Below are positions 1-64,000 of a stretch of DNA of 64,000 bases, piece after piece (position 1 is the stretch's first letter; every line of letters begins with the position of its first letter). The notes under the pieces are model-generated. The model did not search any database and was not told the DNA's origin. It saw nothing but the letters and a program-made list of their open reading frames with translations. Position numbers and translations under genes: made by a program. Source of the DNA: Clostridia bacterium (GTDB lineage: Bacteria; Bacillota; Clostridia; Christensenellales; Aristaeellaceae); assembly GCA_017509255.1 (NCBI GenBank), contig JAFWQA010000014.1:1-64000 (forward strand), given 5' to 3'.

Positions 1-384
1 CAGCAATGTTCCGTCATCGTGGTAGTAATACCATTTATAGTTGAAGCGGACCCAGCCGTAGTGGGGATGGGACGTGAACCAGGCGTTGGCATAGGCGCCT
101 TCCGGGGCGTGGGCGTAGACGATGGCGCAGTGGTCGAAGGCGTCGTCCGCGATGGACGTGACGGAAGCGGGGAAGGTGATGCTCCGGATGCTGCTGTCGG
201 CAAAGGCTTTGGAGCCGATGGTCTTCAGCGTGTCCGGCAGGACGACGGTGTCCAGATTTTTATCCCCCATAAAGGCCTGGTCGGCGATCGCCGTCAGGTC
301 CTCGGGCAGGTCCAGCGTTCCGGCCACGGCGGAGGCGGAGCAAAGCAGGGACAGCAGCAGGACAAAAGCAAACAAGCGTTTCAT
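1..384 (-). CDS. Secreted BspA-like leucine-rich-repeat protein, N-terminal part
   Basis: The reading frame is open from the ATG at 384 to the window edge, so only the first 128 codons are present. It starts MKRLFAFVLLLSLLCSASA, a signal peptide, after a GGAGG ribosome binding site. Residues about 25-85 carry two LRR_5 units of the BspA type (patterns such as DTVVLPDTLKTIGSKAF and SITFPASVTSIADDAF). An aromatic stretch KWYYYHDDGT follows near the edge. Such proteins are usually surface exposed and bind host or matrix proteins. The partner cannot be read here. Confidence 0.75.
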   Translation of the reverse strand, partial: MKRLFAFVLLLSLLCSASAVAGTLDLPEDLTAIADQAFMGDKNLDTVVLPDTLKTIGSKAFADSSIRSITFPASVTSIADDAFDHCAIVYAHAPEGAYANAWFTSHPHYGWVRFNYKWYYYHDDGTLL

Positions 385-503
385 ACAGTCTTCCTCCCGG
401 ATCAGAATAGGGGAAACGAATGCTGGGGTTCGGTTTTCAACACGTTATAATCACCTTTCATCTTATAACGGTTTCCTGCCAAAATCAAGCGGGAAAAATG
501 AAG

Positions 504-530
504 CGGCCGGAGTCAGCAGGACTCCGGCCG
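504..530. terminator. Intrinsic terminator after the MerR gene
   Basis: A 10-bp GC-rich inverted repeat (504-513 with 521-530) lies just past the MerR stop codon. Read on the minus strand it is followed by CTTCATTTTT. Read on the plus strand it is followed by GGGTTTTT, so it may work in both directions. Confidence 0.6.
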
Positions 531-544
531 GGTTTTTACCGGGA

Positions 545-1273
545 TCATTTTTTACAATACGCTTCAATGGCGCGGGCCGCGAAGGCGGCGGTGCCTTCCC
601 CGCCGGCGCGGTCGATGTTCTCCGTCATGGTGCCGCCGGCGGCGTACATCTGCCCGAGACCGGCAAGGATCTGATCCGTGCAGGTGTAGAAATGCTCCGA
701 GATATAGCACTGCAGCTTTCGGACCTGGGCCTGCGGCCGCGCGTCTGCCGGGGCAAGCTCCTTCATCCGGCCGAACTCCGACAGGACGTCCATCAGGCCT
801 GCCCACAGCCGCTTCCGGTCCGCCGGGGTGCGCCCGGCGTCCATTTGCTCAAATTCCTTCCAGGCATCCGTCCGGCCCCAGGCCTGCTTTGCCTCCCTGG
901 CGTATTCCTCCATTCTGGAGGAGTCAAATGCTGTAAAATCCAATGTTCTCACTCCTGTTTTTATGATGTCCTCCGCGAGGCGGATCAGGTCCTCCAGATG
1001 CTCCTTTTTCAGCCGGAGCAGGCGGACCTGCTGGTCCAGCGCCTTCTGCCGGTCAAAGGCGGGACTGCCGACGATGTCCCGGATCTCCCGAAGGGGGAAT
1101 TCCAGCTCCCGGAAAAGCAGGATGCACTGCAGGCGTTCCAGGGCCGCATCGTCATACAGCCGGTAGCCTGCCTCCGTGACCTCCGCGGGACGCAGAAGCC
1201 CGATCCGGTCGTAGTGGTGGAGGGCGCGTATACTCACCCCCGTCAGTCTGCTGACCTCATGGACCGTCATCAT
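545..1273 (-). CDS. MerR-family transcriptional regulator with TipAS-like C-terminus
   Basis: 242 aa. Residues 1-70 are a MerR winged helix (TVHEVSRLTGVSIRALHHYDRIGLL, then GYRLYDD). A coiled-coil dimerisation helix follows at about 75-115. The C-terminal 120 residues resemble the TipAS ligand-binding domain (FTCTDQ-type region YISEHFYTCTDQILAGLGQMY), which in TipA and Mta binds thiopeptides or other amphipathic drugs. It is monocistronic. The promoter (1300-1330) has the long 19-bp spacer that MerR activators untwist, so it probably regulates itself. No adjacent efflux gene is visible, so the target is unknown. Confidence 0.85.
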   Translation of the reverse strand: MMTVHEVSRLTGVSIRALHHYDRIGLLRPAEVTEAGYRLYDDAALERLQCILLFRELEFPLREIRDIVGSPAFDRQKALDQQVRLLRLKKEHLEDLIRLAEDIIKTGVRTLDFTAFDSSRMEEYAREAKQAWGRTDAWKEFEQMDAGRTPADRKRLWAGLMDVLSEFGRMKELAPADARPQAQVRKLQCYISEHFYTCTDQILAGLGQMYAAGGTMTENIDRAGGEGTAAFAARAIEAYCKK

Positions 1274-1299
1274 GGTTGATCCCTCCCTCGCACAGGAAC

Positions 1300-1330
1300 A
1301 GGATAAACCATGACGTTACGTCAGAGTCAA
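1300..1330 (-). promoter_or_regulatory. merR promoter/operator with 19-bp spacer
   Basis: On the minus strand -35 TTGACT (1330-1325) and -10 TATCCT (1305-1300) are separated by exactly 19 bp. The spacer holds the near-perfect palindrome TGACGTAACGTCA (plus-strand positions 1311-1323). Over-long spacers with a central dyad are the hallmark of MerR-activated promoters. The start codon of the MerR gene lies 27 bp downstream. Confidence 0.75.
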
Positions 1331-1588
1331 GGCTTTTTTTCAAAAAAATATCGGGAAAAAGGGAAACAAGGGCGGGAACAGGTTCGGCGGAGGAGCCCCG
1401 GAGCGTTGATCTATAAGGCGTTGTGGCTTTTCAGAATATTTCCCGAAAGAATTCTGAAACTGCTGGACATCTGTTGGACATGCCCTGTTAAGATGGCACC
1501 GTTCCAAGGAGAAAAACCGGGAACGGCAGAGCCGGGACCGGATCGGAGGGGCCGCGGGGCGGTCCGGAATAAGAAGGAGGAAACAACG

Positions 1589-2203
1589 ATGATGAAAAAG
1601 ATCCTTTCCCTGATACTGGTGATCATGGCGCTCACGGGCGTCTGCGTGACTGCGGCCCAGGCGGGCGACGGAAAAACCTATTGGGTATACACGGAGAACG
1701 GCAAGGGACTGAACGTCCGCAGCGCGCCCTATGTGGGCGACAACCAGGTGGCGACCCTGGACTACCGTGATGTCCTGCGGGACGTGACGCTGCTCGGGAA
1801 CGGCTGGGCCAGCGTGAAGCTGAACAGGTTCCCCGACCCGGTGTACGTCATGAGCCGCTACCTGACTACCCAGGATCCCGGCCCGTGGAAGAAGGCTGAA
1901 CCGACCCCCACCCCCGCGGATGACAAGACGAAGACGGCCGCCGCTGCCATGAACGCCATCAACGCGGAGTTCCGCTCCGCCAAACAGGTCACCAATCCCT
2001 ACATGGTCGTGGCCCGTCCCACCCGCGCCTCCGGCTGGGTGAACCTGCGCTGGGCGCCGTCCACGGAAGCGGAACGTATCGCCACCTGCAGCCAGGGCAA
2101 GGAGCTGATCGTGCTCACCGAGATGACCAACTGGTACCAGGTGCAGGATCCGGCCACCGGCATGATCGGATTCATCAGCCGCCAGTATGTTTCCAGGCAC
2201 TGA
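1589..2203 (+). CDS. Secreted protein with two SH3-like domains
   Basis: 204 aa from the ATG at 1589, chosen because AAGAAGGAGG lies just upstream and a signal peptide begins there (MMKKILSLILVIMALTG). After the signal there is a bacterial SH3 unit at about 30-85 (GLNVRSAPYVGDNQVATL), a Thr/Pro linker (PTPTPAD) near 100, and a second SH3 unit at about 140-204 (WVNLRWAPSTEAERIATC). SH3b domains usually bind peptidoglycan. No catalytic domain is present, so it is probably a wall-associated accessory protein. The open frame extends further upstream but without an SD or signal. Confidence 0.75.
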   Translation: MMKKILSLILVIMALTGVCVTAAQAGDGKTYWVYTENGKGLNVRSAPYVGDNQVATLDYRDVLRDVTLLGNGWASVKLNRFPDPVYVMSRYLTTQDPGPWKKAEPTPTPADDKTKTAAAAMNAINAEFRSAKQVTNPYMVVARPTRASGWVNLRWAPSTEAERIATCSQGKELIVLTEMTNWYQVQDPATGMIGFISRQYVSRH

Positions 2204-2239
2204 GCGGGAAACGAATAAAAGGAAAGGAAGCTGAATCAA

Positions 2240-2815
2240 ATGAAGAAATGCATTGCCATGATCCTCTGCCTGGCCCTGGCGCTCGGCTGCGTCGCGGGCT
2301 TCACGGAAGAGACGGAAGAGAAGAAACTGCTGGGATTCGTCCGCATGGGCGGCAACTTTGAACTGCGCTGCAGGATGCCCGAGGGTTACGCCATCACCGC
2401 CGAGGACGCGGACGTCACGCACTATCTGGCGACGGTTTCCTCCGAGGAAAAGGGAAAGCCGGTCATGTTCGTCTCCATCGCATACGATGAGCTGATGAGC
2501 GGCGTGGACAGACTGAACGACCTGGACGAGGCCGCGCTGAAGGAGATCGAGGCCTCCTTCCGGGAAGAGGACGAGGTGGAGATCACCTACCGCGAGACGG
2601 CTCACGGCACGAAGCTGATGGTCGTCAGGGAAGTGGAGGACGGGACCGACTATGTGGACTTCTACACGGTCTACAGGGGCTACGGGATCGAGCTGGTGCT
2701 GACCGGCGCCTATGAGGAAGGCGGAGAGCCGACGCCCCTGACCGAGGAGCAGATCCGGATGGTGATCGATTTCCTGAGCGATCTGGACTTTGTGGAGATC
2801 GAACCGGCAGCATAA
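2240..2815 (+). CDS. Secreted protein of unknown function
   Basis: 191 aa with a signal peptide (MKKCIAMILCLALALGCVAG; the Cys might be lipidated but the lipobox is poor). It follows the SH3 protein by 36 bp with its own SD (AAAGGAAG) and may be co-transcribed. The mature part is acidic and looks alpha/beta, ending in IRMVIDFLSDLDFVEIEPAA. No family is recognised. Clostridia carry many small secreted proteins of this build. Confidence 0.65.
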   Translation: MKKCIAMILCLALALGCVAGFTEETEEKKLLGFVRMGGNFELRCRMPEGYAITAEDADVTHYLATVSSEEKGKPVMFVSIAYDELMSGVDRLNDLDEAALKEIEASFREEDEVEITYRETAHGTKLMVVREVEDGTDYVDFYTVYRGYGIELVLTGAYEEGGEPTPLTEEQIRMVIDFLSDLDFVEIEPAA

Positions 2816-2893
2816 GCGCAAAGGCTTTCACGGGAGCAGGGCGGAATGCCCTGCTCCTTTCTGACGGAAAAACAGAAGAAGGGCAATCCTTCC

Positions 2894-2923
2894 TTGACAG
2901 CTCCGTTTCCCCTTTGATATACT
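2894..2923 (+). promoter_or_regulatory. Promoter of the Na/Pi cotransporter gene
   Basis: TTGACA at 2894-2899 and TATACT at 2918-2923 are spaced by 18 bp. Transcription should start near 2930, immediately before the riboswitch-like leader, leaving about 150 nt of untranslated leader. Confidence 0.75.
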
Positions 2924-2930
2924 TTTTTTG

Positions 2931-3063
2931 AAAAGGGAGTAGTCGGCACTATACGGGTGTATGCACTGTCGTCAGTACGATCCTTTCGGAGGATTCGGCA
3001 TGCAAATAATCGGCGAGACTTTGTTGTAGAGGTGTATTTTACAACAAGGTCCCGCTTTTTTTT
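2931..3063 (+). ncRNA. yybP-ykoY-type Mn2+ riboswitch with expression-platform terminator
   Basis: The leader carries the conserved blocks of this class in order: GGGAGTAG at 2935-2942, GTCGTCAGTACG at about 2969-2980, and CGGCGAGACTTTG at 3011-3023, with a variable UUCG-capped arm between (about 2980-2996). The 3' block overlaps the 5' half of a terminator. Positions 3017-3028 pair with 3040-3051 (12 bp, one G-U) and are followed by CCGC and eight T (3056-3063). Pairing of the aptamer closing stem (AAAAGG near 2931 with CTTT at 3019-3022) excludes the terminator, so metal should turn the gene ON. Class assignment is from memory of the consensus. Confidence 0.75.
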
Positions 3064-3082
3064 CTGAGGGGGATTCGGGGAC

Positions 3083-4717
3083 ATGGAAATGGCATACAAT
3101 ATCTTTCAGCTGCTGGGCGGCGTGGGGCTTTTCCTCTACGGCATGAACGTGATGTCCACGGGCCTGCGGAAGGCTGCCGGAGACAAGATGCGGCAGATCC
3201 TGGAGAAGGTGACCTCCAACCGCGTGCTGGGCGTGCTGATGGGCATCCTGGTCACGGTGCTCATCCAGAGCTCCTCCGCGACGGACATGATGGTCATCGG
3301 CTTCGTGAACTCCGGACTGATGAGCCTGATCCAGGCCATCGCGGTCATCATGGGCGCGAACATCGGTACCACGGTCACGGCGCAGATCACCGCCTTCAAC
3401 CTGACGGACTGGACCCCGCTGATCCTGTTCGGCGGCGCGATCGTCTATATCTTTTTCAAGAAGTCCCAGGCGCGGCATATCGGCGGCATCATCCTGGGCT
3501 TCGGCATGCTGTTCGTCGGCATCTGGATGATCAAGCTGGCGGTGAAACCGCTGGCGGAAACGGACGCCTTCAAGGCGATGCTCGGCGCCATCTCTCACCC
3601 GGTGCCGGCGGTGATCTTCGGTATTCTGTTTACGGCGCTGCTGCAGAGCTCTTCCTCTTCCATCGTCATCTTCCAGACCTTTGCGATCGAGGGCATGCTG
3701 GATTATCATACGGCGGTGTTCCTGGTGATCGGCGCAGCCATCGGCGCGGTGACGCCGAACCTGCTGGCCGGCCTGACCACGAACCGGGACGGCAAGCGCA
3801 CGGCGCTGCTGAACCTGGTGTTCAACCTGTTCCGGGCGATCCTGCTGATCCTGATCACCGTGCTGATCCCCGCCTTCACGAACTGGCTGCAGTCCCTGTC
3901 CCCCGGGGATATCGGCCGCCAGATCGCGAACACGCACACCATTTTCGCCATCATCGCCGTGATCGTCGGCTTCCCGCTGATGAACCTGTTTGTGGCGCTG
4001 GTGAAGAAGATCCTGCCGGACCTGCCGGAAGAGAAGGAGATCGCCGCGGAGCGGAGCCTCAAGTATATGGTGAACACCGGCGCGTCCCTGCCGGCCATGG
4101 CGGTGCGCCAGGCTGAGCTGGAAACGATCCGGCTGGGGCAGATGGCCCGGGACAACCTGGCAGCCTCGCTGGAGTATTTCTTCAGCAAGGAAAAGGACGA
4201 GGGCCTGTACCAGCGGGTGGAAAGCCGGGAGGAGACCATCGACTACCTGACGGATACGATCTCCGGCGAGATCGTGAAGCTGCGGTCCAAGAACCTGACC
4301 GAGAAGGAAACCTACATCACCTCCAAGCTGCTGCTGGTACTGTCAGACTTTGAGCGGATCGGCGACCACGCGGTGAACGTGATCGAGTACGTGCCGCGCA
4401 TGGAGCAGCAGAAGACGAGCATTTCCGAGATCGGCAGCCGGGAGCTCAGATCTCTGGGTGAAAAATCGCTGGCGGTGATCGACCTGTCGCTGCAGATCCT
4501 GAAGGAGCAGGACTTCAGCCTGCTTCCGAAGCTGGATGAGCTGGAGCAGACTGTGGACGACTACGACCGGGAGATCAGCGACAACCATGTGGCCCGCCTG
4601 ATGGAAAAGGCCTGCCACCCGCTGGCCGGCATCGTGTACGCCGACTTCTGCGTGGATCTGGAGCGCTGCGCGGACCACGCGGTGAACGTGGCCTACTCCC
4701 TGAAGGACGCGAGATAA
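3083..4717 (+). CDS. Na/phosphate cotransporter family protein with PhoU-like tail
   Basis: 544 aa. Residues 1-310 hold two inverted Na/Pi-cotransporter repeats, each with the QSSS signature (LIQSSSATDMM near 70, LLQSSSSSIVIF near 190), and about nine membrane helices. Residues about 340-540 form a PhoU-like helical bundle (repeated ERIGDHAVNVIEY and ERCADHAVNVAYS). The usual role is Na+-driven phosphate movement at the cytoplasmic membrane. The PhoU part may sense Pi or nucleotide. The Mn-type riboswitch upstream suggests control by manganese rather than by Pho regulators. It is a single gene closed by a terminator at 4737. Confidence 0.88.
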   Translation: MEMAYNIFQLLGGVGLFLYGMNVMSTGLRKAAGDKMRQILEKVTSNRVLGVLMGILVTVLIQSSSATDMMVIGFVNSGLMSLIQAIAVIMGANIGTTVTAQITAFNLTDWTPLILFGGAIVYIFFKKSQARHIGGIILGFGMLFVGIWMIKLAVKPLAETDAFKAMLGAISHPVPAVIFGILFTALLQSSSSSIVIFQTFAIEGMLDYHTAVFLVIGAAIGAVTPNLLAGLTTNRDGKRTALLNLVFNLFRAILLILITVLIPAFTNWLQSLSPGDIGRQIANTHTIFAIIAVIVGFPLMNLFVALVKKILPDLPEEKEIAAERSLKYMVNTGASLPAMAVRQAELETIRLGQMARDNLAASLEYFFSKEKDEGLYQRVESREETIDYLTDTISGEIVKLRSKNLTEKETYITSKLLLVLSDFERIGDHAVNVIEYVPRMEQQKTSISEIGSRELRSLGEKSLAVIDLSLQILKEQDFSLLPKLDELEQTVDDYDREISDNHVARLMEKACHPLAGIVYADFCVDLERCADHAVNVAYSLKDAR

Positions 4718-4736
4718 AAAAGCTGTCAGTGGGGAT

Positions 4737-4770
4737 GTCAGTGGGGACGGTCCTCACTGACAACTTTTTT
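4737..4770 (+). terminator. Terminator of the Na/Pi gene
   Basis: Stem 4737-4746 with 4752-4761 and a five-base loop, followed by AACTTTTTT. The left arm (GTCAGTGGGGA) is also present as a direct repeat immediately upstream (4725-4735), so the element could be a fragment of a dispersed intergenic repeat. Confidence 0.7.
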
Positions 4771-4996
4771 GCCCCGGATGCTGCCTCCGTGACGGCCGGA
4801 AGGGACGGGCGGCAGCTTTGCCGAAAGACAGAGACCGGAAAGGAAAAATGCCCGGGTTGCCCGAAAAACCTGCATTTGCAACCGTCGGTTGACAGATTGC
4901 AAGGCCCGTTTGGTGGGAGGAAACCGGGGCATGGGCTATGCTGTGATCACCGGACGGGGAGTGCCCGCCGGAAAAAAACACGGAGGAAAAGGAAAG

Positions 4997-5983
4997 ATGA
5001 TTTTGGCGGATAAGATCATCCGGCTGAGAAAAAAACTCGGATGGTCCCAGGAAGAACTGGCGGATAAAATGAATGTGTCCCGGCAGGCGGTCTCCAAATG
5101 GGAGGGCGCGCAGTCGACCCCGGATCTGGACCGGATACTGCAGATGAGCCAGCTCTTCGGCGTTACGACGGATTACCTGCTCAAGGATGATATGGAGGCG
5201 GAGGAGTTCTCCGGGAACGGCGAGGAGGGCGAAGCCCTGCACACCGTGACGATGGAGGAGGCCAACACCTATCTGGAAAACCGGGACCGGACGGGCCGGC
5301 GCATGGGGCTGGGCGTGCTGCTGTGCGTGCTTTCCCCGGTGATGCTGCTGGGGCTGATCGGCGCGACCTTTCTGGAGGGCTCAGCCCTGACCCAGACCGC
5401 CGCTGTGGCGATCGGGCTGGCGGCGCTCTTCATTCTGGTGATGGCGGCGGTGGCGCTGTTCATCGCGGTCGGACAGAAGAACGAACCCTATCAGTATCTG
5501 GACGGGAACGACTTCACGCTGGCCTACGGCGTTTCCGGCATGGTGCGGGAACGGCAGGCCCAATACCGCGAGACCCATAACCGGTACACGATCCTGGGCG
5601 TCTGCCTGTGCATCCTGGGCCCGCTGGTGTTGGTCCTCGGATCGGTGCTGTTTCAGGACGTACCGACGGTGATGCTGTGCCTGTGCCTGATGCTGCTCCT
5701 GGTCGGCGTCGGCGCCGGCCTGCTGACCTATACCGGCACGGTGCGGGGCGGGATGCAGCGGCTGCTGCGGGAAGGGGATTACACCCCGGAGAATAAGGAA
5801 AAGTCCCGGAGATACGGAAAGGTCGCGCCGGCCTACTGGATGGTGGTGACGGCGGGCTTCATGGCCTGGAGCTTCCTCACGGACGACTGGAAGAACACCT
5901 GGATCGTCTGGCCCATCGCGGGTGTGCTCTTTGTCGCGCTCATGGCGATCCTGTGGGCGACGGACAGGGAAAAGAAAGACTGA
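4997..5983 (+). CDS. XRE-family regulator with C-terminal membrane domain
   Basis: 328 aa from the ATG at 4997 (SD GGAGGAAAAGGAAAG; the longer frame upstream lacks an SD). Residues 1-60 are a Cro/CI helix-turn-helix (GWSQEELADKMNVSRQAVSKWEGAQSTPDL). A short acidic linker is followed by about six hydrophobic helices in two groups (residues 105-165 and 205-325). This architecture is common in Firmicutes and suggests a membrane-tethered regulator that reads an envelope signal. The upstream region holds two TTGCAA words 15 bp apart (about 4868-4900), a possible operator. Confidence 0.8.
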   Translation: MILADKIIRLRKKLGWSQEELADKMNVSRQAVSKWEGAQSTPDLDRILQMSQLFGVTTDYLLKDDMEAEEFSGNGEEGEALHTVTMEEANTYLENRDRTGRRMGLGVLLCVLSPVMLLGLIGATFLEGSALTQTAAVAIGLAALFILVMAAVALFIAVGQKNEPYQYLDGNDFTLAYGVSGMVRERQAQYRETHNRYTILGVCLCILGPLVLVLGSVLFQDVPTVMLCLCLMLLLVGVGAGLLTYTGTVRGGMQRLLREGDYTPENKEKSRRYGKVAPAYWMVVTAGFMAWSFLTDDWKNTWIVWPIAGVLFVALMAILWATDREKKD

Positions 5984-5998
5984 GGCGGACGGAAGCAG

Positions 5999-6033
5999 GC
6001 GCAGGCGGGGACAGCCCCGCCGGCGCTTTTTTT
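5999..6033 (+). terminator. Intrinsic terminator
   Basis: GGCGGGG (6004-6010) pairs with CCCCGCC (6015-6021), extended by GCGC on both sides and followed by seven T. It separates the XRE gene from thpR. Confidence 0.7.
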
Positions 6034-6142
6034 CATGCCGGAAGCGATCAAAGAGAGCTGTCCCGCTGACAGCTTTGAAGGGGTGGGGGACGGAGGCGTC
6101 GAAAGAAAAGGGAAAGAGAAAAACTTCAGGGAGGCGGAACGC

Positions 6143-6640
6143 GTGAGGCTGTTTGTGGCGGTGACCTTTCCGGAGAGCGTGAGGAAGCTTCTGATCAACA
6201 CCATGCATGAGCTGAAGAGCAAGGGCGTCAGCGGGAACTATTCCGCGGTGCAGAACCTGCACATGACGCTGGTCTTCATCGGGGAGGTGCCGTCCTCCGA
6301 GCCGGTCAAAAGGGCGATGGAAGCTGTGCCGTTTTCGCCCTTCCGACTGACGCTGACCGAGATGGGCAGCTTCGGGGATATCCTGTGGGCCGGGCTCAAG
6401 AGCGGGCAGAAGCTGAAGGAATTCAACCAGGGCTTGCGGAAAAAGCTGGACGAGGCCGGTATCCCCTATGACAGAAAGGACCTGGTGCCGCACATCACGC
6501 TGGTAAAGAAGGCTTCCCGGTCCTGCCCGCCGGAGGTGAAGCTGCCCCGGACGGAGCTGATGGTGGAAAAGATATCCCTGATGAAGTCCGAGCAGAAGGA
6601 CGGCAGGACGGTCTATACCGAGATCTTCTCCGTGCGCTGA
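6143..6640 (+). CDS. thpR: RNA 2',3'-cyclic phosphodiesterase ThpR
   Basis: 165 aa from the GTG at 6143, which has GGGAGG eight bases upstream and begins VRLFVAVTFPE, the usual family start. The open frame reaches back to 6035 but without support. It is a 2H phosphoesterase with both HxT motifs (LHMTLVFIG near 35 and PHITLVKK near 120). The family opens 2',3'-cyclic phosphates at RNA ends and was first named as a 2'-5' RNA ligase. It is a stand-alone gene between a terminator and the mrp promoter. Confidence 0.88.
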   Translation: MRLFVAVTFPESVRKLLINTMHELKSKGVSGNYSAVQNLHMTLVFIGEVPSSEPVKRAMEAVPFSPFRLTLTEMGSFGDILWAGLKSGQKLKEFNQGLRKKLDEAGIPYDRKDLVPHITLVKKASRSCPPEVKLPRTELMVEKISLMKSEQKDGRTVYTEIFSVR

Positions 6641-6833
6641 GGGCAGCGGGGAAAAAAAGAACGCCTGAAACAGGGCGCCTGTCCGGTCGGAACGGCAGGG
6701 ATCGGCTGACGGGGAGAAACGGACGATGATACCTCCGTTCCCCGGAGGAACCGGTGAAAGGAAATGATGAAAAAGCGACGCGGATCCCGCTTCCCGGAGG
6801 AGGCGGGACCTGTTTCCGTTCCAGGGGAAGGAG

Positions 6834-6862
6834 TTGACGAACCACCCCGGAAAATATACACT
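6834..6862 (+). promoter_or_regulatory. Promoter of the Mrp-type antiporter operon
   Basis: TTGACG at 6834-6839 and TACACT at 6857-6862 with a 17-bp spacer, about 50 bp before the first start codon. The 190 bp between thpR and this promoter show no gene. Confidence 0.55.
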
Positions 6863-6920
6863 GTTAGTATCACGGAAGCGCGCTTTTGCCCGCGCTGCCG
6901 TTCGGCGGGGAGGTCATTTC

Positions 6921-7394
6921 ATGGCTCTGGTGCTTTTCGGCTTCTGGATGCTGCTCAACGCCCGGTGGACCGTGGAGGTCGCGGCGGTCGGAGCGGTGCT
7001 CAGCGCGCTGGAATATCTTCTGCTGTACAAGTTTTTCGGTTATTCGCCCCGGAAGGAGTGGCAGTTTCTGCGCCGCCTGCCGGGCTTCCTTGCCTATGCG
7101 GCGTTCCTGCTGGGCGAGATCTTCCGCAGCGGGATCCGGACCGCGCGGCTGATCTGGTCGCCCCGGAAGCAGGTGGAGCCGGAGCTGGCAGAGCTGGACC
7201 CCGGGCTGAGAACGGATACCGGGCGCATGCTGCTGGCCAACTCCATCACCATGACGCCGGGAACCATCACGGTGGACGTGCAGGAGGGCAGGTTTATGGT
7301 GCACTGCCTGGACAACAGCTTTGCGGACGGACTGAAGGGCTCGGACATGGAGCGCCGGATCCGCCTGCTGGAGGAGGGAAAGCGCCATGGCTGA
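6921..7394 (+). CDS. mrpE: Mrp antiporter subunit E
   Basis: 157 aa from the ATG at 6921 (GGGGAGG seven bases upstream). The frame is open further back but family length and SD favour this start. Two or three hydrophobic helices (residues 1-60 and 60-90) precede a soluble C-terminal domain with the MrpE motif LANSITMTPGTITVDV (about 95-110). It is part of the membrane antiporter complex and the first gene of the operon. Its stop overlaps mrpF by eight bases, implying translational coupling. Confidence 0.9.
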   Translation: MALVLFGFWMLLNARWTVEVAAVGAVLSALEYLLLYKFFGYSPRKEWQFLRRLPGFLAYAAFLLGEIFRSGIRTARLIWSPRKQVEPELAELDPGLRTDTGRMLLANSITMTPGTITVDVQEGRFMVHCLDNSFADGLKGSDMERRIRLLEEGKRHG

Positions 7395-7725
7395 TGCTGC
7401 TTCCGTGACGGTGCCGGAGGGCTACGGGATCCTGTACAACGCTTCCCTGATCGTGATCGGCGTCCTGCTGCTGCTCTGCCTGGTGCGGGCCGTACGGGGG
7501 CCGCGCGTCACGGACCGCCTGATCGCCGTGAACATGACCGGTACGCTGGTCGTGATCCTGATCTGCATTCTCGCCTTTCTGAAAAAGGAAGGATATCTGG
7601 TCGACATCGCCATGATCTACACGATGCTGTCCTTCCTGGCGGTGGTTCTGCTGACAAAGATCTATATGGGCGTCTGCCGCAAAAGGAACCGGGAGGAGCA
7701 CGGGAAGGGAGGAGAACCGCAATGA
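7387..7725 (+). CDS. mrpF: Mrp antiporter subunit F
   Basis: 112 aa with three transmembrane helices. The family signature VRGPRVTDRLIAVNM (about residues 35-50) is present, as is DIAMIYTMLSFLAVVLLTK. The C-terminus is basic and hydrophilic (KRNREEHGK). It overlaps mrpE by 8 bp and mrpG by 4 bp. Confidence 0.9.
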   Translation: MADAASVTVPEGYGILYNASLIVIGVLLLLCLVRAVRGPRVTDRLIAVNMTGTLVVILICILAFLKKEGYLVDIAMIYTMLSFLAVVLLTKIYMGVCRKRNREEHGKGGEPQ

Positions 7726-8078
7726 TGGATCAGCTGCGTTTTATCCTTGCCGCTGTGCTCACCTGCGCCGGCCTTTTCGTGCTCGTGACGGCCGTGCTGG
7801 GACTTTTCCGCTTCCGCTACAGCCTGAACCGCATCCACGCGTCCTCCCTGGCGGACACGCTGGGCATCCTGCTGATGCTCGCCGGGCTGATGCTGGCCTT
7901 CGGGGCTGATACGGCCGTGCTGAAGCTGCTGGCCGTGATCGCCTTCCTGTGGCTGACGAGCCCCGTATCCTCCCATCTGATCGGCCGGCTGGAGGTCACC
8001 GTGAACGACGACCTGGACCGGTACATGAAGGTGGACGATCCCGAGGCGGTGCGCCGGGAAAAGGAGGGAGACGCGTGA
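7722..8078 (+). CDS. mrpG: Mrp antiporter subunit G
   Basis: 118 aa with three helices and the MrpG signature FRFRYSLNRIHASSLADTLGI at about residues 28-48 and LTSPVSSHLIGR near 80. The E-F-G gene order matches the start of archaeal Mbh and several clostridial Mrp-like operons. It ends in an ATGA-type overlap with the next gene (GTG at 8075). Confidence 0.9.
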   Translation: MMDQLRFILAAVLTCAGLFVLVTAVLGLFRFRYSLNRIHASSLADTLGILLMLAGLMLAFGADTAVLKLLAVIAFLWLTSPVSSHLIGRLEVTVNDDLDRYMKVDDPEAVRREKEGDA

Positions 8079-8350
8079 ACGTGCTGTCCGTCCTGCTGCT
8101 GGTGTTCATCATCGGGTGCGCGCTGGCCGTCGCCTTCGCGAAGAACCTGCTGACCTGTATCGTGGTCTTTATGGGCCAGAGCCTGGCGATGAGCCTGATC
8201 TGGATCCTGCTGGAAAGCCCGGACCTGGCTATCACTGAGGCCGCCGTCGGCGCCGGCATCGACAGCCTGCTGCTGTTTGTGACCCTGAAAAAGATCCACG
8301 CGATCGACCGGATGGAGGGGGAAAAGGAACATGGCCAGGATCCGCAGTGA
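8075..8350 (+). CDS. MbhD-like (DUF4040) antiporter subunit
   Basis: 91 aa from the GTG at 8075, overlapping the mrpG stop. It has three helices with the DUF4040 pattern (VFMGQSLAMSLIWILLESPDLAITEAAVGAGIDSLLL). In classical MrpA this segment is fused to the C-terminus of the large antiporter subunit. Here, as in Mbh hydrogenases, it is a separate gene, so the operon lacks a canonical MrpA. Confidence 0.85.
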   Translation: MNVLSVLLLVFIIGCALAVAFAKNLLTCIVVFMGQSLAMSLIWILLESPDLAITEAAVGAGIDSLLLFVTLKKIHAIDRMEGEKEHGQDPQ

Positions 8351-9317
8351 CTACGGGCCTTCCCCGCGGCGGAACTTCCTCCTCTGGCTGCGCAGCGGGG
8401 ACGAATGCTTTGACCGCGCGCTGATCGACTCCGTTTCCGCCCCGGCTCCGTCGGAGGCGGAGAGGGGGAGGAGCGCGGAGGTTCGCCGTGTGCCGCGCAA
8501 GGAGGAAAAGGTTTACCGGAAAGCGGAGGCCTGGAACCGGGAGAAGGGAACGAAGCTGACGCGGAGACTCTATCTCGCGCTGTGCGTGGTGACCGCGCTG
8601 GCGGTCATCCTGCTGCTGCTGCGGACCGCCGCCCTGCTCCCGCCCTTCGGCGAGGCCTCCAACCCCGCCAACAACGAGGTGTCCCGGCGGTATATCGAGC
8701 AGGGCATGGAGGAGACCGGCGCCGTGAACATCGTGGCCGGCATGATCCTGGACTACCGCGCCTTCGATACCCTCGGCGAGAGCAACGTGCTTTTTGTGGC
8801 CGCGTGCACGGTCATTATCCTGCTGCGGGTCGCCGCGGGGGACCGCGATGACGCCGCGCGCCGGCTGGAGCTGGAGACCGACGACCGCATGTATGAGCCG
8901 AAGGACGACCTGATCCTGCAGCGGATCGCGGCGGTGCTGGTGCCGCTGGTGTGGATGCTGGGACTGTATATCATCCTCAACGGGCACCTGTCGCCCGGCG
9001 GGGGCTTCTCCGGCGGGACGGTGCTTGGCGCCGGGCTGATCCTCTACCTGAACGCGTTCGGGTTCGCGAAAACGGAGCGCTTTTTCACCTACCGGACCTT
9101 CCGGGTGATCTCCGTGACCGCGCTGACCTTCTATGCTGTCAGCAAATCCTATTCCTTCTTCACCGGGGCCAATCACCTGTCCTCCGTGATCACGCCGGGC
9201 ACGCCGGGAATGCTCTTTTCAGCCGGGCTGATCCCGTATCTGAACATCGCGGTCGGCCTGGTGGTGGCCTGCACGGTCTATGCCTTCTATACACTGTTCA
9301 GAAAGGGGGACGTATGA
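8331..9317 (+). CDS. mrpB: MbhE-MrpB fusion subunit
   Basis: 328 aa, overlapping the previous gene by 20 bp (SD GGAGGGGG). Residues 1-75 are a hydrophilic, basic N-terminal tail with no match I recognise. Residues 77-140 resemble MbhE (PPFGEASNPANNEVSRRYIEQGMEETGAVNIVAGMILDYRAFDTLGES). Residues 165-325 are a MrpB domain (HLSPGGGFSGGTVLGAG, then PGTPGMLFSAGLIPYLNIAVG). Separate MbhE and MrpB genes are more usual, so this is a fusion. Confidence 0.87.
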   Translation: MARIRSDYGPSPRRNFLLWLRSGDECFDRALIDSVSAPAPSEAERGRSAEVRRVPRKEEKVYRKAEAWNREKGTKLTRRLYLALCVVTALAVILLLLRTAALLPPFGEASNPANNEVSRRYIEQGMEETGAVNIVAGMILDYRAFDTLGESNVLFVAACTVIILLRVAAGDRDDAARRLELETDDRMYEPKDDLILQRIAAVLVPLVWMLGLYIILNGHLSPGGGFSGGTVLGAGLILYLNAFGFAKTERFFTYRTFRVISVTALTFYAVSKSYSFFTGANHLSSVITPGTPGMLFSAGLIPYLNIAVGLVVACTVYAFYTLFRKGDV

Positions 9318-9679
9318 TGCTCCGGAATTATGAGGAGATCGCGGCCATGGTGCTCTTCGGCATCGGGTTCACGCTGCTTCTGCTGAACAAGAATATGATC
9401 AAAAAGATCATCGGCTTTTCCCTCACGGACAGCGCCGTCTTCCTTTTTCTGGGGGCCAAGGGCTATATCGCGGGCCGTAAGGCGCCCATCGTGACCGACG
9501 GCGTGACCGCGGCGGAGGCGTATATCAACCCGATCCCGGCCGGCCTGATCCTGACCGGTATCGTGGTCTCCGTGGCCTGCTCAGCGGTCATGCTGGCGCT
9601 GACCGTGCGCCTGTACAGGCGCTACCATACCCTGGACATTGACGAGATCACCGCCCGGGTCCGGAAGGAGAATCAGTAA
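9314..9679 (+). CDS. mrpC: Mrp antiporter subunit C
   Basis: 121 aa from the ATG at 9314, which overlaps the mrpB stop as ATGA. It is a NuoK-like protein with three helices (ILFGIGFTLLLLNKNMIKKIIGF and NPIPAGLILTGIVVSVACSAVMLAL). MrpC pairs with the D-type subunits in the proton path. A longer open frame upstream is a shadow of mrpB. Confidence 0.9.
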   Translation: MMLRNYEEIAAMVLFGIGFTLLLLNKNMIKKIIGFSLTDSAVFLFLGAKGYIAGRKAPIVTDGVTAAEAYINPIPAGLILTGIVVSVACSAVMLALTVRLYRRYHTLDIDEITARVRKENQ

Positions 9680-9682
9680 CAG

Positions 9683-11179
9683 ATGATGCTTTGGCAGTCC
9701 GTTCCGTTTGCCTGTATCCTCCTGGCGCTGGGCTCCGCCGCGGTGACCGGGGTGCTCAGGGGCCGGGCCGCCCGGTGCTGGACGCTGGCGGTGCTGGGCG
9801 TGGAGACCGCGGCGTCCGCCGTGCTGGCAGCGCTCGTGGCGCGGAGCGGGACGTATTATACCTACATGATGGGGCATTTTCCCGCCCCCTGGGGAAACGA
9901 GCTCCGCGTGGGCCTGACGGAGGCCTTGCTCGGCTGCGGCTTCTCCCTGGTGATGCTGCTGTCCCTGGCGGGCGGCCTGCGTGATCTGGAGGAGGACGTC
10001 TCCTCCGGCCGGCACAGTCTGTATTACGTGATGATCCTGCTGCTGCAGGCTTCGCTGCAGGCGCAGATCTACACCAACGATATCTTTACGGGGTACGTCT
10101 TCGCGGAGATCATGACCATCGCCGCGGCGGCGTCCATCGCCGTCAGCGACCGGGGGCGGAACCTGCTGGCCGCCACGCGCTACATGATCATGAACCTGAT
10201 CGGGTCCGCGCTCTTCCTGCTGGGCGTTATCCTGCTCTACGACCTGACCGGGCATCTGCTGATGAGCCCGCTCCGCAACGCGGTGTCGGCCCTGTACGCG
10301 GGCGGGGAGTACCGGATCCCGATGACCGTCGTGCCGGCCCTGATCTTTGTCGGCCTGGGCGTCAAAAGCGCGCTCTTCCCCTTCCACACCTGGGTGCCGG
10401 ACGCCTACGGCTGCAGCACGCCCGCCTCGGCGGCGATCCTGTCCTCCCTGGTCAGCAAGGGGTATATCGTGCTGCTGATCAAGATCGCGGTGCGCGTGCT
10501 GGGTACGGACGTGATCCGCGGCACCGGGGCGGACGATGTGATCTTCGGCTTCGGCGTCGCCGGCATGGTGATGGGCTCCGTGCTCGCCATCCGGCAGACC
10601 GACGTGCGGCGGATGACGGCTTATTCCTCCGTCGCGCAGATCGGCTATATTTACATGGGCATGGGCCTGAACACGGAAGCCGGCATCACTGCCGCGCTGT
10701 TTCACATCCTTGCCCACGCCGCCTGCAAGGGCATGCTGTTCATTGCCCTGGGCACCCTGGCGGACGTATCCGGCGGCAGCAGCCGCTTTGATGCCCTGAA
10801 GGGCGCCGGGAAACGAGCCCCGCTGGCGGGCGCCGCGTTCACCGTAGGCGCGCTGTCCATGACGGGCTTTCCCTTCCTGGGCGGCTTCCCGTCCAAGATG
10901 AACTTTGTGCTGGCCGGCCTGGACTACGGCGGGACCCATCTGTGGATCGTGCTCGCCGCCGTCGTTGTTTCCACGGCGCTGAACGCGGTGTACTTCTTGC
11001 GGACGGTCATCGCCCTCTACGGAAAGCCGGCGGAAGGGGGCAGCCTGGCCGTGTCGGAAAAGAACGGCTTCGCGCGGGCGGCTTCCCTCAGCTGCTTTAT
11101 GGCTCTGAATATCGGCCTCGGCCTGGCCTTCCATCCGGTGATGGAATGGCTGCGGCAGGGGCTTGCGACGCTCGGCTGA
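9683..11179 (+). CDS. mrpD: MrpD-type proton antiporter subunit 1
   Basis: 498 aa, about 14 helices, of the NuoL/M/N (Proton_antipo_M) family. The key charged residues are in place: Glu in YVFAEIMTIAA (about residue 138), Lys in GLGVKSALFPFHTWVPDA (about 222) and Lys in LVSKGYIVLLIK (about 253). It is the first of four such subunits in a row. Confidence 0.9.
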   Translation: MMLWQSVPFACILLALGSAAVTGVLRGRAARCWTLAVLGVETAASAVLAALVARSGTYYTYMMGHFPAPWGNELRVGLTEALLGCGFSLVMLLSLAGGLRDLEEDVSSGRHSLYYVMILLLQASLQAQIYTNDIFTGYVFAEIMTIAAAASIAVSDRGRNLLAATRYMIMNLIGSALFLLGVILLYDLTGHLLMSPLRNAVSALYAGGEYRIPMTVVPALIFVGLGVKSALFPFHTWVPDAYGCSTPASAAILSSLVSKGYIVLLIKIAVRVLGTDVIRGTGADDVIFGFGVAGMVMGSVLAIRQTDVRRMTAYSSVAQIGYIYMGMGLNTEAGITAALFHILAHAACKGMLFIALGTLADVSGGSSRFDALKGAGKRAPLAGAAFTVGALSMTGFPFLGGFPSKMNFVLAGLDYGGTHLWIVLAAVVVSTALNAVYFLRTVIALYGKPAEGGSLAVSEKNGFARAASLSCFMALNIGLGLAFHPVMEWLRQGLATLG

Positions 11180-11207
11180 TAAATTACCTGGAACGGAGGA
11201 ATTCCTC

Positions 11208-12698
11208 ATGATCGGATCATGGTATCTGCTGGTGCCGGTGCTGCTGCCGGCGATCTCCGGCCTGCTGATCGGGCTGGTCAGGCCGCTGGGAGAGGGCAGG
11301 GCCCGCACTCCCATCGTTACCGCGGTGATGGCGGCCAATATCGCGGCGCTGCTGCCCATCCTGTTTTCCGGCGACCTGACGCTGCATCTTTTCAGCCTGT
11401 CGGACAACCTGCCCGTCTTCCTGAAAACGGATGACACGGGGCGCGTGTTCGCGGCGGTGATGGCCTTTGTGTGGTGCGCGGCCGGGATCTATTCCTTTGA
11501 ATACATGGCGCACGCGGAGCACAAGCGCCGCTACTACAGCTTTTACCTGATCACGCTCGGCGTGCTGATGGCCCTGTGCTTCGCCGGCTCCGTCGTCACC
11601 TATTACATGTTCTATGAGCTGATGACGCTGCTGACCGTGCCGCTGGTGATGCACGAGATGACGAAGGAAGCGGTCGCCGCCGGCATCAAGTACCTGATCT
11701 ATTCCATCATCGGCGCGTCGCTGGTGCTGCTGGGCGTTTTCCTGCTCTCGCCCTATGTGACGACCTTCTCCTTTGTGCTCGGGGGCGTGCTGGACCCGGC
11801 GAAGGTGCAGGGGCATGAATCGACTGTGCTGACGGTGAGCCTGCTGATGCTCATCGGCTTCAGCACCAAGGCCGGCATGTTCCCGCTGCACGGCTGGCTG
11901 CCCACGGCCCATCCCGTGGCCCCGGCCCCCGCCAGCGCGGTGCTTTCCGGCGTGATCACCAAGGCCGGCGTGCTGGGCGTGATCCGGCTGCTGTATTCCT
12001 TCATCGGCGCCGAGACGCTGCGCGGGACCTGGGTGCAGACCGCGTACATGAGCCTGACGCTGTTCACGGTGTTCACGGGCTCCATGCTCGCGTACCGGGA
12101 GGATCTGTTCAAAAAACGCCTGGCCTGGTCTTCCGTCAGCCAGGTGAGCTATGTGCTCTTCGGCCTTTCCACCCTGCACCCGCTGGGCCTGGTGGGCGCG
12201 CTGCTGCACGTCTGCGCCCATTCGCTGATCAAGGATACCCTGTTCATGTCCGCCGGCGCCGTGATCCACCAGACGGGCAAGACGCGGGTCAGTGAGCTGG
12301 AGGGCATCGGCAAGCAGATGCCGGTGGTGATGTGGTGCTTTACCCTGGTGAGCGTCGGCCTGGTCGGCATCCCGCCGTGCCTGGGCTTTGTGAGCAAGTG
12401 GTATCTGGCCCAGGGCGCGCTCTCCATGACGGGCGTCGCCCCGCTCTTTACGTATCTCGCGCCCGCGGTGCTGCTGATCTCCGCCCTGCTGACGGCGGGC
12501 TACCTGCTCACGGTGTCCATCCGCGGCTTCTTTCCGGGGCATAACGCGGACGGGCAGCTGAAGGTTTTTGAGAAACGCGAGCCCACGGCCGTGATGCTCG
12601 TGCCGATGGTGACCCTCACCGCGCTGTCCGTGCTGGCCGGCATGTTCCCCACGGCGCTGATCGGCTTCTTTACCCGGATCGCCGGTACGCTTCTGTAA
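11208..12698 (+). CDS. MrpD-type proton antiporter subunit 2
   Basis: 496 aa from the ATG at 11208, preceded by GGAGGA at eight bases. It is a NuoL/M/N-family protein with Glu in FYELMTLLTVPLVMHE (about residue 135), Lys in GFSTKAGMFPLHGWLPTAHP (about 225) and Lys in GVITKAGVLGVIRL (about 252). It is collinear with its neighbours, so the operon carries tandem antiporter modules. Confidence 0.9.
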   Translation: MIGSWYLLVPVLLPAISGLLIGLVRPLGEGRARTPIVTAVMAANIAALLPILFSGDLTLHLFSLSDNLPVFLKTDDTGRVFAAVMAFVWCAAGIYSFEYMAHAEHKRRYYSFYLITLGVLMALCFAGSVVTYYMFYELMTLLTVPLVMHEMTKEAVAAGIKYLIYSIIGASLVLLGVFLLSPYVTTFSFVLGGVLDPAKVQGHESTVLTVSLLMLIGFSTKAGMFPLHGWLPTAHPVAPAPASAVLSGVITKAGVLGVIRLLYSFIGAETLRGTWVQTAYMSLTLFTVFTGSMLAYREDLFKKRLAWSSVSQVSYVLFGLSTLHPLGLVGALLHVCAHSLIKDTLFMSAGAVIHQTGKTRVSELEGIGKQMPVVMWCFTLVSVGLVGIPPCLGFVSKWYLAQGALSMTGVAPLFTYLAPAVLLISALLTAGYLLTVSIRGFFPGHNADGQLKVFEKREPTAVMLVPMVTLTALSVLAGMFPTALIGFFTRIAGTLL

Positions 12699-12712
12699 GG
12701 AAGGGGAAAAGC

Positions 12713-14173
12713 ATGCTGTTCTTGATCACGCTGTTGATCCCGCTGGCCGGCGGCCTGCTGCTGCCGCTGCTGCGGTTCCGCACGGCCCGCTCCAGGGGGA
12801 TCTGGGTGGAGACGGTGGTGCTGGCGGCCTCCTGCCTTATGCTGTGGCAGCTGATCCGCCGGCCGGAGGAGACCGTCCGGGTGCTGCCGATGGCGGAAGG
12901 CCTGTCCATCGCCTTCCGGCTGGACGGCCCGGCCTGCGTCTTTACCGGGCTGGTGGCCTTCCTGTGGCCGCTGGCGACGCTGTACGGCCTGGAATACATG
13001 GAGCATGAGGAGCGGCCGGACGCCTTTTTCTGCTGGTACACGTTGTCCTACACGATCACCCTCGCCATCGCGGCGGCGGCGAATCTTTTCACCATGTATA
13101 TCTTCTACGAGTGTCTGACGATGGTCACGTTGCCGCTGGTGACGCACAAGCAGGACGAAGCGTCCGTCCGCGCCGGACGGAAATATGTCGTCTATTCGAT
13201 GACCGGCGCGGCCCTGGGCTTCACAGCCATGATGCTGGTTTATTTCCTGACCGGTACCACGGAATTCGCGTACGGCGGGATCGCCTGTCCCGCCGGCCGG
13301 GAGGACCTGCTGCGCATCCTTTATATCGCGGCCTTCCTGGGTTTCGGCGTCAAGGCCGCGGTCTTCCCGCTGCATGCCTGGCTGCCGGCGGCCTCGGTCG
13401 CCCCGACGCCGGTCACCGCCCTGCTGCACGCCGTGGCGGTGGTCAATGCCGGCGCTTACGCGGTGATCCGGGTGACCTGGTACGTCTTCGGGCCGGCAGC
13501 GCTGCGCGGCACCTACGCCCAGACGGCGGTGCTTGCCCTGGCCTGCTTCACGGTCGTTTTCGGCGCGGTGAAGGCGGTGCGGGAGCAGCATCTGAAGCGC
13601 CGCCTCGCGTATTCTACCGTGTCGAACCTGTCCTATATGCTGATGGGCGCGGCGCTGATGACCCCGGACGGCCTGGCGGGCAGCCTGGCGCACCTGGTGT
13701 GCCACGGCCTGATGAAGATCGTGCTGTTCAGCTGCGCCGGCGCGATCCTGATCGGTACGGGCAGCGAATGGGTGCAGGAGATGCGCGGTTACCGCCGTTA
13801 CCTGCCCTTCACCTGCGCCGTGTATGCCGTGGCCGCCGTAGCCCTGACGGGCATACCGCCCCTGGCGGGCTTCGTGAGCAAATGGCACCTGTTGATCGCC
13901 GCTGCCGACACCGGCACGCCGCTGGGCACCGCGGCGGTGGCCTGCCTGATCCTGGCCACGGTGCTGACCGCCATCTACGCCCTGTCGCCCGCCGTGTTCT
14001 TCTGGTTCCAGCCGGCCGGAAAGCCGGAGGGAATGCCGGAGGGCGGGAAACGCGATCCCGGGCTGCGGATGAAGCTGCCCCTCGTGATCCTGACCGCGGC
14101 GGTGATCGCGCTGGGCGTATGGTCCGAGCCTCTGGTCACCTTCCTGCGCGCCGTGGCCGCTGGCACTCTGTAA
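12713..14173 (+). CDS. MrpD-type proton antiporter subunit 3, variant channel
   Basis: 486 aa, same family. Glu (YECLTMVTLPLVTHK) and the first Lys (GFGVKAAVFPLHAWLPAA) are kept. In the next helix the lysine seen in the sister subunits is replaced (TALLHAVAVVNAGAYAVIR), a NuoL-like pattern. It may therefore differ in proton or ion handling. SD AAGGAAGGGG lies 14 bp after the previous stop. Confidence 0.88.
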   Translation: MLFLITLLIPLAGGLLLPLLRFRTARSRGIWVETVVLAASCLMLWQLIRRPEETVRVLPMAEGLSIAFRLDGPACVFTGLVAFLWPLATLYGLEYMEHEERPDAFFCWYTLSYTITLAIAAAANLFTMYIFYECLTMVTLPLVTHKQDEASVRAGRKYVVYSMTGAALGFTAMMLVYFLTGTTEFAYGGIACPAGREDLLRILYIAAFLGFGVKAAVFPLHAWLPAASVAPTPVTALLHAVAVVNAGAYAVIRVTWYVFGPAALRGTYAQTAVLALACFTVVFGAVKAVREQHLKRRLAYSTVSNLSYMLMGAALMTPDGLAGSLAHLVCHGLMKIVLFSCAGAILIGTGSEWVQEMRGYRRYLPFTCAVYAVAAVALTGIPPLAGFVSKWHLLIAAADTGTPLGTAAVACLILATVLTAIYALSPAVFFWFQPAGKPEGMPEGGKRDPGLRMKLPLVILTAAVIALGVWSEPLVTFLRAVAAGTL

Positions 14174-14189
14174 AGAAAGGAGACGCTCC

Positions 14190-16385
14190 ATGCTTCTGCC
14201 GGTTCTTGTATTCGGCCCCATGCTCTGCGCGGCCGTCTCCTATCTGATCGGCCGCCGGTCCAGGCCGGGCCGGGATCTTTTCGTGGTGCTGACGGGCGCC
14301 GCGGCCTTCGCGCTGTCCCTGACGGCGCTGCGCGGCGGGCAGGCCTTTGACTGGGAGGGCTTCTGCGGGCTCGGCCTCCACCTGCGGGCGGACGGCTTCC
14401 GCAGCCTGTATGCCGCGGTCGCGTCCTTCATGTGGATGCTGACGGGACTGCTTTCCCCGGAGTATTTCGCGCACTATCACAACCGCAACCGCTACTATTT
14501 CTTCAATCTGCTGACCCTGGGCGCGACCCTCGGCGTTTTCTATTCGGATGACCTGTATACGACCCTGATCTTTTTTGAGATCATGTCCCTGACCAGCTAT
14601 ACCTGGGTCGCGCATGAAGAGACGCCCGGCGCCATGCGCGCGTCCGGCACCTATCTTGCCGTGGCGGTCATCGGCGGCCTGACGACGCTGATGGGCCTCT
14701 TCCTGCTGTGGCACGAGCTGGGAACGCTCTCCTTTGACGGGCTGCGGGAGGCTGTGCGCGTACACGGCCGCACGCCGGTCATCACGGCCGCGTCCTGGCT
14801 GACGCTTTTCGGCTTCGCGGCCAAGGCGGGCATGTTCCCACTGCACATCTGGCTGCCGAAGGCGCACCCGGTCGCCCCGGCGCCCGCCTCGGCGCTGCTG
14901 TCCGGCATCCTGACCAAGAGCGGCGTGTTCGGGCTGATCGTCGTCTGCTCCCGCCTAATGTACGGGGACGCGGCCTTCGGGCGCCTGCTGCTCTGCTTTG
15001 CCGCGGTGACCATGTTCCTGGGCGCCCTGCTGGCCCTCTTTTCCGTGGACCTCAAGCGCACGCTCGCCTGCTCCTCCGTCAGCCAGATCGGCTTTATCAC
15101 CGTGGGGCTTGCCATGACGGTGCTGCTGGACGGGGAGGGGAGCCTGGCCGCGTACGGGGCGCTGGAGCACATGGTGAACCATTCGCTGTTCAAGCTGTGC
15201 CTGTTCATGTGCGCCGGCGTCGTCTACATGAACCTGCACCGGCTGAACCTGAACGAGGTGCGGGGCTTCGGCCGGGGCAAGACGGTGCTGCACATCGCCT
15301 TTCTGATCGGCGCGGTCTCCATCGCCTGCATTCCGCCCTTCGGCAGCGGCTTCAACAGTAAAAGCCTGCTGCATGAGGGCATTCTGGAATACATTGCCGA
15401 GCTGCGGCATCACGGGGAGCCCTGGGGGATCTACAAGGCTCTGGAGATCCTTTTCCTGATCAGCGGCGGCATGACCATCGCCTATATGACCAAGCTGTAT
15501 GTCTGCCTGTTCCATGAGCGGAACGCGGCGCGGCAGGCGGAGTACGACGCGAAAAACAAAACCTATATCCGGAAGGCCTCAGCCGCCGCGCTGCTGCTGA
15601 GCGCCGCGGTGATGCCGCTTTTCGGGCTGTTCGGCAGCGCGTTCATGACGCCGCTGGCGGAGCGGTCCATGCCCTTCTTCGGGCAGGAGGTCCTGACGCA
15701 CGGCATCCGTTATTTCTCCTGGGAGAATATCAAGGGCGCCCTGGAATCCCTGGCGATCGGCGCCTTCCTGTATTTCGTCGTGGTCCGGAAGCTGCTGATG
15801 CGGACGAACAAGGACGGCGTCAGGGAATACGTGGACCTGTGGCCGGCGAAGCTGGACCTGGAAAACCTGGTCTACCGCCCGCTGCTCGGGTTCCTGACGA
15901 AGGTGTTTTCAGCGATCGTCGGGTTCATCGCCTCGGTTCCGGAGTGCCGCCTCATCAAAGAGTGGATCCCGAAGGGCATCGCGGCGGTGACCGCGTTTAT
16001 CGCCTCTGTACCGGACAGCCGCCTGATCAGGGAGTGGATCCCGCACGGGATCGCCGCGGTGGGCCGCTTTCTCTCCGGATTCCCGGAGGGAATCGCGCTG
16101 CTGCTGAAGCGCACCGTGCTCGGCTTCGCGCATCTCCGGAAGGAGGTGCCCGTCGGCAGCCGGCTGACCTATGCACTCGGCCGGGGCATGAACCGCGTCG
16201 CCCGCGCGCTGAACGCGACCGTCCTGCGCAGGCGGCCGGTGAGGGACGATTTTGAATATGTGCTGGACGCGGCGGGGAAAGCTCTCGGCGATACCGCCGA
16301 CCGCGTGATCCACAGCGTGTCCTTCGGCCTGCTGCTGCTGGTGCTGGGACTGCTGGCCATGTGTATTTATCTGCTGCTGCAGTGA
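14190..16385 (+). CDS. MrpD/MrpA-type antiporter subunit 4 with C-terminal extension
   Basis: 731 aa. Residues 1-530 are a NuoL/M/N core with Glu (FFEIMSLTSYTWVAHE, about 131), Lys (GFAAKAGMFPLHIWLPKAHP, about 212) and Lys (GILTKSGVFGLI, about 240). Residues 530-731 extend it with a cytosolic or amphipathic segment and a last membrane helix (LLLLVLGLLAMCIYLLL). The extension contains two near-identical 24-residue units (about 573-625; FIASVPECRLIKEWIPKGIA and FIASVPDSRLIREWIPHGIA). It is the last gene of the antiporter operon. Confidence 0.88.
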   Translation: MLLPVLVFGPMLCAAVSYLIGRRSRPGRDLFVVLTGAAAFALSLTALRGGQAFDWEGFCGLGLHLRADGFRSLYAAVASFMWMLTGLLSPEYFAHYHNRNRYYFFNLLTLGATLGVFYSDDLYTTLIFFEIMSLTSYTWVAHEETPGAMRASGTYLAVAVIGGLTTLMGLFLLWHELGTLSFDGLREAVRVHGRTPVITAASWLTLFGFAAKAGMFPLHIWLPKAHPVAPAPASALLSGILTKSGVFGLIVVCSRLMYGDAAFGRLLLCFAAVTMFLGALLALFSVDLKRTLACSSVSQIGFITVGLAMTVLLDGEGSLAAYGALEHMVNHSLFKLCLFMCAGVVYMNLHRLNLNEVRGFGRGKTVLHIAFLIGAVSIACIPPFGSGFNSKSLLHEGILEYIAELRHHGEPWGIYKALEILFLISGGMTIAYMTKLYVCLFHERNAARQAEYDAKNKTYIRKASAAALLLSAAVMPLFGLFGSAFMTPLAERSMPFFGQEVLTHGIRYFSWENIKGALESLAIGAFLYFVVVRKLLMRTNKDGVREYVDLWPAKLDLENLVYRPLLGFLTKVFSAIVGFIASVPECRLIKEWIPKGIAAVTAFIASVPDSRLIREWIPHGIAAVGRFLSGFPEGIALLLKRTVLGFAHLRKEVPVGSRLTYALGRGMNRVARALNATVLRRRPVRDDFEYVLDAAGKALGDTADRVIHSVSFGLLLLVLGLLAMCIYLLLQ

Positions 16386-16431
16386 CGAGAGGGAAAAAAC
16401 TGTGAGGGACCGGACCAAAGGGGGAACCAGT

Positions 16432-17853
16432 ATGAAAACAATCCTGCGGCAGATGATCTGCCTGACCGCCGCGCTGATCCTGTGCATGACGGCTTTCGGA
16501 GCCGGAGCGGAGAAAACGGAAGCAGCTTACGGACTTGCCGGCCTGACGGCGGACACCGTGCTGTTTTACAGGCAGGCCGATGTCGCGGCCCGGACAGGGA
16601 CGCTCGTTCCCCTTTCGGAGGTGCTTTCCGCGGGGCCGGAGCAGCTGTTTCCGCGGACGCATCTGTACGACGCGGAATATGAAGGGACCGGGATCTTTCC
16701 GCAGCTGACGGACTACTGCCTCGGCATGGGCTATGCCGGTTACTCCGTGCTGAAGGAGAACCTGCCGGACCTCCGCATGAGCCAGAAGCTGAAGCGGGCC
16801 AATATGCTGGTTTACCGGATCGACACGGGTGACCTGCGCATCCTGACGGACGGCGGGGAACAGGAGTACGTGACGGTCCTGCTCTCCTGTCCGCTGAAGG
16901 ATACGATGGAAAAGTTCTCCGCGGCCCTGGCGAAGGCCCGGGAGATCGCCGCTTCCGTTCCGCCGGAGCTGGATGACTATGAAAAGCTGCGCCGCATCGA
17001 CCGGTATCTGAGGCAGCATACGGTTTACGGGGACAGGGACCGGTATTATCTGCGGGACTGGAGCTTCCTGTATGACGCGCTGGTGAAGGAAGTGTGCGTC
17101 TGCACCGGCTATGCCGAGGCTATGTATTTCCTGTGCGGTCTCTGCGGAGTGGAGTGCATCCGGGTGGAAGGAATGGCCGACGATCCCGAAGGGCTGCTGG
17201 GGCTGAGCCCGCATGCCTGGAATATCGCGGAGATCGGCGGCGGGTTCTACCTGTTTGACGAAACCGCGAATGCCATGACCCCGGAAGGGGAACCGGGCAT
17301 GTTTGCCCTGTCCGCGAAAACGATGGCGTTTTTCGGCACCTATTCCATGACCGGGGATTATGCCAACAACCCGCTGATCCCGGAGTGCCCGGTGAATTAT
17401 GATCCCGCCGCGGCCTGGAACGGGACGCCCGCCGGCGCGCTGCGCAGCTGGCTCTGGTTTGCCGCCTACGCGGAGCATCAACCGGTGTTCCTGGCGGTCG
17501 CCTCCGGTGTCACGGAGGAGGAATTGATGAAAGCCGCGCCGGGTCCCGACGGGCTGCCTGTCATTCCGCATCCGTTTGAGGATTTCAGGGCCTGGGCGCT
17601 GACCTATATGACGGAGGAATGCTTTGAGGAGCATTACGCCTCCGAGTTTCCGCCAAGCGCGGACGGCGGGATCGCCTTCCGCGCGCGTCCGGAAAGTCAG
17701 CCGGTCCGGCGCTGCGCCGGGGAGGCCGTCTGCGAGGACGGCGTATATACCGCCGGGGTCGTGACGGATGACGGCGCCGAAGCGAAGGCGGTCTTCACCG
17801 TGGAGGAAACGGACGGCCGGTACCGGATCGCGGATATCCGTTTTGAGGAGTAA
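16432..17853 (+). CDS. Secreted transglutaminase-like (cysteine protease fold) protein
   Basis: 473 aa from the ATG at 16432 (SD AAAGGGGG), beginning with a signal peptide. Residues about 185-290 are a transglutaminase-core domain with the Cys-His-Asp triad visible as VCVCTGYAEAMYFLCG, LSPHAWNIAEIGG and FDETAN. The C-terminal 150 residues are unassigned. Such domains often cleave or cross-link surface proteins. It follows mrp by 46 bp but has a different role, so co-transcription may be incidental. Confidence 0.8.
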   Translation: MKTILRQMICLTAALILCMTAFGAGAEKTEAAYGLAGLTADTVLFYRQADVAARTGTLVPLSEVLSAGPEQLFPRTHLYDAEYEGTGIFPQLTDYCLGMGYAGYSVLKENLPDLRMSQKLKRANMLVYRIDTGDLRILTDGGEQEYVTVLLSCPLKDTMEKFSAALAKAREIAASVPPELDDYEKLRRIDRYLRQHTVYGDRDRYYLRDWSFLYDALVKEVCVCTGYAEAMYFLCGLCGVECIRVEGMADDPEGLLGLSPHAWNIAEIGGGFYLFDETANAMTPEGEPGMFALSAKTMAFFGTYSMTGDYANNPLIPECPVNYDPAAAWNGTPAGALRSWLWFAAYAEHQPVFLAVASGVTEEELMKAAPGPDGLPVIPHPFEDFRAWALTYMTEECFEEHYASEFPPSADGGIAFRARPESQPVRRCAGEAVCEDGVYTAGVVTDDGAEAKAVFTVEETDGRYRIADIRFEE

Positions 17854-17868
17854 AAAAGCAAAAAGAGA

Positions 17869-17900
17869 GGCCCTGCTTCACAAAGGAAGCAGGGCCGTAT
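17869..17900. terminator. Bidirectional terminator
   Basis: An 11-bp stem (17869-17879 with 17886-17896) lies between convergent genes. T-rich tracts follow on both strands (GTATTTTATT to the right; CTCTCTTTTTGC on the minus strand). Confidence 0.75.
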
Positions 17901-17913
17901 TTTATTCCGGCGT

Positions 17914-18687
17914 TTACGCCAGATCCGCGCGCATGCGGCTCCGGAACACGAAGCAGGCGAGCGCCGTGAAGGCCGCGCAGAACAGCACCGTGATCAGCAG
18001 CGGCAGCCCGTAATCCGAAAAGGAGAGCTGCAGGTTCAGCGCCGAGCGGGCGGAGCGGGTGCAGTACACGAAGGGGAAGCAGCGCGCCACGGTGAGCAGG
18101 ACGCCGCCGGTGCTTTCGATATCGAACCAGATGCCGCCCAGGAAGGAACCCAGCGAGATCAGCACGGAGCAGAGGCCGGGCGCGGCCTTCTCGCTGAAGA
18201 GCGTGCCGAACAGGAGCCCCAGGGAGATCATCAGCACGGCGGAGGGCAGCAGCGTCAGGATGCAGAGCAGGATGCCGGGAAAGGAAAGGCTGACGCCCCG
18301 GATCAGCCCGATCACGAAGCCGGCCGCGGCGGTGATCACTGCCTGCGCGAGGGCGATGCCCAGCATCGGCAGGATATAGCCGAACACGAAATCGGCGGAG
18401 CGCATCGGCGAGGCATACATGCGTACCAGGAAGGAGCTGCCCCGGTCCTTGGACACGGTGAGCGCCGTAAAGAGCATCACGAAGGTCTGGCCGAACACGG
18501 CCACGCCGGGCGTCAGGTTCCAGATCCGGAAGGACGTTACGCCGGCCTCGGCCGGAACGGAGGTATCCACCAGCGTCATGACGATAAGCATGCCCAGCGG
18601 GAAGGCCAGGCAGAAGATATAGCTGAGGGGATCCCGGAGAAGCTCCTTCAGGTTCCGGGACGCAAAGGCACGAACTCTGTTACTCAT
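17914..18687 (-). CDS. ABC-2 type transporter permease
   Basis: 257 aa with about six helices and the ABC2_membrane layout (short cytosolic N-terminus, helix pairs at about 20-70, 95-165, 170-200 and 225-250). It overlaps the upstream ATPase gene by 8 bp. With the ATPase it forms a two-component exporter, typically for drugs, lipids or peptides. The substrate cannot be told from sequence. Confidence 0.85.
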   Translation of the reverse strand: MSNRVRAFASRNLKELLRDPLSYIFCLAFPLGMLIVMTLVDTSVPAEAGVTSFRIWNLTPGVAVFGQTFVMLFTALTVSKDRGSSFLVRMYASPMRSADFVFGYILPMLGIALAQAVITAAAGFVIGLIRGVSLSFPGILLCILTLLPSAVLMISLGLLFGTLFSEKAAPGLCSVLISLGSFLGGIWFDIESTGGVLLTVARCFPFVYCTRSARSALNLQLSFSDYGLPLLITVLFCAAFTALACFVFRSRMRADLA

Positions 18688-19414
18688 TTCCGCCCCTCCT
18701 TTCCACCAGCGCGATAAAGGCGTTTTCCAGCCCGGTCTCGCCGGTCTCCTTTTCCAGCTCCTCCAGGGTGCCGGAGGTCAGCAGATGCCCGTCCGCCATC
18801 ACGGCGATGCGGTCTGCCAGGGCTTCCGCCTCCTCCATATAGTGGGTGGTGAGCACCACCGTCACCGTGCCCTTCAGGGCGCGGATCACCTGCCACAGCT
18901 CGCGCCGGGCCAGCACGTCCAGCCCCAGCGTGGGCTCATCCAGGAAAAGGACCTCCGGGTCCCCGATGAGCGCCATGGCGATGGACAGCCGGCGCTGCCA
19001 GCCGCCCGAGAGCGTTTTGGCGCGGGTGTTCTCCTCCTTTTCCATGCGGAAAAGGGCGATCATCTTTCCGGCGGCGGCCTTCGCCCCCGCGGCGTCCTCC
19101 CCGCAGACGCGGGCCATCATCTCCAGGTTTTCCCGCACGGTCAGCAGGGGGGAAACGGCGGTGTCCTGCGGGGAAATGCCGACGATCTCCTTGATCTTCG
19201 TTTGCTCCGTCAGCACGCTCATGCCGTTCACGAAGGCTTCGCCTTCCGTGGGCCGGGACAGGCAGGTAAACATGCGGACGGTGGTGGTCTTGCCGGCGCC
19301 GTTGACGCCGAGCAGGGCCAGCAGCTCGCCCTTTTCCGCCTGCAGATCCAGGGAATCCACAGCGGTCTTCTGACCGAATCGTTTGGTCAGTTTTTTTGCT
19401 TCAAGCGCGATCAT
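18680..19414 (-). CDS. ABC transporter ATP-binding protein
   Basis: 244 aa from the ATG at 19414, which overlaps the stop of the XRE gene (ATGA). Walker A (LGVNGAGKTTTVRM), signature (LSGGWQRRLSIAMAL), Walker B (VLFLDEPTLGLD) and the H-loop (VLTTHYMEEAEAL) are all present, as in the drug-exporter (DrrA/CcmA) family. It partners the downstream permease. Confidence 0.92.
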   Translation of the reverse strand: MIALEAKKLTKRFGQKTAVDSLDLQAEKGELLALLGVNGAGKTTTVRMFTCLSRPTEGEAFVNGMSVLTEQTKIKEIVGISPQDTAVSPLLTVRENLEMMARVCGEDAAGAKAAAGKMIALFRMEKEENTRAKTLSGGWQRRLSIAMALIGDPEVLFLDEPTLGLDVLARRELWQVIRALKGTVTVVLTTHYMEEAEALADRIAVMADGHLLTSGTLEELEKETGETGLENAFIALVERRGGNE

Positions 19415-19815
19415 TCCTTCTCCTTTCCGCCGAAGGGCAGCCGGCCCATCTTGATCAGCGCGATGCCCCTGGCCTCGTCGCCCAGTACCAGGATCATGTC
19501 CCCCGTGTCCAGATGGAACACCTTGCGGCATTCCGGGGGCAGGGTGATCTGGCCCTTGTCGTTCATGCGGCACATGCCGAAAACATGCTTGCCTGCCGTC
19601 ACATCCTCCGGCAGGTTCAGATCCCGTACCAGCAGATCCACCGTGGTGCCGTAGAAATCGGCCAGGCGGATGCAGCTTTCGATATCGGGCATGCTTTCGC
19701 CGCTTTCCCATTTGGCGACGGCCTGGCGGGAGACGCCGATCTTTTCGGCGATCTGTTCCTGCGTGTAGCCGGCCTGCTTGCGGTAAAACTTCAGCTGATT
19801 GAATGAAATAGCCAT
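19411..19815 (-). CDS. XRE-AbrB two-domain regulator of the ABC exporter
   Basis: 134 aa from the ATG at 19815 (SD GGAGG; the longer frame has none). Residues 5-65 are a Cro/CI helix-turn-helix (GYTQEQIAEKIGVSRQAVAKWESGES). Residues 90-130 are an AbrB/SpoVT swapped-hairpin domain (NDKGQITLPPECRKVFHLDTGDMILVL). Two DNA-binding folds in one short protein are characteristic of clostridial exporter regulators. It is first in a three-gene operon with the exporter. Confidence 0.83.
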   Translation of the reverse strand: MAISFNQLKFYRKQAGYTQEQIAEKIGVSRQAVAKWESGESMPDIESCIRLADFYGTTVDLLVRDLNLPEDVTAGKHVFGMCRMNDKGQITLPPECRKVFHLDTGDMILVLGDEARGIALIKMGRLPFGGKEKE

Positions 19816-19980
19816 AGGTTCCTCCGGGCTCCGCGCCGGATACCCGGGCGGATTTTTCATACCAAGTATAACATTTTCGGAAAAAGCTTCAACCAACTGA
19901 AGCTGACATTATTGTTCTTTTCAGTTGCGTTTTCGGAAAAAGACCGGACGCTGTACCGGAAAAAAATATGATTTTTGCGC

Positions 19981-20025
19981 TTGACAATATTCCACTTGTG
20001 GTATATGATTATTCCACAAGTGGAA
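19981..20025 (+). promoter_or_regulatory. padR promoter with paired palindromic operator
   Basis: TTGACA (19981-19986), 17-bp spacer, TATGAT (20004-20009). Two palindromic sites overlap it: TTCCACTTGTGG at 19990-20001 inside the spacer and TTCCACAAGTGGAA at 20012-20025 just after the -10. Their placement is that of an autorepressor, presumably PadR. Confidence 0.7.
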
Positions 20026-20041
20026 CATGGAGGTGAACGGA

Positions 20042-20584
20042 ATGCTGAAGCACGGGATCCTGGGGCTGCTGAATTACAGCGATCAGACAGGGTATGAGAT
20101 CATGGAGGTCTTCCGGGACTCCCTGCAGTATTTCTGGACGGCGAACACCAGCCAGATCTACCGGGAGCTGCAGGGTCTGAAGGCCAAGGGCTTCGTGACC
20201 GACACGAGGGTGGAGCAGGCGGGCAGGCCGGACAAAAACGTGTTCCGCATCACGCCGGAGGGCCGGGAGGAACTGAAGCGCTGGCTGCGCGACGGGGATT
20301 ACGGCCGGATGAACAACGGCCTGCTGATGAAGGTCTTCTTCAGCGGGGAGCTGCCGAGGGAGGAAAACATCGCCGTGTTCCGCGGGATGGAGCAGCACGC
20401 GAAAGCCCGCCGGGAGGCCATGGAGCAGCTGGACGCCGTGACGGACCGGTACGAGAAGGGCCTGAACGATCCGGAGAGGGCGCTGTACTGGAAAATGACC
20501 GCCTCCTTCGGGAAAAAATACGCAAAGATGATGGAAGAATGGAGCGCGGAATGCGCCCGGATGCTGGAGGAAGAAAAAGCATGA
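20042..20584 (+). CDS. PadR-family transcriptional regulator
   Basis: 180 aa from the ATG at 20042, which has GGAGGTGAACGGA before it; an ATG 15 bases earlier lies on that SD. Residues 1-85 are a PadR winged helix (LKHGILGLLNYSDQTGYEIMEVF, QIYRELQGLKAKGFV, ITPEGREELKRWL). The C-terminal half is the dimerising helical Vir_act_alpha_C domain. It overlaps the next gene by 4 bp and so probably controls that flavoprotein in response to its substrate. Confidence 0.88.
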   Translation: MLKHGILGLLNYSDQTGYEIMEVFRDSLQYFWTANTSQIYRELQGLKAKGFVTDTRVEQAGRPDKNVFRITPEGREELKRWLRDGDYGRMNNGLLMKVFFSGELPREENIAVFRGMEQHAKARREAMEQLDAVTDRYEKGLNDPERALYWKMTASFGKKYAKMMEEWSAECARMLEEEKA

Positions 20585-21630
20585 AGGTACTGGTGATCAA
20601 CGGAAGCCCCAGAGGGGAAAAGAGCAACAGCCTGCGGCTGGCGGTGGCCTTTCTGAAAGGCCTGGGAGAGACCGAAACGCGTTATTTCCACGTGGCGCAA
20701 AAGCAGATCGCGGCCTGCCGCGGGTGCTTTGCCTGCTGGAGCAAAACGCCCGGGAAATGCGTGATCGCGGATGACGCGGCGGAGGCGCTCCGGGATCAGC
20801 TGTGGGCGGACGTCATCGTGTGGAGCTTCCCGCTGTATTTCTACAGCGTGCCGGGCGCCCTCAAGAACCTGATCGACCGTCAGCTGCCGATGAGCCTGCC
20901 CTTCATGACCGAGCGCACGGACGGCTGCGGAAACGGCGGGCATCCGTCCCGGTATGACATGGGCGGGAAGAAGCACGTCGTTATTTCCACCTGCGGCTTC
21001 TATACCGCGGAGGGAAACTATGACGGCGTATGCTCCCTGTTTGACCATATGTGCGGCGCCGGAAACTATGAGACGGTCTTCTGCGGCGAGGGCGAGCTGT
21101 TCCGCGTGCCGGCGGCGAAGCCCCTGACGGATATGTATCTGGAAAACGTGCGCCGGGGCGGGGAGGAATATGCCCGGGACGGCCGGATCGGTCCGGAAAC
21201 GCGGGCGAAGCTGTCGGAGCTTCTGCTGCCGAAGGAGGTTTTTGAGACTCAGGCGAACGCGAGCTGGGGCGTCAGCCCGGACGGGCAGGCCAAAGCGGAT
21301 GAGACGCTGACCTTCACGCGGCAGATGGCCGCCATGTACCGGAAGGAGTCCTGGGACGGAAAGGACCGGGTGCTGGAGATCCGCTATACGGATAGGGACA
21401 GGGCTTATCAGCTGCTGCTGGGAAAGGACGGCTGCCCCGTGACGGAGGACTGCGCGCGGACGCCGGACACCGTGATCGAGACGCCGTGGGACGTATGGCA
21501 GCAGGTGTCGTCCGGCGCCATCCGCGGGGACGAGGCCATCATGAAGGGCCTGTACCGCATTGCCGGGGATTTCACCCTGATGATGCGCTGGAACGAATTT
21601 TTCGGCGCGGGGGGAGCGAAACAGGAATAA
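20581..21630 (+). CDS. NAD(P)H-dependent flavin oxidoreductase fused to an SCP2 domain
   Basis: 349 aa from the ATG at 20581. Residues 1-190 are a flavodoxin-like FMN reductase (VLVINGSPRGEKSNSLRLA phosphate loop; CRGCFACWSKTPGKC redox-type Cys cluster; FPLYFYSVPGALKNLIDR). Residues about 255-345 resemble an SCP-2 sterol/lipid-carrier domain (VIETPWDVWQQVSSGAIRGDEAIMKGLYRIAGD). The fusion suggests reduction of a hydrophobic quinone or aromatic compound held by the SCP2 part. PadR control, known elsewhere for phenolic stress, fits this. Confidence 0.8.
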   Translation: MKVLVINGSPRGEKSNSLRLAVAFLKGLGETETRYFHVAQKQIAACRGCFACWSKTPGKCVIADDAAEALRDQLWADVIVWSFPLYFYSVPGALKNLIDRQLPMSLPFMTERTDGCGNGGHPSRYDMGGKKHVVISTCGFYTAEGNYDGVCSLFDHMCGAGNYETVFCGEGELFRVPAAKPLTDMYLENVRRGGEEYARDGRIGPETRAKLSELLLPKEVFETQANASWGVSPDGQAKADETLTFTRQMAAMYRKESWDGKDRVLEIRYTDRDRAYQLLLGKDGCPVTEDCARTPDTVIETPWDVWQQVSSGAIRGDEAIMKGLYRIAGDFTLMMRWNEFFGAGGAKQE

Positions 21631-21705
21631 CCGGCGGCCGGGGCGAAAGAGAGGGAAAGGACTGTCCCGCGCGGACAAAAGCGGGAAAAGAGAAGGAGGA
21701 CCGAC

Positions 21706-22857
21706 ATGAAGGATCTGATCGGAAATACGCTGAGCCGTTTTGTCGACTCCGGCGAGATCGCCGGCTGCTCCGCCCGCATCATGCGGAAGGATGAGGTGCT
21801 GTTTGAGGGAAGCTTCGGTTATGCCGATATCGAAAAGAAAAAGCCGATGGCGGACGATACGGTCTTCCCGATCGCGTCCATGAGCAAGGTGATCACGGTG
21901 GCCGGCATCATGCAGCTGTATGAGCAGGGCCTTTTCAAGCTGTGGGATCCCGTGAGCGAATACCTGCCCGGCTTCAAAAATCCCACCGTGGCGAAGGAAA
22001 AGCCCGACGGCAGCTATGAGCTGGTACCCGCGAAGGGCGAGGTGACCATGCGCCAGCTCTTTACCATGACCAGCGGCGTCCCCTATGCGGGGAAGGACAC
22101 CGCCGCGGCGCGGATCCGCTGGGAAAAGGAAGGGGAATATATGCGGAGCGGGAAGCCCGTGCCGGAGACGGTGGAATACTGCAATCTGGTCGGGCAGCTG
22201 CCCCTTGCCTTTGAGCCCGGAGAAAAATGGATGTACGGCTTCTCCATCGACGTGCTGGGCGCCGTGATCGAGGTGCTTTCCGGCAAAACGCTGGGCGAGT
22301 ACCTGAAGGAGAACATTTTCGATCCGCTGGGCATGCCTGATACGGGCTTCTTTGTCCCGGCGGAAAAGCAGGACCGCATCGCCGTGCTCTATCAGATCAA
22401 CGAGGGCATGAAGCCCAGCGGGCGGGACTACAGCCGGGAGCAGCAGAAGCCGACCTTTGAAAGCGGCGGCGGCGGGCTTTTCTCCACCGTGAAGGATTAC
22501 TCCCGCTTTGCCCAGATGCTGCTGCACGGCGGCACGCTGGACGGCGCGCGCATCCTGGGCCGCAAGACGGTCGACCTGATCTCCACAGACCACCTGACGC
22601 CGGAGCAGCAGGCCACCCACAGCTGGGACACCCAGCGCGGCTACGGCTACGGGCTCGGCGTGCGCGTGATGACGCACCCGGAGGTCGCGGACATCAACGG
22701 CTCCGTTGGCGAGTGGGGCTGGGACGGCGCCTTTGGCAACTGGTTCTGCGTGGACCCGAAGGAGGAGCTGACCTGCGTGTATCTGACCACCAATCTGCCC
22801 GGCAGCCATTACCGCTTCATTCCGAAGCTGATGGCTTCCATGTACGCTTCCCTGTAA
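21706..22857 (+). CDS. Class C beta-lactamase-fold serine hydrolase
   Basis: 383 aa, no signal peptide. The nucleophile motif SMSK is at about residue 63 (FPIASMSKVITVAGIMQLYEQG) and the second motif is YGFSIDVLG near 182, as in EstB-like esterases. GGGGLFSTVKDYSRFAQMLL follows. Family members are esterases, D-aminopeptidases or PBP-like enzymes, and the cytosolic form points to an esterase. SD AGAAGGAGG. It lies 75 bp after the flavoprotein gene and may be in the same transcript. Confidence 0.85.
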   Translation: MKDLIGNTLSRFVDSGEIAGCSARIMRKDEVLFEGSFGYADIEKKKPMADDTVFPIASMSKVITVAGIMQLYEQGLFKLWDPVSEYLPGFKNPTVAKEKPDGSYELVPAKGEVTMRQLFTMTSGVPYAGKDTAAARIRWEKEGEYMRSGKPVPETVEYCNLVGQLPLAFEPGEKWMYGFSIDVLGAVIEVLSGKTLGEYLKENIFDPLGMPDTGFFVPAEKQDRIAVLYQINEGMKPSGRDYSREQQKPTFESGGGGLFSTVKDYSRFAQMLLHGGTLDGARILGRKTVDLISTDHLTPEQQATHSWDTQRGYGYGLGVRVMTHPEVADINGSVGEWGWDGAFGNWFCVDPKEELTCVYLTTNLPGSHYRFIPKLMASMYASL

Positions 22858-22880
22858 CGGGGAACCGACCGGAAAAACGA

Positions 22881-22911
22881 ACGCGGCGCGAGACGATCGC
22901 GCCGCGTTTTC
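22881..22911 (+). terminator. Intrinsic terminator
   Basis: An 11-bp perfect GC-rich stem (22881-22891 with 22897-22907) is followed by TTTTCTTT. Confidence 0.8.
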
Positions 22912-22970
22912 TTTGCGCTTCCGGCAGTACAGATCCCGAAAACTGTTACAATTCAAGGCTCCTGGAGCGG

Positions 22971-22999
22971 TTGACGGAAAAATGCTTTGGTGCTATAGT
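22971..22999 (+). promoter_or_regulatory. Promoter of the NifX-like gene
   Basis: TTGACG (22971-22976), 17-bp spacer, TATAGT (22994-22999). The implied start near 23006 leaves a 120-nt leader, which is structured. Confidence 0.7.
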
Positions 23000-23025
23000 A
23001 AAGTCAGAGGGGAATGGTTGCCTGA

Positions 23026-23118
23026 GACAGCATACATAAGCAGCAGCGCTCTGCTTTCCGCGGGGAGCTGTCCTTTCACATATGCTGTCATACCTATATA
23101 AGCGCATGTGTCAAAGGA
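23026..23118 (+). promoter_or_regulatory. Structured 5' leader, possible translational switch
   Basis: Positions 23026-23034 (GACAGCATA) pair with 23081-23089 (TATGCTGTC), closing a domain that holds a 5-bp hairpin (23042-23046 with 23051-23055). TCCTTT at 23071-23076 is complementary to AAAGGA of the ribosome binding site (23113-23118). This is a possible mutually exclusive fold. I do not recognise it as a known riboswitch class. Confidence 0.4.
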
Positions 23119-23126
23119 GAAACAGC

Positions 23127-23477
23127 ATGACGAAAATAGCGGTTACCTACGATCACGGACAGATCTGGCAGCATTTCGGCAAAACGGAGTTTTTCAAAAT
23201 TTATACCGTGGATGAGGGCCGCCTGACCGGCACACGGGTGGTTTCCACCGGCGGGCTGGGGCACGGCGCGCTGGCCGGCTTCCTGGCGGACCAGAACGTG
23301 GAGGCCGTGATCTGCGGCGGCATCGGCTCCCCGATGATCGACCGCCTTGCCGCCGCGGGGATCAAGGCGTATCCCGGCGTCACCGGCGACGCGGACCGGG
23401 CAGTGGCTTCCCTGATCGCCGGCACGCTGGCCGTCAATGAGGACGCCGTGCACAGCGGCTGCCACCATCACGAATAA
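23127..23477 (+). CDS. NifX/NifB-type iron-molybdenum cofactor-binding domain protein
   Basis: 116 aa from the ATG at 23127 (SD AAAGGAG). A single Nitro_FeMo-Co domain (IAVTYDHGQIWQHFGKTEFFKIY near 3-25; LADQNVEAVICGGIGSPMIDRLAAAGI near 65-90). The C-terminus ends in a metal-ligand cluster, HSGCHHHE. Nitrogenase genes are not visible nearby, and family members in non-fixing anaerobes are thought to handle Fe-S or Mo clusters or nickel. The structured leader hints at control by a small ligand. Confidence 0.85.
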   Translation: MTKIAVTYDHGQIWQHFGKTEFFKIYTVDEGRLTGTRVVSTGGLGHGALAGFLADQNVEAVICGGIGSPMIDRLAAAGIKAYPGVTGDADRAVASLIAGTLAVNEDAVHSGCHHHE

Positions 23478-23485
23478 GGACTGGG

Positions 23486-23521
23486 AAGGCTCTTCCGCGG
23501 GTGACCGTGGCTGAGCCTTTT
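23486..23521 (+). terminator. Intrinsic terminator
   Basis: AAGGCTC (23486-23492) pairs with GAGCCTT near 23513-23519, with an inner CCGCGG/CCGTGG stem and GTGA loop, then TT. The T tract is short. Confidence 0.55.
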
Positions 23522-23641
23522 CCGACGGAAAGGGGAAAAGATCCGGAAAAAGAAAAAAACGCGGAACAAAACCGAAAAACCGGCGTCTGACAGAATGACA
23601 CCCGGGAAGGGTGAAACGATGAGAAAGAAGGTCGATGAACG

Positions 23642-24016
23642 ATGAAGAAAATTACAGCGGTACTGATGGCTGCCCTGATGCTTGTCCTGTGCGCGTGCGC
23701 GTCCGCGGAGGGAATGGTCGGCGGCTGGAAAGCGGCGGAGGACACGGCCGTGACGGAGGAGCTGAAGGCGCTCTTTGACAAGGCGGCGGAAACGCTGATG
23801 GGCGTTGACTATGAGCCTGTGGCCTATCTGGGCAGCCAGCTCGTCGCCGGCACCAATCACTGCTTCCTGTGCCGGGCCACGGTGGTCTATCCCGGCGCCG
23901 AACCGTACTGGGTGCTGGTATATCTCTATGAGGACCTGCAGGGCAGCGTTTCGGTCCTGGGCTTTGATGATGTGGAGCTGGGAGATTTTGACGGACCCGG
24001 GGAGACCGACGACTGA
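23642..24016 (+). CDS. Secreted cystatin-like lipoprotein
   Basis: 124 aa. Signal peptide ending in a lipobox-like LCAC at about residues 17-20. The mature part contains SQLVAGTNHCFLCRATVV (about 64-81), which matches the QxVxG loop and following strand of cystatins, and then a strand pattern ending in a very acidic tail (ELGDFDGPGETDD). It would be a surface-anchored cystatin-fold protein, perhaps a cysteine-protease inhibitor. The resemblance is motif-level only. Confidence 0.6.
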   Translation: MKKITAVLMAALMLVLCACASAEGMVGGWKAAEDTAVTEELKALFDKAAETLMGVDYEPVAYLGSQLVAGTNHCFLCRATVVYPGAEPYWVLVYLYEDLQGSVSVLGFDDVELGDFDGPGETDD

Positions 24017-24028
24017 CGGGGACCCGGC

Positions 24029-24057
24029 TTGTATCCTGCCGCGGGACGGGCTATAAT
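24029..24057 (+). promoter_or_regulatory. Promoter of the purine nucleoside phosphorylase gene
   Basis: TTGTAT (24029-24034), 17-bp spacer, TATAAT (24052-24057), 37 bp before the start codon. Confidence 0.65.
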
Positions 24058-24094
24058 AGAGCAAAAGGGACATTGCCGAAGGGGGAAAAGCCTT

Positions 24095-24910
24095 ATGTTC
24101 TATGAAGACGTTTGTGAAACTGCCGCCTATATCCGGGAAAGGATCGACGCTGTGCCGGAGCTCGCGATCATCCTCGGCAGCGGGCTGGGCGGCCTGGTGG
24201 ATATCATGGAGGATAAATCGGAGATCCCCTACGGGGAGATCCCGCATTTTCCGCGGTCCAACGTCAGGGGCCATGCCGCGAAGCTGGTCTTCGGGCGCAT
24301 CGGGAAGACCCGGGTGGCGGCCATGCAGGGGCGCTTCCATTTCTATGAGGGCTTCACCATGAAGGAAGTGACCTATCCGCTTTATGTGCTGCGGCAGCTG
24401 GGTATCCGGAACCTGCTTGTGACCAACGCGTGCGGGGGTATCAACCGCTCCTTCCGGCCGGGCGATCTGATGATCATTACCGACCACATCAACCTGACGG
24501 GGCGGAACTCCCTGATCGGCGAGAACGACGAGCGTTTCGGCCCGCGCTTCCCGGACATGTCCGAGGCCTATTCCGGAGAGCTGATCGGCAAGGCAAAGGC
24601 CGCGGCAGGCAAGCAGGGCATCGCTTATAAAGAAGGCGTTTATCTGCTGTTCCCCGGCCCCTGCTATGAGACGGCGGCGGAGATCCGGGCCTTCGCGGCC
24701 CTGGGCGCGGACGCCGTGGGTATGTCCACGGTACCGGAGGTGATCGCGGCGAACTACCTGGGCATGAAGGTGCTGGGCATCTCCTGCATCACGAACATGG
24801 CCACGGGCATCGCCACGGAAAAACACACCCACGAAGAGGTGCTGAGGACCGCCGGCGAGAGCAGCGAAAAGCTGTGCGCCTGGGTCCGGCAGATCGTTCA
24901 GGACTGGTAA
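24095..24910 (+). CDS. punA: Purine nucleoside phosphorylase
   Basis: 271 aa from the ATG at 24095 (SD GAAGGGGG). It is a trimeric PNP/MTAP-type enzyme with IILGSGLGGL (phosphate loop, about 28), GHAAKLVFG (about 65), MQGRFHFYEG (about 85), the signature VTNACGGINRSFRPGDLMIITDHINL (about 110-135) and GPCYETAAEIRAFAALGADAVGMSTVPEVI (about 190-220). It cleaves inosine and guanosine with phosphate to base plus ribose-1-phosphate. Phosphopentomutase further on (43835) would process the sugar phosphate. Confidence 0.92.
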   Translation: MFYEDVCETAAYIRERIDAVPELAIILGSGLGGLVDIMEDKSEIPYGEIPHFPRSNVRGHAAKLVFGRIGKTRVAAMQGRFHFYEGFTMKEVTYPLYVLRQLGIRNLLVTNACGGINRSFRPGDLMIITDHINLTGRNSLIGENDERFGPRFPDMSEAYSGELIGKAKAAAGKQGIAYKEGVYLLFPGPCYETAAEIRAFAALGADAVGMSTVPEVIAANYLGMKVLGISCITNMATGIATEKHTHEEVLRTAGESSEKLCAWVRQIVQDW

Positions 24911-24935
24911 GTAAGCAAACAAAACGGCGCGGCCG

Positions 24936-25035
24936 GGGCATCGGAAACCGGGTGTTCTGCCGCAAACACGGCTTTGAGGAATTCGACGGGCAGTTTTTTG
25001 AATATCACGGCAAAAGGCCGGGCAGCCGGAGCTGA
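24936..25035 (+). pseudogene. Possible 3' remnant of a GNAT acetyltransferase
   Basis: Between the phosphorylase stop and the next terminator one frame reads RGRGIGNRVFCRKHGFEEF then DGQFFEYHGKRP, ending in TGA at 25033-25035. The glycine-rich turn and the RKHGFEEF strand resemble the last third of GNAT enzymes. There is no start codon or ribosome binding site, so if real it is a broken gene. Short and uncertain. Confidence 0.3.
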
Positions 25036-25052
25036 CGGAAAAAGCTGTGACA

Positions 25053-25091
25053 GAAAAAAACGGCTCCTTCGCCGGAGGGCGGGGGAGCCGT
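25053..25091 (-). terminator. Terminator of the leftward ttcA/tcdA operon
   Basis: Stem ACGGCTCC (25060-25067) with GGAGCCGT (25084-25091). Read leftward it is followed by TTTTTTTCTG. Confidence 0.7.
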
Positions 25092-25107
25092 ATTGTTATG
25101 CTTATCT

Positions 25108-25263
25108 TCAGAAAATAAAGGACGCGATCACCGCGAAGATGACGGCGGGCAGCAGGTTGGCCACCTTGATGCGGAATTTGCCGTCCGCCAGCAGGTTCAC
25201 CCCGATGCAGAGGATCAGGATGGAGCCGACCAGGGACAGGTTGTTCAGGACCGGAAAGGCTGT
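25108..25263 (-). pseudogene. 3' remnant of a DUF554 membrane protein
   Basis: On the minus strand a frame without an ATG reads LSLVGSILILCIGVNLLADG then KFRIKVANLLPAVIFAVIA and stops at 25108. This matches the C-terminal end of DUF554 (YqgA/YdfK-like) membrane proteins, which normally have about 230 residues. Only about 50 are left, starting right after the stop of the TtcA-like gene, and an in-frame stop lies just upstream. A deletion has probably removed the 5' part. A TTG at 25263 could still allow translation. Confidence 0.55.
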
Positions 25264-25278
25264 CAAGCGTCCGGCGCG

Positions 25279-26430
25279 TCATTCCTCCGAAGGCCGGCCG
25301 GAATAGCTGTCCAGGAAGCTGTGCGTTTCCCCGTGCTGCTTATAGCCGATCACGGTATCCAGCATCACGTTGTGGATGCTCTGCAGGATATTGGCGTCCA
25401 CGCTCGGGTTCGTTTCCTTCAGCTTCCGGATCAGCAGCTTGGTCTCCATGCGCTTGGAGACCGGGACGCCGTCATCGCGGCAGGAGCTGCAGGTATCCGT
25501 GAAATGGCAGGCACACTGGATAAAATGGAGCCGGCTGTCATCCCGCCAGCTTTTGATGTCGTCCTCACGGATCAGGTACATCGGGCGGATCAGTTCCATC
25601 CCCGGAAAATTGGTGCTGTGCAGCTTGGGCATCATTCCCTGGAACTGGCCGCTCCAGAGCATGCCCATCAGGGTGGTTTCGATCACGTCGTCAAAGTGAT
25701 GGCCGAGCGCGATCTTGTTGCAGCCCAGTTCCCGCGCCCTGCTGTACAGATGGCCGCGGCGCATGCGCGCGCACAGGTAGCAGGGGGACTTTTCCACTCG
25801 CTCCACGGTGTCGAAAATGGAGGTTTCAAAAATCTCGACGGGGACGCCCAGCAGCCGCGCGTTGTTTTCGATCAGCAGGCGGTTCAGCTCATTGTAGCCG
25901 GGATCCATGACGATGAATTTCAGGCTGAATTCAAACTTGTTGTGCCGCTTCAGCTCCTGAAAGAGCTTGGCCATCAGCATGGAATCCTTGCCGCCGGAAA
26001 TGCAAACGGCAATGCGGTCGCCGGGCTGCACCAGCTCATACTTCCGGACAGCCTTCGTAAAGGGAAGCCACAGGGCTTCCCGGTATTTCTTGCGGGTGCG
26101 GAGCGCTTCTTCGATCTCCGCGGAGCGGTCGGCTCCGCCCAGCTGCCGCCGGAGCCACGCGGCATATCCGCCGGAAAGGCTGTAAGCATCGTAGCCGAGG
26201 GCGCAGAGCTCCTCGCTGAAATAGACGCTCTGCGTCCCGTGCATGCAGAAAAGGACCAGCTTTTTCTCCTTCGGCAGGGCGCCGCTTTCCGCGGCGGCCA
26301 GGATATCCGGCATGCTTTCCGCTCCCGGCACGGTGCCGTAGGAAAAGGAGATATCATCCCGGATATCGTAAAGCGCGCAGGTGCCGGCCGGCTGGTCGGC
26401 CAGCTCCTCCAGCGTCATTTCGCGGATCAT
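25279..26430 (-). CDS. ttcA: Rhodanese-TtcA-type tRNA sulfur-transfer protein
   Basis: 383 aa from the ATG at 26430, overlapping the tcdA stop as ATGA. Residues 1-110 are rhodanese-like with the loop Cys in LVLFCMHGTQSVYFSEEL (about 67). Residues 120-383 are a PP-loop ATPase with CISGGKDSMLMAKL (about 145) and the Cys pairs CYLCARMRRG and CHFTDTCSSC, which in TtcA hold an Fe-S cluster. TtcA makes 2-thiocytidine at tRNA position 32. The fused rhodanese could supply the sulfur. The exact tRNA target is inferred from the family. Confidence 0.82.
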   Translation of the reverse strand: MIREMTLEELADQPAGTCALYDIRDDISFSYGTVPGAESMPDILAAAESGALPKEKKLVLFCMHGTQSVYFSEELCALGYDAYSLSGGYAAWLRRQLGGADRSAEIEEALRTRKKYREALWLPFTKAVRKYELVQPGDRIAVCISGGKDSMLMAKLFQELKRHNKFEFSLKFIVMDPGYNELNRLLIENNARLLGVPVEIFETSIFDTVERVEKSPCYLCARMRRGHLYSRARELGCNKIALGHHFDDVIETTLMGMLWSGQFQGMMPKLHSTNFPGMELIRPMYLIREDDIKSWRDDSRLHFIQCACHFTDTCSSCRDDGVPVSKRMETKLLIRKLKETNPSVDANILQSIHNVMLDTVIGYKQHGETHSFLDSYSGRPSEE

Positions 26431-27191
26431 GCTGTGACCCCCGCTGTCAGGTCCTTCACGACCTCTCCGGCGATCAGCAGCCCTGCGACGGAGGGCACGA
26501 ACGCCACGCTGCCGGGGATGTCCCGGCGCTCCGTACACTTGTGCTTCGTGCCCGGCGGGCAGATGCAGTGCGTGCGGCAGCTGATGGACATATCCTCCAG
26601 CGGCCGGGTCGGCTGCTCCTCGGAATAAACGACCTTCAGCCGCTTCACCCCGCGCTTTTTCAGCTCACGGCGCATGACCCTCGCCAGCGGGCAGACCCGC
26701 GTTTTGTAGATATCCGCGACACGGAACCGGCTTCCGTCCAGCTTGTTTCCGGCGCCCATGCAGCTGATGACGGGCACGTGCTTTTCCTGCGCCTTCATCA
26801 CCAGCTCCAGCTTGGCGGTCACCGTATCCACCGCGTCGACCACATAGTCGTATTCTTCAAAGGGGAATTCGGAAATGTTTTCCGGCAGCACAAAGCATTT
26901 GCGGACGCGGATATCCGCGTCCGGATTGATCTCCAGCATTCTTTCCCGCATGACGTCCGCCTTATATCGGCCGACCGTTTTGCGGGTCGCGATGATCTGC
27001 CGGTTCAGATTGGTCAGGCAGACCTTGTCGTCGTCGATCAGGTCAAAGGCGCGCACGCCGCTGCGCACGAGCGCTTCGCACACATAGCCGCCCACGCCGC
27101 CGATGCCGAACACGGCTACACGGGCGCTCTTCAGCCTGTCGATCCCGTCACGGCCGATCAGCAGCTGCGTGCGGGCAAATTGATCCAGCAT
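26427..27191 (-). CDS. tcdA: tRNA threonylcarbamoyladenosine dehydratase
   Basis: 254 aa from the ATG at 27191. ThiF/E1-like fold: RDGIDRLKSARVAVFGIGGVGGYVCEALVRSGV (nucleotide loop, about 15-45), DLIDDDKVCLTNLNRQI (about 50-66), YVVDAVDTVTAK and a late CRTHCICPPGTKHKC. TcdA cyclises t6A to ct6A at tRNA position 37. Overlap with the TtcA-like gene joins two tRNA modification steps in one unit. Confidence 0.9.
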   Translation of the reverse strand: MLDQFARTQLLIGRDGIDRLKSARVAVFGIGGVGGYVCEALVRSGVRAFDLIDDDKVCLTNLNRQIIATRKTVGRYKADVMRERMLEINPDADIRVRKCFVLPENISEFPFEEYDYVVDAVDTVTAKLELVMKAQEKHVPVISCMGAGNKLDGSRFRVADIYKTRVCPLARVMRRELKKRGVKRLKVVYSEEQPTRPLEDMSISCRTHCICPPGTKHKCTERRDIPGSVAFVPSVAGLLIAGEVVKDLTAGVTA

Positions 27192-27205
27192 ATATTTCTC
27201 TCCTT

Positions 27206-27937
27206 TTACGGGTCTCCCAGCACCGTCCGCATAAAATAGGGCAGCTGCTTCTGCCACCAGACCCAGTCGTGGCTGACGTCGGAGCCCCAGTAATCCGCCC
27301 AGTGGGGGATGCCTTTGGCAGTCAGGATCCCGTCCAGCTGCCGTGTGCCCCACAGCAGGTCGTCCTCCCAGGCGCCCTGCCCGGCGCAGAGGATGATCCG
27401 GCTCTGCCGGTACAGGTCCATCCACGGGTGATCCTCCGGCATGTTGGGCAGGAAATCCGCCGGGGAGTTGGCATAGACCAGGTCGTCCGAATAGCCGTGG
27501 AAAAAGTAATCGGCGTGGAAAAGGCCGCTGAGGGAGATCACGGTATCGAAAAGATCCGGCCGGCGGAAAAAGAAGTTGCCGGCATGCACGCCGCCCATGC
27601 TGCAGCCGCAGGCGATGGCCTTTTCCCGGGTATAAGCCGGCAGCAGCTCGTCCGTGACGTAATGAAACCAGCGCTCCTGCAGTTCGATCCGCGCGCGGGG
27701 GTCGCCCTGCTCATCGGACCAGGTTTCCCCGTCGATGCTGTCCGCGCAGACGAGCCGGAGCTTTCCGGCGTCGATCCAGGGGCGGAGCGTCTCCGTCATG
27801 CCGAAGTTTTCAAAGTCAAAGAAGCGGCCGTTCTGCGGCGCGAAGGCGACACAGAGCCTGCCGGAATGACCGAAGGAAAGATGCTCCATATCCCGGCCGA
27901 GGCAGTTGCTGTGATCCCGGTGATATTCTCTCTGCAT
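27206..27937 (-). CDS. Esterase of the alpha/beta-hydrolase D family
   Basis: 243 aa. Nucleophile elbow GCSMGGVHAGNF (about residue 110). The catalytic His is probably in GSDVSHDWVWWQKQLPYFM (about 225) and an Asp lies between. It resembles the esterase_D/Fes-like group and the clostridial esterase family often annotated as secreted, but no signal peptide is present. It lies 2 bp downstream of the ATP-grasp gene and 14 bp before tcdA, so it is probably coupled to the former. Confidence 0.8.
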   Translation of the reverse strand: MQREYHRDHSNCLGRDMEHLSFGHSGRLCVAFAPQNGRFFDFENFGMTETLRPWIDAGKLRLVCADSIDGETWSDEQGDPRARIELQERWFHYVTDELLPAYTREKAIACGCSMGGVHAGNFFFRRPDLFDTVISLSGLFHADYFFHGYSDDLVYANSPADFLPNMPEDHPWMDLYRQSRIILCAGQGAWEDDLLWGTRQLDGILTAKGIPHWADYWGSDVSHDWVWWQKQLPYFMRTVLGDP

Positions 27938-27939
27938 GC

Positions 27940-29142
27940 TTATTCCTCCGGCGCGCGTTCATGAACGAAATGAATAAATTCACTGACCTCGTCCATGGAA
28001 TACGCGTGAGCGGTGTACATCTGGCAGCCCATGGTCTCCCACATCAGCTGCGGCATGCGCTCGCACATGACGATGCGGTCCCCGTACCGGGAAAGGATCT
28101 CCTCATGGCTGTGCAGATAGCGGTGCTGATCCTTCCGGCTGGCGTATACGCAGAAATGGTGATCCCCGGAGTCGGGCCGGTCCGTCCGGTCCTTTGTGAC
28201 CATGTCGGCCCAGATCTGATAGACGTCGGTGGAGTGGGCAAAGTTCATCATGTCCGGTGTGTAGCCGCCGGCGGGGCGCATGTTGACCTCCAAGGCCACG
28301 AAGTCCCCCACGCCGCCCAGGCCGGGACGGGCTTTGGACATGCGGAAGAACTCCAGATGGACGAAGCGGCTCCTGACCCGGAAGGCTCTGACCGTTCTGC
28401 GGCCCAGCTCCCGCAGGGCGTCCGGCATGGAGGCGGCCGTGTAATAGGAAAGGTCCAGCCCCTGGTTGACGATGTCCGCGATGGACGGCGGCCAGACGGT
28501 CATGGATTCGAACAGCGGCTCGGAGGCGGAGCTGACGATGGCGTCATAGGAACAGATGTCGCCCTCCACGAACTCCTCCATCACATAGGGAACAGCCGGC
28601 AGCTGTGAGAAGAAGGCGTCCGTGTCCGCATCCGAGTTCAGCTTCCAGGTGTTGGCCGCGCCGACGCCCACGTCCGGCTTCACGATGAGGGGATAACCGC
28701 CCACCTGCTCCAGAAACTCCCGGGCAGCCTCCCGCGTGGTCACGCGGGTGCTCCGCGCCGTCGGCACGCCGGCGGAGCGGTAGACCGGCTTCATGGCCGA
28801 TTTATGCTTCCAGCTTTCCAGATCGGCCGGCCAGACGCCGGTGGTGATGTTGAAATCCTTACGCAGGCGCGCGTCCTGTTCCAGCCAGTATTCGTTGTTG
28901 GACTCCAGCCAGTCGATCCTGCCGTAGCGGAAGGCGAAGAAGGCCACCGCACGGTAGACCTGCTCGTAATCCTCCAGCGTGTCGACCCGGTAGTATTCCG
29001 TCAGCGCGTTGCGCAGTGGGATCTCCAGGCTGTCAAAGGGCGCGTCGCCGATGCCGAGCACGCGGGCGCCGCTCTTCTTCAGCCGGTCACAGAACTGCCA
29101 GTAGGTATGGGGAAAGGAAGGAGAAATAAATATAAAATTCAT
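27940..29142 (-). CDS. ATP-grasp carboxylate-amine ligase-like protein
   Basis: 400 aa. Residues 1-100 are a pre-ATP-grasp domain (MNFIFISPSFPHTYWQFCDRL). Residues 105-320 are the ATP-grasp core with PLIVKPDVGVGAANTW (about 155), YVMEEFVEGDICSYDAIV (about 190) and VALEVNMRPAGGYTPDM (about 280; metal-binding E and N). The family joins a carboxylate to an amine or thiol with ATP. The substrate is unknown. First gene of a leftward operon with its own promoter. Confidence 0.82.
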   Translation of the reverse strand: MNFIFISPSFPHTYWQFCDRLKKSGARVLGIGDAPFDSLEIPLRNALTEYYRVDTLEDYEQVYRAVAFFAFRYGRIDWLESNNEYWLEQDARLRKDFNITTGVWPADLESWKHKSAMKPVYRSAGVPTARSTRVTTREAAREFLEQVGGYPLIVKPDVGVGAANTWKLNSDADTDAFFSQLPAVPYVMEEFVEGDICSYDAIVSSASEPLFESMTVWPPSIADIVNQGLDLSYYTAASMPDALRELGRRTVRAFRVRSRFVHLEFFRMSKARPGLGGVGDFVALEVNMRPAGGYTPDMMNFAHSTDVYQIWADMVTKDRTDRPDSGDHHFCVYASRKDQHRYLHSHEEILSRYGDRIVMCERMPQLMWETMGCQMYTAHAYSMDEVSEFIHFVHERAPEE

Positions 29143-29177
29143 CTGTCGGCCCTCCCGTCGTACGGATAAAGCAAAGC

Positions 29178-29233
29178 AACCTACCTGTAAAGTAGGTTGA
29201 ATGCATTGTATAGAAAAACATTCCTCCTGTCAA
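29178..29233 (-). promoter_or_regulatory. Promoter and dyad upstream of the ATP-grasp gene
   Basis: On the minus strand TTGACA (29233-29228) is followed after 16-18 bp by TATACAAT (29212-29205). An 8-bp inverted repeat CAACCTAC/GTAGGTTG (about 29178-29200) sits just downstream of the -10, where a repressor could bind. Confidence 0.6.
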
Positions 29234-29370
29234 ACAGAATATACACCTTTCGGGACCGGAAATAAACAGAAAAAACGGCAGCGGCGTCTTTATACGGTTT
29301 TAATCCTGTTCCGGATAATCCTAACGTCACGTTTAAAGCGCTTTTTTACAATGGGATCACGGAAAGGGCG

Positions 29371-30708
29371 GTGAGCGGCTTGAGGATCAGGGGGACCAGA
29401 CTGACGGCATTCCAGGTGATCGCCGCCGGGTTTATTCTGCTGATCCTGGCCGGGACGCTGCTGCTGATGATCCCGGCGGCCAGCCGGGCGGACGGCTCCG
29501 CGCCCTTCAGGGACTGCGCCTTCACCGCCGTGTCGGCGGTATGCGTGACGGGCCTGGTGGTGGTGGACACGGCAAGGGCCTGGACGCCGCTGGGGCAGGC
29601 GATCATCCTGCTGCTGATCCAGACGGGCGGCATGGGCATCGTGACCACGGCCGCGTCGTTTGCTTTTCTTTCCGGAAAGAAGCTGGGGCTCGCGCAGCGC
29701 GGCATCCTGCAGGAATCCATTTCCGCGCCGCAGCTGGGCGGCATCGTCCAGCTGACGCGGTTCATTATCGCGGCGACGGCGGCCATCGAGCTGGCGGGTG
29801 CGCTGCTGCTGATGATCCCGTTCATTCCCCGGTTCGGGGTTTGGAAGGGAATCTGGCTGGCGGTGTTCCATGCCGTATCCGCCTTCTGCAACGCGGGCTT
29901 TGACCTGATGGGGTCGGAAAAGGCGTATTCCTCGCTGACGGCGGACGCCTTCAGCGTGCCTGTCAACCTGACGGTGATGCTGCTGATCACGGTCGGCGGC
30001 ATCGGCTTCCTGGTCTGGGACGATATCCGCAGAAACAAACTGAGCTGGAAGAAATACCGCCTGCAGACCAAGGTGGTGCTGGTGACCTCCGGGCTGCTGG
30101 TGCTGATCCCCGCGCTGATCTTTTTCCTGACGGAAATGCCTGAGCTGCCGCCGGAAAAGCGCATCCTGCCGTCCCTGTTCCAGTCGGTCACGCTGCGTAC
30201 GGCGGGCTTCAATACCGTGGACCTGAACGCCTTCAGCGACAGCGGCAAGGGCGTTATGATCCTGGGCATGCTGGTCGGCGGGTCGCCCGGATCCACCGCC
30301 GGCGGCATGAAGACGACCACGCTGGCCGTGCTGCTGCTGTCCGCCCGGGCTGTGATCCGGAGAAGGCCGGACGCGGCCAGCCACGGGCGCAGGATCGAGG
30401 ACGGGACCGTGCTGCACGCCTCCGCCCTGCTGATGCTGTATCTGCTGCTTTTCCTTTTCTGCGGCATGGCGATCAGTCGGATCGAGAGCCTGCCGCTGTC
30501 GGACTGCCTGTTTGAAACGGCGTCCGCGATCGGCACGGTCGGGCTTTCCATGGGCATTACGCCCGGGCTCGGCACGGCATCCAGGGTGCTGCTGATGTTT
30601 CTGATGTTTTTCGGCCGGGTCGGCGGGCTGACGCTGCTCTATGCCGCGCAGCCGGCGCAGAAGCCCGGGACGGGGCGCCTGCCTGCCGAAAAGATGATCG
30701 TGGGATAA
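29371..30708 (+). CDS. trkH: Trk/Ktr potassium uptake channel subunit
   Basis: 445 aa from the GTG at 29371 (SD GGAAAGGG; a TTG nine bases later is an alternative). Four membrane-pore-membrane units each show a K+ filter glycine: AVCVTGLVVVD (about 55), SAFCNAGFDLMG (about 170), TLRTAGFNTVD (about 275) and SAIGTVGLSMG (about 390). It is the membrane channel of a Trk/Ktr K+ uptake system. trkA follows 12 bp later. A palindromic AAAGCGCTTT lies about 35 bp upstream (29335-29344). Confidence 0.92.
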   Translation: MSGLRIRGTRLTAFQVIAAGFILLILAGTLLLMIPAASRADGSAPFRDCAFTAVSAVCVTGLVVVDTARAWTPLGQAIILLLIQTGGMGIVTTAASFAFLSGKKLGLAQRGILQESISAPQLGGIVQLTRFIIAATAAIELAGALLLMIPFIPRFGVWKGIWLAVFHAVSAFCNAGFDLMGSEKAYSSLTADAFSVPVNLTVMLLITVGGIGFLVWDDIRRNKLSWKKYRLQTKVVLVTSGLLVLIPALIFFLTEMPELPPEKRILPSLFQSVTLRTAGFNTVDLNAFSDSGKGVMILGMLVGGSPGSTAGGMKTTTLAVLLLSARAVIRRRPDAASHGRRIEDGTVLHASALLMLYLLLFLFCGMAISRIESLPLSDCLFETASAIGTVGLSMGITPGLGTASRVLLMFLMFFGRVGGLTLLYAAQPAQKPGTGRLPAEKMIVG

Positions 30709-30720
30709 AGGAGAAAACGA

Positions 30721-31368
30721 ATGAAATCCGTATTGCTGATCGGGCTCGGAAGATTCGGAAGGAATCTGGCCGAGAAGCTGAAGGAGCTGGGTCATCAGGT
30801 GATGGCGGTGGATATCCGCGAGGAGCGCGTGAACGATATCCTGGGGATCGTGACGGACGCGCAGATCGGGGATTCCACCAGCGAGACCTTCCTGCGCACG
30901 CTGGGCGTGAACAATTACGACGTATGCTTTGTGGCCATCGGCGAGGATTTCCAGAGCTCGCTGGAAACGACCTCGCTGCTCAAGGAGCTGGGCGCGCGCA
31001 AGGTCGTGGCCCGCGCGTCCCGGGAGGTGCACCGCAAGTTCCTTCTGCGCAACGGCGCGGACGAGGTGGTCTACCCGGCCAAGCAGGTGGCCGACTGGGC
31101 GGGCCTGCGGTATACGACGGACCACGTGCTGGACTTTATCGCCCTGGACGAGGAATACTCCATCTATGAGCTGGCGGTCCCGGCGGAATGGGCCGGAAAA
31201 ACGGTGGGCGGGATGGATATCCGCCGGAAGTACAATCTGAACATCCTCACGCTGCGCGGCAGCGACGGCAGGCGGATGGCCGTGGACAGCGACACCGCGT
31301 TTTATGAGGGACAGACGATGTTCGTGCTTGGTCGGTGGAAGGACGTTCAGAAATGCTTCCATATTTAG
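30721..31368 (+). CDS. trkA: Trk/Ktr potassium uptake regulatory NAD-binding subunit
   Basis: 215 aa, the single-unit (KtrA-like) form. The RCK_N Rossmann fold starts LLIGLGRFGRNLAEKLKELG with the acidic VDIREERV after strand 2. The C-terminal RCK_C domain (about 135-215) ends VLGRWKDVQKCFHI. In this family nucleotides or c-di-AMP gate the channel. It is encoded directly after trkH. Confidence 0.92.
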   Translation: MKSVLLIGLGRFGRNLAEKLKELGHQVMAVDIREERVNDILGIVTDAQIGDSTSETFLRTLGVNNYDVCFVAIGEDFQSSLETTSLLKELGARKVVARASREVHRKFLLRNGADEVVYPAKQVADWAGLRYTTDHVLDFIALDEEYSIYELAVPAEWAGKTVGGMDIRRKYNLNILTLRGSDGRRMAVDSDTAFYEGQTMFVLGRWKDVQKCFHI

Positions 31369-31402
31369 CTTTAACGCAGTTTCCGTGAAGGGGGAAACCG
31401 CA

Positions 31403-31564
31403 GTGAAAGAGGTTCTTACAGTGATCGCGATTGCGGCTGCCGGAGCTTTGGGGTATTATATAATGAATTTATGCGACCGGTTTTTCCGGCAATACGCCCG
31501 GAGGGACGTCAAAGTGAGAGAGGACGGCAGGCATGAAGAACGGATCGGAATCCCGCGGGACTAA
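31403..31564 (+). CDS. Small single-span membrane protein between trkA and kdpD
   Basis: 53 aa from the GTG at 31403, with GAAGGGGG upstream. One hydrophobic helix (VLTVIAIAAAGALGYYIMNL) is followed by a basic, hydrophilic tail (RFFRQYARRDVKVREDG). It overlaps kdpD by 32 bp. Its size and place recall KdpF-type helper peptides, but it shares no sequence signature with KdpF, so the role is inference from context. Confidence 0.55.
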   Translation: MKEVLTVIAIAAAGALGYYIMNLCDRFFRQYARRDVKVREDGRHEERIGIPRD

Positions 31565-33503
31565 GACGCGGAATCTGCTGGTCTGCCTTTCTTCTTCCGG
31601 CTCCAATTCGCGGGTCATCCACGCGGCACAGCATCTGGCGGCGGCCTACGGCGCCAGGTGGACGGCGCTTTTTGTGGAGACGCCGGATTATGTGAAGCTA
31701 TCCGAAGAGGACAGGAAGCGGCTGAGAAGCAATATGCAGCTGGCGGAAAGGCTCGGCGCCCATCTGGAAACGGTGGTGGGGACCGATATCGCGTACCAGA
31801 TCGCGGAGTACGCCCGGCAGCACGACATCACCAGCGTGATCATCGGCCAGGGGAGGACCGTGAGCAGCCTGCTGTTCCGGCGGCAGACGCTGACGGACCG
31901 GCTGGTCGCCTATGCGCCGAACCTGGAATACCATATCATTCCGGACCTTGTCACCAATGTCTATATTGCCAAAAAGGCCCACCGCTATCCTGTCCGGCGG
32001 ACGTTGCTGGACATCGGGCTGTGCCTGCTGGCGCTGCTGCTGGCCACGCTGATCGGCTTCCTGTTCAGCCATCTGGGCTTTACGGACGCGAACATCATCA
32101 TGGTCTACCTGCTGGGGCTGCTGTTCGTGTCCATCACCACCTCCCACCGGGTATACAGCCTGGTCTGGGCTGTGGCCAGCGTGCTGCTGTTCGACCTGCT
32201 TTTCACCACGCCGCGGTTCAGCTTCCGCGCATACGGAACGGGCTATCCCGTGACCTTCCTGGTCATGTTTATCGCGGCCTTCCTGATCAGCACCCAGGCC
32301 ATCCGCCTGAAGGAGAACGCCCGCCTGTCGGCGGAAACGGCCCGGCGGACGGGCGTGGTCGTGGAAACGGACAGGGCACTGTCCAAAGCGGCGTCCCGGG
32401 AAGAGATCTGGGCCGTGCTGGTACAGCAGCTTTCCCGGCTGCTGCGCCGCAGCATCGTGATCTACCGGGCGGAGAGGGGAAGACTCGGGGAACCGGAGTT
32501 TTCCGCGTACCGGCCGGAGGACACCTATTCCGCCGAGACGGAAAGGCCGGCCGCGGAGAGGGCCTTTCAGGAAAACCGGCGCACCGGAGCGACGACCGGC
32601 ATCCTGCCGAAGGCGGACTGCCTGTATTACAGCCTGCGCGTGCAGGACCGGGTGTACGGGGTGGTCGGCATCAGCATTGGCGGCAACACGTTGGATGCAT
32701 CGGAGCAGAGCGTGGCGCTGTCCGTGATCGGCGAATGCTCGCTGGCGCTGGAAAATGAGCAGAACGCCCGGGAAAAGGAACAGAGCGCCATGCTGGCCGA
32801 GCGGGAACGGCTGCAGGCCAATATCCTGCGCGCGGTCTCCCACGACCTGCGCACGCCGCTGACCTCCATCTCCGGCAACGCGGACAACCTGCTGTCCGTG
32901 GGCGAGAGCCTTTCCCGGGAGACCCGGAGGCAGATCTATACCGATATCTATGAGGACGCCCAGTGGCTCAATTCCATGGTGGAGAACCTGCTGTCCGCCG
33001 GACGGCTGGAGGAGAAGGGCGCGGCCGTGCGCCGCGGCAGCGAGCTGGTGGATGAGCTGATCGCGGAGGCGGTGTCCCGGCTGGGCCGCCGGGCCGCGGA
33101 GCATGAGATCTGCGTGCCGGACTCCGGCGACCTGATCTTCATCGACGCGGACGCGAGGCTCATAGTGCAGGTGCTGGTCAACCTGCTGGACAATGCCCTG
33201 AAGTATACGCCGGAGGGCTCCCGCATCACGGTGACCCGGGAGCGGGAGGGCGGCATGGCGCGCATCCGCATCGCGGACAACGGGCCGGGCATTTCCGATG
33301 AGGACAAGGAGCACATTTTCGAAATGTTTTACACGGGCTTGGGCCATTCCTCCGACAGCCGCAGGGGGCTGGGCCTGGGGCTTGCCCTGTGCCGCTCGAT
33401 CGTGCTGGCGCATAACGGCAACCTGACCGTGAGGGACAACGAACCGAAGGGGACCGTCTTTGAGATGAGCCTTCCCGTGAGCGAGGTGGAAACCAATGAA
33501 TAA
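31533..33503 (+). CDS. kdpD: KdpD-like sensor histidine kinase lacking the N-terminal KdpD domain
   Basis: 656 aa; classical KdpD has about 890. The roughly 210-residue N-terminal KdpD domain with its Walker A is absent. It begins with the Usp-like domain (LLVCLSSSGSNSRVIHAAQHLA, residues 14-140). Four helices follow (DUF4118, about 150-260), a GAF-like segment (about 280-410), HisKA with VSHDLRTPLTSI (His at about 435) and HATPase_c (NLLDNALKYT, IADNGPGIS, GLGLGLALC). It should sense K+ or turgor and phosphorylate KdpE, encoded next with an 8-bp overlap. Confidence 0.88.
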   Translation: MKNGSESRGTKTRNLLVCLSSSGSNSRVIHAAQHLAAAYGARWTALFVETPDYVKLSEEDRKRLRSNMQLAERLGAHLETVVGTDIAYQIAEYARQHDITSVIIGQGRTVSSLLFRRQTLTDRLVAYAPNLEYHIIPDLVTNVYIAKKAHRYPVRRTLLDIGLCLLALLLATLIGFLFSHLGFTDANIIMVYLLGLLFVSITTSHRVYSLVWAVASVLLFDLLFTTPRFSFRAYGTGYPVTFLVMFIAAFLISTQAIRLKENARLSAETARRTGVVVETDRALSKAASREEIWAVLVQQLSRLLRRSIVIYRAERGRLGEPEFSAYRPEDTYSAETERPAAERAFQENRRTGATTGILPKADCLYYSLRVQDRVYGVVGISIGGNTLDASEQSVALSVIGECSLALENEQNAREKEQSAMLAERERLQANILRAVSHDLRTPLTSISGNADNLLSVGESLSRETRRQIYTDIYEDAQWLNSMVENLLSAGRLEEKGAAVRRGSELVDELIAEAVSRLGRRAAEHEICVPDSGDLIFIDADARLIVQVLVNLLDNALKYTPEGSRITVTREREGGMARIRIADNGPGISDEDKEHIFEMFYTGLGHSSDSRRGLGLGLALCRSIVLAHNGNLTVRDNEPKGTVFEMSLPVSEVETNE

Positions 33504-34218
33504 ACCGCTGATCCTGGTGGTGGAGGATGACGCGCCCATCCGCAGCCTGATCTCCGTCACGCTGGAGGCGCACGGCTACCGCTATGTGACCGCCGACAAC
33601 GCGGCCACCGCCATCATGATGGCTACCTCCCACAATCCGGAGGTGGTGCTGCTGGACCTGGGCCTGCCGGACCTGGACGGGGTGGAGGTCATACGGAAAT
33701 ACCGCACCTGGTCCAACAATCCCGTCATTGTGATCAGCGCCAGGAACGAGGATTCGGACAAGATCGAGGCGCTGGACGCCGGTGCTGACGACTACATGAC
33801 CAAGCCCTTCTCCGTGGAGGAGCTGCTGGCGCGCCTGCGCGTGGCGCTGCGCCGTCTGGCGATCAGTCAGAGCGGGGCGCCGGAGGACCCGGTGTTTGTG
33901 AACGGGCCGCTGACCAACGATTACGCGGCCGGCTGCGCCTTCCTGGCCGGGGAGGAGCTGCACCTGACGCCCAACGAATACAAGCTGCTGTGCCTGCTGA
34001 CGCGGAACTGCGGCAAGGTGCTGACGCACAAGTACATCACCCAGAAGATCTGGGGCGCCGCCTGGGAGAACAACGTCGCCAGCCTGCGCGTAGTGATGGC
34101 GACCCTGCGGAAAAAGCTGGAAAAGGACCCGGAATGCCCGCCGTTCATCCAGACGCATATCGGGATCGGCTACCGGATGCTGCGCGTGGACGCCGCCGGC
34201 GAAAACGCCGAGGAATAA
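33496..34218 (+). CDS. kdpE: KdpE-like OmpR-family response regulator
   Basis: 240 aa. Receiver domain 1-120 with acidic EDDAP, phospho-acceptor Asp in VVLLDLGLPDLDGVEV (about 54) and Lys in DYMTKPFSVEELLARLR (about 104). A winged-helix output domain follows at about 140-230 (LHLTPNEYKLLCLLTRNCGKVLTHKYI, GIGYRM). No kdpFABC operon is in view, so the likely target is the adjacent trkH/trkA unit, in which it is the last gene. Confidence 0.9.
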   Translation: MNKPLILVVEDDAPIRSLISVTLEAHGYRYVTADNAATAIMMATSHNPEVVLLDLGLPDLDGVEVIRKYRTWSNNPVIVISARNEDSDKIEALDAGADDYMTKPFSVEELLARLRVALRRLAISQSGAPEDPVFVNGPLTNDYAAGCAFLAGEELHLTPNEYKLLCLLTRNCGKVLTHKYITQKIWGAAWENNVASLRVVMATLRKKLEKDPECPPFIQTHIGIGYRMLRVDAAGENAEE

Positions 34219-34228
34219 ACGGAAGGCC

Positions 34229-34262
34229 AAAAAAGCCTTCTCACGGAAGAGAAGGCTTTTTT
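34229..34262. terminator. Bidirectional terminator between kdpE and exonuclease III
   Basis: A 14-bp perfect inverted repeat (34229-34242 with 34249-34262) begins with A tracts and ends with T tracts, so it serves both converging genes. Confidence 0.88.
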
Positions 34263-34281
34263 GCGTGGCGGGAAAGCTGTT

Positions 34282-35037
34282 TTACAGCTCCAGCTCCAGC
34301 GTGACGGGGCAGTGGTCGGAGCCCATGACCTGCGTCTCGATACCGGCGTCTTTGATCTTTCCCTGCAGCCGGTCGGAGCAGAGGAAGTAGTCGATGCGCC
34401 ATCCGGAATTGTTCTCCCGGGCATGGAACATGTAGCTCCACCAGGAATAGATATCCTTTCTGTCCGGATAGAGGAAGCGGAAGGTGTCCGTGAAGCCGGA
34501 GGCGAGAAGCTCGGTCATTTTCTCCCGTTCCTGCGGGGTGAAGCCGGCGTTCTGCTCGTTGCTTTTCGGGTTTTTCAGGTCAATGGGTTTGTGGGCCACG
34601 TTCATGTCCCCGCAGACGATGACCGGCTTTTTCCGGTCCAGCGCCTTCAGATAATCCCGGAAGGCGTCCTCCCAGGTCATGCGGTAGTCCAGCCGGGTCA
34701 GCCCGCGCTGGCTGTTGGGCGTATACACCGTGACCAGGAAGAAGTCCGGATACTCCAGCGTGATCACCCGGCCCTCATGATCGTGCTCCTCCTGCCCGAT
34801 GCCGTAGGAAACGGACAGGGGCTCCTGCTTCGCGAAGACCGCTGTGCCGCTGTAGCCCTTCTTTTCGGCGGAGTTCATGTACAGGCGGTAGCCCTCGGTG
34901 GGGATCTCCGCCTGGTCCGGCTGCATCTTGGTCTCCTGAAGGCAGAAGAAGTCGGCGCCGGAGGCTTTGAAGTAATCGGAGAAGCCCTTGCCCATGCAGG
35001 CACGCAGGCCGTTGACGTTCCAGGAGACAAATTTCAT
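34282..35037 (-). CDS. xth: Exodeoxyribonuclease III
   Basis: 251 aa, close to the family's usual 250-270. Motifs: MKFVSWNVNGLRAC (metal Asn), FFCLQETKMQPDQ (metal Glu), VYTPNSQRGL, VVCGDMNVAHKPIDL (catalytic Asp/Asn), WWSYMFHARENNSGWRIDYFLCS and SDHCPVTLEL (catalytic His). It acts in base excision repair as an AP endonuclease and 3' phosphatase. Single gene. Confidence 0.95.
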   Translation of the reverse strand: MKFVSWNVNGLRACMGKGFSDYFKASGADFFCLQETKMQPDQAEIPTEGYRLYMNSAEKKGYSGTAVFAKQEPLSVSYGIGQEEHDHEGRVITLEYPDFFLVTVYTPNSQRGLTRLDYRMTWEDAFRDYLKALDRKKPVIVCGDMNVAHKPIDLKNPKSNEQNAGFTPQEREKMTELLASGFTDTFRFLYPDRKDIYSWWSYMFHARENNSGWRIDYFLCSDRLQGKIKDAGIETQVMGSDHCPVTLELEL

Positions 35038-35605
35038 AGATCGATCCTCTCTTTGCTTTCAGTCGGTACGCGGATAAGTCATTGTAACACGGGATCCGTT
35101 TTTTTCATAGCATCCGGCCGCCACGCCCGGATCATTCTTTGCGGGGGCCGGAAACCGCTCCCACGCGAGAGATATTTTTGTCCCTCATCCGAAAGAAAAT
35201 TTCACAGAAAAACAGATGCTTTTTTTCAACCGGAACCGTCGGAAAGTCGCTCTGAAGGGACTCAGTTTGTACGGACAAAATTGGTACGCACAATAGCAAA
35301 CAACAATTTTCACAGAGCCCTTTTGTCCATGGGTCTCAGGCCAAAAACAGAGCGCTTTCAAGGTTTCGGGAAAATGCCGGGAAGGTGCGAAAAACATAGA
35401 TTTATCAAAAATGTCCCATGGCCGGATCGTCACAATTTGCAGCACTGTACTCAATATTTGCGGCCTTGATGAAAGCCCTTGCAAATATGTTTGGTTTGGT
35501 TTATACTTTTATCAAATTTCGCATTGTTTTATTATTTGTTGCCCTGACGGTGCATCTGAGCGGGAGACCGCTGAGATAGATAATTTCATAAGGAGAGAAA
35601 GACCC
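35038..35605 (+). promoter_or_regulatory. Long intergenic regulatory region of mglBAC
   Basis: This 568-bp gap holds no gene. A promoter is seen at 35479-35507 (TTGCAA, 17-bp spacer, TATACT), giving a leader of about 95 nt. At 35349-35362 the minus strand reads TGAAAGCGCTCTGT, which matches the first ten positions of a catabolite-responsive element but not the last ones. The rest is AT-rich without clear structure. Confidence 0.55.
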
Positions 35606-36865
35606 ATGAAGAAAATCATTGCTCTGGTACTTACCCTGGTAATGTCCCTCGGCCTGCTGGCTGTGTCCTTCGCGGAAGCGAACGATCAGAAGCCGGTCAT
35701 CTGGTTCAACCGTCAGCCCTCCAACAGCACCACCGGTGCTCTGGACATGGACGCGCTGACCTTCAATGAGAAGACCTACTACGTCGGCTTCGACGCCAAG
35801 CAGGGCGCTGAGCTGCAGGGCCAGATGATCGTTGATTATCTGCAGGCCGGCGGCGCTGCCTTCGACCGCAACGGCGACGGCATCATCGGCTATGTCCTGT
35901 CCATCGGCGACATCGGCCACAACGACTCCATCGCCCGTACCCGCGGCGCCCGCAAGGCTCTGGGCACAGCTACCCCCGACACCGCGCAGGGTAAGACTGA
36001 GATCGCCACGATCGACGACGTCAACCCCGCCCCCATCGGCACCAACACCGACGGCTCCTCCTCCATCGTGAAGGACGGCGCCATCACCATCGACGGCAAA
36101 GAATACATCGTGCGTGAGCTGGCTTCCCAGGAAATGAAGAACAGCTCCGGCGCCACCTGGGATGCTCCCACCGCCGGCAACGCCATCGGCATCTGGGCCG
36201 CTGACTTCGGCGATCAGATCGACGTGGTCGTTTCCAACAACGACGGCATGGGCATGGCCATCTTCAACGCCTGGTCCAAGGAAGCCAAGGTTCCCACCTT
36301 CGGCTACGATGCCAACAGCGACGCCGTGGAAGCCATCGGAGACGGCTTCGGCGGCACCATCTCCCAGAATGCTGACGTTCAGGCTTACCTGACCCTGCGC
36401 ACCCTGCGCAACGCGCTGGACGGCGTGGATATCATGACCGGTATCGCCACCCCCGACGCTGCGGGCAACTGCCTGAATGACAGCCTGTACTACTATGACG
36501 AAGCGACCCGCTGCTTCTACGCCCTGAACGGCGCAGTGACCGCGGACAACTATCAGAGCTTCCTGGATGCCACCGCCCCCAACCCCCTGTTCAACAATCA
36601 GCTGGGTGAGGACGTCGCTCCCAAGGCGAAGGTCTGGCTGGACATCTACAACAGCACCGACAACTTCCTGAACGCGACCTACAAGCCGCAGCTGGAGAAC
36701 TACGACGGCATCCTGAACCTCGAAGTGGAATACATCGCGGGCGACGGACAGACCGAGAGCAACATCACCGACCGTCTGGCCGATCCCAGCGCCTATGCCG
36801 GATTCGCCTTCAACATGGTCAAGACCGACAACGCCAACGCTTATCTCGCGAAGCTGATGCAGTAA
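35606..36865 (+). CDS. mglB: Galactose/methyl-galactoside ABC transporter substrate-binding protein
   Basis: 419 aa from the ATG at 35606 (SD AAGGAGAG). Signal peptide MKKIIALVLTLVMSLGLLAVSFA, then a type-1 periplasmic-binding fold. A Ca2+-binding loop as in MglB is seen in FDRNGDGIIGYV (about residue 92), followed by GDIGHNDSIARTRGARKAL. Later landmarks are VVVSNNDGMGMAIFNAW and PTFGYDANSDAVEAIGDG. There is no lipobox Cys, so anchoring is unclear. Codon use is more C-ending than its neighbours, typical of a highly expressed gene. It is the first gene of mglBAC. Confidence 0.9.
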   Translation: MKKIIALVLTLVMSLGLLAVSFAEANDQKPVIWFNRQPSNSTTGALDMDALTFNEKTYYVGFDAKQGAELQGQMIVDYLQAGGAAFDRNGDGIIGYVLSIGDIGHNDSIARTRGARKALGTATPDTAQGKTEIATIDDVNPAPIGTNTDGSSSIVKDGAITIDGKEYIVRELASQEMKNSSGATWDAPTAGNAIGIWAADFGDQIDVVVSNNDGMGMAIFNAWSKEAKVPTFGYDANSDAVEAIGDGFGGTISQNADVQAYLTLRTLRNALDGVDIMTGIATPDAAGNCLNDSLYYYDEATRCFYALNGAVTADNYQSFLDATAPNPLFNNQLGEDVAPKAKVWLDIYNSTDNFLNATYKPQLENYDGILNLEVEYIAGDGQTESNITDRLADPSAYAGFAFNMVKTDNANAYLAKLMQ

Positions 36866-36900
36866 TCTGATTCAGAACAGCCTGAGATAAAAAACCAGGG

Positions 36901-36940
36901 ACGGGCCATCGGGAAGTCCCTCTTCCCGATGGCCCGTTTT
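36901..36940 (+). terminator. Attenuating terminator between mglB and mglA
   Basis: A 14-bp perfect stem (36901-36914 with 36924-36937) followed by TTTT. A TATAAT lies just after it (36946-36951) but lacks a good -35. Partial read-through would give more binding protein than ATPase and permease. Confidence 0.8.
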
Positions 36941-36995
36941 CAGTGTATAATAAACCATAGCGGGAAAGCAAAAGTTAACAGGCAGGAGTGAGACG

Positions 36996-38498
36996 ATGGC
37001 AGAACAATCGTATATCCTATCCATCCGGGGCATGTGCAAGTCCTTCGGACGCAACCGCGTTCTGGACCACATCGACATGGATGTGAAGGCCGGAAGCATC
37101 ATGGGCCTGATGGGCGAGAACGGCGCCGGCAAGTCCACCATGATGAAATGCCTTTTCGGCACCTATGAGAAGGACGAGGGCACGATCCTTCTGGACGGGA
37201 AGGAGGTCAACTTCTCCGGGCCGAAGGACGCGCTGGAAAACGGTGTGGCCATGGTCCATCAGGAGCTGAACCAGTGCCTGGAGCGGAACGTGCTGGACAA
37301 CCTCTATCTGGGCCGGTATCCCAAAACCCCCGCGGGGACCGTGGATGAGACCCGGATGAAGAAAGAAGCTTCCGATCTTTTCCGGCGGCTGAACATGACG
37401 GTGAACCTGAGCGCTCCGATGAAGACGATGTCTGTTTCCTCCCGCCAGATGGTGGAGATCGCCAAGGCCATCTCCTACAACGCGAAACTGATCGTGCTGG
37501 ACGAGCCCACCTCCTCCCTGACCGTGCGCGAGGTGGAAAAGCTTTTTGAGATGATGCGCAACCTGCGCGACCAGGGGATCTCGCTGGTCTACATTTCCCA
37601 TAAGATGGACGAGATCTTCGAGATCTGCGACGAGGTATCCGTTCTCCGGGACGGCAAGCTGGTCATGACCAAGGCGATCCGCGATACGGACATGAACGAG
37701 CTGATCGCCGCGATGGTCGGGCGCTCGCTGGACAACCGTTTCCCGCCGGTGGACAATGTTCCCGGCGAGCCGGTCCTGAACGTACAGCACCTGAGCACCA
37801 AGTTCGCTCCGAACCTGAAGGACATCACCTTCGAGGTGCGGGAAGGTGAGATCTTCGGGCTGTACGGGCTGGTCGGCGCCGGGCGGACGGAGCTGCTGGA
37901 GACGATGTTCGGCGTGCGGACGAGGGCTGCCGGGCGTGTATACTACCGCGGAAAGCTGGTCAACTTCTCCGATTCCCGCGAGGCCATGGACCACGGCTTC
38001 GCGATGATCACGGAGGAGCGCAAGGCCACCGGCCTCTTCCTGGAGGGGGACCTGACCTTCAACACGACGATCACGAACCTCCGGCACTACATGGCCGGCA
38101 TTGCCCTGTCCAGGGACAGGATGGTGCGGGCCACCGCGAACGAGATCAACATCATGCACACCAAATGCATGGGCCCGTCGGACGCCATCACGGCGCTGTC
38201 CGGCGGCAATCAGCAGAAGGTCATCTTCGGAAAATGGCTCGAGCGCGATCCCGAGGTTTTCCTGATGGACGAACCGACGCGCGGCATTGACGTGGGCGCC
38301 AAGTACGAGATCTACGAGCTGATCATCAAAATGGCCAAGATGGGCAAGACCATCATCGTTGTATCCTCCGAGATGCCTGAGATCCTCGGCATCACGAATC
38401 GGATCGGCGTCATGTCCGGCGGCAGGCTCGCCGGCATCGTAAATACCGGGGAAACCAATCAGGAGGAACTCCTGAGGCTCAGCGCAAAATACCTGTAA
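36996..38498 (+). CDS. mglA: Galactose-type sugar ABC transporter ATP-binding protein
   Basis: 500 aa with two fused ABC domains. Domain 1 has GENGAGKSTMMKCLFG, VSSRQMVEIAKAI and LIVLDEPTSSLT. Domain 2 (about 255-500) has a degenerate P-loop (GLVGAGRTELLETMFG), the signature LSGGNQQKVIFGKWL and FLMDEPTRGIDVG. This asymmetry is typical of MglA/RbsA. It energises sugar uptake with the mglC product, whose gene follows 17 bp later. Confidence 0.93.
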   Translation: MAEQSYILSIRGMCKSFGRNRVLDHIDMDVKAGSIMGLMGENGAGKSTMMKCLFGTYEKDEGTILLDGKEVNFSGPKDALENGVAMVHQELNQCLERNVLDNLYLGRYPKTPAGTVDETRMKKEASDLFRRLNMTVNLSAPMKTMSVSSRQMVEIAKAISYNAKLIVLDEPTSSLTVREVEKLFEMMRNLRDQGISLVYISHKMDEIFEICDEVSVLRDGKLVMTKAIRDTDMNELIAAMVGRSLDNRFPPVDNVPGEPVLNVQHLSTKFAPNLKDITFEVREGEIFGLYGLVGAGRTELLETMFGVRTRAAGRVYYRGKLVNFSDSREAMDHGFAMITEERKATGLFLEGDLTFNTTITNLRHYMAGIALSRDRMVRATANEINIMHTKCMGPSDAITALSGGNQQKVIFGKWLERDPEVFLMDEPTRGIDVGAKYEIYELIIKMAKMGKTIIVVSSEMPEILGITNRIGVMSGGRLAGIVNTGETNQEELLRLSAKYL

Positions 38499-38514
38499 GG
38501 GGAGGAGAACGAAA

Positions 38515-40176
38515 ATGGCCGATATTAAAGGAAAGATTCTGACGGCAGAGGAGGAACAGGGTCTCCTGAAGCCGATCGATGAGTTTGTGGGCGGCATCCA
38601 GGAGGAGATCAACGCGCTGCGCGCGGACGGCACCGACCGGGTCACCTCCCTGACCAACCATATCGCGATCATCCGCGAGAACGCCAACTATACCAAGGCG
38701 GAAAAGGCGGCGATCATCGCGAAGGACAAGGCGGAGCTGCAGAAGGCGAAGCAGGTCGAGAAGCAGCACAGCGCGGAGATCAAAAAGCTGATCGGCGAAG
38801 CGGTCGGACATCTGGACGCGCATTACGACTCGGATTACTACGCGCCGGTGGCCGCGTCCTGCGAGCTGGAAAAAGCGGAGGAAAACAGCCGTTACGCCGC
38901 GGAGCTCGTGCAGCTGGAAAAGGAGCATACCGCTGAGCTGGCAAAACTGACCGACAAGCACGAGATCAAGGATGAAAAATACGTCTACAAGAACAGGATG
39001 TTCGACGCCAGGCTGAAGCATGACGCGACCCTGCAGGGCATCAAGGACCGGAAGCATGAAGCTTTCTCCTACCGGTATCACCTGACGGACCTGCTGCGCC
39101 TGTCCAAGTTCACCTTTGCCGAGAAGCAGAAGCAGAAGTGGGAGAACTACAAATACACCTTCAACACCCGCAACTTCCTGCTGGCAAACGGACTGTACAT
39201 CGTGATCATGATCGTGTTCATCGTGCTGTGCCTGCTGGCGCCCATCATCAAGAACACGCAGCTGCTGACGGTGAACAATATCCTGAACATCCTGCAGATG
39301 GCCTCCCCGCGCATGTTCCTGGCGCTGGGCGTCGGCGGCCTGATCCTGCTGGGCGGCACGGACCTGTCCATCGGGCGCATGGTCGGCACCAGCATGGTGC
39401 TTTCCACCATGATCATGCACAAGGGCATCAATACCGGCGCGCTGTTCGGCCAGATCTTTGACTTTACCGCGATCCCGGTGGGGCTGCGCATCGTGATGGC
39501 GTTGCTGGTCTGCTGCTGCGTGACGACGGTCTTCGCCTCCATCGCCGGCTTCTTTACTGCCAAGTTCCGGATCCATCCCTTTATCTCCACCATGGCGAAC
39601 ATGCTGATCATGTTCGGCCTGATGACCTTCGCCACCAAGGGCGTATCCTTCGGCGCGATCGAGCTGAGCATCCCGAAGACGATCATTCCCAAGCTCTTCG
39701 GCGGCCAGTTCCCGTCCATCATCCTGTGGGCGGTCGCGGCGGTGGCGATCATGTACTTTGTGTGGAACAAGACCACGCTGGGCAAAAACATGTACGCTGT
39801 GGGCGGCAACCGTGAAGCGGCGGCGGTCTCCGGCATCTCCGTGTTCAAGGTCACGCTGACGGCCTTCATCATCGCCGGCATCCTGTACGGCTTCGGCGCC
39901 TGGCTGGAATGCATCCGCATGGTGGGCTCCGGCTCCGCCTCCTACGGGCAGGGCTGGGAAACGGATGCCATCGCGGCCTGCGTGGTCGGCGGCATCTCCT
40001 TCAGCGGCGGCATCGGCAAGATCCAGGGCATCGTGGTCGGCGTCCTGATCTTCACCGCCCTGACCTACTGCCTGACCGTGCTGGGCGTGGATACCAACCT
40101 GCAGTTCGTGTTCAGCGGCATCATCATCATCTCCGCCGTGACCATCGACTGCCTCAAGTACGTGCAGAAGAAGTAA
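38515..40176 (+). CDS. mglC: Galactose-type sugar ABC permease with long soluble N-terminal extension
   Basis: 553 aa, whereas MglC/RbsC permeases have about 320-340. Residues 1-215 are charged, helical and coiled-coil-like (AEKAAIIAKDKAELQKAKQV, LVQLEKEHTAELAKLTDKHE), with no membrane helix. Residues 220-553 are the BPD_transp_2 permease (GGTDLSIGRMVGTSMV, YAVGGNREAAAVSGISV, GWETDAIAACVVGG). The extension is continuous in frame with a good SD (GGGGAGGAG) and ATG at 38515, so it is real. Its role is unknown; it could bind the ATPase or a regulator. Confidence 0.9.
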   Translation: MADIKGKILTAEEEQGLLKPIDEFVGGIQEEINALRADGTDRVTSLTNHIAIIRENANYTKAEKAAIIAKDKAELQKAKQVEKQHSAEIKKLIGEAVGHLDAHYDSDYYAPVAASCELEKAEENSRYAAELVQLEKEHTAELAKLTDKHEIKDEKYVYKNRMFDARLKHDATLQGIKDRKHEAFSYRYHLTDLLRLSKFTFAEKQKQKWENYKYTFNTRNFLLANGLYIVIMIVFIVLCLLAPIIKNTQLLTVNNILNILQMASPRMFLALGVGGLILLGGTDLSIGRMVGTSMVLSTMIMHKGINTGALFGQIFDFTAIPVGLRIVMALLVCCCVTTVFASIAGFFTAKFRIHPFISTMANMLIMFGLMTFATKGVSFGAIELSIPKTIIPKLFGGQFPSIILWAVAAVAIMYFVWNKTTLGKNMYAVGGNREAAAVSGISVFKVTLTAFIIAGILYGFGAWLECIRMVGSGSASYGQGWETDAIAACVVGGISFSGGIGKIQGIVVGVLIFTALTYCLTVLGVDTNLQFVFSGIIIISAVTIDCLKYVQKK

Positions 40177-40189
40177 GGCTTTTCCGGAT

Positions 40190-40227
40190 AAAAAGAATGC
40201 GCCCGCGGGGCAATGCCCCGCGGGCGC
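40190..40227. terminator. Terminator shared by mglC and rubrerythrin
   Basis: A 13-bp perfect GC stem (40199-40211 with 40215-40227, loop AAT). Read leftward it is followed by ATTCTTTTTATCC. Rightward the T tract is poor (TGTTGC). Confidence 0.7.
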
Positions 40228-40240
40228 TGTTGCGTCAGGA

Positions 40241-40897
40241 TCAGTAGTTTTCGGCGTTGACTTCGAAGTAGCTCTGCGGATGATTGCAGACGGGGCAGAC
40301 GTCGGGAGCCTGCGTGCCGACTACGATGTGGCCGCAATTGCGGCATTCCCAGATCTTGACCTCGCTCTTTTTGAAGACCTCCTGCAGCTCCACGTTGCGC
40401 AGCAGCGCGCGGTAGCGCTCCTCATGGTGCTTCTCGATGGCAGCCACGCCGCGGAACTTCTTCGCCAGCTCGGTGAAGCCTTCCTCTTCGGCGGTCTTCG
40501 CGAAGCCCTCGTACATATCGGTCCACTCGTAGTTCTCGCCCTCGGCGGCGGCGGCCAGATTCTCGGCGGTGGAGCCGATGCCGTTCAGTTCCTTGAACCA
40601 CAGCTTGGCGTGCTCCTTCTCGTTGTCCGCGGTCTTCAGGAACAGCGCGGCGATCTGCTCAAAGCCTTCCTTCTTGGCCTTGGAGGCGAAATAGGTGTAC
40701 TTGTTCCGGGCCTGGCTCTCGCCGGCGAAAGCGGCCAGCAGGTTCTTTTCGGTCTGGGTGCCGGCGTAGGGATTGGTGGGCGCCTCCTCGATCTTCACGA
40801 ATTTGGAGGCGGGCTGTTTGCACTTCGGGCACTTGAAATCCTCGGGCAGGGGTCCTTCATGAATGTAACCGCAGACTGTGCACTTCCATTTTTCCAT
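40241..40897 (-). CDS. rbr: Rubrerythrin with rubredoxin-like domains at both ends
   Basis: 218 aa. Residues 1-38 are a rubredoxin-like CxxC pair ([21 protein letters not shown]). Residues 45-170 are the di-iron bundle ([45 protein letters not shown]). Residues 180-210 are a second CxxC pair ([22 protein letters not shown]). Ordinary rubrerythrin has only the C-terminal iron site. It reduces peroxide in anaerobes. It lies 67 bp downstream of perR and is probably co-transcribed with it. Confidence 0.93.
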
Positions 40898-40964
40898 TTT
40901 GTTTTCCTCCTGAATATTGATTTTTGGTTTTTAGGGGTTACGCGCGCGGGCGTAAGGGAAGGGG

Positions 40965-41333
40965 TCAGTCCTCCGTGAGCGCCTTCCGGCAGGCGGGGCA
41001 CAGGTAGCTGACCTGCAGGTCGTAGTTCAGCAGCTTTTCCTCCGTCCGGGACTGCAGCAGCTCCGTCAGGTCCGGGAAGCAGACGTCCGCCAGGCTGCCG
41101 CACCGCCTGCAGACCAGGTGGTCATGCCGGGCGGTCCTGTCGTAGCGTTCCGGAAAGCCGTCCACACAGATCCGCCGGATGCGTCCCTGCTGATGCAGGC
41201 GCGCCAGATTGTTGTAGACGGTGGCGAGTACGACGCCGGAGCCCTTTTCCTTCATTTTCAGGAAGATCTGCTCCGCGGTCAGGTGTTCCCGGGACACCTC
41301 GACGATCTCAAGAATCGCGGGTCCGTAGCTCAT
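40965..41333 (-). CDS. perR: PerR-type Fur-family peroxide-sensing repressor
   Basis: 122 aa, shorter than the usual 140-150 because the N-terminal arm is brief. A winged helix (HLTAEQIFLKMKEKGSGVVLATVYNNLARLHQQG) is followed by the regulatory metal site (ERYDRTARHDHLVCRRCG) and two structural CxxC pairs (CRRC, CPAC). Position and partner gene favour PerR over Fur. A matching box lies at its own promoter. Confidence 0.87.
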   Translation of the reverse strand: MSYGPAILEIVEVSREHLTAEQIFLKMKEKGSGVVLATVYNNLARLHQQGRIRRICVDGFPERYDRTARHDHLVCRRCGSLADVCFPDLTELLQSRTEEKLLNYDLQVSYLCPACRKALTED

Positions 41334-41351
41334 GGTGGGAATCCTCTCTTC

Positions 41352-41395
41352 TTAGAATCAATCTAATTTTAAATAGTGTCCCTTTTGTTGGTCAA
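41352..41395 (-). promoter_or_regulatory. perR-rbr promoter with Per box
   Basis: On the minus strand TTGACC (41395-41390), an 18-bp spacer and TAAAAT (41371-41366). Directly after the -10 is the 15-bp dyad TTAGAATCAATCTAA (41352-41366), close to the Per-box consensus TTATAATnATTATAA. Autoregulation is likely. Confidence 0.75.
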
Positions 41396-41501
41396 GAACA
41401 ACAATATCATTTTTTCGGACCCGAAAAAAACATCAGGGATGATTCTTTCCGGGATCCCGGTTATAATGGAAAGGAATTAAGACCGGAGGCTGTGAAGCGA
41501 T

Positions 41502-42689
41502 ATGAAAAAGAACTACGGCAGGACGGCTGTCGCCTGCTATATGGGGTTCATTACCCAGGCGATCTCGGCGAACTTCGCGCCGCTGCTCTTCCTGACGTTT
41601 CAGAAAAGCTACGGGATCCCACTGGGGCAGATCGCGCTGATCTCGACCGTTTTCTTTTTTACCCAGCTGATCACCGACCTGCTCGCCGCGAAGTTTGTGG
41701 ACAGGATCGGTTACCGGCGGTGCGTGGTCGCGTCCGAGGCGCTGTCGGCGGCCGGTCTCATCGGCCTGGCCTTCCTGCCGGACCTGCTTGAGAACCCCTT
41801 CGCGGGCATCCTGGCCTGCGTGGCGGTCTACGCTGTGGGAAGCGGTCTGATCGAGGTGCTGGTCAGTCCCATCATCGAGGCCTGCCCGTTTGAGCACAAG
41901 GAAGCGGTGATGAGCCTGACGCATTCCTTCTACTGCTGGGGAGCCGTGGCGGTGATCCTGCTTTCCACGCTGTTCTTCCGCACGGTCGGCATCGGGCGCT
42001 GGCCGCTGCTGGCCTGCCTGTGGGCGGTGATCCCGCTGGTGAATATCTTCAATTTCTCCTCCTGCCCCATCGAGCATCTGGTGGAGGACGGGAAAAGCAT
42101 GACGATCCGCCAGCTGCTGGGAAACGGGCAGTTCTGGCTGCTGGTGCTGCTGATGGTCTGCGCCGGTGCCTCCGAGCTGGCCATGGCGCAGTGGGCTTCC
42201 GCCTTCACGGAGTCTGCGCTGAAGGTCTCCAAAACGGTGGGCGACCTGGCGGGGCCCTGCCTGTTTGCCGTGCTGATGGGCATCAGCCGTGTGTTCCACG
42301 GCAGATTCGGGCATAAGATCGACCTGACGAAATTCATGATCGGCTCCGGCATCCTCTGCGTGGTCTGCTATCTGACGGCGGGCCTGGCCTCCAGCCCCGT
42401 GCTCGGTCTGGCGGGCTGCGCGCTGTGCGGCTTCTCCGTGGCGGTCATGTGGCCGGGCAGCATCAGCATCGCCTCCCGGAGCCTGGCGACCGGCGGCACG
42501 GCGATGTTCGCCCTGCTGGCGCTGGCCGGGGACCTGGGCGGATCCATAGGCCCCGGGCTGGTGGGCCTGATCTCCCAGAACGCCGGCGGTGACCTGAAGG
42601 CCGGTGTGCTGTCGGGGGTCATTTTCCCGGCGGTGCTGGTTCTGGCGCTGCTGCTCCTGCAGGGGATCCGCAAAAGAAAAGAGCCGTAA
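41502..42689 (+). CDS. MFS transporter
   Basis: 395 aa with 12 predicted helices. The cytoplasmic loop motif is VDRIGYRRCVVASEAL between helices 2 and 3. The N-half (MGFITQAISANFAPLLFLTFQKSYGIPLGQIALIS) resembles sugar/H+ symporters of the FucP-like or YfkF-like groups. The SD is GGAGG with rather long spacing. A -10 TATAAT is at 41462-41467 without a clear -35. The substrate is unknown. Confidence 0.82.
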   Translation: MKKNYGRTAVACYMGFITQAISANFAPLLFLTFQKSYGIPLGQIALISTVFFFTQLITDLLAAKFVDRIGYRRCVVASEALSAAGLIGLAFLPDLLENPFAGILACVAVYAVGSGLIEVLVSPIIEACPFEHKEAVMSLTHSFYCWGAVAVILLSTLFFRTVGIGRWPLLACLWAVIPLVNIFNFSSCPIEHLVEDGKSMTIRQLLGNGQFWLLVLLMVCAGASELAMAQWASAFTESALKVSKTVGDLAGPCLFAVLMGISRVFHGRFGHKIDLTKFMIGSGILCVVCYLTAGLASSPVLGLAGCALCGFSVAVMWPGSISIASRSLATGGTAMFALLALAGDLGGSIGPGLVGLISQNAGGDLKAGVLSGVIFPAVLVLALLLLQGIRKRKEP

Positions 42690-42697
42690 GGACAAAG

Positions 42698-42732
42698 CAA
42701 AAGCGCCGTTCCCGCGAACGGCGCTTTGCTGT
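42698..42732. terminator. Bidirectional terminator
   Basis: AGCGCCGTTC pairs with GAACGGCGCT, extended by AAA/TTT and GC on both sides, between two convergent genes. Confidence 0.8.
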
Positions 42733-42741
42733 ACGGCCGGT

Positions 42742-43635
42742 TCAGCCCTTCTGCCGGGCAAACAGCTGCAGCTTGGCAAAGAAGTCCTCCAGAATGTAGC
42801 GGGTATCCACGTCCCGGTAGACGCGGATCACCGGGTTCCCGGCCTCCTCGGCGGAGGAGGTATCCTCGTTGATGAAGGGCGCCTTCTCATAGCGGTAATG
42901 CCCGCAGTCCGGGTTGATGGCCGCGGCGATGGCGGGGGAGTCGCCCAGGGACCAGCTTTCGCCCTGCGTCCAGCCGGCGTTTTCGGACAGGTTGTAGTTG
43001 ACCATGTTCTCAAACAGGTGCAGCCCGATCTGCCCGCAGGGGGCCACCTTGCATTCCAGCTCGGACAGGCCGACGCGCACGGTGCGGTAAACGTCGGAGG
43101 GGATCAGCCACAGCTCCGCGCCGGAGGAGAGCACCGCGTTGGCGGCGGGCACGTCGTTGCCGGCGTTGAACTCCCGGAAGGGCGCGGGCCGGACTTTGGT
43201 GCCGTGCGTGCCGATCCAGACCACGATGACGGAATCCACGATGTCCGGGTTTTTCCGGAAGGCCATGGCCACGTTGGTGATGGCGCCCTGGCACAGCAGG
43301 TACAGCTTGCCCGCTCCCGGCTCGAGCTTTTTCTGCTCCAGCGCCTTTTCAATGATGAAATCCGCCGCCTCGGAAACCGAGGCGTCCCGCGCGAGAGGGC
43401 CGTCCTGCCCCATCAGCACGGGGACATCCAGCCCCATGGCGTCCAGGATCGTGCGGATCTCGTCATAGCTTTTCCGCACGGACCCGGGGGCGCTGAAGTG
43501 CTCCGCCAGGATGCCCCTGACCCGCAGCTTTGGGCTGAGCAGGGCGTGCACGATGGCAAAAGGATCGTCCGCCTCGCAGGCGGCGTCCGTATCGATCAGC
43601 ACATTGATCTTTTTGTATTCCGGGATACTGTACAT
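42742..43635 (-). CDS. Nucleoside hydrolase
   Basis: 297 aa from the ATG at 43635; upstream extension of the frame is unsupported. The Ca2+-binding start of the family is modified: VLIDTDAACEADDPFAIVHAL instead of DTDxGxDDxxA, with a longer spacer. Other landmarks are KLYLLCQGAITNVAMAF, VVWIGTHGT, EFNAGNDVPAANAVLSS and a C-terminal acidic DxDTRY. It hydrolyses N-glycosidic bonds of ribonucleosides. It is divergently placed from deoB, a ribose-phosphate enzyme, which fits nucleoside salvage. Confidence 0.8.
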   Translation of the reverse strand: MYSIPEYKKINVLIDTDAACEADDPFAIVHALLSPKLRVRGILAEHFSAPGSVRKSYDEIRTILDAMGLDVPVLMGQDGPLARDASVSEAADFIIEKALEQKKLEPGAGKLYLLCQGAITNVAMAFRKNPDIVDSVIVVWIGTHGTKVRPAPFREFNAGNDVPAANAVLSSGAELWLIPSDVYRTVRVGLSELECKVAPCGQIGLHLFENMVNYNLSENAGWTQGESWSLGDSPAIAAAINPDCGHYRYEKAPFINEDTSSAEEAGNPVIRVYRDVDTRYILEDFFAKLQLFARQKG

Positions 43636-43716
43636 AGGCTTATCTCCGATCTGTTCAGTTTTTTTCGGCGGATCCATTTTATCATAATCCCGCGCGATAT
43701 GGAACCACCGAAACGC

Positions 43717-43745
43717 GTGACAAGACGGGAAGAAAAAGGTATAAT
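43717..43745 (+). promoter_or_regulatory. deoB promoter
   Basis: GTGACA (43717-43722), 17-bp spacer, TATAAT (43740-43745), 90 bp before the deoB start. Confidence 0.65.
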
Positions 43746-43834
43746 GACAGCAGTGAAAAAGGACAGGACCGGCGGAGGGAAGGGAATTCCTTTTCCGGCC
43801 GGTGATAAAAGCAAAAGGACAGGAGCGTGCGCAG

Positions 43835-44995
43835 ATGAAAAGAGTATTCCTGACGGTTCTGGACGCGGTCGGCTGCGGCGAGCTGCCGGATGCCGCGCTG
43901 TACGGAGATGCAGGCGCAAACACGCTGGGGCATATGGTGGACGCGGCCCATCCCTCCCTGCCGAACCTGGCGGGCATCGGCCTGGGGCATATTCCTTCCA
44001 CGCATTATCCGCCGGATCCGGCTGCCGTGGGCGGCTACGGAAAGTGCGCGGAGGTCAGCGCGGGCAAGGATACCACCACCGGACACTGGGAGATCGCCGG
44101 CCTGAGGCTGACGAAGCCCTTCCCGACCTTCCCGGAAGGCTTCCCGGCGGACTTCATCGCCGCCTTTGAGAAGGCGATCGGGCATAAGGTGATCGGCAAC
44201 AAGCCGGCCAGCGGCACGGCCATCCTGGACGAGATCGGCGAGGAGAGCCGGCGGAACGCCACCCCCATCGTTTACACCTCGGCGGACTCCGTGTTCCAGA
44301 TCGCCTGCCACGAGGCTGTTTTCCCGCGGGAGGAGCTGTACCGCTTCTGCCGCATCGCCCGGGAAATGCTGCAGGGCGACCTGGGCGTGGGCCGGGTCAT
44401 CGCGCGGCCGTATGAAGGGGAGGAGGGCAGCTTTGTGCGCACCTCCGGCCGGCGGGACTTCAGCATGCCGCCCATCGGGCGCACGCTGCTGGATGCCGTG
44501 AAGGAAGCCGGCATGGAAAGCCTGGGCGTGGGCAAGATCGAGGATATCTTCGCGGATACCGGGCTGACCGGCTCCAACCACGCGGCCGGGAACCCGGCGT
44601 GCATCGACGCCTGGATGGAGTATATGCGTAAGGATTTCGACGGCCTGTGCTTCACGAACCTGGTGGATACGGATTCGCTGTGGGGCCACCGCCGCGACCC
44701 GAAGGGCTTTGCCGAAGCGCTGGAGTATGTGGACCGGAAGCTGCCGGAGATCCAGGCCCTGATGGGCGAAGACGATCTGCTGATCTTCACCGCCGACCAC
44801 GGCTGCGACCCCACCTACCGCGGCACGGACCACACAAGGGAGTACATCCCGCTGCTGTGCTGGCACAAAAAAATGACCAGGGCGGTGGACCTCGGCACCC
44901 GGTCCACCTACGCGGATATCGCCGCCACCTGCGCCGACTGGCTCGGCCTGCCGGAGCGCTGGAATGCCGAATCCTTCAAAGATATGCTGCTGTAA
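43835..44995 (+). CDS. deoB: Phosphopentomutase
   Basis: 386 aa from the ATG at 43835 (SD GGACAGGAG). Alkaline-phosphatase superfamily metal sites: FLTVLDAVGCGELPDA at the start, GKDTTTGHWEI (phospho-acceptor Thr, about 85), LVDTDSLWGHRRD (about 280) and TADHGCDPTYRGTDHTREYIPLL (about 320-342). It interconverts ribose-1- and ribose-5-phosphate (or the deoxy forms) with Mn2+, linking nucleoside breakdown to the pentose phosphate pathway. Confidence 0.95.
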   Translation: MKRVFLTVLDAVGCGELPDAALYGDAGANTLGHMVDAAHPSLPNLAGIGLGHIPSTHYPPDPAAVGGYGKCAEVSAGKDTTTGHWEIAGLRLTKPFPTFPEGFPADFIAAFEKAIGHKVIGNKPASGTAILDEIGEESRRNATPIVYTSADSVFQIACHEAVFPREELYRFCRIAREMLQGDLGVGRVIARPYEGEEGSFVRTSGRRDFSMPPIGRTLLDAVKEAGMESLGVGKIEDIFADTGLTGSNHAAGNPACIDAWMEYMRKDFDGLCFTNLVDTDSLWGHRRDPKGFAEALEYVDRKLPEIQALMGEDDLLIFTADHGCDPTYRGTDHTREYIPLLCWHKKMTRAVDLGTRSTYADIAATCADWLGLPERWNAESFKDMLL

Positions 44996-45013
44996 ATAAA
45001 ATAAGCCAAAGCG

Positions 45014-45042
45014 AAAGGGCCGTCCGCCGGACGGCCCTTTTG
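45014..45042. terminator. Bidirectional terminator
   Basis: A 12-bp perfect stem (45014-45025 with 45029-45040) between deoB and the convergent MFS gene, with AAA before and TTTT after. Confidence 0.8.
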
Positions 45043-45049
45043 ATTTGTA

Positions 45050-46192
45050 TTATCGGGAGCTTCTCCGCGCGGCGGTCCCGAAGAGGAGGAGGGCCGCCAG
45101 GCAGCCCGCGCCGCAAAGTCCCAGCGCAAGGGGCAGGGAAGCGTCCGCGGCGCGGCCGAGACCCAGGTCCAGCACCACGGCCAGGCTGTCCGCCAGCATG
45201 GCGTTCAGGCTCAGGGCGGTGGCCCGGTCCGGCGTGGCGACCAGCCGGTTCTCCATCGCGCCGGAGAGCGGGCTGAACAGGGCGGACAGCAGGGACAGCA
45301 GCGCGATCAGCGCCACGGACAGGATCCCGATCCGCAAAAAGACCAGGCTGCCCATGCAGAGCGCGGCGCCCAGCAGCAGCCCCCGGCCGGTTCTCCGGTC
45401 GCCGAAGCGTTTGCTCAGCCGGTGGGAGAGCGGGCCGCAGAGCCCCGCCGCCGACACCAGCAGGAAGGCGGCGCCGATGGCCTGCTCGCCCATGCCGCAT
45501 CGCACATACTGCAGCTGGCCGAAATAGACGGTCACGCAGTGAACGACCTCGCCGAAGACCGCGGCGCACAGCACCAGAGGCAGCATGCCGGGGATGCGGA
45601 AGTGCGCCCTTGCCAGCGGGAGCAGGCGCTGGTGCGCCTGCTTTTCCTCCGGCTTCACCTCCTGCAGGAAGAAGGTCAGCACGGCGGCCAGCCCGTAGGT
45701 GAAAACGGTCCACAGCGCCGCGTCCCGGTAACGTCCGCTGAGGAAAACGGTATAGAGCAGGCCGGAGAGCAGCAGGCCCGCCTCCCCGGCGGACCTCCAC
45801 CAGCCCTCATTGCGCTGGGCGTCCTTTTCCGGAGCGGACAGGTACAGCAGGCTCGCGTCCACACCGGAAAGGCCGCTCACGGTGACCGCGAGCAGCAGAC
45901 GCTCCAGCAGGAAAGCGCCGAAGCTTTCCGCCTGCCAGAATATGATTTTGGTTCCGAGAAAAAGCAGATTGCACAGGATCATGGTGCGGCGGTAGCCGAT
46001 GCGGTCGGCCGCCCAGCCCCAGGGGATCTCCATGGCCATGGAGAGGGCGAAGCTGGCGCCCTCGACGGCGGTGATCTCAAAAACGCTCAGGCCCGCCTGT
46101 TGCCTGTACAGGGTGGCAACAGCGGAATAGAAGACCATTCCCTGCAGGAAGGCGATGGCGCAGAGCAGATAAATATTCTTCTTTTTGCGCAT
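45050..46192 (-). CDS. MFS transporter
   Basis: 380 aa with about 12 helices. The loop motif AADRIGYRRTMILCNLLF is near residue 60. The N-terminal IYLLCAIAFLQGMVFYSAVATLYRQQAGLSVFEITAVEG is typical of DHA-like or uncharacterised MFS proteins of Firmicutes. The C-terminal half is very rich in Ala, Leu and Gly. It stands alone. The substrate is unknown. Confidence 0.8.
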   Translation of the reverse strand: MRKKKNIYLLCAIAFLQGMVFYSAVATLYRQQAGLSVFEITAVEGASFALSMAMEIPWGWAADRIGYRRTMILCNLLFLGTKIIFWQAESFGAFLLERLLLAVTVSGLSGVDASLLYLSAPEKDAQRNEGWWRSAGEAGLLLSGLLYTVFLSGRYRDAALWTVFTYGLAAVLTFFLQEVKPEEKQAHQRLLPLARAHFRIPGMLPLVLCAAVFGEVVHCVTVYFGQLQYVRCGMGEQAIGAAFLLVSAAGLCGPLSHRLSKRFGDRRTGRGLLLGAALCMGSLVFLRIGILSVALIALLSLLSALFSPLSGAMENRLVATPDRATALSLNAMLADSLAVVLDLGLGRAADASLPLALGLCGAGCLAALLLFGTAARRSSR

Positions 46193-46382
46193 ACGAAAAC
46201 AAGCCCCTTCTGAATGTCGGTACAGAGAAGTATTATTCCGCTGTATGCATCAGGTGGGCGTACACATGGCAAAAAGCTTCCTTTCAACGTTTTCTGCAGT
46301 ATACAGCGGAGAAAGCCGGCCTGTCAAGCAAAGAAAAACACGCGTCCGTAACAAGTTGACACGGGTCCGCAGCCCCGGAAAA

Positions 46383-46411
46383 TTGACAGGAGCCCCGCTC
46401 TCCTGTATAAT
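46383..46411 (+). promoter_or_regulatory. Promoter of the mgtC-like gene
   Basis: Consensus TTGACA (46383-46388), 17-bp spacer, TATAAT (46406-46411). A further TTGACA lies 30 bp upstream. The rest of the 286-bp gap (46193-46478) shows no gene. Confidence 0.85.
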
Positions 46412-46478
46412 TTCCTATACAGAAGCGGACGCAAGTTCTGACTGAAAACGATAAAAGACGATGGGTGGAGATTTTACT

Positions 46479-47180
46479 GTGGATCTGAGTTTGGGATATC
46501 CGGTGAACCAGACGGTCGAAATGCTTTTCAGGCTTTTCCTCGCGTGTGTCTGCGGCGGTTTTGTGGGATCGGAGCGGAGCAAGCGGATGAAGCCTGCCGG
46601 GATCCGCACGCATGTTCTGGTCTGCGGCGCGGCGGCCCTCTTTATGATCCTTTCCAAATACGCTTTCCAGGATATCGGCCCGAACGGGAACAACAGCGTG
46701 GACGCCTCCCGTATCGCCTCCAGCATCCTGGCGGGCATCGGCTTCCTGGGCGCCGGAGCGATCTTCAAGGACGGCAGCCGGGTGACCGGCCTGACCACGG
46801 CGGCGACGCTGTGGTTTACCACGGCCATCGGCATGGCCTTTGGCGCGGGCATGTACCTGATCGGCGCCGCGGCCGCCATCGTGCTGATCGTGTTCCAGTA
46901 CCTGCTGCACCGCTTTACGGTTGGCGGGGACGCGCTGTACACCTATACGCTGGAGATGGTCTTCACGGCGGATGCCGACCCGGAGGAGTGCGTGACGGCG
47001 TTCTGCGACAGCTGCCATGCCATGCATGAGGAGCAGGACGTGTCCTTCAATGAGAACGGGACCATCACCTACCGCTGCCTGCTGCGGTGCCGGGACCATA
47101 TCCCCGTACAGAAGTGGAAGGAATTCTGCGCGGAGCACAAGGAGCTGCTGACCTTCAGCAAGGAAAGCTACGGCGGCTGA
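46479..47180 (+). CDS. mgtC: MgtC/SapB family membrane protein
   Basis: 233 aa from the GTG at 46479 (GGGTGGAG eight bases upstream; an ATG at 46461 in the same frame lacks an SD). Four or five helices carry the MgtC signatures GGFVGSERSKRMKPAGIRTHVLV, ASSILAGIGFLGAGAIFKDG and VTGLTTAATLWFTTAIGMAFG. The C-terminal 75 residues are an ACT-like soluble domain. MgtC proteins help growth at low Mg2+ or low pH and modulate ATP synthase or phosphate uptake. The transported substrate, if any, is not established. Confidence 0.88.
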   Translation: MDLSLGYPVNQTVEMLFRLFLACVCGGFVGSERSKRMKPAGIRTHVLVCGAAALFMILSKYAFQDIGPNGNNSVDASRIASSILAGIGFLGAGAIFKDGSRVTGLTTAATLWFTTAIGMAFGAGMYLIGAAAAIVLIVFQYLLHRFTVGGDALYTYTLEMVFTADADPEECVTAFCDSCHAMHEEQDVSFNENGTITYRCLLRCRDHIPVQKWKEFCAEHKELLTFSKESYGG

Positions 47181-47206
47181 GCCGGCAGAAAAAACAGATC
47201 GTCATC

Positions 47207-47233
47207 GCCCCGGGAGCATTTTCCCGGGGCTTT
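47207..47233 (+). terminator. Terminator of the mgtC-like gene
   Basis: A 9-bp stem (47207-47215 with 47222-47230) followed by TTTCC. Confidence 0.7.
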
Positions 47234-47307
47234 CCTTCTGCCCTTTCCGGTCCGCGGGCGGCGCTGCCCGCGGGATGTTTTTTTTGCGTCTGTTTCTCTG
47301 TAAAATA

Positions 47308-47336
47308 TAGACGGCGGGGAGCTTTGTTTTTATAAT
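47308..47336 (+). promoter_or_regulatory. buk-pta promoter
   Basis: TAGACG (47308-47313), 17-bp spacer, TATAAT (47331-47336), 38 bp before the buk start. Confidence 0.55.
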
Positions 47337-47373
47337 ACGGGCATGGCGTCCGCCAAAGTGAGGAGAATGAACG

Positions 47374-48498
47374 ATGAGCGAATCCCCGAAGAGCTACCGC
47401 ATCCTGGTGATCAATCCCGGCTCCACCTCCACCAAGGTGAGCCTTTTCATAGACGAGAAGCACGTCTTTGAGCGCAGCATTTTCCATGATGCGCCTGTTC
47501 TGCTGCAGTACCCGCATGTGAACGGGCAGGTGCCCTTCCGCTATCAGGTGATCCTGGACATGCTGAAGGCGGAGGGCGTGGATCCGGCCTCCATCGACGT
47601 GTTCGTGGGCCGCGGCGGCAGCGCGTATAGCCAGCCTGCCGGCGTGACCGTGATCGATCAGCGCCTGTATGACGATACCGAGGCGGCGGTGGGCGGCAGC
47701 GAGCACGCCGCCAAGCTGGGTGTCATGCTCGCCTGGGAATTCGTAAAGAACTATCACAAGCCCGCCTATACGCTGAACCCCACCAATGTGGAGGAGTACG
47801 GCGAGCTGGCCCGACTGACGGGCATCAAGGGCCTGTACCGCTATTCCCATTCCCACGTGCTGAACCAGAAGGCGGTGGCCGAATACCACGCGGAGCACGC
47901 GCTGGGCTGCCGTTATGATGAATGCAATCTGATCGTCGCCCATATCGACGGCGGCGTCACCGTCAGCGCGCACGACCACGGCCGCATGATCGACGGCAGC
48001 ATGGGCGCGGACGGCGAGGGGCCCTTTGCTCCCACGCGCATCGGCAGCGTGCCGGTGCTGGGCCTGCTGGACTATATCGAGGCCCATTCCACGGACGAGG
48101 TGCGCCTCATGTGCTCCCGGGCCGGCGGCTTTGTGAGCCTGTTCGGCACCTCCAATTCCGACACCGTGCACGCGCTGGTGGAAAAGGGCGACCGCAAGGC
48201 CACGCTGGTGTGGAACACCATGATCTATCAGATCTGCAAGAGCATCGGCGAGATGAGCACCGTGCTCAGCGGCCGGGTGAACGGCATCGTGCTGACCGGC
48301 GGCCTGATGCGCTTTGACGATATCGCGGAGGGCATCCGCGAGCGCTGCGGCTGGATCGCGCCCATCAGTATCTATCCCGGAGAGATGGAGCAGGAGGCGC
48401 TGGCTGGCGCCGTGCTGAAGGTGCTGCGCGGGGAAAAGAAGGCGCTGACCTATTCCGGCAGGCCGGTGTGGGACGGCTTTGAGGGCATTGATCTGTAA
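47374..48498 (+). CDS. buk: Butyrate kinase (or branched-chain acid kinase)
   Basis: 374 aa, acetokinase family. ILVINPGSTSTKVSLF (phosphate 1), VGRGGSAY, YSHSHVLNQKAVA (replacing the HxxN of acetate kinase), VAHIDGGVTVSAHDHGRMID (phosphate 2) and IVLTGGLMRFDDIAEGI (adenosine). It phosphorylates butyrate or, in reverse, makes ATP from butyryl phosphate. With the phosphotransacylase gene 19 bp downstream it forms an acyl-CoA to acid plus ATP module. Confidence 0.92.
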   Translation: MSESPKSYRILVINPGSTSTKVSLFIDEKHVFERSIFHDAPVLLQYPHVNGQVPFRYQVILDMLKAEGVDPASIDVFVGRGGSAYSQPAGVTVIDQRLYDDTEAAVGGSEHAAKLGVMLAWEFVKNYHKPAYTLNPTNVEEYGELARLTGIKGLYRYSHSHVLNQKAVAEYHAEHALGCRYDECNLIVAHIDGGVTVSAHDHGRMIDGSMGADGEGPFAPTRIGSVPVLGLLDYIEAHSTDEVRLMCSRAGGFVSLFGTSNSDTVHALVEKGDRKATLVWNTMIYQICKSIGEMSTVLSGRVNGIVLTGGLMRFDDIAEGIRERCGWIAPISIYPGEMEQEALAGAVLKVLRGEKKALTYSGRPVWDGFEGIDL

Positions 48499-48517
48499 AA
48501 AAGAGAGGAGAAAAACC

Positions 48518-49519
48518 ATGAGCGTGATCGATCAGATCCGGCGGAAGGCGAAGGAAAGACTGATGCGCGTGGTGCTGCCGGAGGGAGATGAGCCCCGTAC
48601 GGTGGAGGCGGCGGCGGAGGTGGCCCGGGAGGGGCTGGCAAGGCCCATCCTGCTGGGAGACCCGCAAAAGGTCGCCGCGGCCGCGGCGGCAAGGGGCGCG
48701 GACATCACCGGCATCGAGGTGATCGACCCGGAGAACAGCGAGCAGGCCGCGCGATACACCGCGGCGCTGTATGAGCTGCGGAAGGCGAAGGGCCTGACGG
48801 AGGAGGCTGCCGGGCGGCTGGTCAGCGATCCGATGTATTACGGCATCATGATGGTCAAGCTCGGGGACGCGGACGGGCTGGTGTCCGGCGCGGTGCACAC
48901 CACGGGCGATATGCTGCGCCCGGCGCTGCAGATCATCAAAACACGGCCGGGCATGAAGGTGGTGTCCTCCAGCTTCCTGATGGACTGCCCCAACAAGAGC
49001 CTGGGCGAGAACGGCCTGCTGGTCTACGCGGACTGCGTGGTCATGCCCTGCCCGACGGCGGAGGAGCTGGCGCACATCGCGGTGGCGGCCGCCGATACGG
49101 CCCGCACCCTCTGCGGGATCGAAGAGCCGAAGGTGGCGCTGCTTTCCTTCTCCACCAAGGGCAGCGCGAAGCATGAGCTGGTGGACAAGGTGCAGCAGGC
49201 CACGCAGATCGCGCATCAGCTGGCGCCGGAGCTGCTGCTGGACGGCGAGATGCAGATGGACGCCGCCCTGATCCCGGAGATCGGCGCGTCCAAGGCGCCG
49301 GGCAGCCCGGTGGCCGGGCATGCCAACGTCCTGATCTTTCCCGACCTGCAGGCCGGCAATATCGGCTACAAGATCACCCAGCGCATCGGCGGGGCGGAAT
49401 GCTTCGCCGTACTCCAGGGCCTGGCTAAGCCCTGCAACGACCTGTCCCGCGGCTGCAGCGCGGAGGACATCGTGAACACCGTTGCCATCACCGCCGTGCA
49501 GGCGCAGGCTGTGACCTGA
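48518..49519 (+). CDS. pta: Phosphate acetyl/butyryltransferase
   Basis: 333 aa from the ATG at 48518 (SD AGAGGAG). PTA_PTB family: RVVLPEGDEPRTVEAAAEVAREG (about 18), ADGLVSGAVHTTGDMLRPALQII (about 125), ALLSFSTKGSAKH, ELLLDGEMQMDAAL, GHANVLIFPDLQAGNIGYKI and ECFAVLQGLAKPCNDLSRGCSAEDIV. Its features fit phosphate acetyltransferase more than short Ptb proteins, but the partner kinase is Buk-type, so it may accept propionyl- or butyryl-CoA. It feeds substrate-level phosphorylation. Confidence 0.9.
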   Translation: MSVIDQIRRKAKERLMRVVLPEGDEPRTVEAAAEVAREGLARPILLGDPQKVAAAAAARGADITGIEVIDPENSEQAARYTAALYELRKAKGLTEEAAGRLVSDPMYYGIMMVKLGDADGLVSGAVHTTGDMLRPALQIIKTRPGMKVVSSSFLMDCPNKSLGENGLLVYADCVVMPCPTAEELAHIAVAAADTARTLCGIEEPKVALLSFSTKGSAKHELVDKVQQATQIAHQLAPELLLDGEMQMDAALIPEIGASKAPGSPVAGHANVLIFPDLQAGNIGYKITQRIGGAECFAVLQGLAKPCNDLSRGCSAEDIVNTVAITAVQAQAVT

Positions 49520-49539
49520 ACAAAAGAAGCGTTGAAATC

Positions 49540-49566
49540 GGATCCCCTTCGGGGGATCCTTTTTAT
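49540..49566 (+). terminator. Terminator of buk-pta
   Basis: GGATCCCC (49540-49547) with GGGGATCC (49552-49559), TTCG-type loop, followed by TTTTTATTT. Confidence 0.88.
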
Positions 49567-49844
49567 TTCTCAAAAAACACGTTCCAATAAGCAAATTTTG
49601 TCCCTCTGAAATTACATTTTGTCAGCAGGCTTCCGATCCGCCGTCCTCAGGAGCGGGGCATGATGCGGAAAAAAGGAAAACAGTGTTCTAAAAGATGCTG
49701 CCCGCGGAAAAACGGAGAAAAAGGGTCAGGGTCCACATGAGGATCACGATAGGTTTTTTCTACCGTTCACAGACTCGGAGCCGTCAGCGTCAAGCGGTTG
49801 AGGGAGAAAAGCAAAATTAACACAATTTTTTGCCAAAAAATATA

Positions 49845-50037
49845 TGGACAAGTACATACATTTAGTGTTATAAATAGTAACGTACTGTAATGAATTGTAA
49901 CACGAAAAAAGTTCGTGTTCCAAAACTCATGCAGTATGCACCCGGCATGTATATTATATCTGAGAAAGTTTGGAGCGGACTTCGGGAAACCAGCGGTAAC
50001 CGGGTGCTGCCAGACTTTCTCTCTTTCTTTTTGACAT
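49845..50037 (+). promoter_or_regulatory. Possible distal promoter, hairpins and attenuator upstream of loaP
   Basis: This AT-rich stretch has TGGACA (49845-49850), an 18-bp spacer and TATAAA (49869-49874). It is followed by an 8-bp hairpin (49899-49906 with 49912-49919), a 5-bp hairpin (49928-49932 with 49945-49949) and a 12-bp stem (49962-49973 with 50010-50021) with T-rich TCTTTCTTTTT after it. It could be an attenuated leader of the polysaccharide operon or a small RNA gene. The preceding 49567-49840 shows no gene. Confidence 0.45.
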
Positions 50038-50081
50038 TCATGCATTTTTCGGGTCGTTTACGCAGGATCTGCATGAAATGG

Positions 50082-50110
50082 TTGACCTGATTGACCGTTT
50101 AAGATAAACT
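50082..50110 (+). promoter_or_regulatory. Proximal promoter of the exopolysaccharide operon
   Basis: TTGACC (50082-50087), 17-bp spacer, TAAACT (50105-50110). The 145-nt leader to loaP contains a perfect 8-bp hairpin (CCGATGCC about 50188-50195 with GGCATCGG about 50208-50215), a possible LoaP recognition structure. Confidence 0.55.
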
Positions 50111-50260
50111 CTTGCGGTTTGCGTTTCCTCCGGAGAGGCGCTGTTCCTGTTGGAGTGACGGGCTGAAAGCCGCCGGAAGGATCCCGATGCCGATGAAGCT
50201 GACGGCATCGGATGGCGAAGCTATGCCAAAAAACGAACGGAAGAAGGGAGGGGATCGGTC

Positions 50261-50764
50261 ATGAACGCGTACTGTCTTTTTTGCAGGACGGAGTATGCCG
50301 GGGATATCACCGCGGCGATCCAGGCGTCCGGAGACTACCGGGCGATCTATCCGCAGATCATCCAGCGCAAGTGGGTCCGCGGTACGGCGACGGAGGTCCC
50401 GCATCCCTGCCTGCCCGGTTACGTATTTATTTACAGCGATGAGCCGATCGCGGATTTCAGCCCCCTGCGCCGGCATCTGGGCGTGATCCGCCCGCTGGGG
50501 CAGGAAAACGAGCACTACGAGCTGGCCGGGGATGACCTGAAGTTTGCCCGGGCCGTATACGGAATGGGCGGAACGGTCGGCATCCAGAAGGCCTACCGGG
50601 AGGGAGACGGCATCCGCCTGGCGGACGGCGTCTTTGCCGGCCTCACCGGCCGGATCCTCTGGTTCGACCGCAGAAAGCAGCGGGCGAAGGTGGAGGTCAC
50701 CTTCGACGAGACGGTCTATACGCTCTGGGTCGGCATCGACATGATCGAGAAGCCGGATGAATAA
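50261..50764 (+). CDS. loaP: LoaP-type NusG paralogue (operon antiterminator)
   Basis: 167 aa. Residues 1-100 are a NusG N-terminal domain (YCLFCRTEYAGDITAAIQA; RPLGQENEHYELAGDDLKFARAVYG). Residues 110-160 are a KOW domain (YREGDGIRLADGVFAGLTGRILWFDRRKQRAKVEVTFDETVYTLWVG). LoaP proteins head long polysaccharide or antibiotic operons in Firmicutes and let RNA polymerase read through terminators. Position at the start of a run of more than 13 kb of glycan genes that contains a strong internal terminator fits this role. Confidence 0.87.
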   Translation: MNAYCLFCRTEYAGDITAAIQASGDYRAIYPQIIQRKWVRGTATEVPHPCLPGYVFIYSDEPIADFSPLRRHLGVIRPLGQENEHYELAGDDLKFARAVYGMGGTVGIQKAYREGDGIRLADGVFAGLTGRILWFDRRKQRAKVEVTFDETVYTLWVGIDMIEKPDE

Positions 50765-51806
50765 AGAAAGCATGGAGGTGGGCACCGTGGAGCAAGAGCA
50801 GCTGCGGCGGCGGAAGCGTCCGGGTAAAACGGTGCTGCTTCTGACCGCTGTCGGTATCCTTGTCCTGCTGGCCGGAGGGTATCTGCTGGGCAGCTGGCTG
50901 GAGAACAGCGGCCGCGAGGCGGACAGCCTGGGGGACTACAACGACCGGTTCCGCTACAGCGCGATGCTGAAGCTGGACGGCCAAAGCTACCGGCAGAAGG
51001 GCAGCGTGACCACCCTGCTCCTGATGGGCATCGACCAGGTCTCCGATGAGGAACGCAAAACGCCCTACCGCAGCGGCGGGCAGGCGGACTTCCTCCGGCT
51101 GCTGGTCATTGACCGCACCGAGAAAACCGTGGTCCAGATCCCGATCGACCGCGATACGATCACCCCGATCCGGATCCTGACGGTGCTCGGGGAAGAGGAC
51201 GGCACAAGGGAAGAGCATATCTCCATTTCCCACAGCTTCGGCGACGGGAAGGAGCAGAGCGGCGAGCTGACGCGCAGAGCCGTTTCGGAGCTTTTCCTCG
51301 GCGCGAGGATCGACTTCTGGGTCGCCATGAGCATGGACGGCATTGCCGCCTTCAACGACACGCTGGGCGGCGTCGCGGTCACCCTGGAGGATGACCTGAC
51401 GCAGTTTGACCCGGCGTGGCAGCCCGGCACGACCGTCATCCTGAGCGGCGAGCAGGCTTTCAACTACCTCCACAGCCGTATGTCCGTCGGCGACGGGAGC
51501 AACGCGTCCCGCATGCGCCGCCAGCAGGCCTACATCTCCGAAGCCGCGAAGCTCCTGCAGATCAAGGCCCAGGATGACGCGGACTTCGTGGGCCGGCTGT
51601 TTGACAGCCTGACGCCCTATCTGTCCAGCAATATCGGACGGGCCAACCTCGTCAATCTGGCCCTCCTTTCCAGGGACTTTGACCGCACCCTCCGGGAGAT
51701 CCCCGGCGAGCACGGCAGGGACGCCGACGGCTTCACCGCCTTCTATTATGACAAAGACGCGGTCAGGCAGATGGCGCTGGAGCTGCTTTTCACTCCCATG
51801 GAGTAA
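50757..51806 (+). CDS. LytR-CpsA-Psr (LCP) family protein
   Basis: 349 aa from the ATG at 50757, overlapping loaP by 8 bp; a GTG at 50787 with GGAGGTG in front is an equally good start. One N-terminal membrane helix (TVLLLTAVGILVLLAGGYLLG). The LCP domain at about 80-270 has TLLLMGID, the Arg/Asp-rich core QADFLRLLVIDRTEKTVVQIPIDRDT, and a late NYLHSRMSVGDGSNASRMRRQQAY. LCP enzymes attach polysaccharide from undecaprenyl phosphate to peptidoglycan, so the operon product is probably wall linked. Confidence 0.88.
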   Translation: MNKESMEVGTVEQEQLRRRKRPGKTVLLLTAVGILVLLAGGYLLGSWLENSGREADSLGDYNDRFRYSAMLKLDGQSYRQKGSVTTLLLMGIDQVSDEERKTPYRSGGQADFLRLLVIDRTEKTVVQIPIDRDTITPIRILTVLGEEDGTREEHISISHSFGDGKEQSGELTRRAVSELFLGARIDFWVAMSMDGIAAFNDTLGGVAVTLEDDLTQFDPAWQPGTTVILSGEQAFNYLHSRMSVGDGSNASRMRRQQAYISEAAKLLQIKAQDDADFVGRLFDSLTPYLSSNIGRANLVNLALLSRDFDRTLREIPGEHGRDADGFTAFYYDKDAVRQMALELLFTPME

Positions 51807-51876
51807 CGCCGAAAGGCTTTACCATATCACAGAAAATCAACACGGAAAAAAACCGAAACGAAAGGGGACCCCAACC

Positions 51877-52398
51877 ATGAAAAAGGCCTTATCTCTGTTT
51901 CTGGCCCTGTTCCTTCTGACCCTGAGCTGCTGCGCCTTTGCCGCCGACGGCGAGGACGAGCCCAGCAGGACCGGCGAGGATCTGATCCACACCGAGATCC
52001 TCAATCCCATGAACGATTTCCGGTTCATCATCATTCCCGGAGATCCGGACGCCATGGCTGAGCTGGAAAAGCTGGAAGCCGAGACCGACAGGCTGGCCTT
52101 CTTCGGCCCTGCCCGGGACGCCATCGTGGCCATCACCGGCCCCAACGGCGCCATCAAGGAATTTGCCGGCTGCATCTGCGAGAACTACGAAGAATCTATG
52201 GGTCCCATGACCATCGGAATGACCTTCCCGAAGCCCTTTGAGGAAGGTGCCCGGGTCGCCGTGGTCATCAAGGCGGGCGATGAATGGACCGTTTTCGAAG
52301 CAGGCGGAAGTGCTGCCGGAAGTGTGACTGTAACCTTTGATCCTGCAACCCTGCTGAAAATTCAGGAAGGCGGCGGCATGATCGCCGTGATCGCGTAA
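51877..52398 (+). CDS. Secreted protein of unknown function in the polysaccharide operon
   Basis: 173 aa from the ATG at 51877 (SD AAAGGGGA). Signal peptide with a Cys pair (LLTLSCCAFAADG). The mature part is acidic at first (DGEDEPSRTGEDL), then alternates strands (FRFIIIPGD, AIVAITGPNG, GARVAVVIKAGDEWTVFEAGG, GSVTVTFDPATLL), suggesting a small beta-sandwich. No family is recognised. Its place between the LCP enzyme and the chain-length regulator suggests a role in export or surface retention of the glycan. Confidence 0.6.
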   Translation: MKKALSLFLALFLLTLSCCAFAADGEDEPSRTGEDLIHTEILNPMNDFRFIIIPGDPDAMAELEKLEAETDRLAFFGPARDAIVAITGPNGAIKEFAGCICENYEESMGPMTIGMTFPKPFEEGARVAVVIKAGDEWTVFEAGGSAAGSVTVTFDPATLLKIQEGGGMIAVIA

Positions 52399-52444
52399 CC
52401 CCTCGGCCTCATAATTCCAAGAAAAAAAAGGCACGGAGAGTAAT

Positions 52445-53251
52445 ATGGCGGATAATAAAAACAGGCGCAGCCGGCAGGATGCCGGGCTGCTCCAGAGAAA
52501 CCCGGAAAATCCCGGACAGTCAAAGGCTGCCCAGCAGGATACGATCGACCTGGTAGAGCTTTTCTACCGCCTGCTGGACAGCTGGAAGCTGCTCCTGATC
52601 GCAATGGCCGTCTGCATCCTCGCTCTGCTCGGCTTCAAGGCAGTCAAGCGCGACAAGCCGATGTACCAGGCCAGCTCCACGATCTATGTGATCGGGACGG
52701 ACACGACGCTGAGCCTGGCGGACCTGCAGATCTCCAGCAGCATGATGAACGACTATCTGAAGGTCTTCGACATCTGGGAGGTGCACGACATGGTGCGCCG
52801 AAACCTGGATCTCAAATACAATTACAAGCAGCTGCGGGAGAGCGTGACCGTGGTGAATCCCGCGAGCACGCGCATGCTGGATATCACCGTGTCCTCCGAG
52901 AGTCCGGAGGAGGCGGCGGACATGGCGAACGAATACGCCGTCGTCGTCAGCAATTACATTGCCGATACGATGAAGACGGACAAGCCCAGCATCATGTCCG
53001 TGGCGCTGGTGCCGACCAATCCCTATAACATCCACAACACCCGGGACCTGATCATGGCGGCCGTCGTCGGCCTGCTGATCGGCGCGGCGATCGTCACGGT
53101 CCAGATGATGACGGACGACAAGATCAAGACCGCGGAGGATATCATGCGCTATACCGGCCTGAGCAATCTGGCGATCATCCCGGTGGAGGAAACGCTGGCC
53201 GGCCACAGCATCAAGCCGCAGCATGCCGGAAAGGGGAGGCTGAAGTCATGA
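52445..53251 (+). CDS. cpsC: Polysaccharide chain-length determinant (Wzz/CpsC type)
   Basis: 268 aa. A cytosolic N-terminus is followed by helix 1 at about 40-63 (SWKLLLIAMAVCILALLGF), an extracellular Wzz domain (TIYVIGTDTTLSLADLQISSS...), the proline-rich motif LVPTNPYNIHNTRD just before helix 2 at about 198-218, and a short cytosolic tail (DKIKTAEDIMRYTGL). Membrane activator of the downstream tyrosine kinase; the genes overlap by 4 bp. Confidence 0.88.
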   Translation: MADNKNRRSRQDAGLLQRNPENPGQSKAAQQDTIDLVELFYRLLDSWKLLLIAMAVCILALLGFKAVKRDKPMYQASSTIYVIGTDTTLSLADLQISSSMMNDYLKVFDIWEVHDMVRRNLDLKYNYKQLRESVTVVNPASTRMLDITVSSESPEEAADMANEYAVVVSNYIADTMKTDKPSIMSVALVPTNPYNIHNTRDLIMAAVVGLLIGAAIVTVQMMTDDKIKTAEDIMRYTGLSNLAIIPVEETLAGHSIKPQHAGKGRLKS

Positions 53252-54024
53252 AGAAAGTCGACCTGATGAGATTCGCTCCTCTCGGCTACGCCTGCGCGGA
53301 AGCCATCAATACCCTGTGCACCAACCTGACCTTCACGGGCAGCAACGTCAAGCGCATCATGGTGACCTCCTGCCATGCCTCGGAGGGCAAGAGCATGATC
53401 TCCATGAACATCTTGCGCACTATGGCAGGGCTGGGAAAGAGGGTAGCCCTGCTGGACATGGACCTGCGCCGCAGCCGCCTCCGGGCTGACTACGGCATGG
53501 CCTTCAGCGACTCCAAGCCCCAGGGCATCACCCATTACCTGTCCGGCCAGGCCGCGCTGGAGGATATCATCTACAGCACGCCGATCGCCAACGCGTGCAT
53601 CCTTCCGGTCACCAAAACGGTATCCAACTCCCTGTCCCTTCTCAACTCGGAGAAGACGGAGGAGCTGATCCGCAACCTGGGCGAGGCTTTTGACTACGTC
53701 ATCATCGACGTATCCCCGGTTGGCGCCCTGATCGACGCGGCGCAGATCGCCCGCTACTGCGACGGGACGCTGCTGGTCGTCAACTACAACGAGGTGCGCA
53801 AGAAGGAACTGATCGACGCCAGGAACCAGCTGGACCAGACCGGCTGCCCCATCCTCGGCACCGTGATCAACGAAGCGCGCTTCGACAGCTATCTGAACCG
53901 CAAGTATTACTACAAGTCCTATTATTACAGCCACTACGACAACTACTACGGCAAGGATGAAAAGGGCAGCGCCGATCCCGGTAAGCCCGCCGCTCCCCGC
54001 AAGGGAGCATCGGCCGGGAAATAA
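53248..54024 (+). CDS. cpsD: CpsD/CapB-type tyrosine autokinase
   Basis: 258 aa BY-kinase. Walker A in VTSCHASEGKSMISMN (about 37-50), Walker A' in VALLDMDLRRSRL (about 70) and Walker B in YVIIDVSPVGALID (about 150). The C-terminus has a dense tyrosine cluster (YYYKSYYYSHYDNYYG, about 218-233), the autophosphorylation site. It works with CpsC to set polymer length and export. Confidence 0.92.
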   Translation: MKKVDLMRFAPLGYACAEAINTLCTNLTFTGSNVKRIMVTSCHASEGKSMISMNILRTMAGLGKRVALLDMDLRRSRLRADYGMAFSDSKPQGITHYLSGQAALEDIIYSTPIANACILPVTKTVSNSLSLLNSEKTEELIRNLGEAFDYVIIDVSPVGALIDAAQIARYCDGTLLVVNYNEVRKKELIDARNQLDQTGCPILGTVINEARFDSYLNRKYYYKSYYYSHYDNYYGKDEKGSADPGKPAAPRKGASAGK

Positions 54025-54056
54025 AGCTTCTCAAATAACCGCATACCCGCAGTATT

Positions 54057-54086
54057 CAGATCCCCCGCACCGGGGGATCTGTTTTT
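54057..54086 (+). terminator. Intrinsic terminator inside the polysaccharide operon
   Basis: An 11-bp perfect stem (54057-54067 with 54071-54081, loop CAC) followed by TTTTT. It lies between cpsD and the sugar transferase gene with no new promoter evident. It would cut the operon short without antitermination. Confidence 0.85.
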
Positions 54087-54132
54087 CACGTTTCCAAACC
54101 AGAACGATCCATCATCACGGAGGGGACCGCCA

Positions 54133-55545
54133 GTGTCTAACGTCAGAACCAAGAATCCGATTTCGCTCAGGAATCTCAAGCTGCTGAATCTCGTCGTCAT
54201 GTCGGCGATTTTCTGGCTGCTCTGGACGCGCTGCGGCGCGAGCCGGCTGTATGAGGGGGAATTCATCAGCTTCCGGAACATCGCCTTCCTGGCGGCTTTC
54301 GTGCTCCTGTATTTCGCTTTTTCGCGGATATACAACGCATTCTCGGTCGTCTACTGCAGTGTCCGGGAACTGATCCTGAGCCAGTTTCTGACAGCCCTTT
54401 TCGCCAACTCGATCATCTTCCTGGTGACCGCCGTGATCTTCGGCACGCTGGATCACATCCTGCCGTTCTTTATCACGCTCTGCTGCCAGACGGCATTCGC
54501 CGTCATCTGGTGCTGCGGGACGCACGCTCTGTACTTCAAGTATACCAAATCCGGCGATACCTATATCATCTACGATATGCAGGAAGGCATGGAAAACACC
54601 CTGAACGAGCACGGCCTGGACAAGCGCTATAAGGTCGTCGGCACCTGCACCGCGCAGGAATGCCTGGAAAAGAACATGTCCATGCTGACCGGGAATGTGC
54701 ACACCGTCTTCTTCAGCGGGGTCCACAGCCATGACCGGAACATCATCCTGAAGTACTGCATCGAAAATCATATCTCCTGCTTCATTATTCCGCGGGTCGG
54801 CGATCTGCTGATGAGCAGCGCCCTGACCATGAACATCATGCATCTGCCGATGCTGTACGTCAGCCGCTATACGCCGAATCCGGAATACGTCATCATCAAG
54901 CGGGCCTTTGACATCTTCGCTTCCGCCGTCGGCCTCATCCTCGCTTCCCCGTTCATGGCGGTCATCGCCCTGGCCGTCCGCTCGGACGGCGGTCCGGCCA
55001 TCTACCGGCAGACCCGCCTGACCAAGGACGGAAAGGAATTCCAGATCATGAAATTCCGTTCCATGCGGACGGACGCGGAAAAGGACGGCGTAGCCAGGCT
55101 TTCCACCGGTGACAACGACGACCGCGTCACCAAGGTCGGCCGGATCATCCGCATGCTCCGCCTGGACGAGCTGCCCCAGCTGATCAACGTATTCCGGGGC
55201 GACATGAGCCTCGTCGGTCCACGCCCGGAACGCCCTGAGATCGCCGCGCAGTATGAAGCAGAAATGCCCGAGTTCCGGCTCCGCCTGCAGGCCAAGGCCG
55301 GCATCACCGGCTACGCCCAGGTCTACGGCCAGTACAACACAACCCCCTATCACAAGCTCCAGCTGGACCTGATGTACATCGCCCATCCCAGCCTTCTGCA
55401 GGACCTGAAGATCCTCTTCGCTACCGTCAAGATCATCTTCATGAAGGACAGTACAGAAGGTGTAGCCGAAGGGCAGACGACGGCGTTGGACTACCAAAAT
55501 GCAGCAGATAGAACGGGAAAATACGCTGAAACGGTTTCTAAATAG
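54133..55545 (+). CDS. Priming glycosyl-1-phosphate transferase for exopolysaccharide
   Basis: 470 aa from the GTG at 54133 (SD GGAGGGG). Residues 1-140 hold about five helices, 140-260 a CoA-binding-like soluble domain, and 265-450 the bacterial sugar transferase domain: KRAFDIFASAVGLILASPFMAVI, GPAIYRQTRLTKDGKEFQIMKFRSM, LRLDELPQLINVFRGDMSLVGPRPERP. It moves a sugar-1-phosphate to undecaprenyl phosphate to begin the repeat unit. It is the last gene with host-like base composition. Confidence 0.92.
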   Translation: MSNVRTKNPISLRNLKLLNLVVMSAIFWLLWTRCGASRLYEGEFISFRNIAFLAAFVLLYFAFSRIYNAFSVVYCSVRELILSQFLTALFANSIIFLVTAVIFGTLDHILPFFITLCCQTAFAVIWCCGTHALYFKYTKSGDTYIIYDMQEGMENTLNEHGLDKRYKVVGTCTAQECLEKNMSMLTGNVHTVFFSGVHSHDRNIILKYCIENHISCFIIPRVGDLLMSSALTMNIMHLPMLYVSRYTPNPEYVIIKRAFDIFASAVGLILASPFMAVIALAVRSDGGPAIYRQTRLTKDGKEFQIMKFRSMRTDAEKDGVARLSTGDNDDRVTKVGRIIRMLRLDELPQLINVFRGDMSLVGPRPERPEIAAQYEAEMPEFRLRLQAKAGITGYAQVYGQYNTTPYHKLQLDLMYIAHPSLLQDLKILFATVKIIFMKDSTEGVAEGQTTALDYQNAADRTGKYAETVSK

Positions 55546-55593
55546 GACAAATTGAACAAAAATCTGACTCTTTGAGCGAAGTGGTTGGAATGT

Positions 55594-55754
55594 CTGCCCT
55601 CGGTACTCTGCTTATAGAAGAGGGCAGGACTATGTATCAAATACATTCCGGGTCGACGATATATGCTATGTGCCTTCGATAGTTTCCTTATAGAAGAGGC
55701 GGGTAAAAAATGCCGCCGATAGTTTCAGAATAGAACAGACACATTAAGGCGGCA
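55594..55754 (+). repeat. Three hairpins sharing a conserved loop word
   Basis: Three stem-loops follow one another: 55594-55601/55620-55627, 55672-55677/55693-55700 and 55711-55717/55748-55754. The stems differ, yet loops 1 and 2 share TTATAGAA and loops 2 and 3 both begin GATAGTTTC. Degenerate ATAGRA words also lie at 55508 and 55542 at the end of the preceding gene. Conserved loops with changed stems suggest structured RNA or old mobile-element ends. Confidence 0.45.
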
Positions 55755-55764
55755 GCCACAGGAA

Positions 55765-56005
55765 CTCATTTCACTTTGATTCGGTTCGGACTGACCGGTC
55801 GGGATGGTGAGGAACAGAGTTTCGAGGTTAAGCCGGTGTCACCGGAGGGCGGAGCTATAAGCACAGGTCGAAAGACCAGGTGATTGAGATAGGCTGGAGC
55901 TGGTTCATATGTTGGCCAGTAGAAAAGGTAGAAATGCTGAGAGGCTCCGGGGTTTGTTTTGACCTCAGAGCATTTCGCTATGTTTTGGGGAGTTTTGCTC
56001 CCGTT
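55765..56005 (+). ncRNA. Putative structured RNA of unknown class
   Basis: No gene fits this stretch but it is dense in hairpins: 55782-55785/55794-55797; 55833-55837/55841-55845; GGTC-GAAA-GACC at 55866-55877 (GNRA loop); a long arm 55931-55938/55969-55976 continued by 55941-55944/55963-55966 across a tandem GA/AG internal loop; and 55988-55992/55998-56002. A second pairing (55825-55831 with 55960-55966) competes with the long arm. It ends about 35 bases before the next start codon. Confidence 0.45.
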
Positions 56006-56038
56006 CAATTCTGAAGAATAAAACAGGGAGCTGTAGCT

Positions 56039-57157
56039 GTGAAGAAACTTAAAGTGATGATTTTAGCCAATGATACGACATATACATACAACCTCCGTAA
56101 TGAGATTATCGAGCGCCTTGCATCAGATGGACATGAAGTTGTTGTCGCATCCCAGCCCCTACTCCTTCAGGAAGAGTTGAAGAGTCTGGGATGTAGACTT
56201 GTAAATATAGAAACAAATCGTCATGGAACAAACCCACTTTCAGACCTCGGATTACTTATGAAGTTCAGGATGGTGTTGTCGGAAGAGAGACCAGATGTGG
56301 CTCTGACATATAACATCAAGCCGAATGCTTATGGCGGGATCGCTTGCCGGATGACAAAGACGCATTATATCCCCAATATCACCGGTCTAGGTACTGCAGT
56401 TGAGTATCCAGGTTTAATGCAGAAGATTTCTACGAAGCTATATAAGGCTGGTGTGGCTGGAGCGGACTGTATTATGTTCCAGAACGATGAAAACAAACAG
56501 TTCTTTATCGATCACCACATGATGCCTAAGAAGGCAAGAACTCGGCTTCTTCCCGGTTCTGGAGTGAGCCTCAAGGTCCATAAGGCGATGGAGTATCCAG
56601 TGGACACAGGCGTGATCAACTTCCTCTTCATTGCCCGTGTAATGGCTGAAAAGGGTATTGATCTGCTCCTTGGAGCCGCGAAGAGGATATATGAGAAACA
56701 CAAGAATGTCATGTTCCATATTTGTGGCCAGTGTGATGATGAGAAGTATATCGGTCTTCTAAAAGAAGCCGAGAAGAGCGGATATATCAATTATCACGGT
56801 GAGCAGAAAGATATGGTCCCGTTCTTCGAGATGGCACACTGCATTGTGCATCCTAGTTACTACCCGGAAGGCATGAGCAATGTGCTGTTGGAAGCAGCAG
56901 CGCATTGCAGACCCATCATAGCCACAGATCGTGCTGGGTGCCGCGAAACGGTTGATGAAGGTAAGAGCGGATACATCATCCCCATAAAAAATCAGGATGC
57001 ATTATATGATGCATTGGAAAGATTCCTGGCAATGACTTGGGAACAACGACGCAATATGGGATTGGCTGGAAGAGCAAAGGTTGAACATGAATTTGATCGA
57101 CAATTAGTTGTAAATGCATATATGGAAGAAATAGCGAGGTGTATAAAGCATGATTAA
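56039..57157 (+). CDS. Glycosyltransferase family 4 protein
   Basis: 372 aa from the GTG at 56039 (SD CAGGGAG). GT-B fold: the N-half starts KVMILANDTTYTYNLRNEIIERL and carries YNIKPNAYGGIACRMTKTHYIPNITGLG, as in PglA/WbpX-like acceptor domains. The C-half has LFIARVMAEKGIDLLL, VHPSYYPEGMSNVLLEAAAHCRPIIATDRAGCRE (donor-binding E-x7-E, about 285-315). It adds one sugar to the lipid-linked unit. Base composition is visibly AT-richer than upstream genes. It overlaps the next gene by 8 bp. Confidence 0.88.
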   Translation: MKKLKVMILANDTTYTYNLRNEIIERLASDGHEVVVASQPLLLQEELKSLGCRLVNIETNRHGTNPLSDLGLLMKFRMVLSEERPDVALTYNIKPNAYGGIACRMTKTHYIPNITGLGTAVEYPGLMQKISTKLYKAGVAGADCIMFQNDENKQFFIDHHMMPKKARTRLLPGSGVSLKVHKAMEYPVDTGVINFLFIARVMAEKGIDLLLGAAKRIYEKHKNVMFHICGQCDDEKYIGLLKEAEKSGYINYHGEQKDMVPFFEMAHCIVHPSYYPEGMSNVLLEAAAHCRPIIATDRAGCRETVDEGKSGYIIPIKNQDALYDALERFLAMTWEQRRNMGLAGRAKVEHEFDRQLVVNAYMEEIARCIKHD

Positions 57158-57881
57158 ATATTCGATGCAACAAATCAGAGAATCCTTACCAAAGGAAAAA
57201 AATAAGGGCGATTCTTTATGGGTTCAGTATGTGGCAAGAAATATTTCTTACCCATTCACTTTCCTCTTTATAAATATTGGACTATCAGCATGGCAAGTGT
57301 CAGTCTTATCTATTTTGGTGGCATTTATGGCGTGCTTTGCTTTCTGCATTAATAATGATGTTGTCAGATGGGTAGGTGTTATTCTGATTCATTTCTGGAT
57401 GATTTGCGATTGTGTTGACGGTAATATTGCAAGGGTCAAGAAGACAACTGGACCAATGGGTGAATTCATCGATGCGCAAAGCGGATATATAATAAGTGCT
57501 TTCTGCTACTTTGGATTAGGGGTTGCTGCTTTCTATACAACAAGGTTTTCACAGTACTCGACATTGCTACTTACGTTAGGGAGTATAGCGTCTATCGCAA
57601 ATATTCTCTCGAGACTAATTCATCAAAAGTATACAGTTGCACAGATAAATTCTAATGGCGGTAAGAATGAGGTGCAAATAGAAGAAAAAGACAGTTCTAG
57701 TTTTCAAAGCCTTAGACGACGGATAGGTAAGGAAATAGGACTGTCAGGGATGTTCATGATACTGGTGGTTTTGTGCCAAATATTCAAAATATATGATTAT
57801 GTCACAGTGTTTTATTTTCTTTTCTGTATGGTGAGCTTACTAGTTGTAATCGCTAGATATAGTATAAAAGCAAAAGTATAG
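57150..57881 (+). CDS. CDP-alcohol phosphotransferase-family membrane protein, variant active site
   Basis: 243 aa with about six helices. The family motif DxxDGxxARxxxxxxxxGxxxDxxxD is present except at its end: DCVDGNIARVKKTTGPMG then EFIDAQSG (about residues 90-115), where the last Asp is Gly. The family moves a phospho-group from a CDP-linked donor to an alcohol. Beside PEP-mutase genes it is the natural candidate to transfer a CMP-activated phosphonate to lipid or sugar. The altered last Asp (the usual base) could mean a changed mechanism or loss of activity. Confidence 0.78.
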   Translation: MIKYSMQQIRESLPKEKNKGDSLWVQYVARNISYPFTFLFINIGLSAWQVSVLSILVAFMACFAFCINNDVVRWVGVILIHFWMICDCVDGNIARVKKTTGPMGEFIDAQSGYIISAFCYFGLGVAAFYTTRFSQYSTLLLTLGSIASIANILSRLIHQKYTVAQINSNGGKNEVQIEEKDSSSFQSLRRRIGKEIGLSGMFMILVVLCQIFKIYDYVTVFYFLFCMVSLLVVIARYSIKAKV

Positions 57882-57917
57882 TTGATTTAACCTGGCTTGG
57901 TAAGAAAGGAATAACAA

Positions 57918-59927
57918 ATGAAAGCACTAATTCTTAATTCTGGCCTCGGCTCCCGGATGGGAGTCCTCACCTCAGAGCACCCTAAATGCATGACGGAGAT
58001 CAGCTCGAATGAAACGATCTTTTCTCGTCAGCTGAAGCAGATTGCCGAGGCAGGGATTGAGGAAGTTGTAATCACTACTGGATACTATGACGGCGTTCTG
58101 GTAAATTACTGCAATTCGCTCGACTTGCCGCTGCATTATACCTTTGTGAAGAATCCTATCTACGACAAAACCAACTACATTTATTCCATCTACTGTGCAA
58201 GAGAATACTTGGAAGATGACATTATTCTCATGCATGGGGACTTGGTCTTCGAGAATGAGGTCTTTGATCGTGTAATTGCTTCTTCTGTTTCCTGCATGAC
58301 CGTTTCCTCCACGCTGTCGCTTCCTGAGAAGGATTTCAAAGCGGTTGTTCACGACGGCATGGTCATGAAAGTCGGTGTCGAGTTCTTCAACGACGCGATG
58401 GAAGCACAGGCTCTCTATAAACTGAACAAAGAAGACTGGATGGTATGGCTGAATAAGATCATCGAGTTCTGTGAGACTGAAAAGACGAAGGTCTACGCTG
58501 AGAATGCTCTGAACGAGCTGAACGGTACGGCCAATATTCATGCTCTAGATGTTGAAAATCTTCTCTGCTCAGAGATCGACAACCCTGAGGATCTGGCTGT
58601 TGTAATATCGAAGTTGAAGGAGATCCAGTCTCGTACAGTTTACATGTGCTTCGCTTCCGATATTATTCATGGCGGTCATATTGCCATCATCAAAAAGGCA
58701 CAGAAGCTTGGAAAGCTGATCATTGGCGTGTTGTCTGATGAAGCTGTTGCCTCCTATAAGCGTATGCCCTTGGTCCCGGCATCTGAGCGGAAGGTTATGT
58801 TTGAGAACATTGCCGGTGTGTATAAAGTTGTTGACCAGAACACATTGAGCTACAAGGAAAACCTGGAGAAGTATAAACCTTCCATCGTTGTTCACGGTGA
58901 CGACTGGGTGTCCGGATTCCAGCGTCTAATCCGCGATGAAGTGACGGCGATTCTTGCCTCTTACGGCGGAAAACTCGTAGAGTATCCATATTCAACTGAT
59001 CCGAAGTATGCTGAAATTGATGCCAGGACTCGCTCTGATCTTGCCATGCCTGATATCCGTCGTGGACGCCTTAAAAGAATGCTGGATGCAAAGGGCCTTG
59101 TGACGGTCATGGAAGCACATGATGGCCTCACTGGTTTGATCGTTGAGAATACTGTAGTTCACCAGGATGGCGGCGCTCACCAGTTTGATGCTATGTGGAT
59201 CAGCTCTTTGTGTGATTCCACTGCCAAGGGCAAGCCGGACATCGAGCTTGTGGATATGACCAGCCGTTTTCGTACGATAGAGGACATTACTGAAGTCACG
59301 ACAAAGCCTATCATCTTTGACGGTGATACCGGAGGAAAGACTGAGCACTTTGTATATACCGTCCGGAGCTTGGAGCGGTTGGGAGTCAGCATGGTCATCA
59401 TCGAGGACAAGACTGGTCTCAAGAAGAACAGTCTGTTCGGAACCGAAGTTGTCCAGACTCAGGATAACATTGAGAACTTCAGCGCGAAGATTCGTGCTGG
59501 TAAGAAGGCGCAGCGTACCAAGGAGTTCATGATCTGCGCGAGAATCGAGAGCCTCATCCTCGAACAGGGTATGGAAGATGCGCTGACACGTGCTTTTGCT
59601 TTTGTGGAAGCCGGTGCCGATGCTATCATGATCCACAGCCGGAAGAAAGACCCCTCCGAGATTCAGGAGTTCATTGAGAAGTTCCGGGTGAAGGATAAGG
59701 CCACACCCATTGTTCTCGTTCCCACGTCTTTCAATTCTGTAACTGAGGAGGAGTGGAAAGAACGCGGTGCTAACATCATTATCTACGCAAATCAGCTCAT
59801 GAGAGCGGAAGTTCCCGCAATGCAGAAGGCAGCTGAGATGATTCTGGAAAACCACAGAGCTGAAGAGTGCGATGCGATGCTGATGCCGTTCAAAGACATC
59901 ATCCGTTTGATCCCGGCAGAGGGCTAA
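57918..59927 (+). CDS. pepM: Three-domain nucleotidyltransferase-cytidylyltransferase-PEP mutase
   Basis: 669 aa. Residues 1-225 are an NTP-transferase (LILNSGLGSRMGVLTSEHPK) like PntC/LicC cytidylyltransferases. Residues 235-365 are a second, HxGH-type cytidylyltransferase (FASDIIHGGHIAIIKKAQ; VPASERKVMFENI), like the first domain of Fom1. Residues 385-669 are phosphoenolpyruvate mutase with FDGDTGG and the signature EDKTGLKKNSLFG (about 495). PEP mutase makes phosphonopyruvate. The other domains would activate a phosphonate as its CMP ester. Downstream genes supply the intermediate steps. Confidence 0.9.
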   Translation: MKALILNSGLGSRMGVLTSEHPKCMTEISSNETIFSRQLKQIAEAGIEEVVITTGYYDGVLVNYCNSLDLPLHYTFVKNPIYDKTNYIYSIYCAREYLEDDIILMHGDLVFENEVFDRVIASSVSCMTVSSTLSLPEKDFKAVVHDGMVMKVGVEFFNDAMEAQALYKLNKEDWMVWLNKIIEFCETEKTKVYAENALNELNGTANIHALDVENLLCSEIDNPEDLAVVISKLKEIQSRTVYMCFASDIIHGGHIAIIKKAQKLGKLIIGVLSDEAVASYKRMPLVPASERKVMFENIAGVYKVVDQNTLSYKENLEKYKPSIVVHGDDWVSGFQRLIRDEVTAILASYGGKLVEYPYSTDPKYAEIDARTRSDLAMPDIRRGRLKRMLDAKGLVTVMEAHDGLTGLIVENTVVHQDGGAHQFDAMWISSLCDSTAKGKPDIELVDMTSRFRTIEDITEVTTKPIIFDGDTGGKTEHFVYTVRSLERLGVSMVIIEDKTGLKKNSLFGTEVVQTQDNIENFSAKIRAGKKAQRTKEFMICARIESLILEQGMEDALTRAFAFVEAGADAIMIHSRKKDPSEIQEFIEKFRVKDKATPIVLVPTSFNSVTEEEWKERGANIIIYANQLMRAEVPAMQKAAEMILENHRAEECDAMLMPFKDIIRLIPAEG

Positions 59928-59930
59928 AAA

Positions 59931-61061
59931 ATGGAACAGAGGATAATAACAGCAAGTGATAATTACATAGGGTTTGATCAGTGGATTCAAGAGAATGGAT
60001 GCAAGAAAATCCTGATGGTTTGTGATGGCTCCATTTGGCACATGGACGGATTTAATAAGCATCTGGAAGAAGTTGAGAAAACGGAGGTCGAGATGATCGG
60101 TTTCCGTGACTTCCAGTCGAATCCGTTATATGAATCAGTCGTAAAAGGTGTTGAGCTTTTCAGAGAGGAAAAATGCGATAGTATCATGGCCGTCGGCGGC
60201 GGCTCTGCGATGGATGTTGCGAAATGCATAAAGTTGTATTCGGGTTGCTCTGGAGATGGCGCAGAAGGCTCTTGGCTGAACGCAGAAATCGTCCCGAACA
60301 GTATCCCGTTCATAGCGATGCCCACAACGGCAGGAACTGGAAGCGAGGCTACCCGCTATGCAGTCATTTACCATAATGATGCTAAGCAGAGCATCACTAG
60401 CGAGAGCATTATACCTGGTATTGTTTTGATGGACCCTAATGCACTTAAAACGCTCCCGTTATATCAGAAGAAAGCAACTATGATGGACGCCTTGTGCCAT
60501 GCCATCGAGTCTTTCTGGTCGGTGAACAGTACAGATCAAAGCAAGGAGTATAGCAGAGCGGCAATTCAAGCTGTGTTGAAGCATATGAATGGTTATCTTG
60601 CAAACACCGAGGATGGTAACGCTGGAATGCTCAAAGCTGCACACACTGCCGGGCAGGCCATTAACATCACCCAAACAACAGCTGGCCATGCCATGTGCTA
60701 TAAGATCACAAGCCTTTTTAGATCAGCCCATGGGCATGCTGCTATCCTTTGTGACCGTGTGCTCTTCCCCTGGATGGTTGAGAACACTGATAAGTGTATT
60801 GATCCAAGGGGTGAGGAGTATCTAAGGGCTACGCTTGATGAGATCGGACATGCTATGGGTTGTGAGGATGCGAAGGCAGGAGCTGACAAGCTGAAAAGTA
60901 TCTTTGATGAACTCGGTCTCGAAGTCCCGACCGCCTCAGCAGAGCAATTTGAGATCTTGAAAAACTCTGTCAACCCGGTCAGATTGAAGAATCATCCTAT
61001 AGCCTTGGACGTCGATACGATAGACTCTCTCTACCATACTATTCTGAACGGAGAATCATAA
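59931..61061 (+). CDS. Iron-type alcohol dehydrogenase, probable phosphonoacetaldehyde reductase
   Basis: 376 aa, starting 4 bp after pepM. Group III (Fe-ADH) family: SIMAVGGGSAMDVAKCIKLY (NAD(P)-binding, about 85-105), PTTAGTGSEATRYAVI (about 130) and metal ligands in MDALCHAIESFWSVN (about 195) and FRSAHGHAAILCDRVL (about 265). Similar enzymes (PhpC-like) reduce phosphonoacetaldehyde to 2-hydroxyethylphosphonate. No AEP transaminase is seen, so hydroxyethylphosphonate is the likely product. It overlaps the next start by one base. Confidence 0.85.
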   Translation: MEQRIITASDNYIGFDQWIQENGCKKILMVCDGSIWHMDGFNKHLEEVEKTEVEMIGFRDFQSNPLYESVVKGVELFREEKCDSIMAVGGGSAMDVAKCIKLYSGCSGDGAEGSWLNAEIVPNSIPFIAMPTTAGTGSEATRYAVIYHNDAKQSITSESIIPGIVLMDPNALKTLPLYQKKATMMDALCHAIESFWSVNSTDQSKEYSRAAIQAVLKHMNGYLANTEDGNAGMLKAAHTAGQAINITQTTAGHAMCYKITSLFRSAHGHAAILCDRVLFPWMVENTDKCIDPRGEEYLRATLDEIGHAMGCEDAKAGADKLKSIFDELGLEVPTASAEQFEILKNSVNPVRLKNHPIALDVDTIDSLYHTILNGES

Positions 61062-62194
61062 TGAAGGTTGAAAAGTTAGTAGAGATCATTGGCTCTGATT
61101 TTTATACCGGAGTGCCTGACAGCCAGCTGAAAGCTCTTTGCAACTATCTGATGGCTACCTACGGTATTGATCCTCATCATCATGTGATTGCTGCAAACGA
61201 AGGCAACTGCACAGCCTTGGCGGCCGGATATCACCTGGCAACTGGCAAGATTCCCGTGGTTTACATGCAGAACAGCGGCGAGGGTAATATCATCAACCCA
61301 GTGGCAAGCCTGCTCAACGATAAGGTTTATGCAATCCCCATCATTTTCGTCGTCGGTTGGCGTGGCGAACCCGGAATCCATGATGAACCTCAGCATATTT
61401 ACCAAGGCGAAGTAACCGTAAAACTGCTAGAGGATATGGATATTAAGCCTTTTGTCATTGGCAAAGATACGACTGATGATGAAGTGATGACAGTGATGAA
61501 AGAGTTCAGAAATGTTCTCGCTACTGGTAAAGATGTCGCGTTTGTAATCCGCAAGGGCGCTCTGACCGATGCTCCAAAGGTGGAATATAAGAACGACAAT
61601 CACATGATCCGTGAAGAGATTATCAAACATATTGTCAAGGCCAGTGGCGAAGATCCGATTGTCAGCACTACGGGGAAAGCTAGCCGTGAGTTGTTTGAGA
61701 CTCGTGCGGCCAACGGTCAGAGCCACAAGTACGATTTCCTGACCGTCGGGTCCATGGGCCATAGCAGTTCTATCGCTTTAGGCATCGCTATCAACAAGCC
61801 GGAACAGCGCATTTGGTGCGTGGACGGTGACGGTGCCGTTCTTATGCATATGGGTTCTATGGCGGTATTGGGAAGCAATAAGCCAAAGAATTTAGTCCAC
61901 GTTGTTATCAACAATGGCGCACATGAGACCGTTGGTGGTATGCCTACGGTTGCAGCGGATATTGACCTCGTTGGTGTAGCAAAAGCGTGCGGATATCCAT
62001 ATGCAGTATCTGTTGACTGCTTTGAGAAGCTGGATAAGGAACTTGAAGCAGCAAAAGAGCGCGGAGAACTGAGCTTGATCGAAGTGAAGTGCTCTATCGG
62101 CGCGCGTGAGGATCTTGGGAGGCCAACCACAACTGCTCTTGAAAACAAACAATATTTTATGGAGTATTTGAAGACCCTATCACGAGAAAAGTAA
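61061..62194 (+). CDS. ppd: Phosphonopyruvate decarboxylase
   Basis: 377 aa. Thiamine-diphosphate enzyme with the shortened Ppd architecture: the N-half has FYTGVPDSQLKALCNYL and NEGNCTALAAGYHLATGKIPVVYMQNSGEGN (catalytic Glu about 45). The C-half has the Mg-ThDP motif WCVDGDGAVLMHMGSMAVLG ending in VVINNGAHETVGG (about 245-290). It turns phosphonopyruvate into phosphonoacetaldehyde and so drives the unfavourable PEP mutase step forward. Confidence 0.92.
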   Translation: MKVEKLVEIIGSDFYTGVPDSQLKALCNYLMATYGIDPHHHVIAANEGNCTALAAGYHLATGKIPVVYMQNSGEGNIINPVASLLNDKVYAIPIIFVVGWRGEPGIHDEPQHIYQGEVTVKLLEDMDIKPFVIGKDTTDDEVMTVMKEFRNVLATGKDVAFVIRKGALTDAPKVEYKNDNHMIREEIIKHIVKASGEDPIVSTTGKASRELFETRAANGQSHKYDFLTVGSMGHSSSIALGIAINKPEQRIWCVDGDGAVLMHMGSMAVLGSNKPKNLVHVVINNGAHETVGGMPTVAADIDLVGVAKACGYPYAVSVDCFEKLDKELEAAKERGELSLIEVKCSIGAREDLGRPTTTALENKQYFMEYLKTLSREK

Positions 62195-62383
62195 CACTGC
62201 AATAAAAAATCTTTTCGTACTTATCGGCAATAGCATATAGCAGTATTTATAAGGAATTTCATATACTGTTTCTATGATATACTGCCCTTCATGTTTATAC
62301 TAAAGGATGCCTTTTTTCTGTATAGATAACCTTGGAGTCGTGATGATTATTTTGTCTTCGTTCAAACAAAAGGAGTATTATTG

Positions 62384-63520
62384 ATGGAATCTAGAGCCAG
62401 GATGATAAGGATTCTTATGGTGCTAGGAAATACAGGACGTGGCGGTGCGCAGGCATATGCAATGAATGTTCTACGGAGTATTGACAGATCACGATTTCAT
62501 ATTGATTTTGTTGTAAACTATATCTATGAAAATGGATATACTGATGAGATACGTGAAAACGGAAGTACGATACATGTCATTCCAAAGTTTAAAGGGACGA
62601 ATTATTTTGCATATGTACGAGCTTTTAATAAAGTTCTTGATGCAGGAAATTATGATATCATTCACGGTCACGTCAGTAGTTCAGCCTCTATATATTTAAG
62701 AATCGCTAAAGAGCATCATTGCATAACAATTGCTCACAGTCATAGCGCAGGATATAGAGGGAATGGGATAGAGCAGCAGATAAAAAGAGTATTTACTTTT
62801 GGAGCAAAAAAACAGGCTGATTATTGGTTTGGGTGTTCCCGTCTTGCTGCAGAGCGAATGTTTGGTCGCAATTACAAGTCTAATCCTAAGTATCATGATA
62901 TTCCGAATGCTATTATAGTAGATAGATACAGATATAATGAGGAGATTAGAGCGAGAATTAGAGAACAGTATGGCATCTCGAATGATGCGATAGTCTATGG
63001 GCATGTAGGTTCATTCTCTGCTCCTAAAAATCATAGGTTTTTAATAGAGGTTTTTAAGAAAATCTATAGCGATCAAAGAGAAAAAGCATGCTTTATATTA
63101 GTGGGAGATGGATTGCTAAAAGATAATATTCGAAAAATGGTCATGCAAAATGGACTATCAGATCGAGTCATTTTTACTGGAAATGTTGACAACGTAAATG
63201 AGTTTCTTATGGCTATGGATGTACTCGTTTTCCCGTCACTTTTTGAGGGCTTTCCTGTTACATTACTTGAAGCACAAGCTGCTGGGCTTCCTTGCATTTC
63301 ATCTGATACAATTACTTCAGAGGTAAATATAACAGAAAATGTTATGCCTACATCTTTAAGCGCAGGGGCTGATTATTGGGCAAAAAAGGGTGAAGTGATT
63401 GAAAAGAGAGATCGTACAGTTGCAAATGATATTATTGCGGACTCTGTTTATAATGTAAACAAAAGCATCAGTTTACTTATGGAACTGTATAAAAAAATGG
63501 TTACAAATCACAGTAATTGA
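62384..63520 (+). CDS. Glycosyltransferase family 1/4 protein (EpsF-like)
   Basis: 378 aa from the ATG at 62384 (SD AAAGGAG; a TTG three bases earlier is in frame). GT-B fold: ILMVLGNTGRGGAQAYAMNVLRSIDRSRFHIDFV, HGHVSSSASIYLRIAKEHHCITIAHSHS, then GSFSAPKNHRFLIEVF, ILVGDG and FPSLFEGFPVTLLEAQAAGLPCISSD. The similarity to EpsF-type transferases of capsule clusters is clear. It is the most AT-rich gene in the window. The 189-bp gap before it is AT-rich with possible -10 words but no clear promoter. Confidence 0.87.
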   Translation: MESRARMIRILMVLGNTGRGGAQAYAMNVLRSIDRSRFHIDFVVNYIYENGYTDEIRENGSTIHVIPKFKGTNYFAYVRAFNKVLDAGNYDIIHGHVSSSASIYLRIAKEHHCITIAHSHSAGYRGNGIEQQIKRVFTFGAKKQADYWFGCSRLAAERMFGRNYKSNPKYHDIPNAIIVDRYRYNEEIRARIREQYGISNDAIVYGHVGSFSAPKNHRFLIEVFKKIYSDQREKACFILVGDGLLKDNIRKMVMQNGLSDRVIFTGNVDNVNEFLMAMDVLVFPSLFEGFPVTLLEAQAAGLPCISSDTITSEVNITENVMPTSLSAGADYWAKKGEVIEKRDRTVANDIIADSVYNVNKSISLLMELYKKMVTNHSN

Positions 63521-63541
63521 TATGAACTATGGAGGAAGACT

Positions 63542-64000
63542 TTGAGTAATTATTTGTTTCGCTTGGATGACGCTTCAGACTATATGGATATAGAGAAGTG
63601 GAATAGAATAGAGAGCATACTCGATCAATATGGGATAAAGCCGATATTTGGAATTATCCCTCAAAACGCAGATGAGACTTTGGTTTCCAAATATGCACGT
63701 AACGAAGATTTTTGGAGCCTTATGCATAGTTGGATCGATAAAGGATGGACTCCCGCTATGCATGGCTATGAGCATCGATATGTAACTGAAGAGGGAGGAA
63801 TTAATCCTGTTAACAAAAGGTCTGAATTTGCAGGGCTGTCATATGAAATCCAGGCGGAGAAGATAAGAAAAGGCTATACGATCCTTGAAAAGAATGGTAT
63901 TCATCCAACTATTTTCTTCGCTCCTTCGCATACATTTGATGAGAATACATTGAAGGCATTAAAAAATCATACAACTATAAGAATAATAAGTGATACGATT
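63542..64000 (+). CDS. Polysaccharide deacetylase/DUF2334-like protein, N-terminal part
   Basis: Open from the TTG at 63542 (GGAGG six bases upstream) to the window edge, 153 codons. It starts LSNYLFRLDDASDYMDIEKW; the DD near residue 10 and the later HGYEHRYV (about 78) and FFAPSHTFDENTL (about 128) match the metal-binding Asp, HxxxH and P-containing motif of the NodB/DUF2334 carbohydrate-esterase fold. It would remove acetyl groups from the glycan made by this operon. It is 22 bp after the glycosyltransferase. Confidence 0.72.
   Translation, partial: MSNYLFRLDDASDYMDIEKWNRIESILDQYGIKPIFGIIPQNADETLVSKYARNEDFWSLMHSWIDKGWTPAMHGYEHRYVTEEGGINPVNKRSEFAGLSYEIQAEKIRKGYTILEKNGIHPTIFFAPSHTFDENTLKALKNHTTIRIISDTI

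Follow-up and report, generated by a model that had tools for sequence, protein, structure and literature searches.

A Putative Hydroxyethylphosphonate-Tailoring Cassette in the Capsule Locus of a Clostridia Bacterium

Four adjacent genes of a gut-type Clostridia bacterium are read here as a module for phosphonate tailoring within a capsule (EPS) locus of the Wzx/Wzy type, an explanation to which we give a probability of roughly 0.65. In the proposed pathway, a PEP mutase would form phosphonopyruvate, a decarboxylase would pull this on to phosphonoacetaldehyde, and an Fe-type dehydrogenase would reduce the aldehyde to 2-hydroxyethylphosphonate (HEP). A PF12804 domain fused to the mutase would most likely make CMP-HEP from CTP, and a Fom1-like domain of the same protein may also make it or assist. 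A small membrane protein would most likely move HEP from CMP-HEP to a hydroxyl group of a lipid-linked glycan repeat or of a membrane lipid, and the HEP-bearing acceptor would then be flipped, polymerized, and displayed. The gene content, the intact catalytic motifs (mutase, dehydrogenase, and both nucleotidyltransferase domains), the conservation of the cassette, a residue switch, and the capsule context can be read from the sequence, whereas we infer the substrates, the direction of the reduction, the transfer, and the acceptor.

Judged by sequence, synthesis and activation of HEP in this locus are well supported, and the compact gene set of the capsule cluster very probably attaches CTP-activated HEP to a surface glycan or lipid. 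Formation of HEP is the safest step, with that of CMP-HEP only slightly behind it. The general kind of system, CMP-activated phosphonate tailoring with triple fusions, is already described (PMC6697681). What looks new is a residue that possibly tells which phosphonate is attached, together with an odd membrane transferase.

The Cassette and Its Capsule Locus

The window, i.e., the whole 64,000-nucleotide stretch of DNA that was analyzed, carries the four ORFs at 57150-57881, 57918-59927, 59931-61061, and 61061-62194, all on the forward strand, as are all features given below. They are co-directional and spaced by 36 nt, 3 nt, and a final 1-nt overlap. The first codes for a membrane protein of the CDP-alcohol-phosphotransferase-like kind, the second for a triple fusion, the third for an Fe-type alcohol dehydrogenase, and the fourth for a phosphonopyruvate decarboxylase. 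ORFs and family profile matches thus confirm the four-gene phosphonate cassette that a sequence-only reading had placed here. Since a scan of genome contigs returned 382 stretches encoding relatives (80 of which were retained for study), the cassette is not a chance arrangement. Individual stretches are cited below by L number.

The same reading had set the cassette among glycosyltransferases and an LCP gene, which is borne out. An LCP-family protein, a possible glycopolymer ligase (50757..51806; PF03816 60.6 bits, cut-off 24.6; TIGR00350 47.3 bits, below its 62.3), is followed by a Wzz-type chain-length protein (52445-53251; Wzz 31.8 bits), a putative CpsD-like tyrosine kinase, so called from its position and family (53248-54024; AAA_31 39.8 bits), and an initiating polyprenyl glycosylphosphotransferase (54133..55545; PF02397 213.1 bits; TIGR03025 320.4 bits, cut-off 295.55). 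GT4 glycosyltransferases flank the cassette directly upstream (56039..57157; PF00534 105.1 bits) and downstream (62381..63520; PF00534 92.4 bits). The capsule locus runs on past the end of the window; downstream (L083) lie a flippase (PF01943 68.2 bits, over cut-off), a polymerase candidate (Wzy_C 26.3 bits, under the 31.7 cut-off), and a pyruvyltransferase. An Rfam search of positions 49000-64000 gave no match at the gathering threshold. The further idea of a wall-linked phosphonate polysaccharide is carried by the capsule context as far as the polysaccharide goes; the wall link goes back to the LCP homologue about 5 kb upstream, and the product may be a capsule, lipid-linked, or wall-linked form. 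Attachment to the wall through LCP seems rather doubtful.

The three enzymes proposed to make HEP belong to recognizable families. The PEP mutase domain (59064..59924; about aa 383-669) scores 187.8 bits with Pfam PEP_mutase and passes TIGR02320 (399.4 bits, cut-off 319.55); it carries EDKTGLKKNS at 496-505, and the motif EDKxxxxxNS recurs in 93/93 triple-fusion and 21/21 double-fusion rows. The TPP-dependent decarboxylase (61061..62194; 377 aa) matches Pfam TPP_enzyme N and C, passes TIGR03297 (460.8 bits, cut-off 312.5), and has counterparts within 8 kb of 75 of the 90 distinct triple fusions. The dehydrogenase (59931..61061; PF00465 128.4 bits), a proposed phosphonoacetaldehyde reductase, retains D186, H190, H253, and H267, which we take to be the metal ligands; among 85 aligned dehydrogenases scoring at least 250 bits, the window protein included, D186, H253, and H267 are present in all and H190 in 77. 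It reaches 127.9 bits with the PsrA model TIGR03405 (cut-off 423.7), and none of the listed NCBIfam equivalogs reaches its cut-off for either the dehydrogenase or the membrane protein. In the operon of Segatella copri (S. copri) DSM 18205, the dehydrogenase is annotated as phosphonoacetaldehyde reductase in the plasmid collection.

Activation by the Fused Nucleotidyltransferase Domains

The triple fusion (57918..59927) is a 669-aa protein in which a PF12804 nucleotidyltransferase, a Fom1-like cytidylyltransferase, and PEP mutase follow one another, as assigned by Pfam, NCBIfam, a PDB match, and catalytic motifs. The two cytidylyltransferase domains expected on the mutase are therefore real, being seen as NTP_transf_3 and CTP_transf_like in a single protein, the latter with a match to PDB 5x3d. 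Families, catalytic residues, and comparative genomics also give good support to HEP synthesis and CMP activation in a polysaccharide locus, as had been proposed, but the two domains are not simply equivalent makers of CMP-HEP.

The LicC/PntC-like PF12804 domain (57918..58625; aa 1-236; NTP_transf_3 40.4 bits), a proposed HEP cytidylyltransferase, carries G9xGSR...PK23, TNYIYS, H106-G-D108, and E219-I-D221. The PntC-type consensus GxG(T/S)R...PK appears as GLGSR...PK, with G9, G11, R13, P22, and K23 in 93/93 rows, and GxGxR...PK, HGD, ExD, and EDKxxxxxNS are kept in all 93 triple-fusion rows (90 distinct). The specificity column is that of Tde-PntC Glu104, which contacts the amine of aminoethylphosphonate (AEP). 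It holds His (His106 in the window) in 93/93 triple-fusion rows, in 6/6 separate genes scoring above 100 bits against the PF12804 domain, and in 15/15 distinct triples from S. copri and from the family to which the Prevotella MAG L072 belongs, a set that overlaps the 93 rows by one sequence (L161 = L072). Glu is found there in 7/7 PF12804 genes that adjoin Clostridia double fusions with an aminotransferase, and in 6/6 readable genes that neighbor double fusions in the Prevotella MAG L072 family set (8/8 in enlarged stretches of the HPGL double-fusion loci). Because the nucleotidyltransferase consensus is present and Glu at the 104 position is not, the domain would work like a PntC but is not filed as an AEP-type PntC. 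His also occurs in L134, which was left out of the 93 rows: its ORF matches the NTP and CTP domains over query positions 1-377, has no PEP mutase match, and lies near an Fe-dehydrogenase.

By these comparisons, the PF12804 subfamily is the part of the fusion that tracks the Fe-dehydrogenase (HEP) branch, and we lean slightly toward this domain as the main activator of HEP. The co-occurrence itself was rejected as proof of substrate. The His-type domains form one clade (114/114, support 0.84, in a tree rooted on an AEP-linked sequence), so that the association between residue and HEP branch may be one event, and Glu also stands at this column in L138, L140, L145, and L194, where aminotransferase and Fe-dehydrogenase are both unrecognized.

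The middle domain (58626..59024; about aa 237-369; CTP_transf_like 54.7 bits) matches PDB 5x3d, presumably the CyTase domain of Fom1 in complex with HEP-CMP, at E 4.1e-35 with 49% identity over the aligned stretch, and has HGGH at 251-254. This domain could be the real CMP-HEP synthase, with PF12804 activating something else, which we regard as possible but distinctly less probable than the assignment to PF12804. Its favorable points are the precedent of the Fom1 CyTase, which makes CMP-HEP (PMC6697681), the intact HxGH in 92/93 fusion rows, and two stretches, L192 and L137 (Fe-ADH match 89 bits in the latter), in which an Fe-dehydrogenase-type gene accompanies a double fusion with its Fom1-like domain while a PntC-like PF12804 gene is not recognized. 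However, the domain resembles Fom1 just as closely in fusions linked to AEP (median identity 0.52 versus 0.49 in triples), HxGH is lost in two unconnected Bacteroidales triple fusions (L072 and S. copri DSM 18205) that keep the PF12804 motifs, and it is the PF12804 subfamily that follows the HEP branch. HxGH is likewise lost in 13 of the 16 double fusions with a locus read in the Prevotella MAG L072 family search (21 more without a locus were left out); together, these losses indicate that the Fom1-like domain is not always needed. As far as sequences tell, it is present in AEP-type as well as HEP-type loci, with several degenerate copies.

Among 21 Clostridia double fusions, six have an Fe-dehydrogenase match only, seven an aminotransferase only, one both, and seven neither. 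Specificity positions within the Fom1-like domain gave evidence for neither side: 14 differ between triple and AEP-linked fusions, and Fom1 sides with the triples at three, with the AEP group at four, and with neither at seven. Positions 255 and 256, right behind HxGH, go one to each group.

Transfer and Acceptor

The membrane protein (57150..57881; 243 aa), the proposed HEP (phosphonate) transferase, matches Pfam CDP-OH_P_transf (PF01066; 33.7 bits, cut-off 22) and, weakly, PDB 4o6m (E 0.0025). Its motif reads D87xxD90G91xxA94R95...G104xxxD108xxx and then has G112 where the fourth aspartate (D4) of the signature D1xxD2GxxAR...GxxxD3xxxD4 is expected, for which reason it is named only CDP-alcohol-phosphotransferase-like. 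The phosphotransferases PgsA1, AF2299, and PIPS have the same D1xxD2GxxAR...GxxxD3, D4 being replaced in the window protein. D4 is suggested to act as catalytic base and metal ligand (PMC6506517). It is Gly or Ser in 7/7 observed members of the window transferase's subfamily, and Asp in the other two genes for CDP-alcohol transferases in the source genome. The expectation of a CDP-alcohol transferase handing over HEP is thus matched by the family and not by the complete motif; as the enzyme is divergent and lacks the fourth aspartate, we only infer the transfer step and the acceptor.

The neighborhoods of related transferases are consistent with such a role. Relatives adjoin a TagD-like cytidylyltransferase, or lie one gene away from it, in L087, L088, and L089, and another stands beside an annotated tagD in an EPS plasmid cluster of L. 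plantarum; the cassette thus stands where donor synthesis would be expected. Within 8 kb of the 90 distinct triple fusions, LicD was found near 29, TagF-type transferases near 14, the window type near 2, and none of these near 48. Characterized members of all three families use CDP-linked donors. We consider it somewhat more likely than not that the membrane protein is the HEP transferase.

A membrane lipid as the acceptor, with the protein acting as a phospholipid head-group transferase in the formation of a phosphonolipid, would agree with the action of CDP-alcohol phosphotransferases on membrane lipids and with the best NCBIfam matches, archaetidylinositol-phosphate and PI-phosphate synthase, both below cut-off. 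We hold this to be unlikely, given that the relatives of the transferase have glycosyltransferases around them and a cytidylyltransferase adjacent or close by, and that LicD or TagF-type transferases are found close to other cassettes.

Returning to the capsule module, a joint reading can be put forward tentatively, at slightly less than even odds. The N-terminal domain (TNYIYS...HGDLV) would be a HEP-specific cytidylyltransferase, whose His in place of Glu104 may tell HEP from AEP surfaces in gut bacteria; the Fom1-like domain would be dispensable, in part or altogether; and a D4-less transferase subfamily, found elsewhere beside TagD-like enzymes, would have been re-paired with a CMP-phosphonate donor.

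Identity and Fate of the Phosphonate

Decoration with AEP, with a transaminase encoded elsewhere and another role for the Fe-dehydrogenase, is improbable. AEP is named as the typical surface phosphonate in PMC6697681, and an aminotransferase is adjacent to the fusion or in the same locus in several stretches: in L013, an aminotransferase-V gene directly follows the triple fusion and Fe-dehydrogenase is absent from the stretch examined, while L054, L063, L065, and L130 have both enzymes nearby. Yet within the four genes of the cassette there is no aminotransferase, His replaces Glu at the amine-contact column, and an Fe-dehydrogenase lies within 8 kb of 80/90 distinct triple fusions (it was not seen near the other 10, some of which are at contig ends).

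The Fom1-like domain architecture, common to fosfomycin biosynthesis (PMC6697681), could also point to a phosphonate that is small and diffusible, such as a fosfomycin-like compound or some other derivative, instead of a surface decoration. We rate this as very unlikely, because no Fom3/FomD/Fom4-like family appeared among 20 of the predicted proteins between position 50261 and about 74100, those scanned with Pfam and/or NCBIfam, the neighbors are glycosyltransferases, a flippase, a Wzy_C-like protein, and LCP, and LicD or TagF-type transferases recur near triple fusions. For the relatives, a teichoic-acid-like poly-HEP, for which TagF-type enzymes would use the hydroxyl group of HEP, deserves hardly any credence, as the S. 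copri operon with its polymerase/flippase context agrees better with single decorations.

Relation to Known Systems and Distribution

Rice et al. (2019) counted 42 triple fusions (PF12804 + PF01467 + Ppm) in a set of 1485 Ppm proteins and put forward phosphonate tailoring by CMP activation (PMC6697681). The Pnt pathways with PntC described there likewise combine PEP mutase, decarboxylase, CMP activation, and a surface glycan context; both characterized PntCs act on AEP, whereas the window has an Fe-dehydrogenase partner and His for Glu104. The later Pnt steps are called enigmatic in that paper, and a term search of its main text did not return "CDP-alcohol". The Fom1 fusion of CyTase and PEP mutase from fosfomycin biosynthesis resembles the middle and C-terminal parts of the window fusion in domain order, similarity, and presumed substrate (HEP); it differs in that the window fusion has the additional N-terminal PF12804 domain and a capsule context, with no fosfomycin tailoring family in the 20 scanned neighbors. 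Yu et al. reportedly described, in 2014, a HEP-bearing phosphonoglycan of Stackebrandtia. It, too, is a surface glycan with phosphonate, but it comes from an actinomycete, and the likeness is one of composition. Plasmid pSN35N-3 of L. plantarum SN35N has an EPS cluster in which a transferase of the same D4-less subfamily (31% identity) likewise adjoins its presumed donor synthase gene, tagD, although the donor is presumably CDP-glycerol there and CMP-HEP in the window. A literature search of titles and abstract openings, with subscription papers mostly outside its scope, returned no description of the His/Glu switch or of a CDP-alcohol transferase for phosphonates.

A match was obtained at E<=1e-30 in 33/391 genomes from the class to which the window belongs, and at E<=1e-50 in 50/301 from the family of Prevotella MAG L072 (the window's genome and L072 included, respectively); both counts pool triple and double fusions with separate domains. 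Among viral contigs, one stretch matched a pattern, and there was no relative. On plasmids, 142 records match, of which one alone, from S. copri, covers at least 80% of the query.

These observations touch on the reason for the nucleotidyltransferase domains of most PEP mutases, on the purpose of the double set in triple fusions, and on which enzyme hands the phosphonate to the glycan. The comparison makes these questions directly testable. It offers a residue that possibly predicts HEP versus AEP, natural variants with one activator apparently intact (S. copri DSM 18205 with its degenerate Fom1-like motif, and L192, in which no PF12804 gene is recognized), and, around one conserved cassette, transferase candidates of three types. 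If the reading is true, capsules that bear HEP would be a widespread feature among the Clostridia and Bacteroidales of rumen and gut.

Cassette Composition and Distribution

The four open reading frames, encoded on the forward strand at 57150–57881 (CDP-alcohol-phosphotransferase-like protein), 57918–59927 (triple fusion), 59931–61061 (Fe-dehydrogenase) and 61061–62194 (decarboxylase), lie exactly where the sequence-only reading had placed them. The fusion, which joins a PF12804 nucleotidyltransferase, a Fom1-like cytidylyltransferase and a PEP mutase, passed the curated NCBIfam cut-off for PEP mutase, as did the last gene product that for phosphonopyruvate decarboxylase. The dehydrogenase and the transferase-like protein were assigned from Pfam, and by none of the listed NCBIfam equivalogs. 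The middle domain of the fusion matches PDB 5x3d (E 4e-35), which we take to be the Fom1 cytidylyltransferase domain with HEP-CMP (HEP, 2-hydroxyethylphosphonate). CMP-HEP is described as the product of Fom1 in PMC6697681.

A single genome scan returned 398 pattern matches, 382 of which encode relatives. The best 80 of these 382, together with loci from the window's class, constitute the fusion set: 93 rows of triple fusions, of which 90 are distinct, plus 21 distinct double fusions, which carry the Fom1-like and PEP mutase domains. In this best-80-plus-class set, 80 of the 90 distinct triples have an Fe-dehydrogenase and 75 a decarboxylase within 8 kb, and an aminotransferase-V match occurs within 4 kb at seven. 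Together, the fusion, dehydrogenase and decarboxylase genes recur amid otherwise differing neighbourhoods. For some of the ten triples lacking the Fe-dehydrogenase (L014, L072), the contig ends right after the fusion; at locus L013, aminotransferase-V is immediately 3' of the fusion, with no Fe-dehydrogenase in the fetched stretch. Both enzymes are present at L054, L063, L065 and L130. Among the set's 21 double fusions, six have only the Fe-dehydrogenase match, seven only the aminotransferase, one both (L130) and seven neither.

Several individual loci are worth recording. In L130, a triple fusion with Fe-dehydrogenase adjoins a double fusion with aminotransferase, and both HEP and aminoethylphosphonate (AEP) may be made from this one locus. 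In L045 (12031–15263), genes for a short-chain dehydrogenase, another PF12804 nucleotidyltransferase and a transketolase-N-like protein come after the triple fusion; no Fe-dehydrogenase was found at this locus, whose product is perhaps a different phosphonate. An open reading frame in L134 (G058:C7) matches both nucleotidyltransferase domains only (query 1–377), with no PEP mutase domain recognised and an Fe-dehydrogenase match nearby; the same genome encodes a double fusion elsewhere. Plasmids of about 8.7 kb from the beetle symbiont Candidatus Stammera capleta (CP144779, CP144776, CP144789) encode a PEP-mutase-like domain of 39–40% identity.

A His/Glu Column in the PF12804 Domain

According to PMC6697681, Glu104 and Glu196 of the AEP cytidylyltransferase Tde-PntC are close to the AEP amine. 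In our alignment, the Glu104 column is His in all 93 triple-fusion rows (best 80 of 382 plus class loci) and in all six separate genes scoring above 100 bits against the PF12804 domain, and Glu in 7/7 PF12804 genes adjoining aminotransferase-bearing double fusions. The Glu196 column is Glu in 93/93 fusion rows of the same set. Five of the six His-type separate genes (L133, L136, L147, L148, L149) have a nearby Fe-dehydrogenase match of at least 70 bits; for the sixth, L135, the 8.3-kb contig shows none. In the family of L072, labelled a Prevotella MAG, 50 of 301 genomes match; here, with S. copri included, His occurs in 15/15 distinct triples (L160 duplicates L159; L161 is the same as L072 and was counted among the 93) and Glu in 6/6 PF12804 genes of readable length beside double fusions. 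Since Glu is also found at four loci in which we recognised neither the Fe-dehydrogenase nor the aminotransferase (L138, L140, L145, L194), Glu alone is no proof of AEP. The His type forms one clade of 114 (support 0.84) when the tree is rooted with an AEP-linked sequence, so this is a one-branch association rather than a series of independent events. The Bacteroidales triples are scattered on the PF12804-domain tree (their common ancestor covers 105 tips), consistent with inter-phylum transfer.

Decay of the Fom1-like Domain

An intact HxGH motif is found in the Fom1-like domain of 92 of the 93 triple rows and of all 21 Clostridia double fusions (best 80 of 382 plus class loci); L072 is the one triple row that lacks it. 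A second triple without it, from S. copri DSM 18205 (L159), does not group with L072 on the PF12804-domain tree. Of 37 double fusions in the L072 family, 16 had a locus and were read, and HPGL replaces HxGH in 13 of these 16 Bacteroidales proteins (L177–L185, L187–L190). Eight of the 13 loci were fetched with larger flanks, which contain a Glu-type PF12804 gene in all eight cases and an aminotransferase in seven; no aminotransferase was seen in the HPGL-type L198, a 4.8-kb contig. The HPGL-bearing domain is probably dead yet kept fused to PEP mutase, and we infer that motif changes of these kinds would abolish activity. Two loci speak against a simple reading of this decay. L192 combines an Fe-dehydrogenase with an intact Fom1-like fusion, and no PntC-like gene was recognised in 14 kb; L137 resembles it, with a weaker dehydrogenase match (89 bits). 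Given these loci, either the PF12804 or the Fom1-like domain may serve in some organisms. Both nucleotidyltransferase domains of the window fusion look intact.

A Membrane Transferase without the Fourth Aspartate

The window transferase and its relatives in L007, L087, L088, L089, L193 and L206 keep the signature aspartates D1, D2 and D3 and have Gly or Ser at D4; the window genome's two other CDP-alcohol transferase genes encode Asp there. D4 of PgsA1 is described in PMC6506517 as a metal ligand and suggested catalytic base. The subfamily is rare: three of the 391 class genomes match (E<=1e-15) and two of the 398 phylum genomes (E<=1e-20), the window genome included in both. A TagD-like cytidylyltransferase gene adjoins the transferase gene in L088 and L089 and is one gene off in L087; none was seen beside it in L193. 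L206, the L. plantarum plasmid pSN35N-3, has an annotated tagD overlapping the D4-less transferase gene in an EPS cluster and offers a tractable relative of the subfamily. For the window and L007 transferases, the immediate 3' neighbour is the triple fusion in place of a TagD-like gene. We read this exchange as a putative switch of donor, from a CDP-glycerol-like compound to CMP-HEP. On one contig of genome G016, a D4-less transferase is encoded about 11 kb away from a triple fusion, but it adjoins a TagD-like gene of its own.

Of the 90 distinct triples (best 80 of 382 plus class loci), 29 have a LicD-like gene nearby, 14 a TagF-type gene and two a window-type transferase (window, L007), LicD and TagF-type calls being phmmer similarities to representatives that Pfam had placed; any of the three is near 42 triples and none near 48. 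Immediately 5' of these 90 triples are LicD (16), TagF-type (7), window-type (2) or none of the three (65).

Genomic Context

Genes for LCP, Wzz-type and CpsD-like proteins, an initiating transferase and GT4 enzymes lie 5' of the cassette. Past the window end, the contig encodes a GT4 enzyme, a hexapeptide transferase, a pyruvyltransferase, a PF01943 flippase and a Wzy_C-like protein, the last of which scores 26.3 bits and so stays below the cut-off of 31.7. The island was probably acquired, as GC falls from 0.617 in window positions 1–54000 to 0.365 in the transferase gene and 0.47–0.48 in the other three cassette genes.

The same genome holds a second triple-fusion cassette on contig C27 (L084 14842–19291), whose fusion is 76% identical to that of the window (gene GC 0.555); an Fe-dehydrogenase adjoins it and the decarboxylase is encoded on the other strand. 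A further TPP enzyme of the decarboxylase-like kind (42% identity) is encoded at L084 7642–8772.

Elsewhere in the window, the 493 nt of intergenic sequence that separate the initiating transferase from the first GT4 gene (55546–56038) are predicted to fold more stably than their shuffles (z -2.80; 0/100 as good). A LoaP-like antiterminator homologue at 50261–50764 scores 69 bits, below the 125 cut-off. Tandem acetokinase-family and phosphate acetyl/butyryl transferase genes (47374–49519) are suggestive of a butyrate kinase route.

Outlook

HEP has reportedly been found on actinomycete glycans by Yu et al. in 2014. Triple fusions, CMP activation and phosphonate tailoring of surfaces are already known from PMC6697681. 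As far as we could tell within the literature searched, what is new is the association of His or Glu with the HEP or AEP branch, a Fom1-like domain that decays separately, and a transferase that lacks D4 and has exchanged its partner. These findings are solid and testable, yet they extend an already described system.
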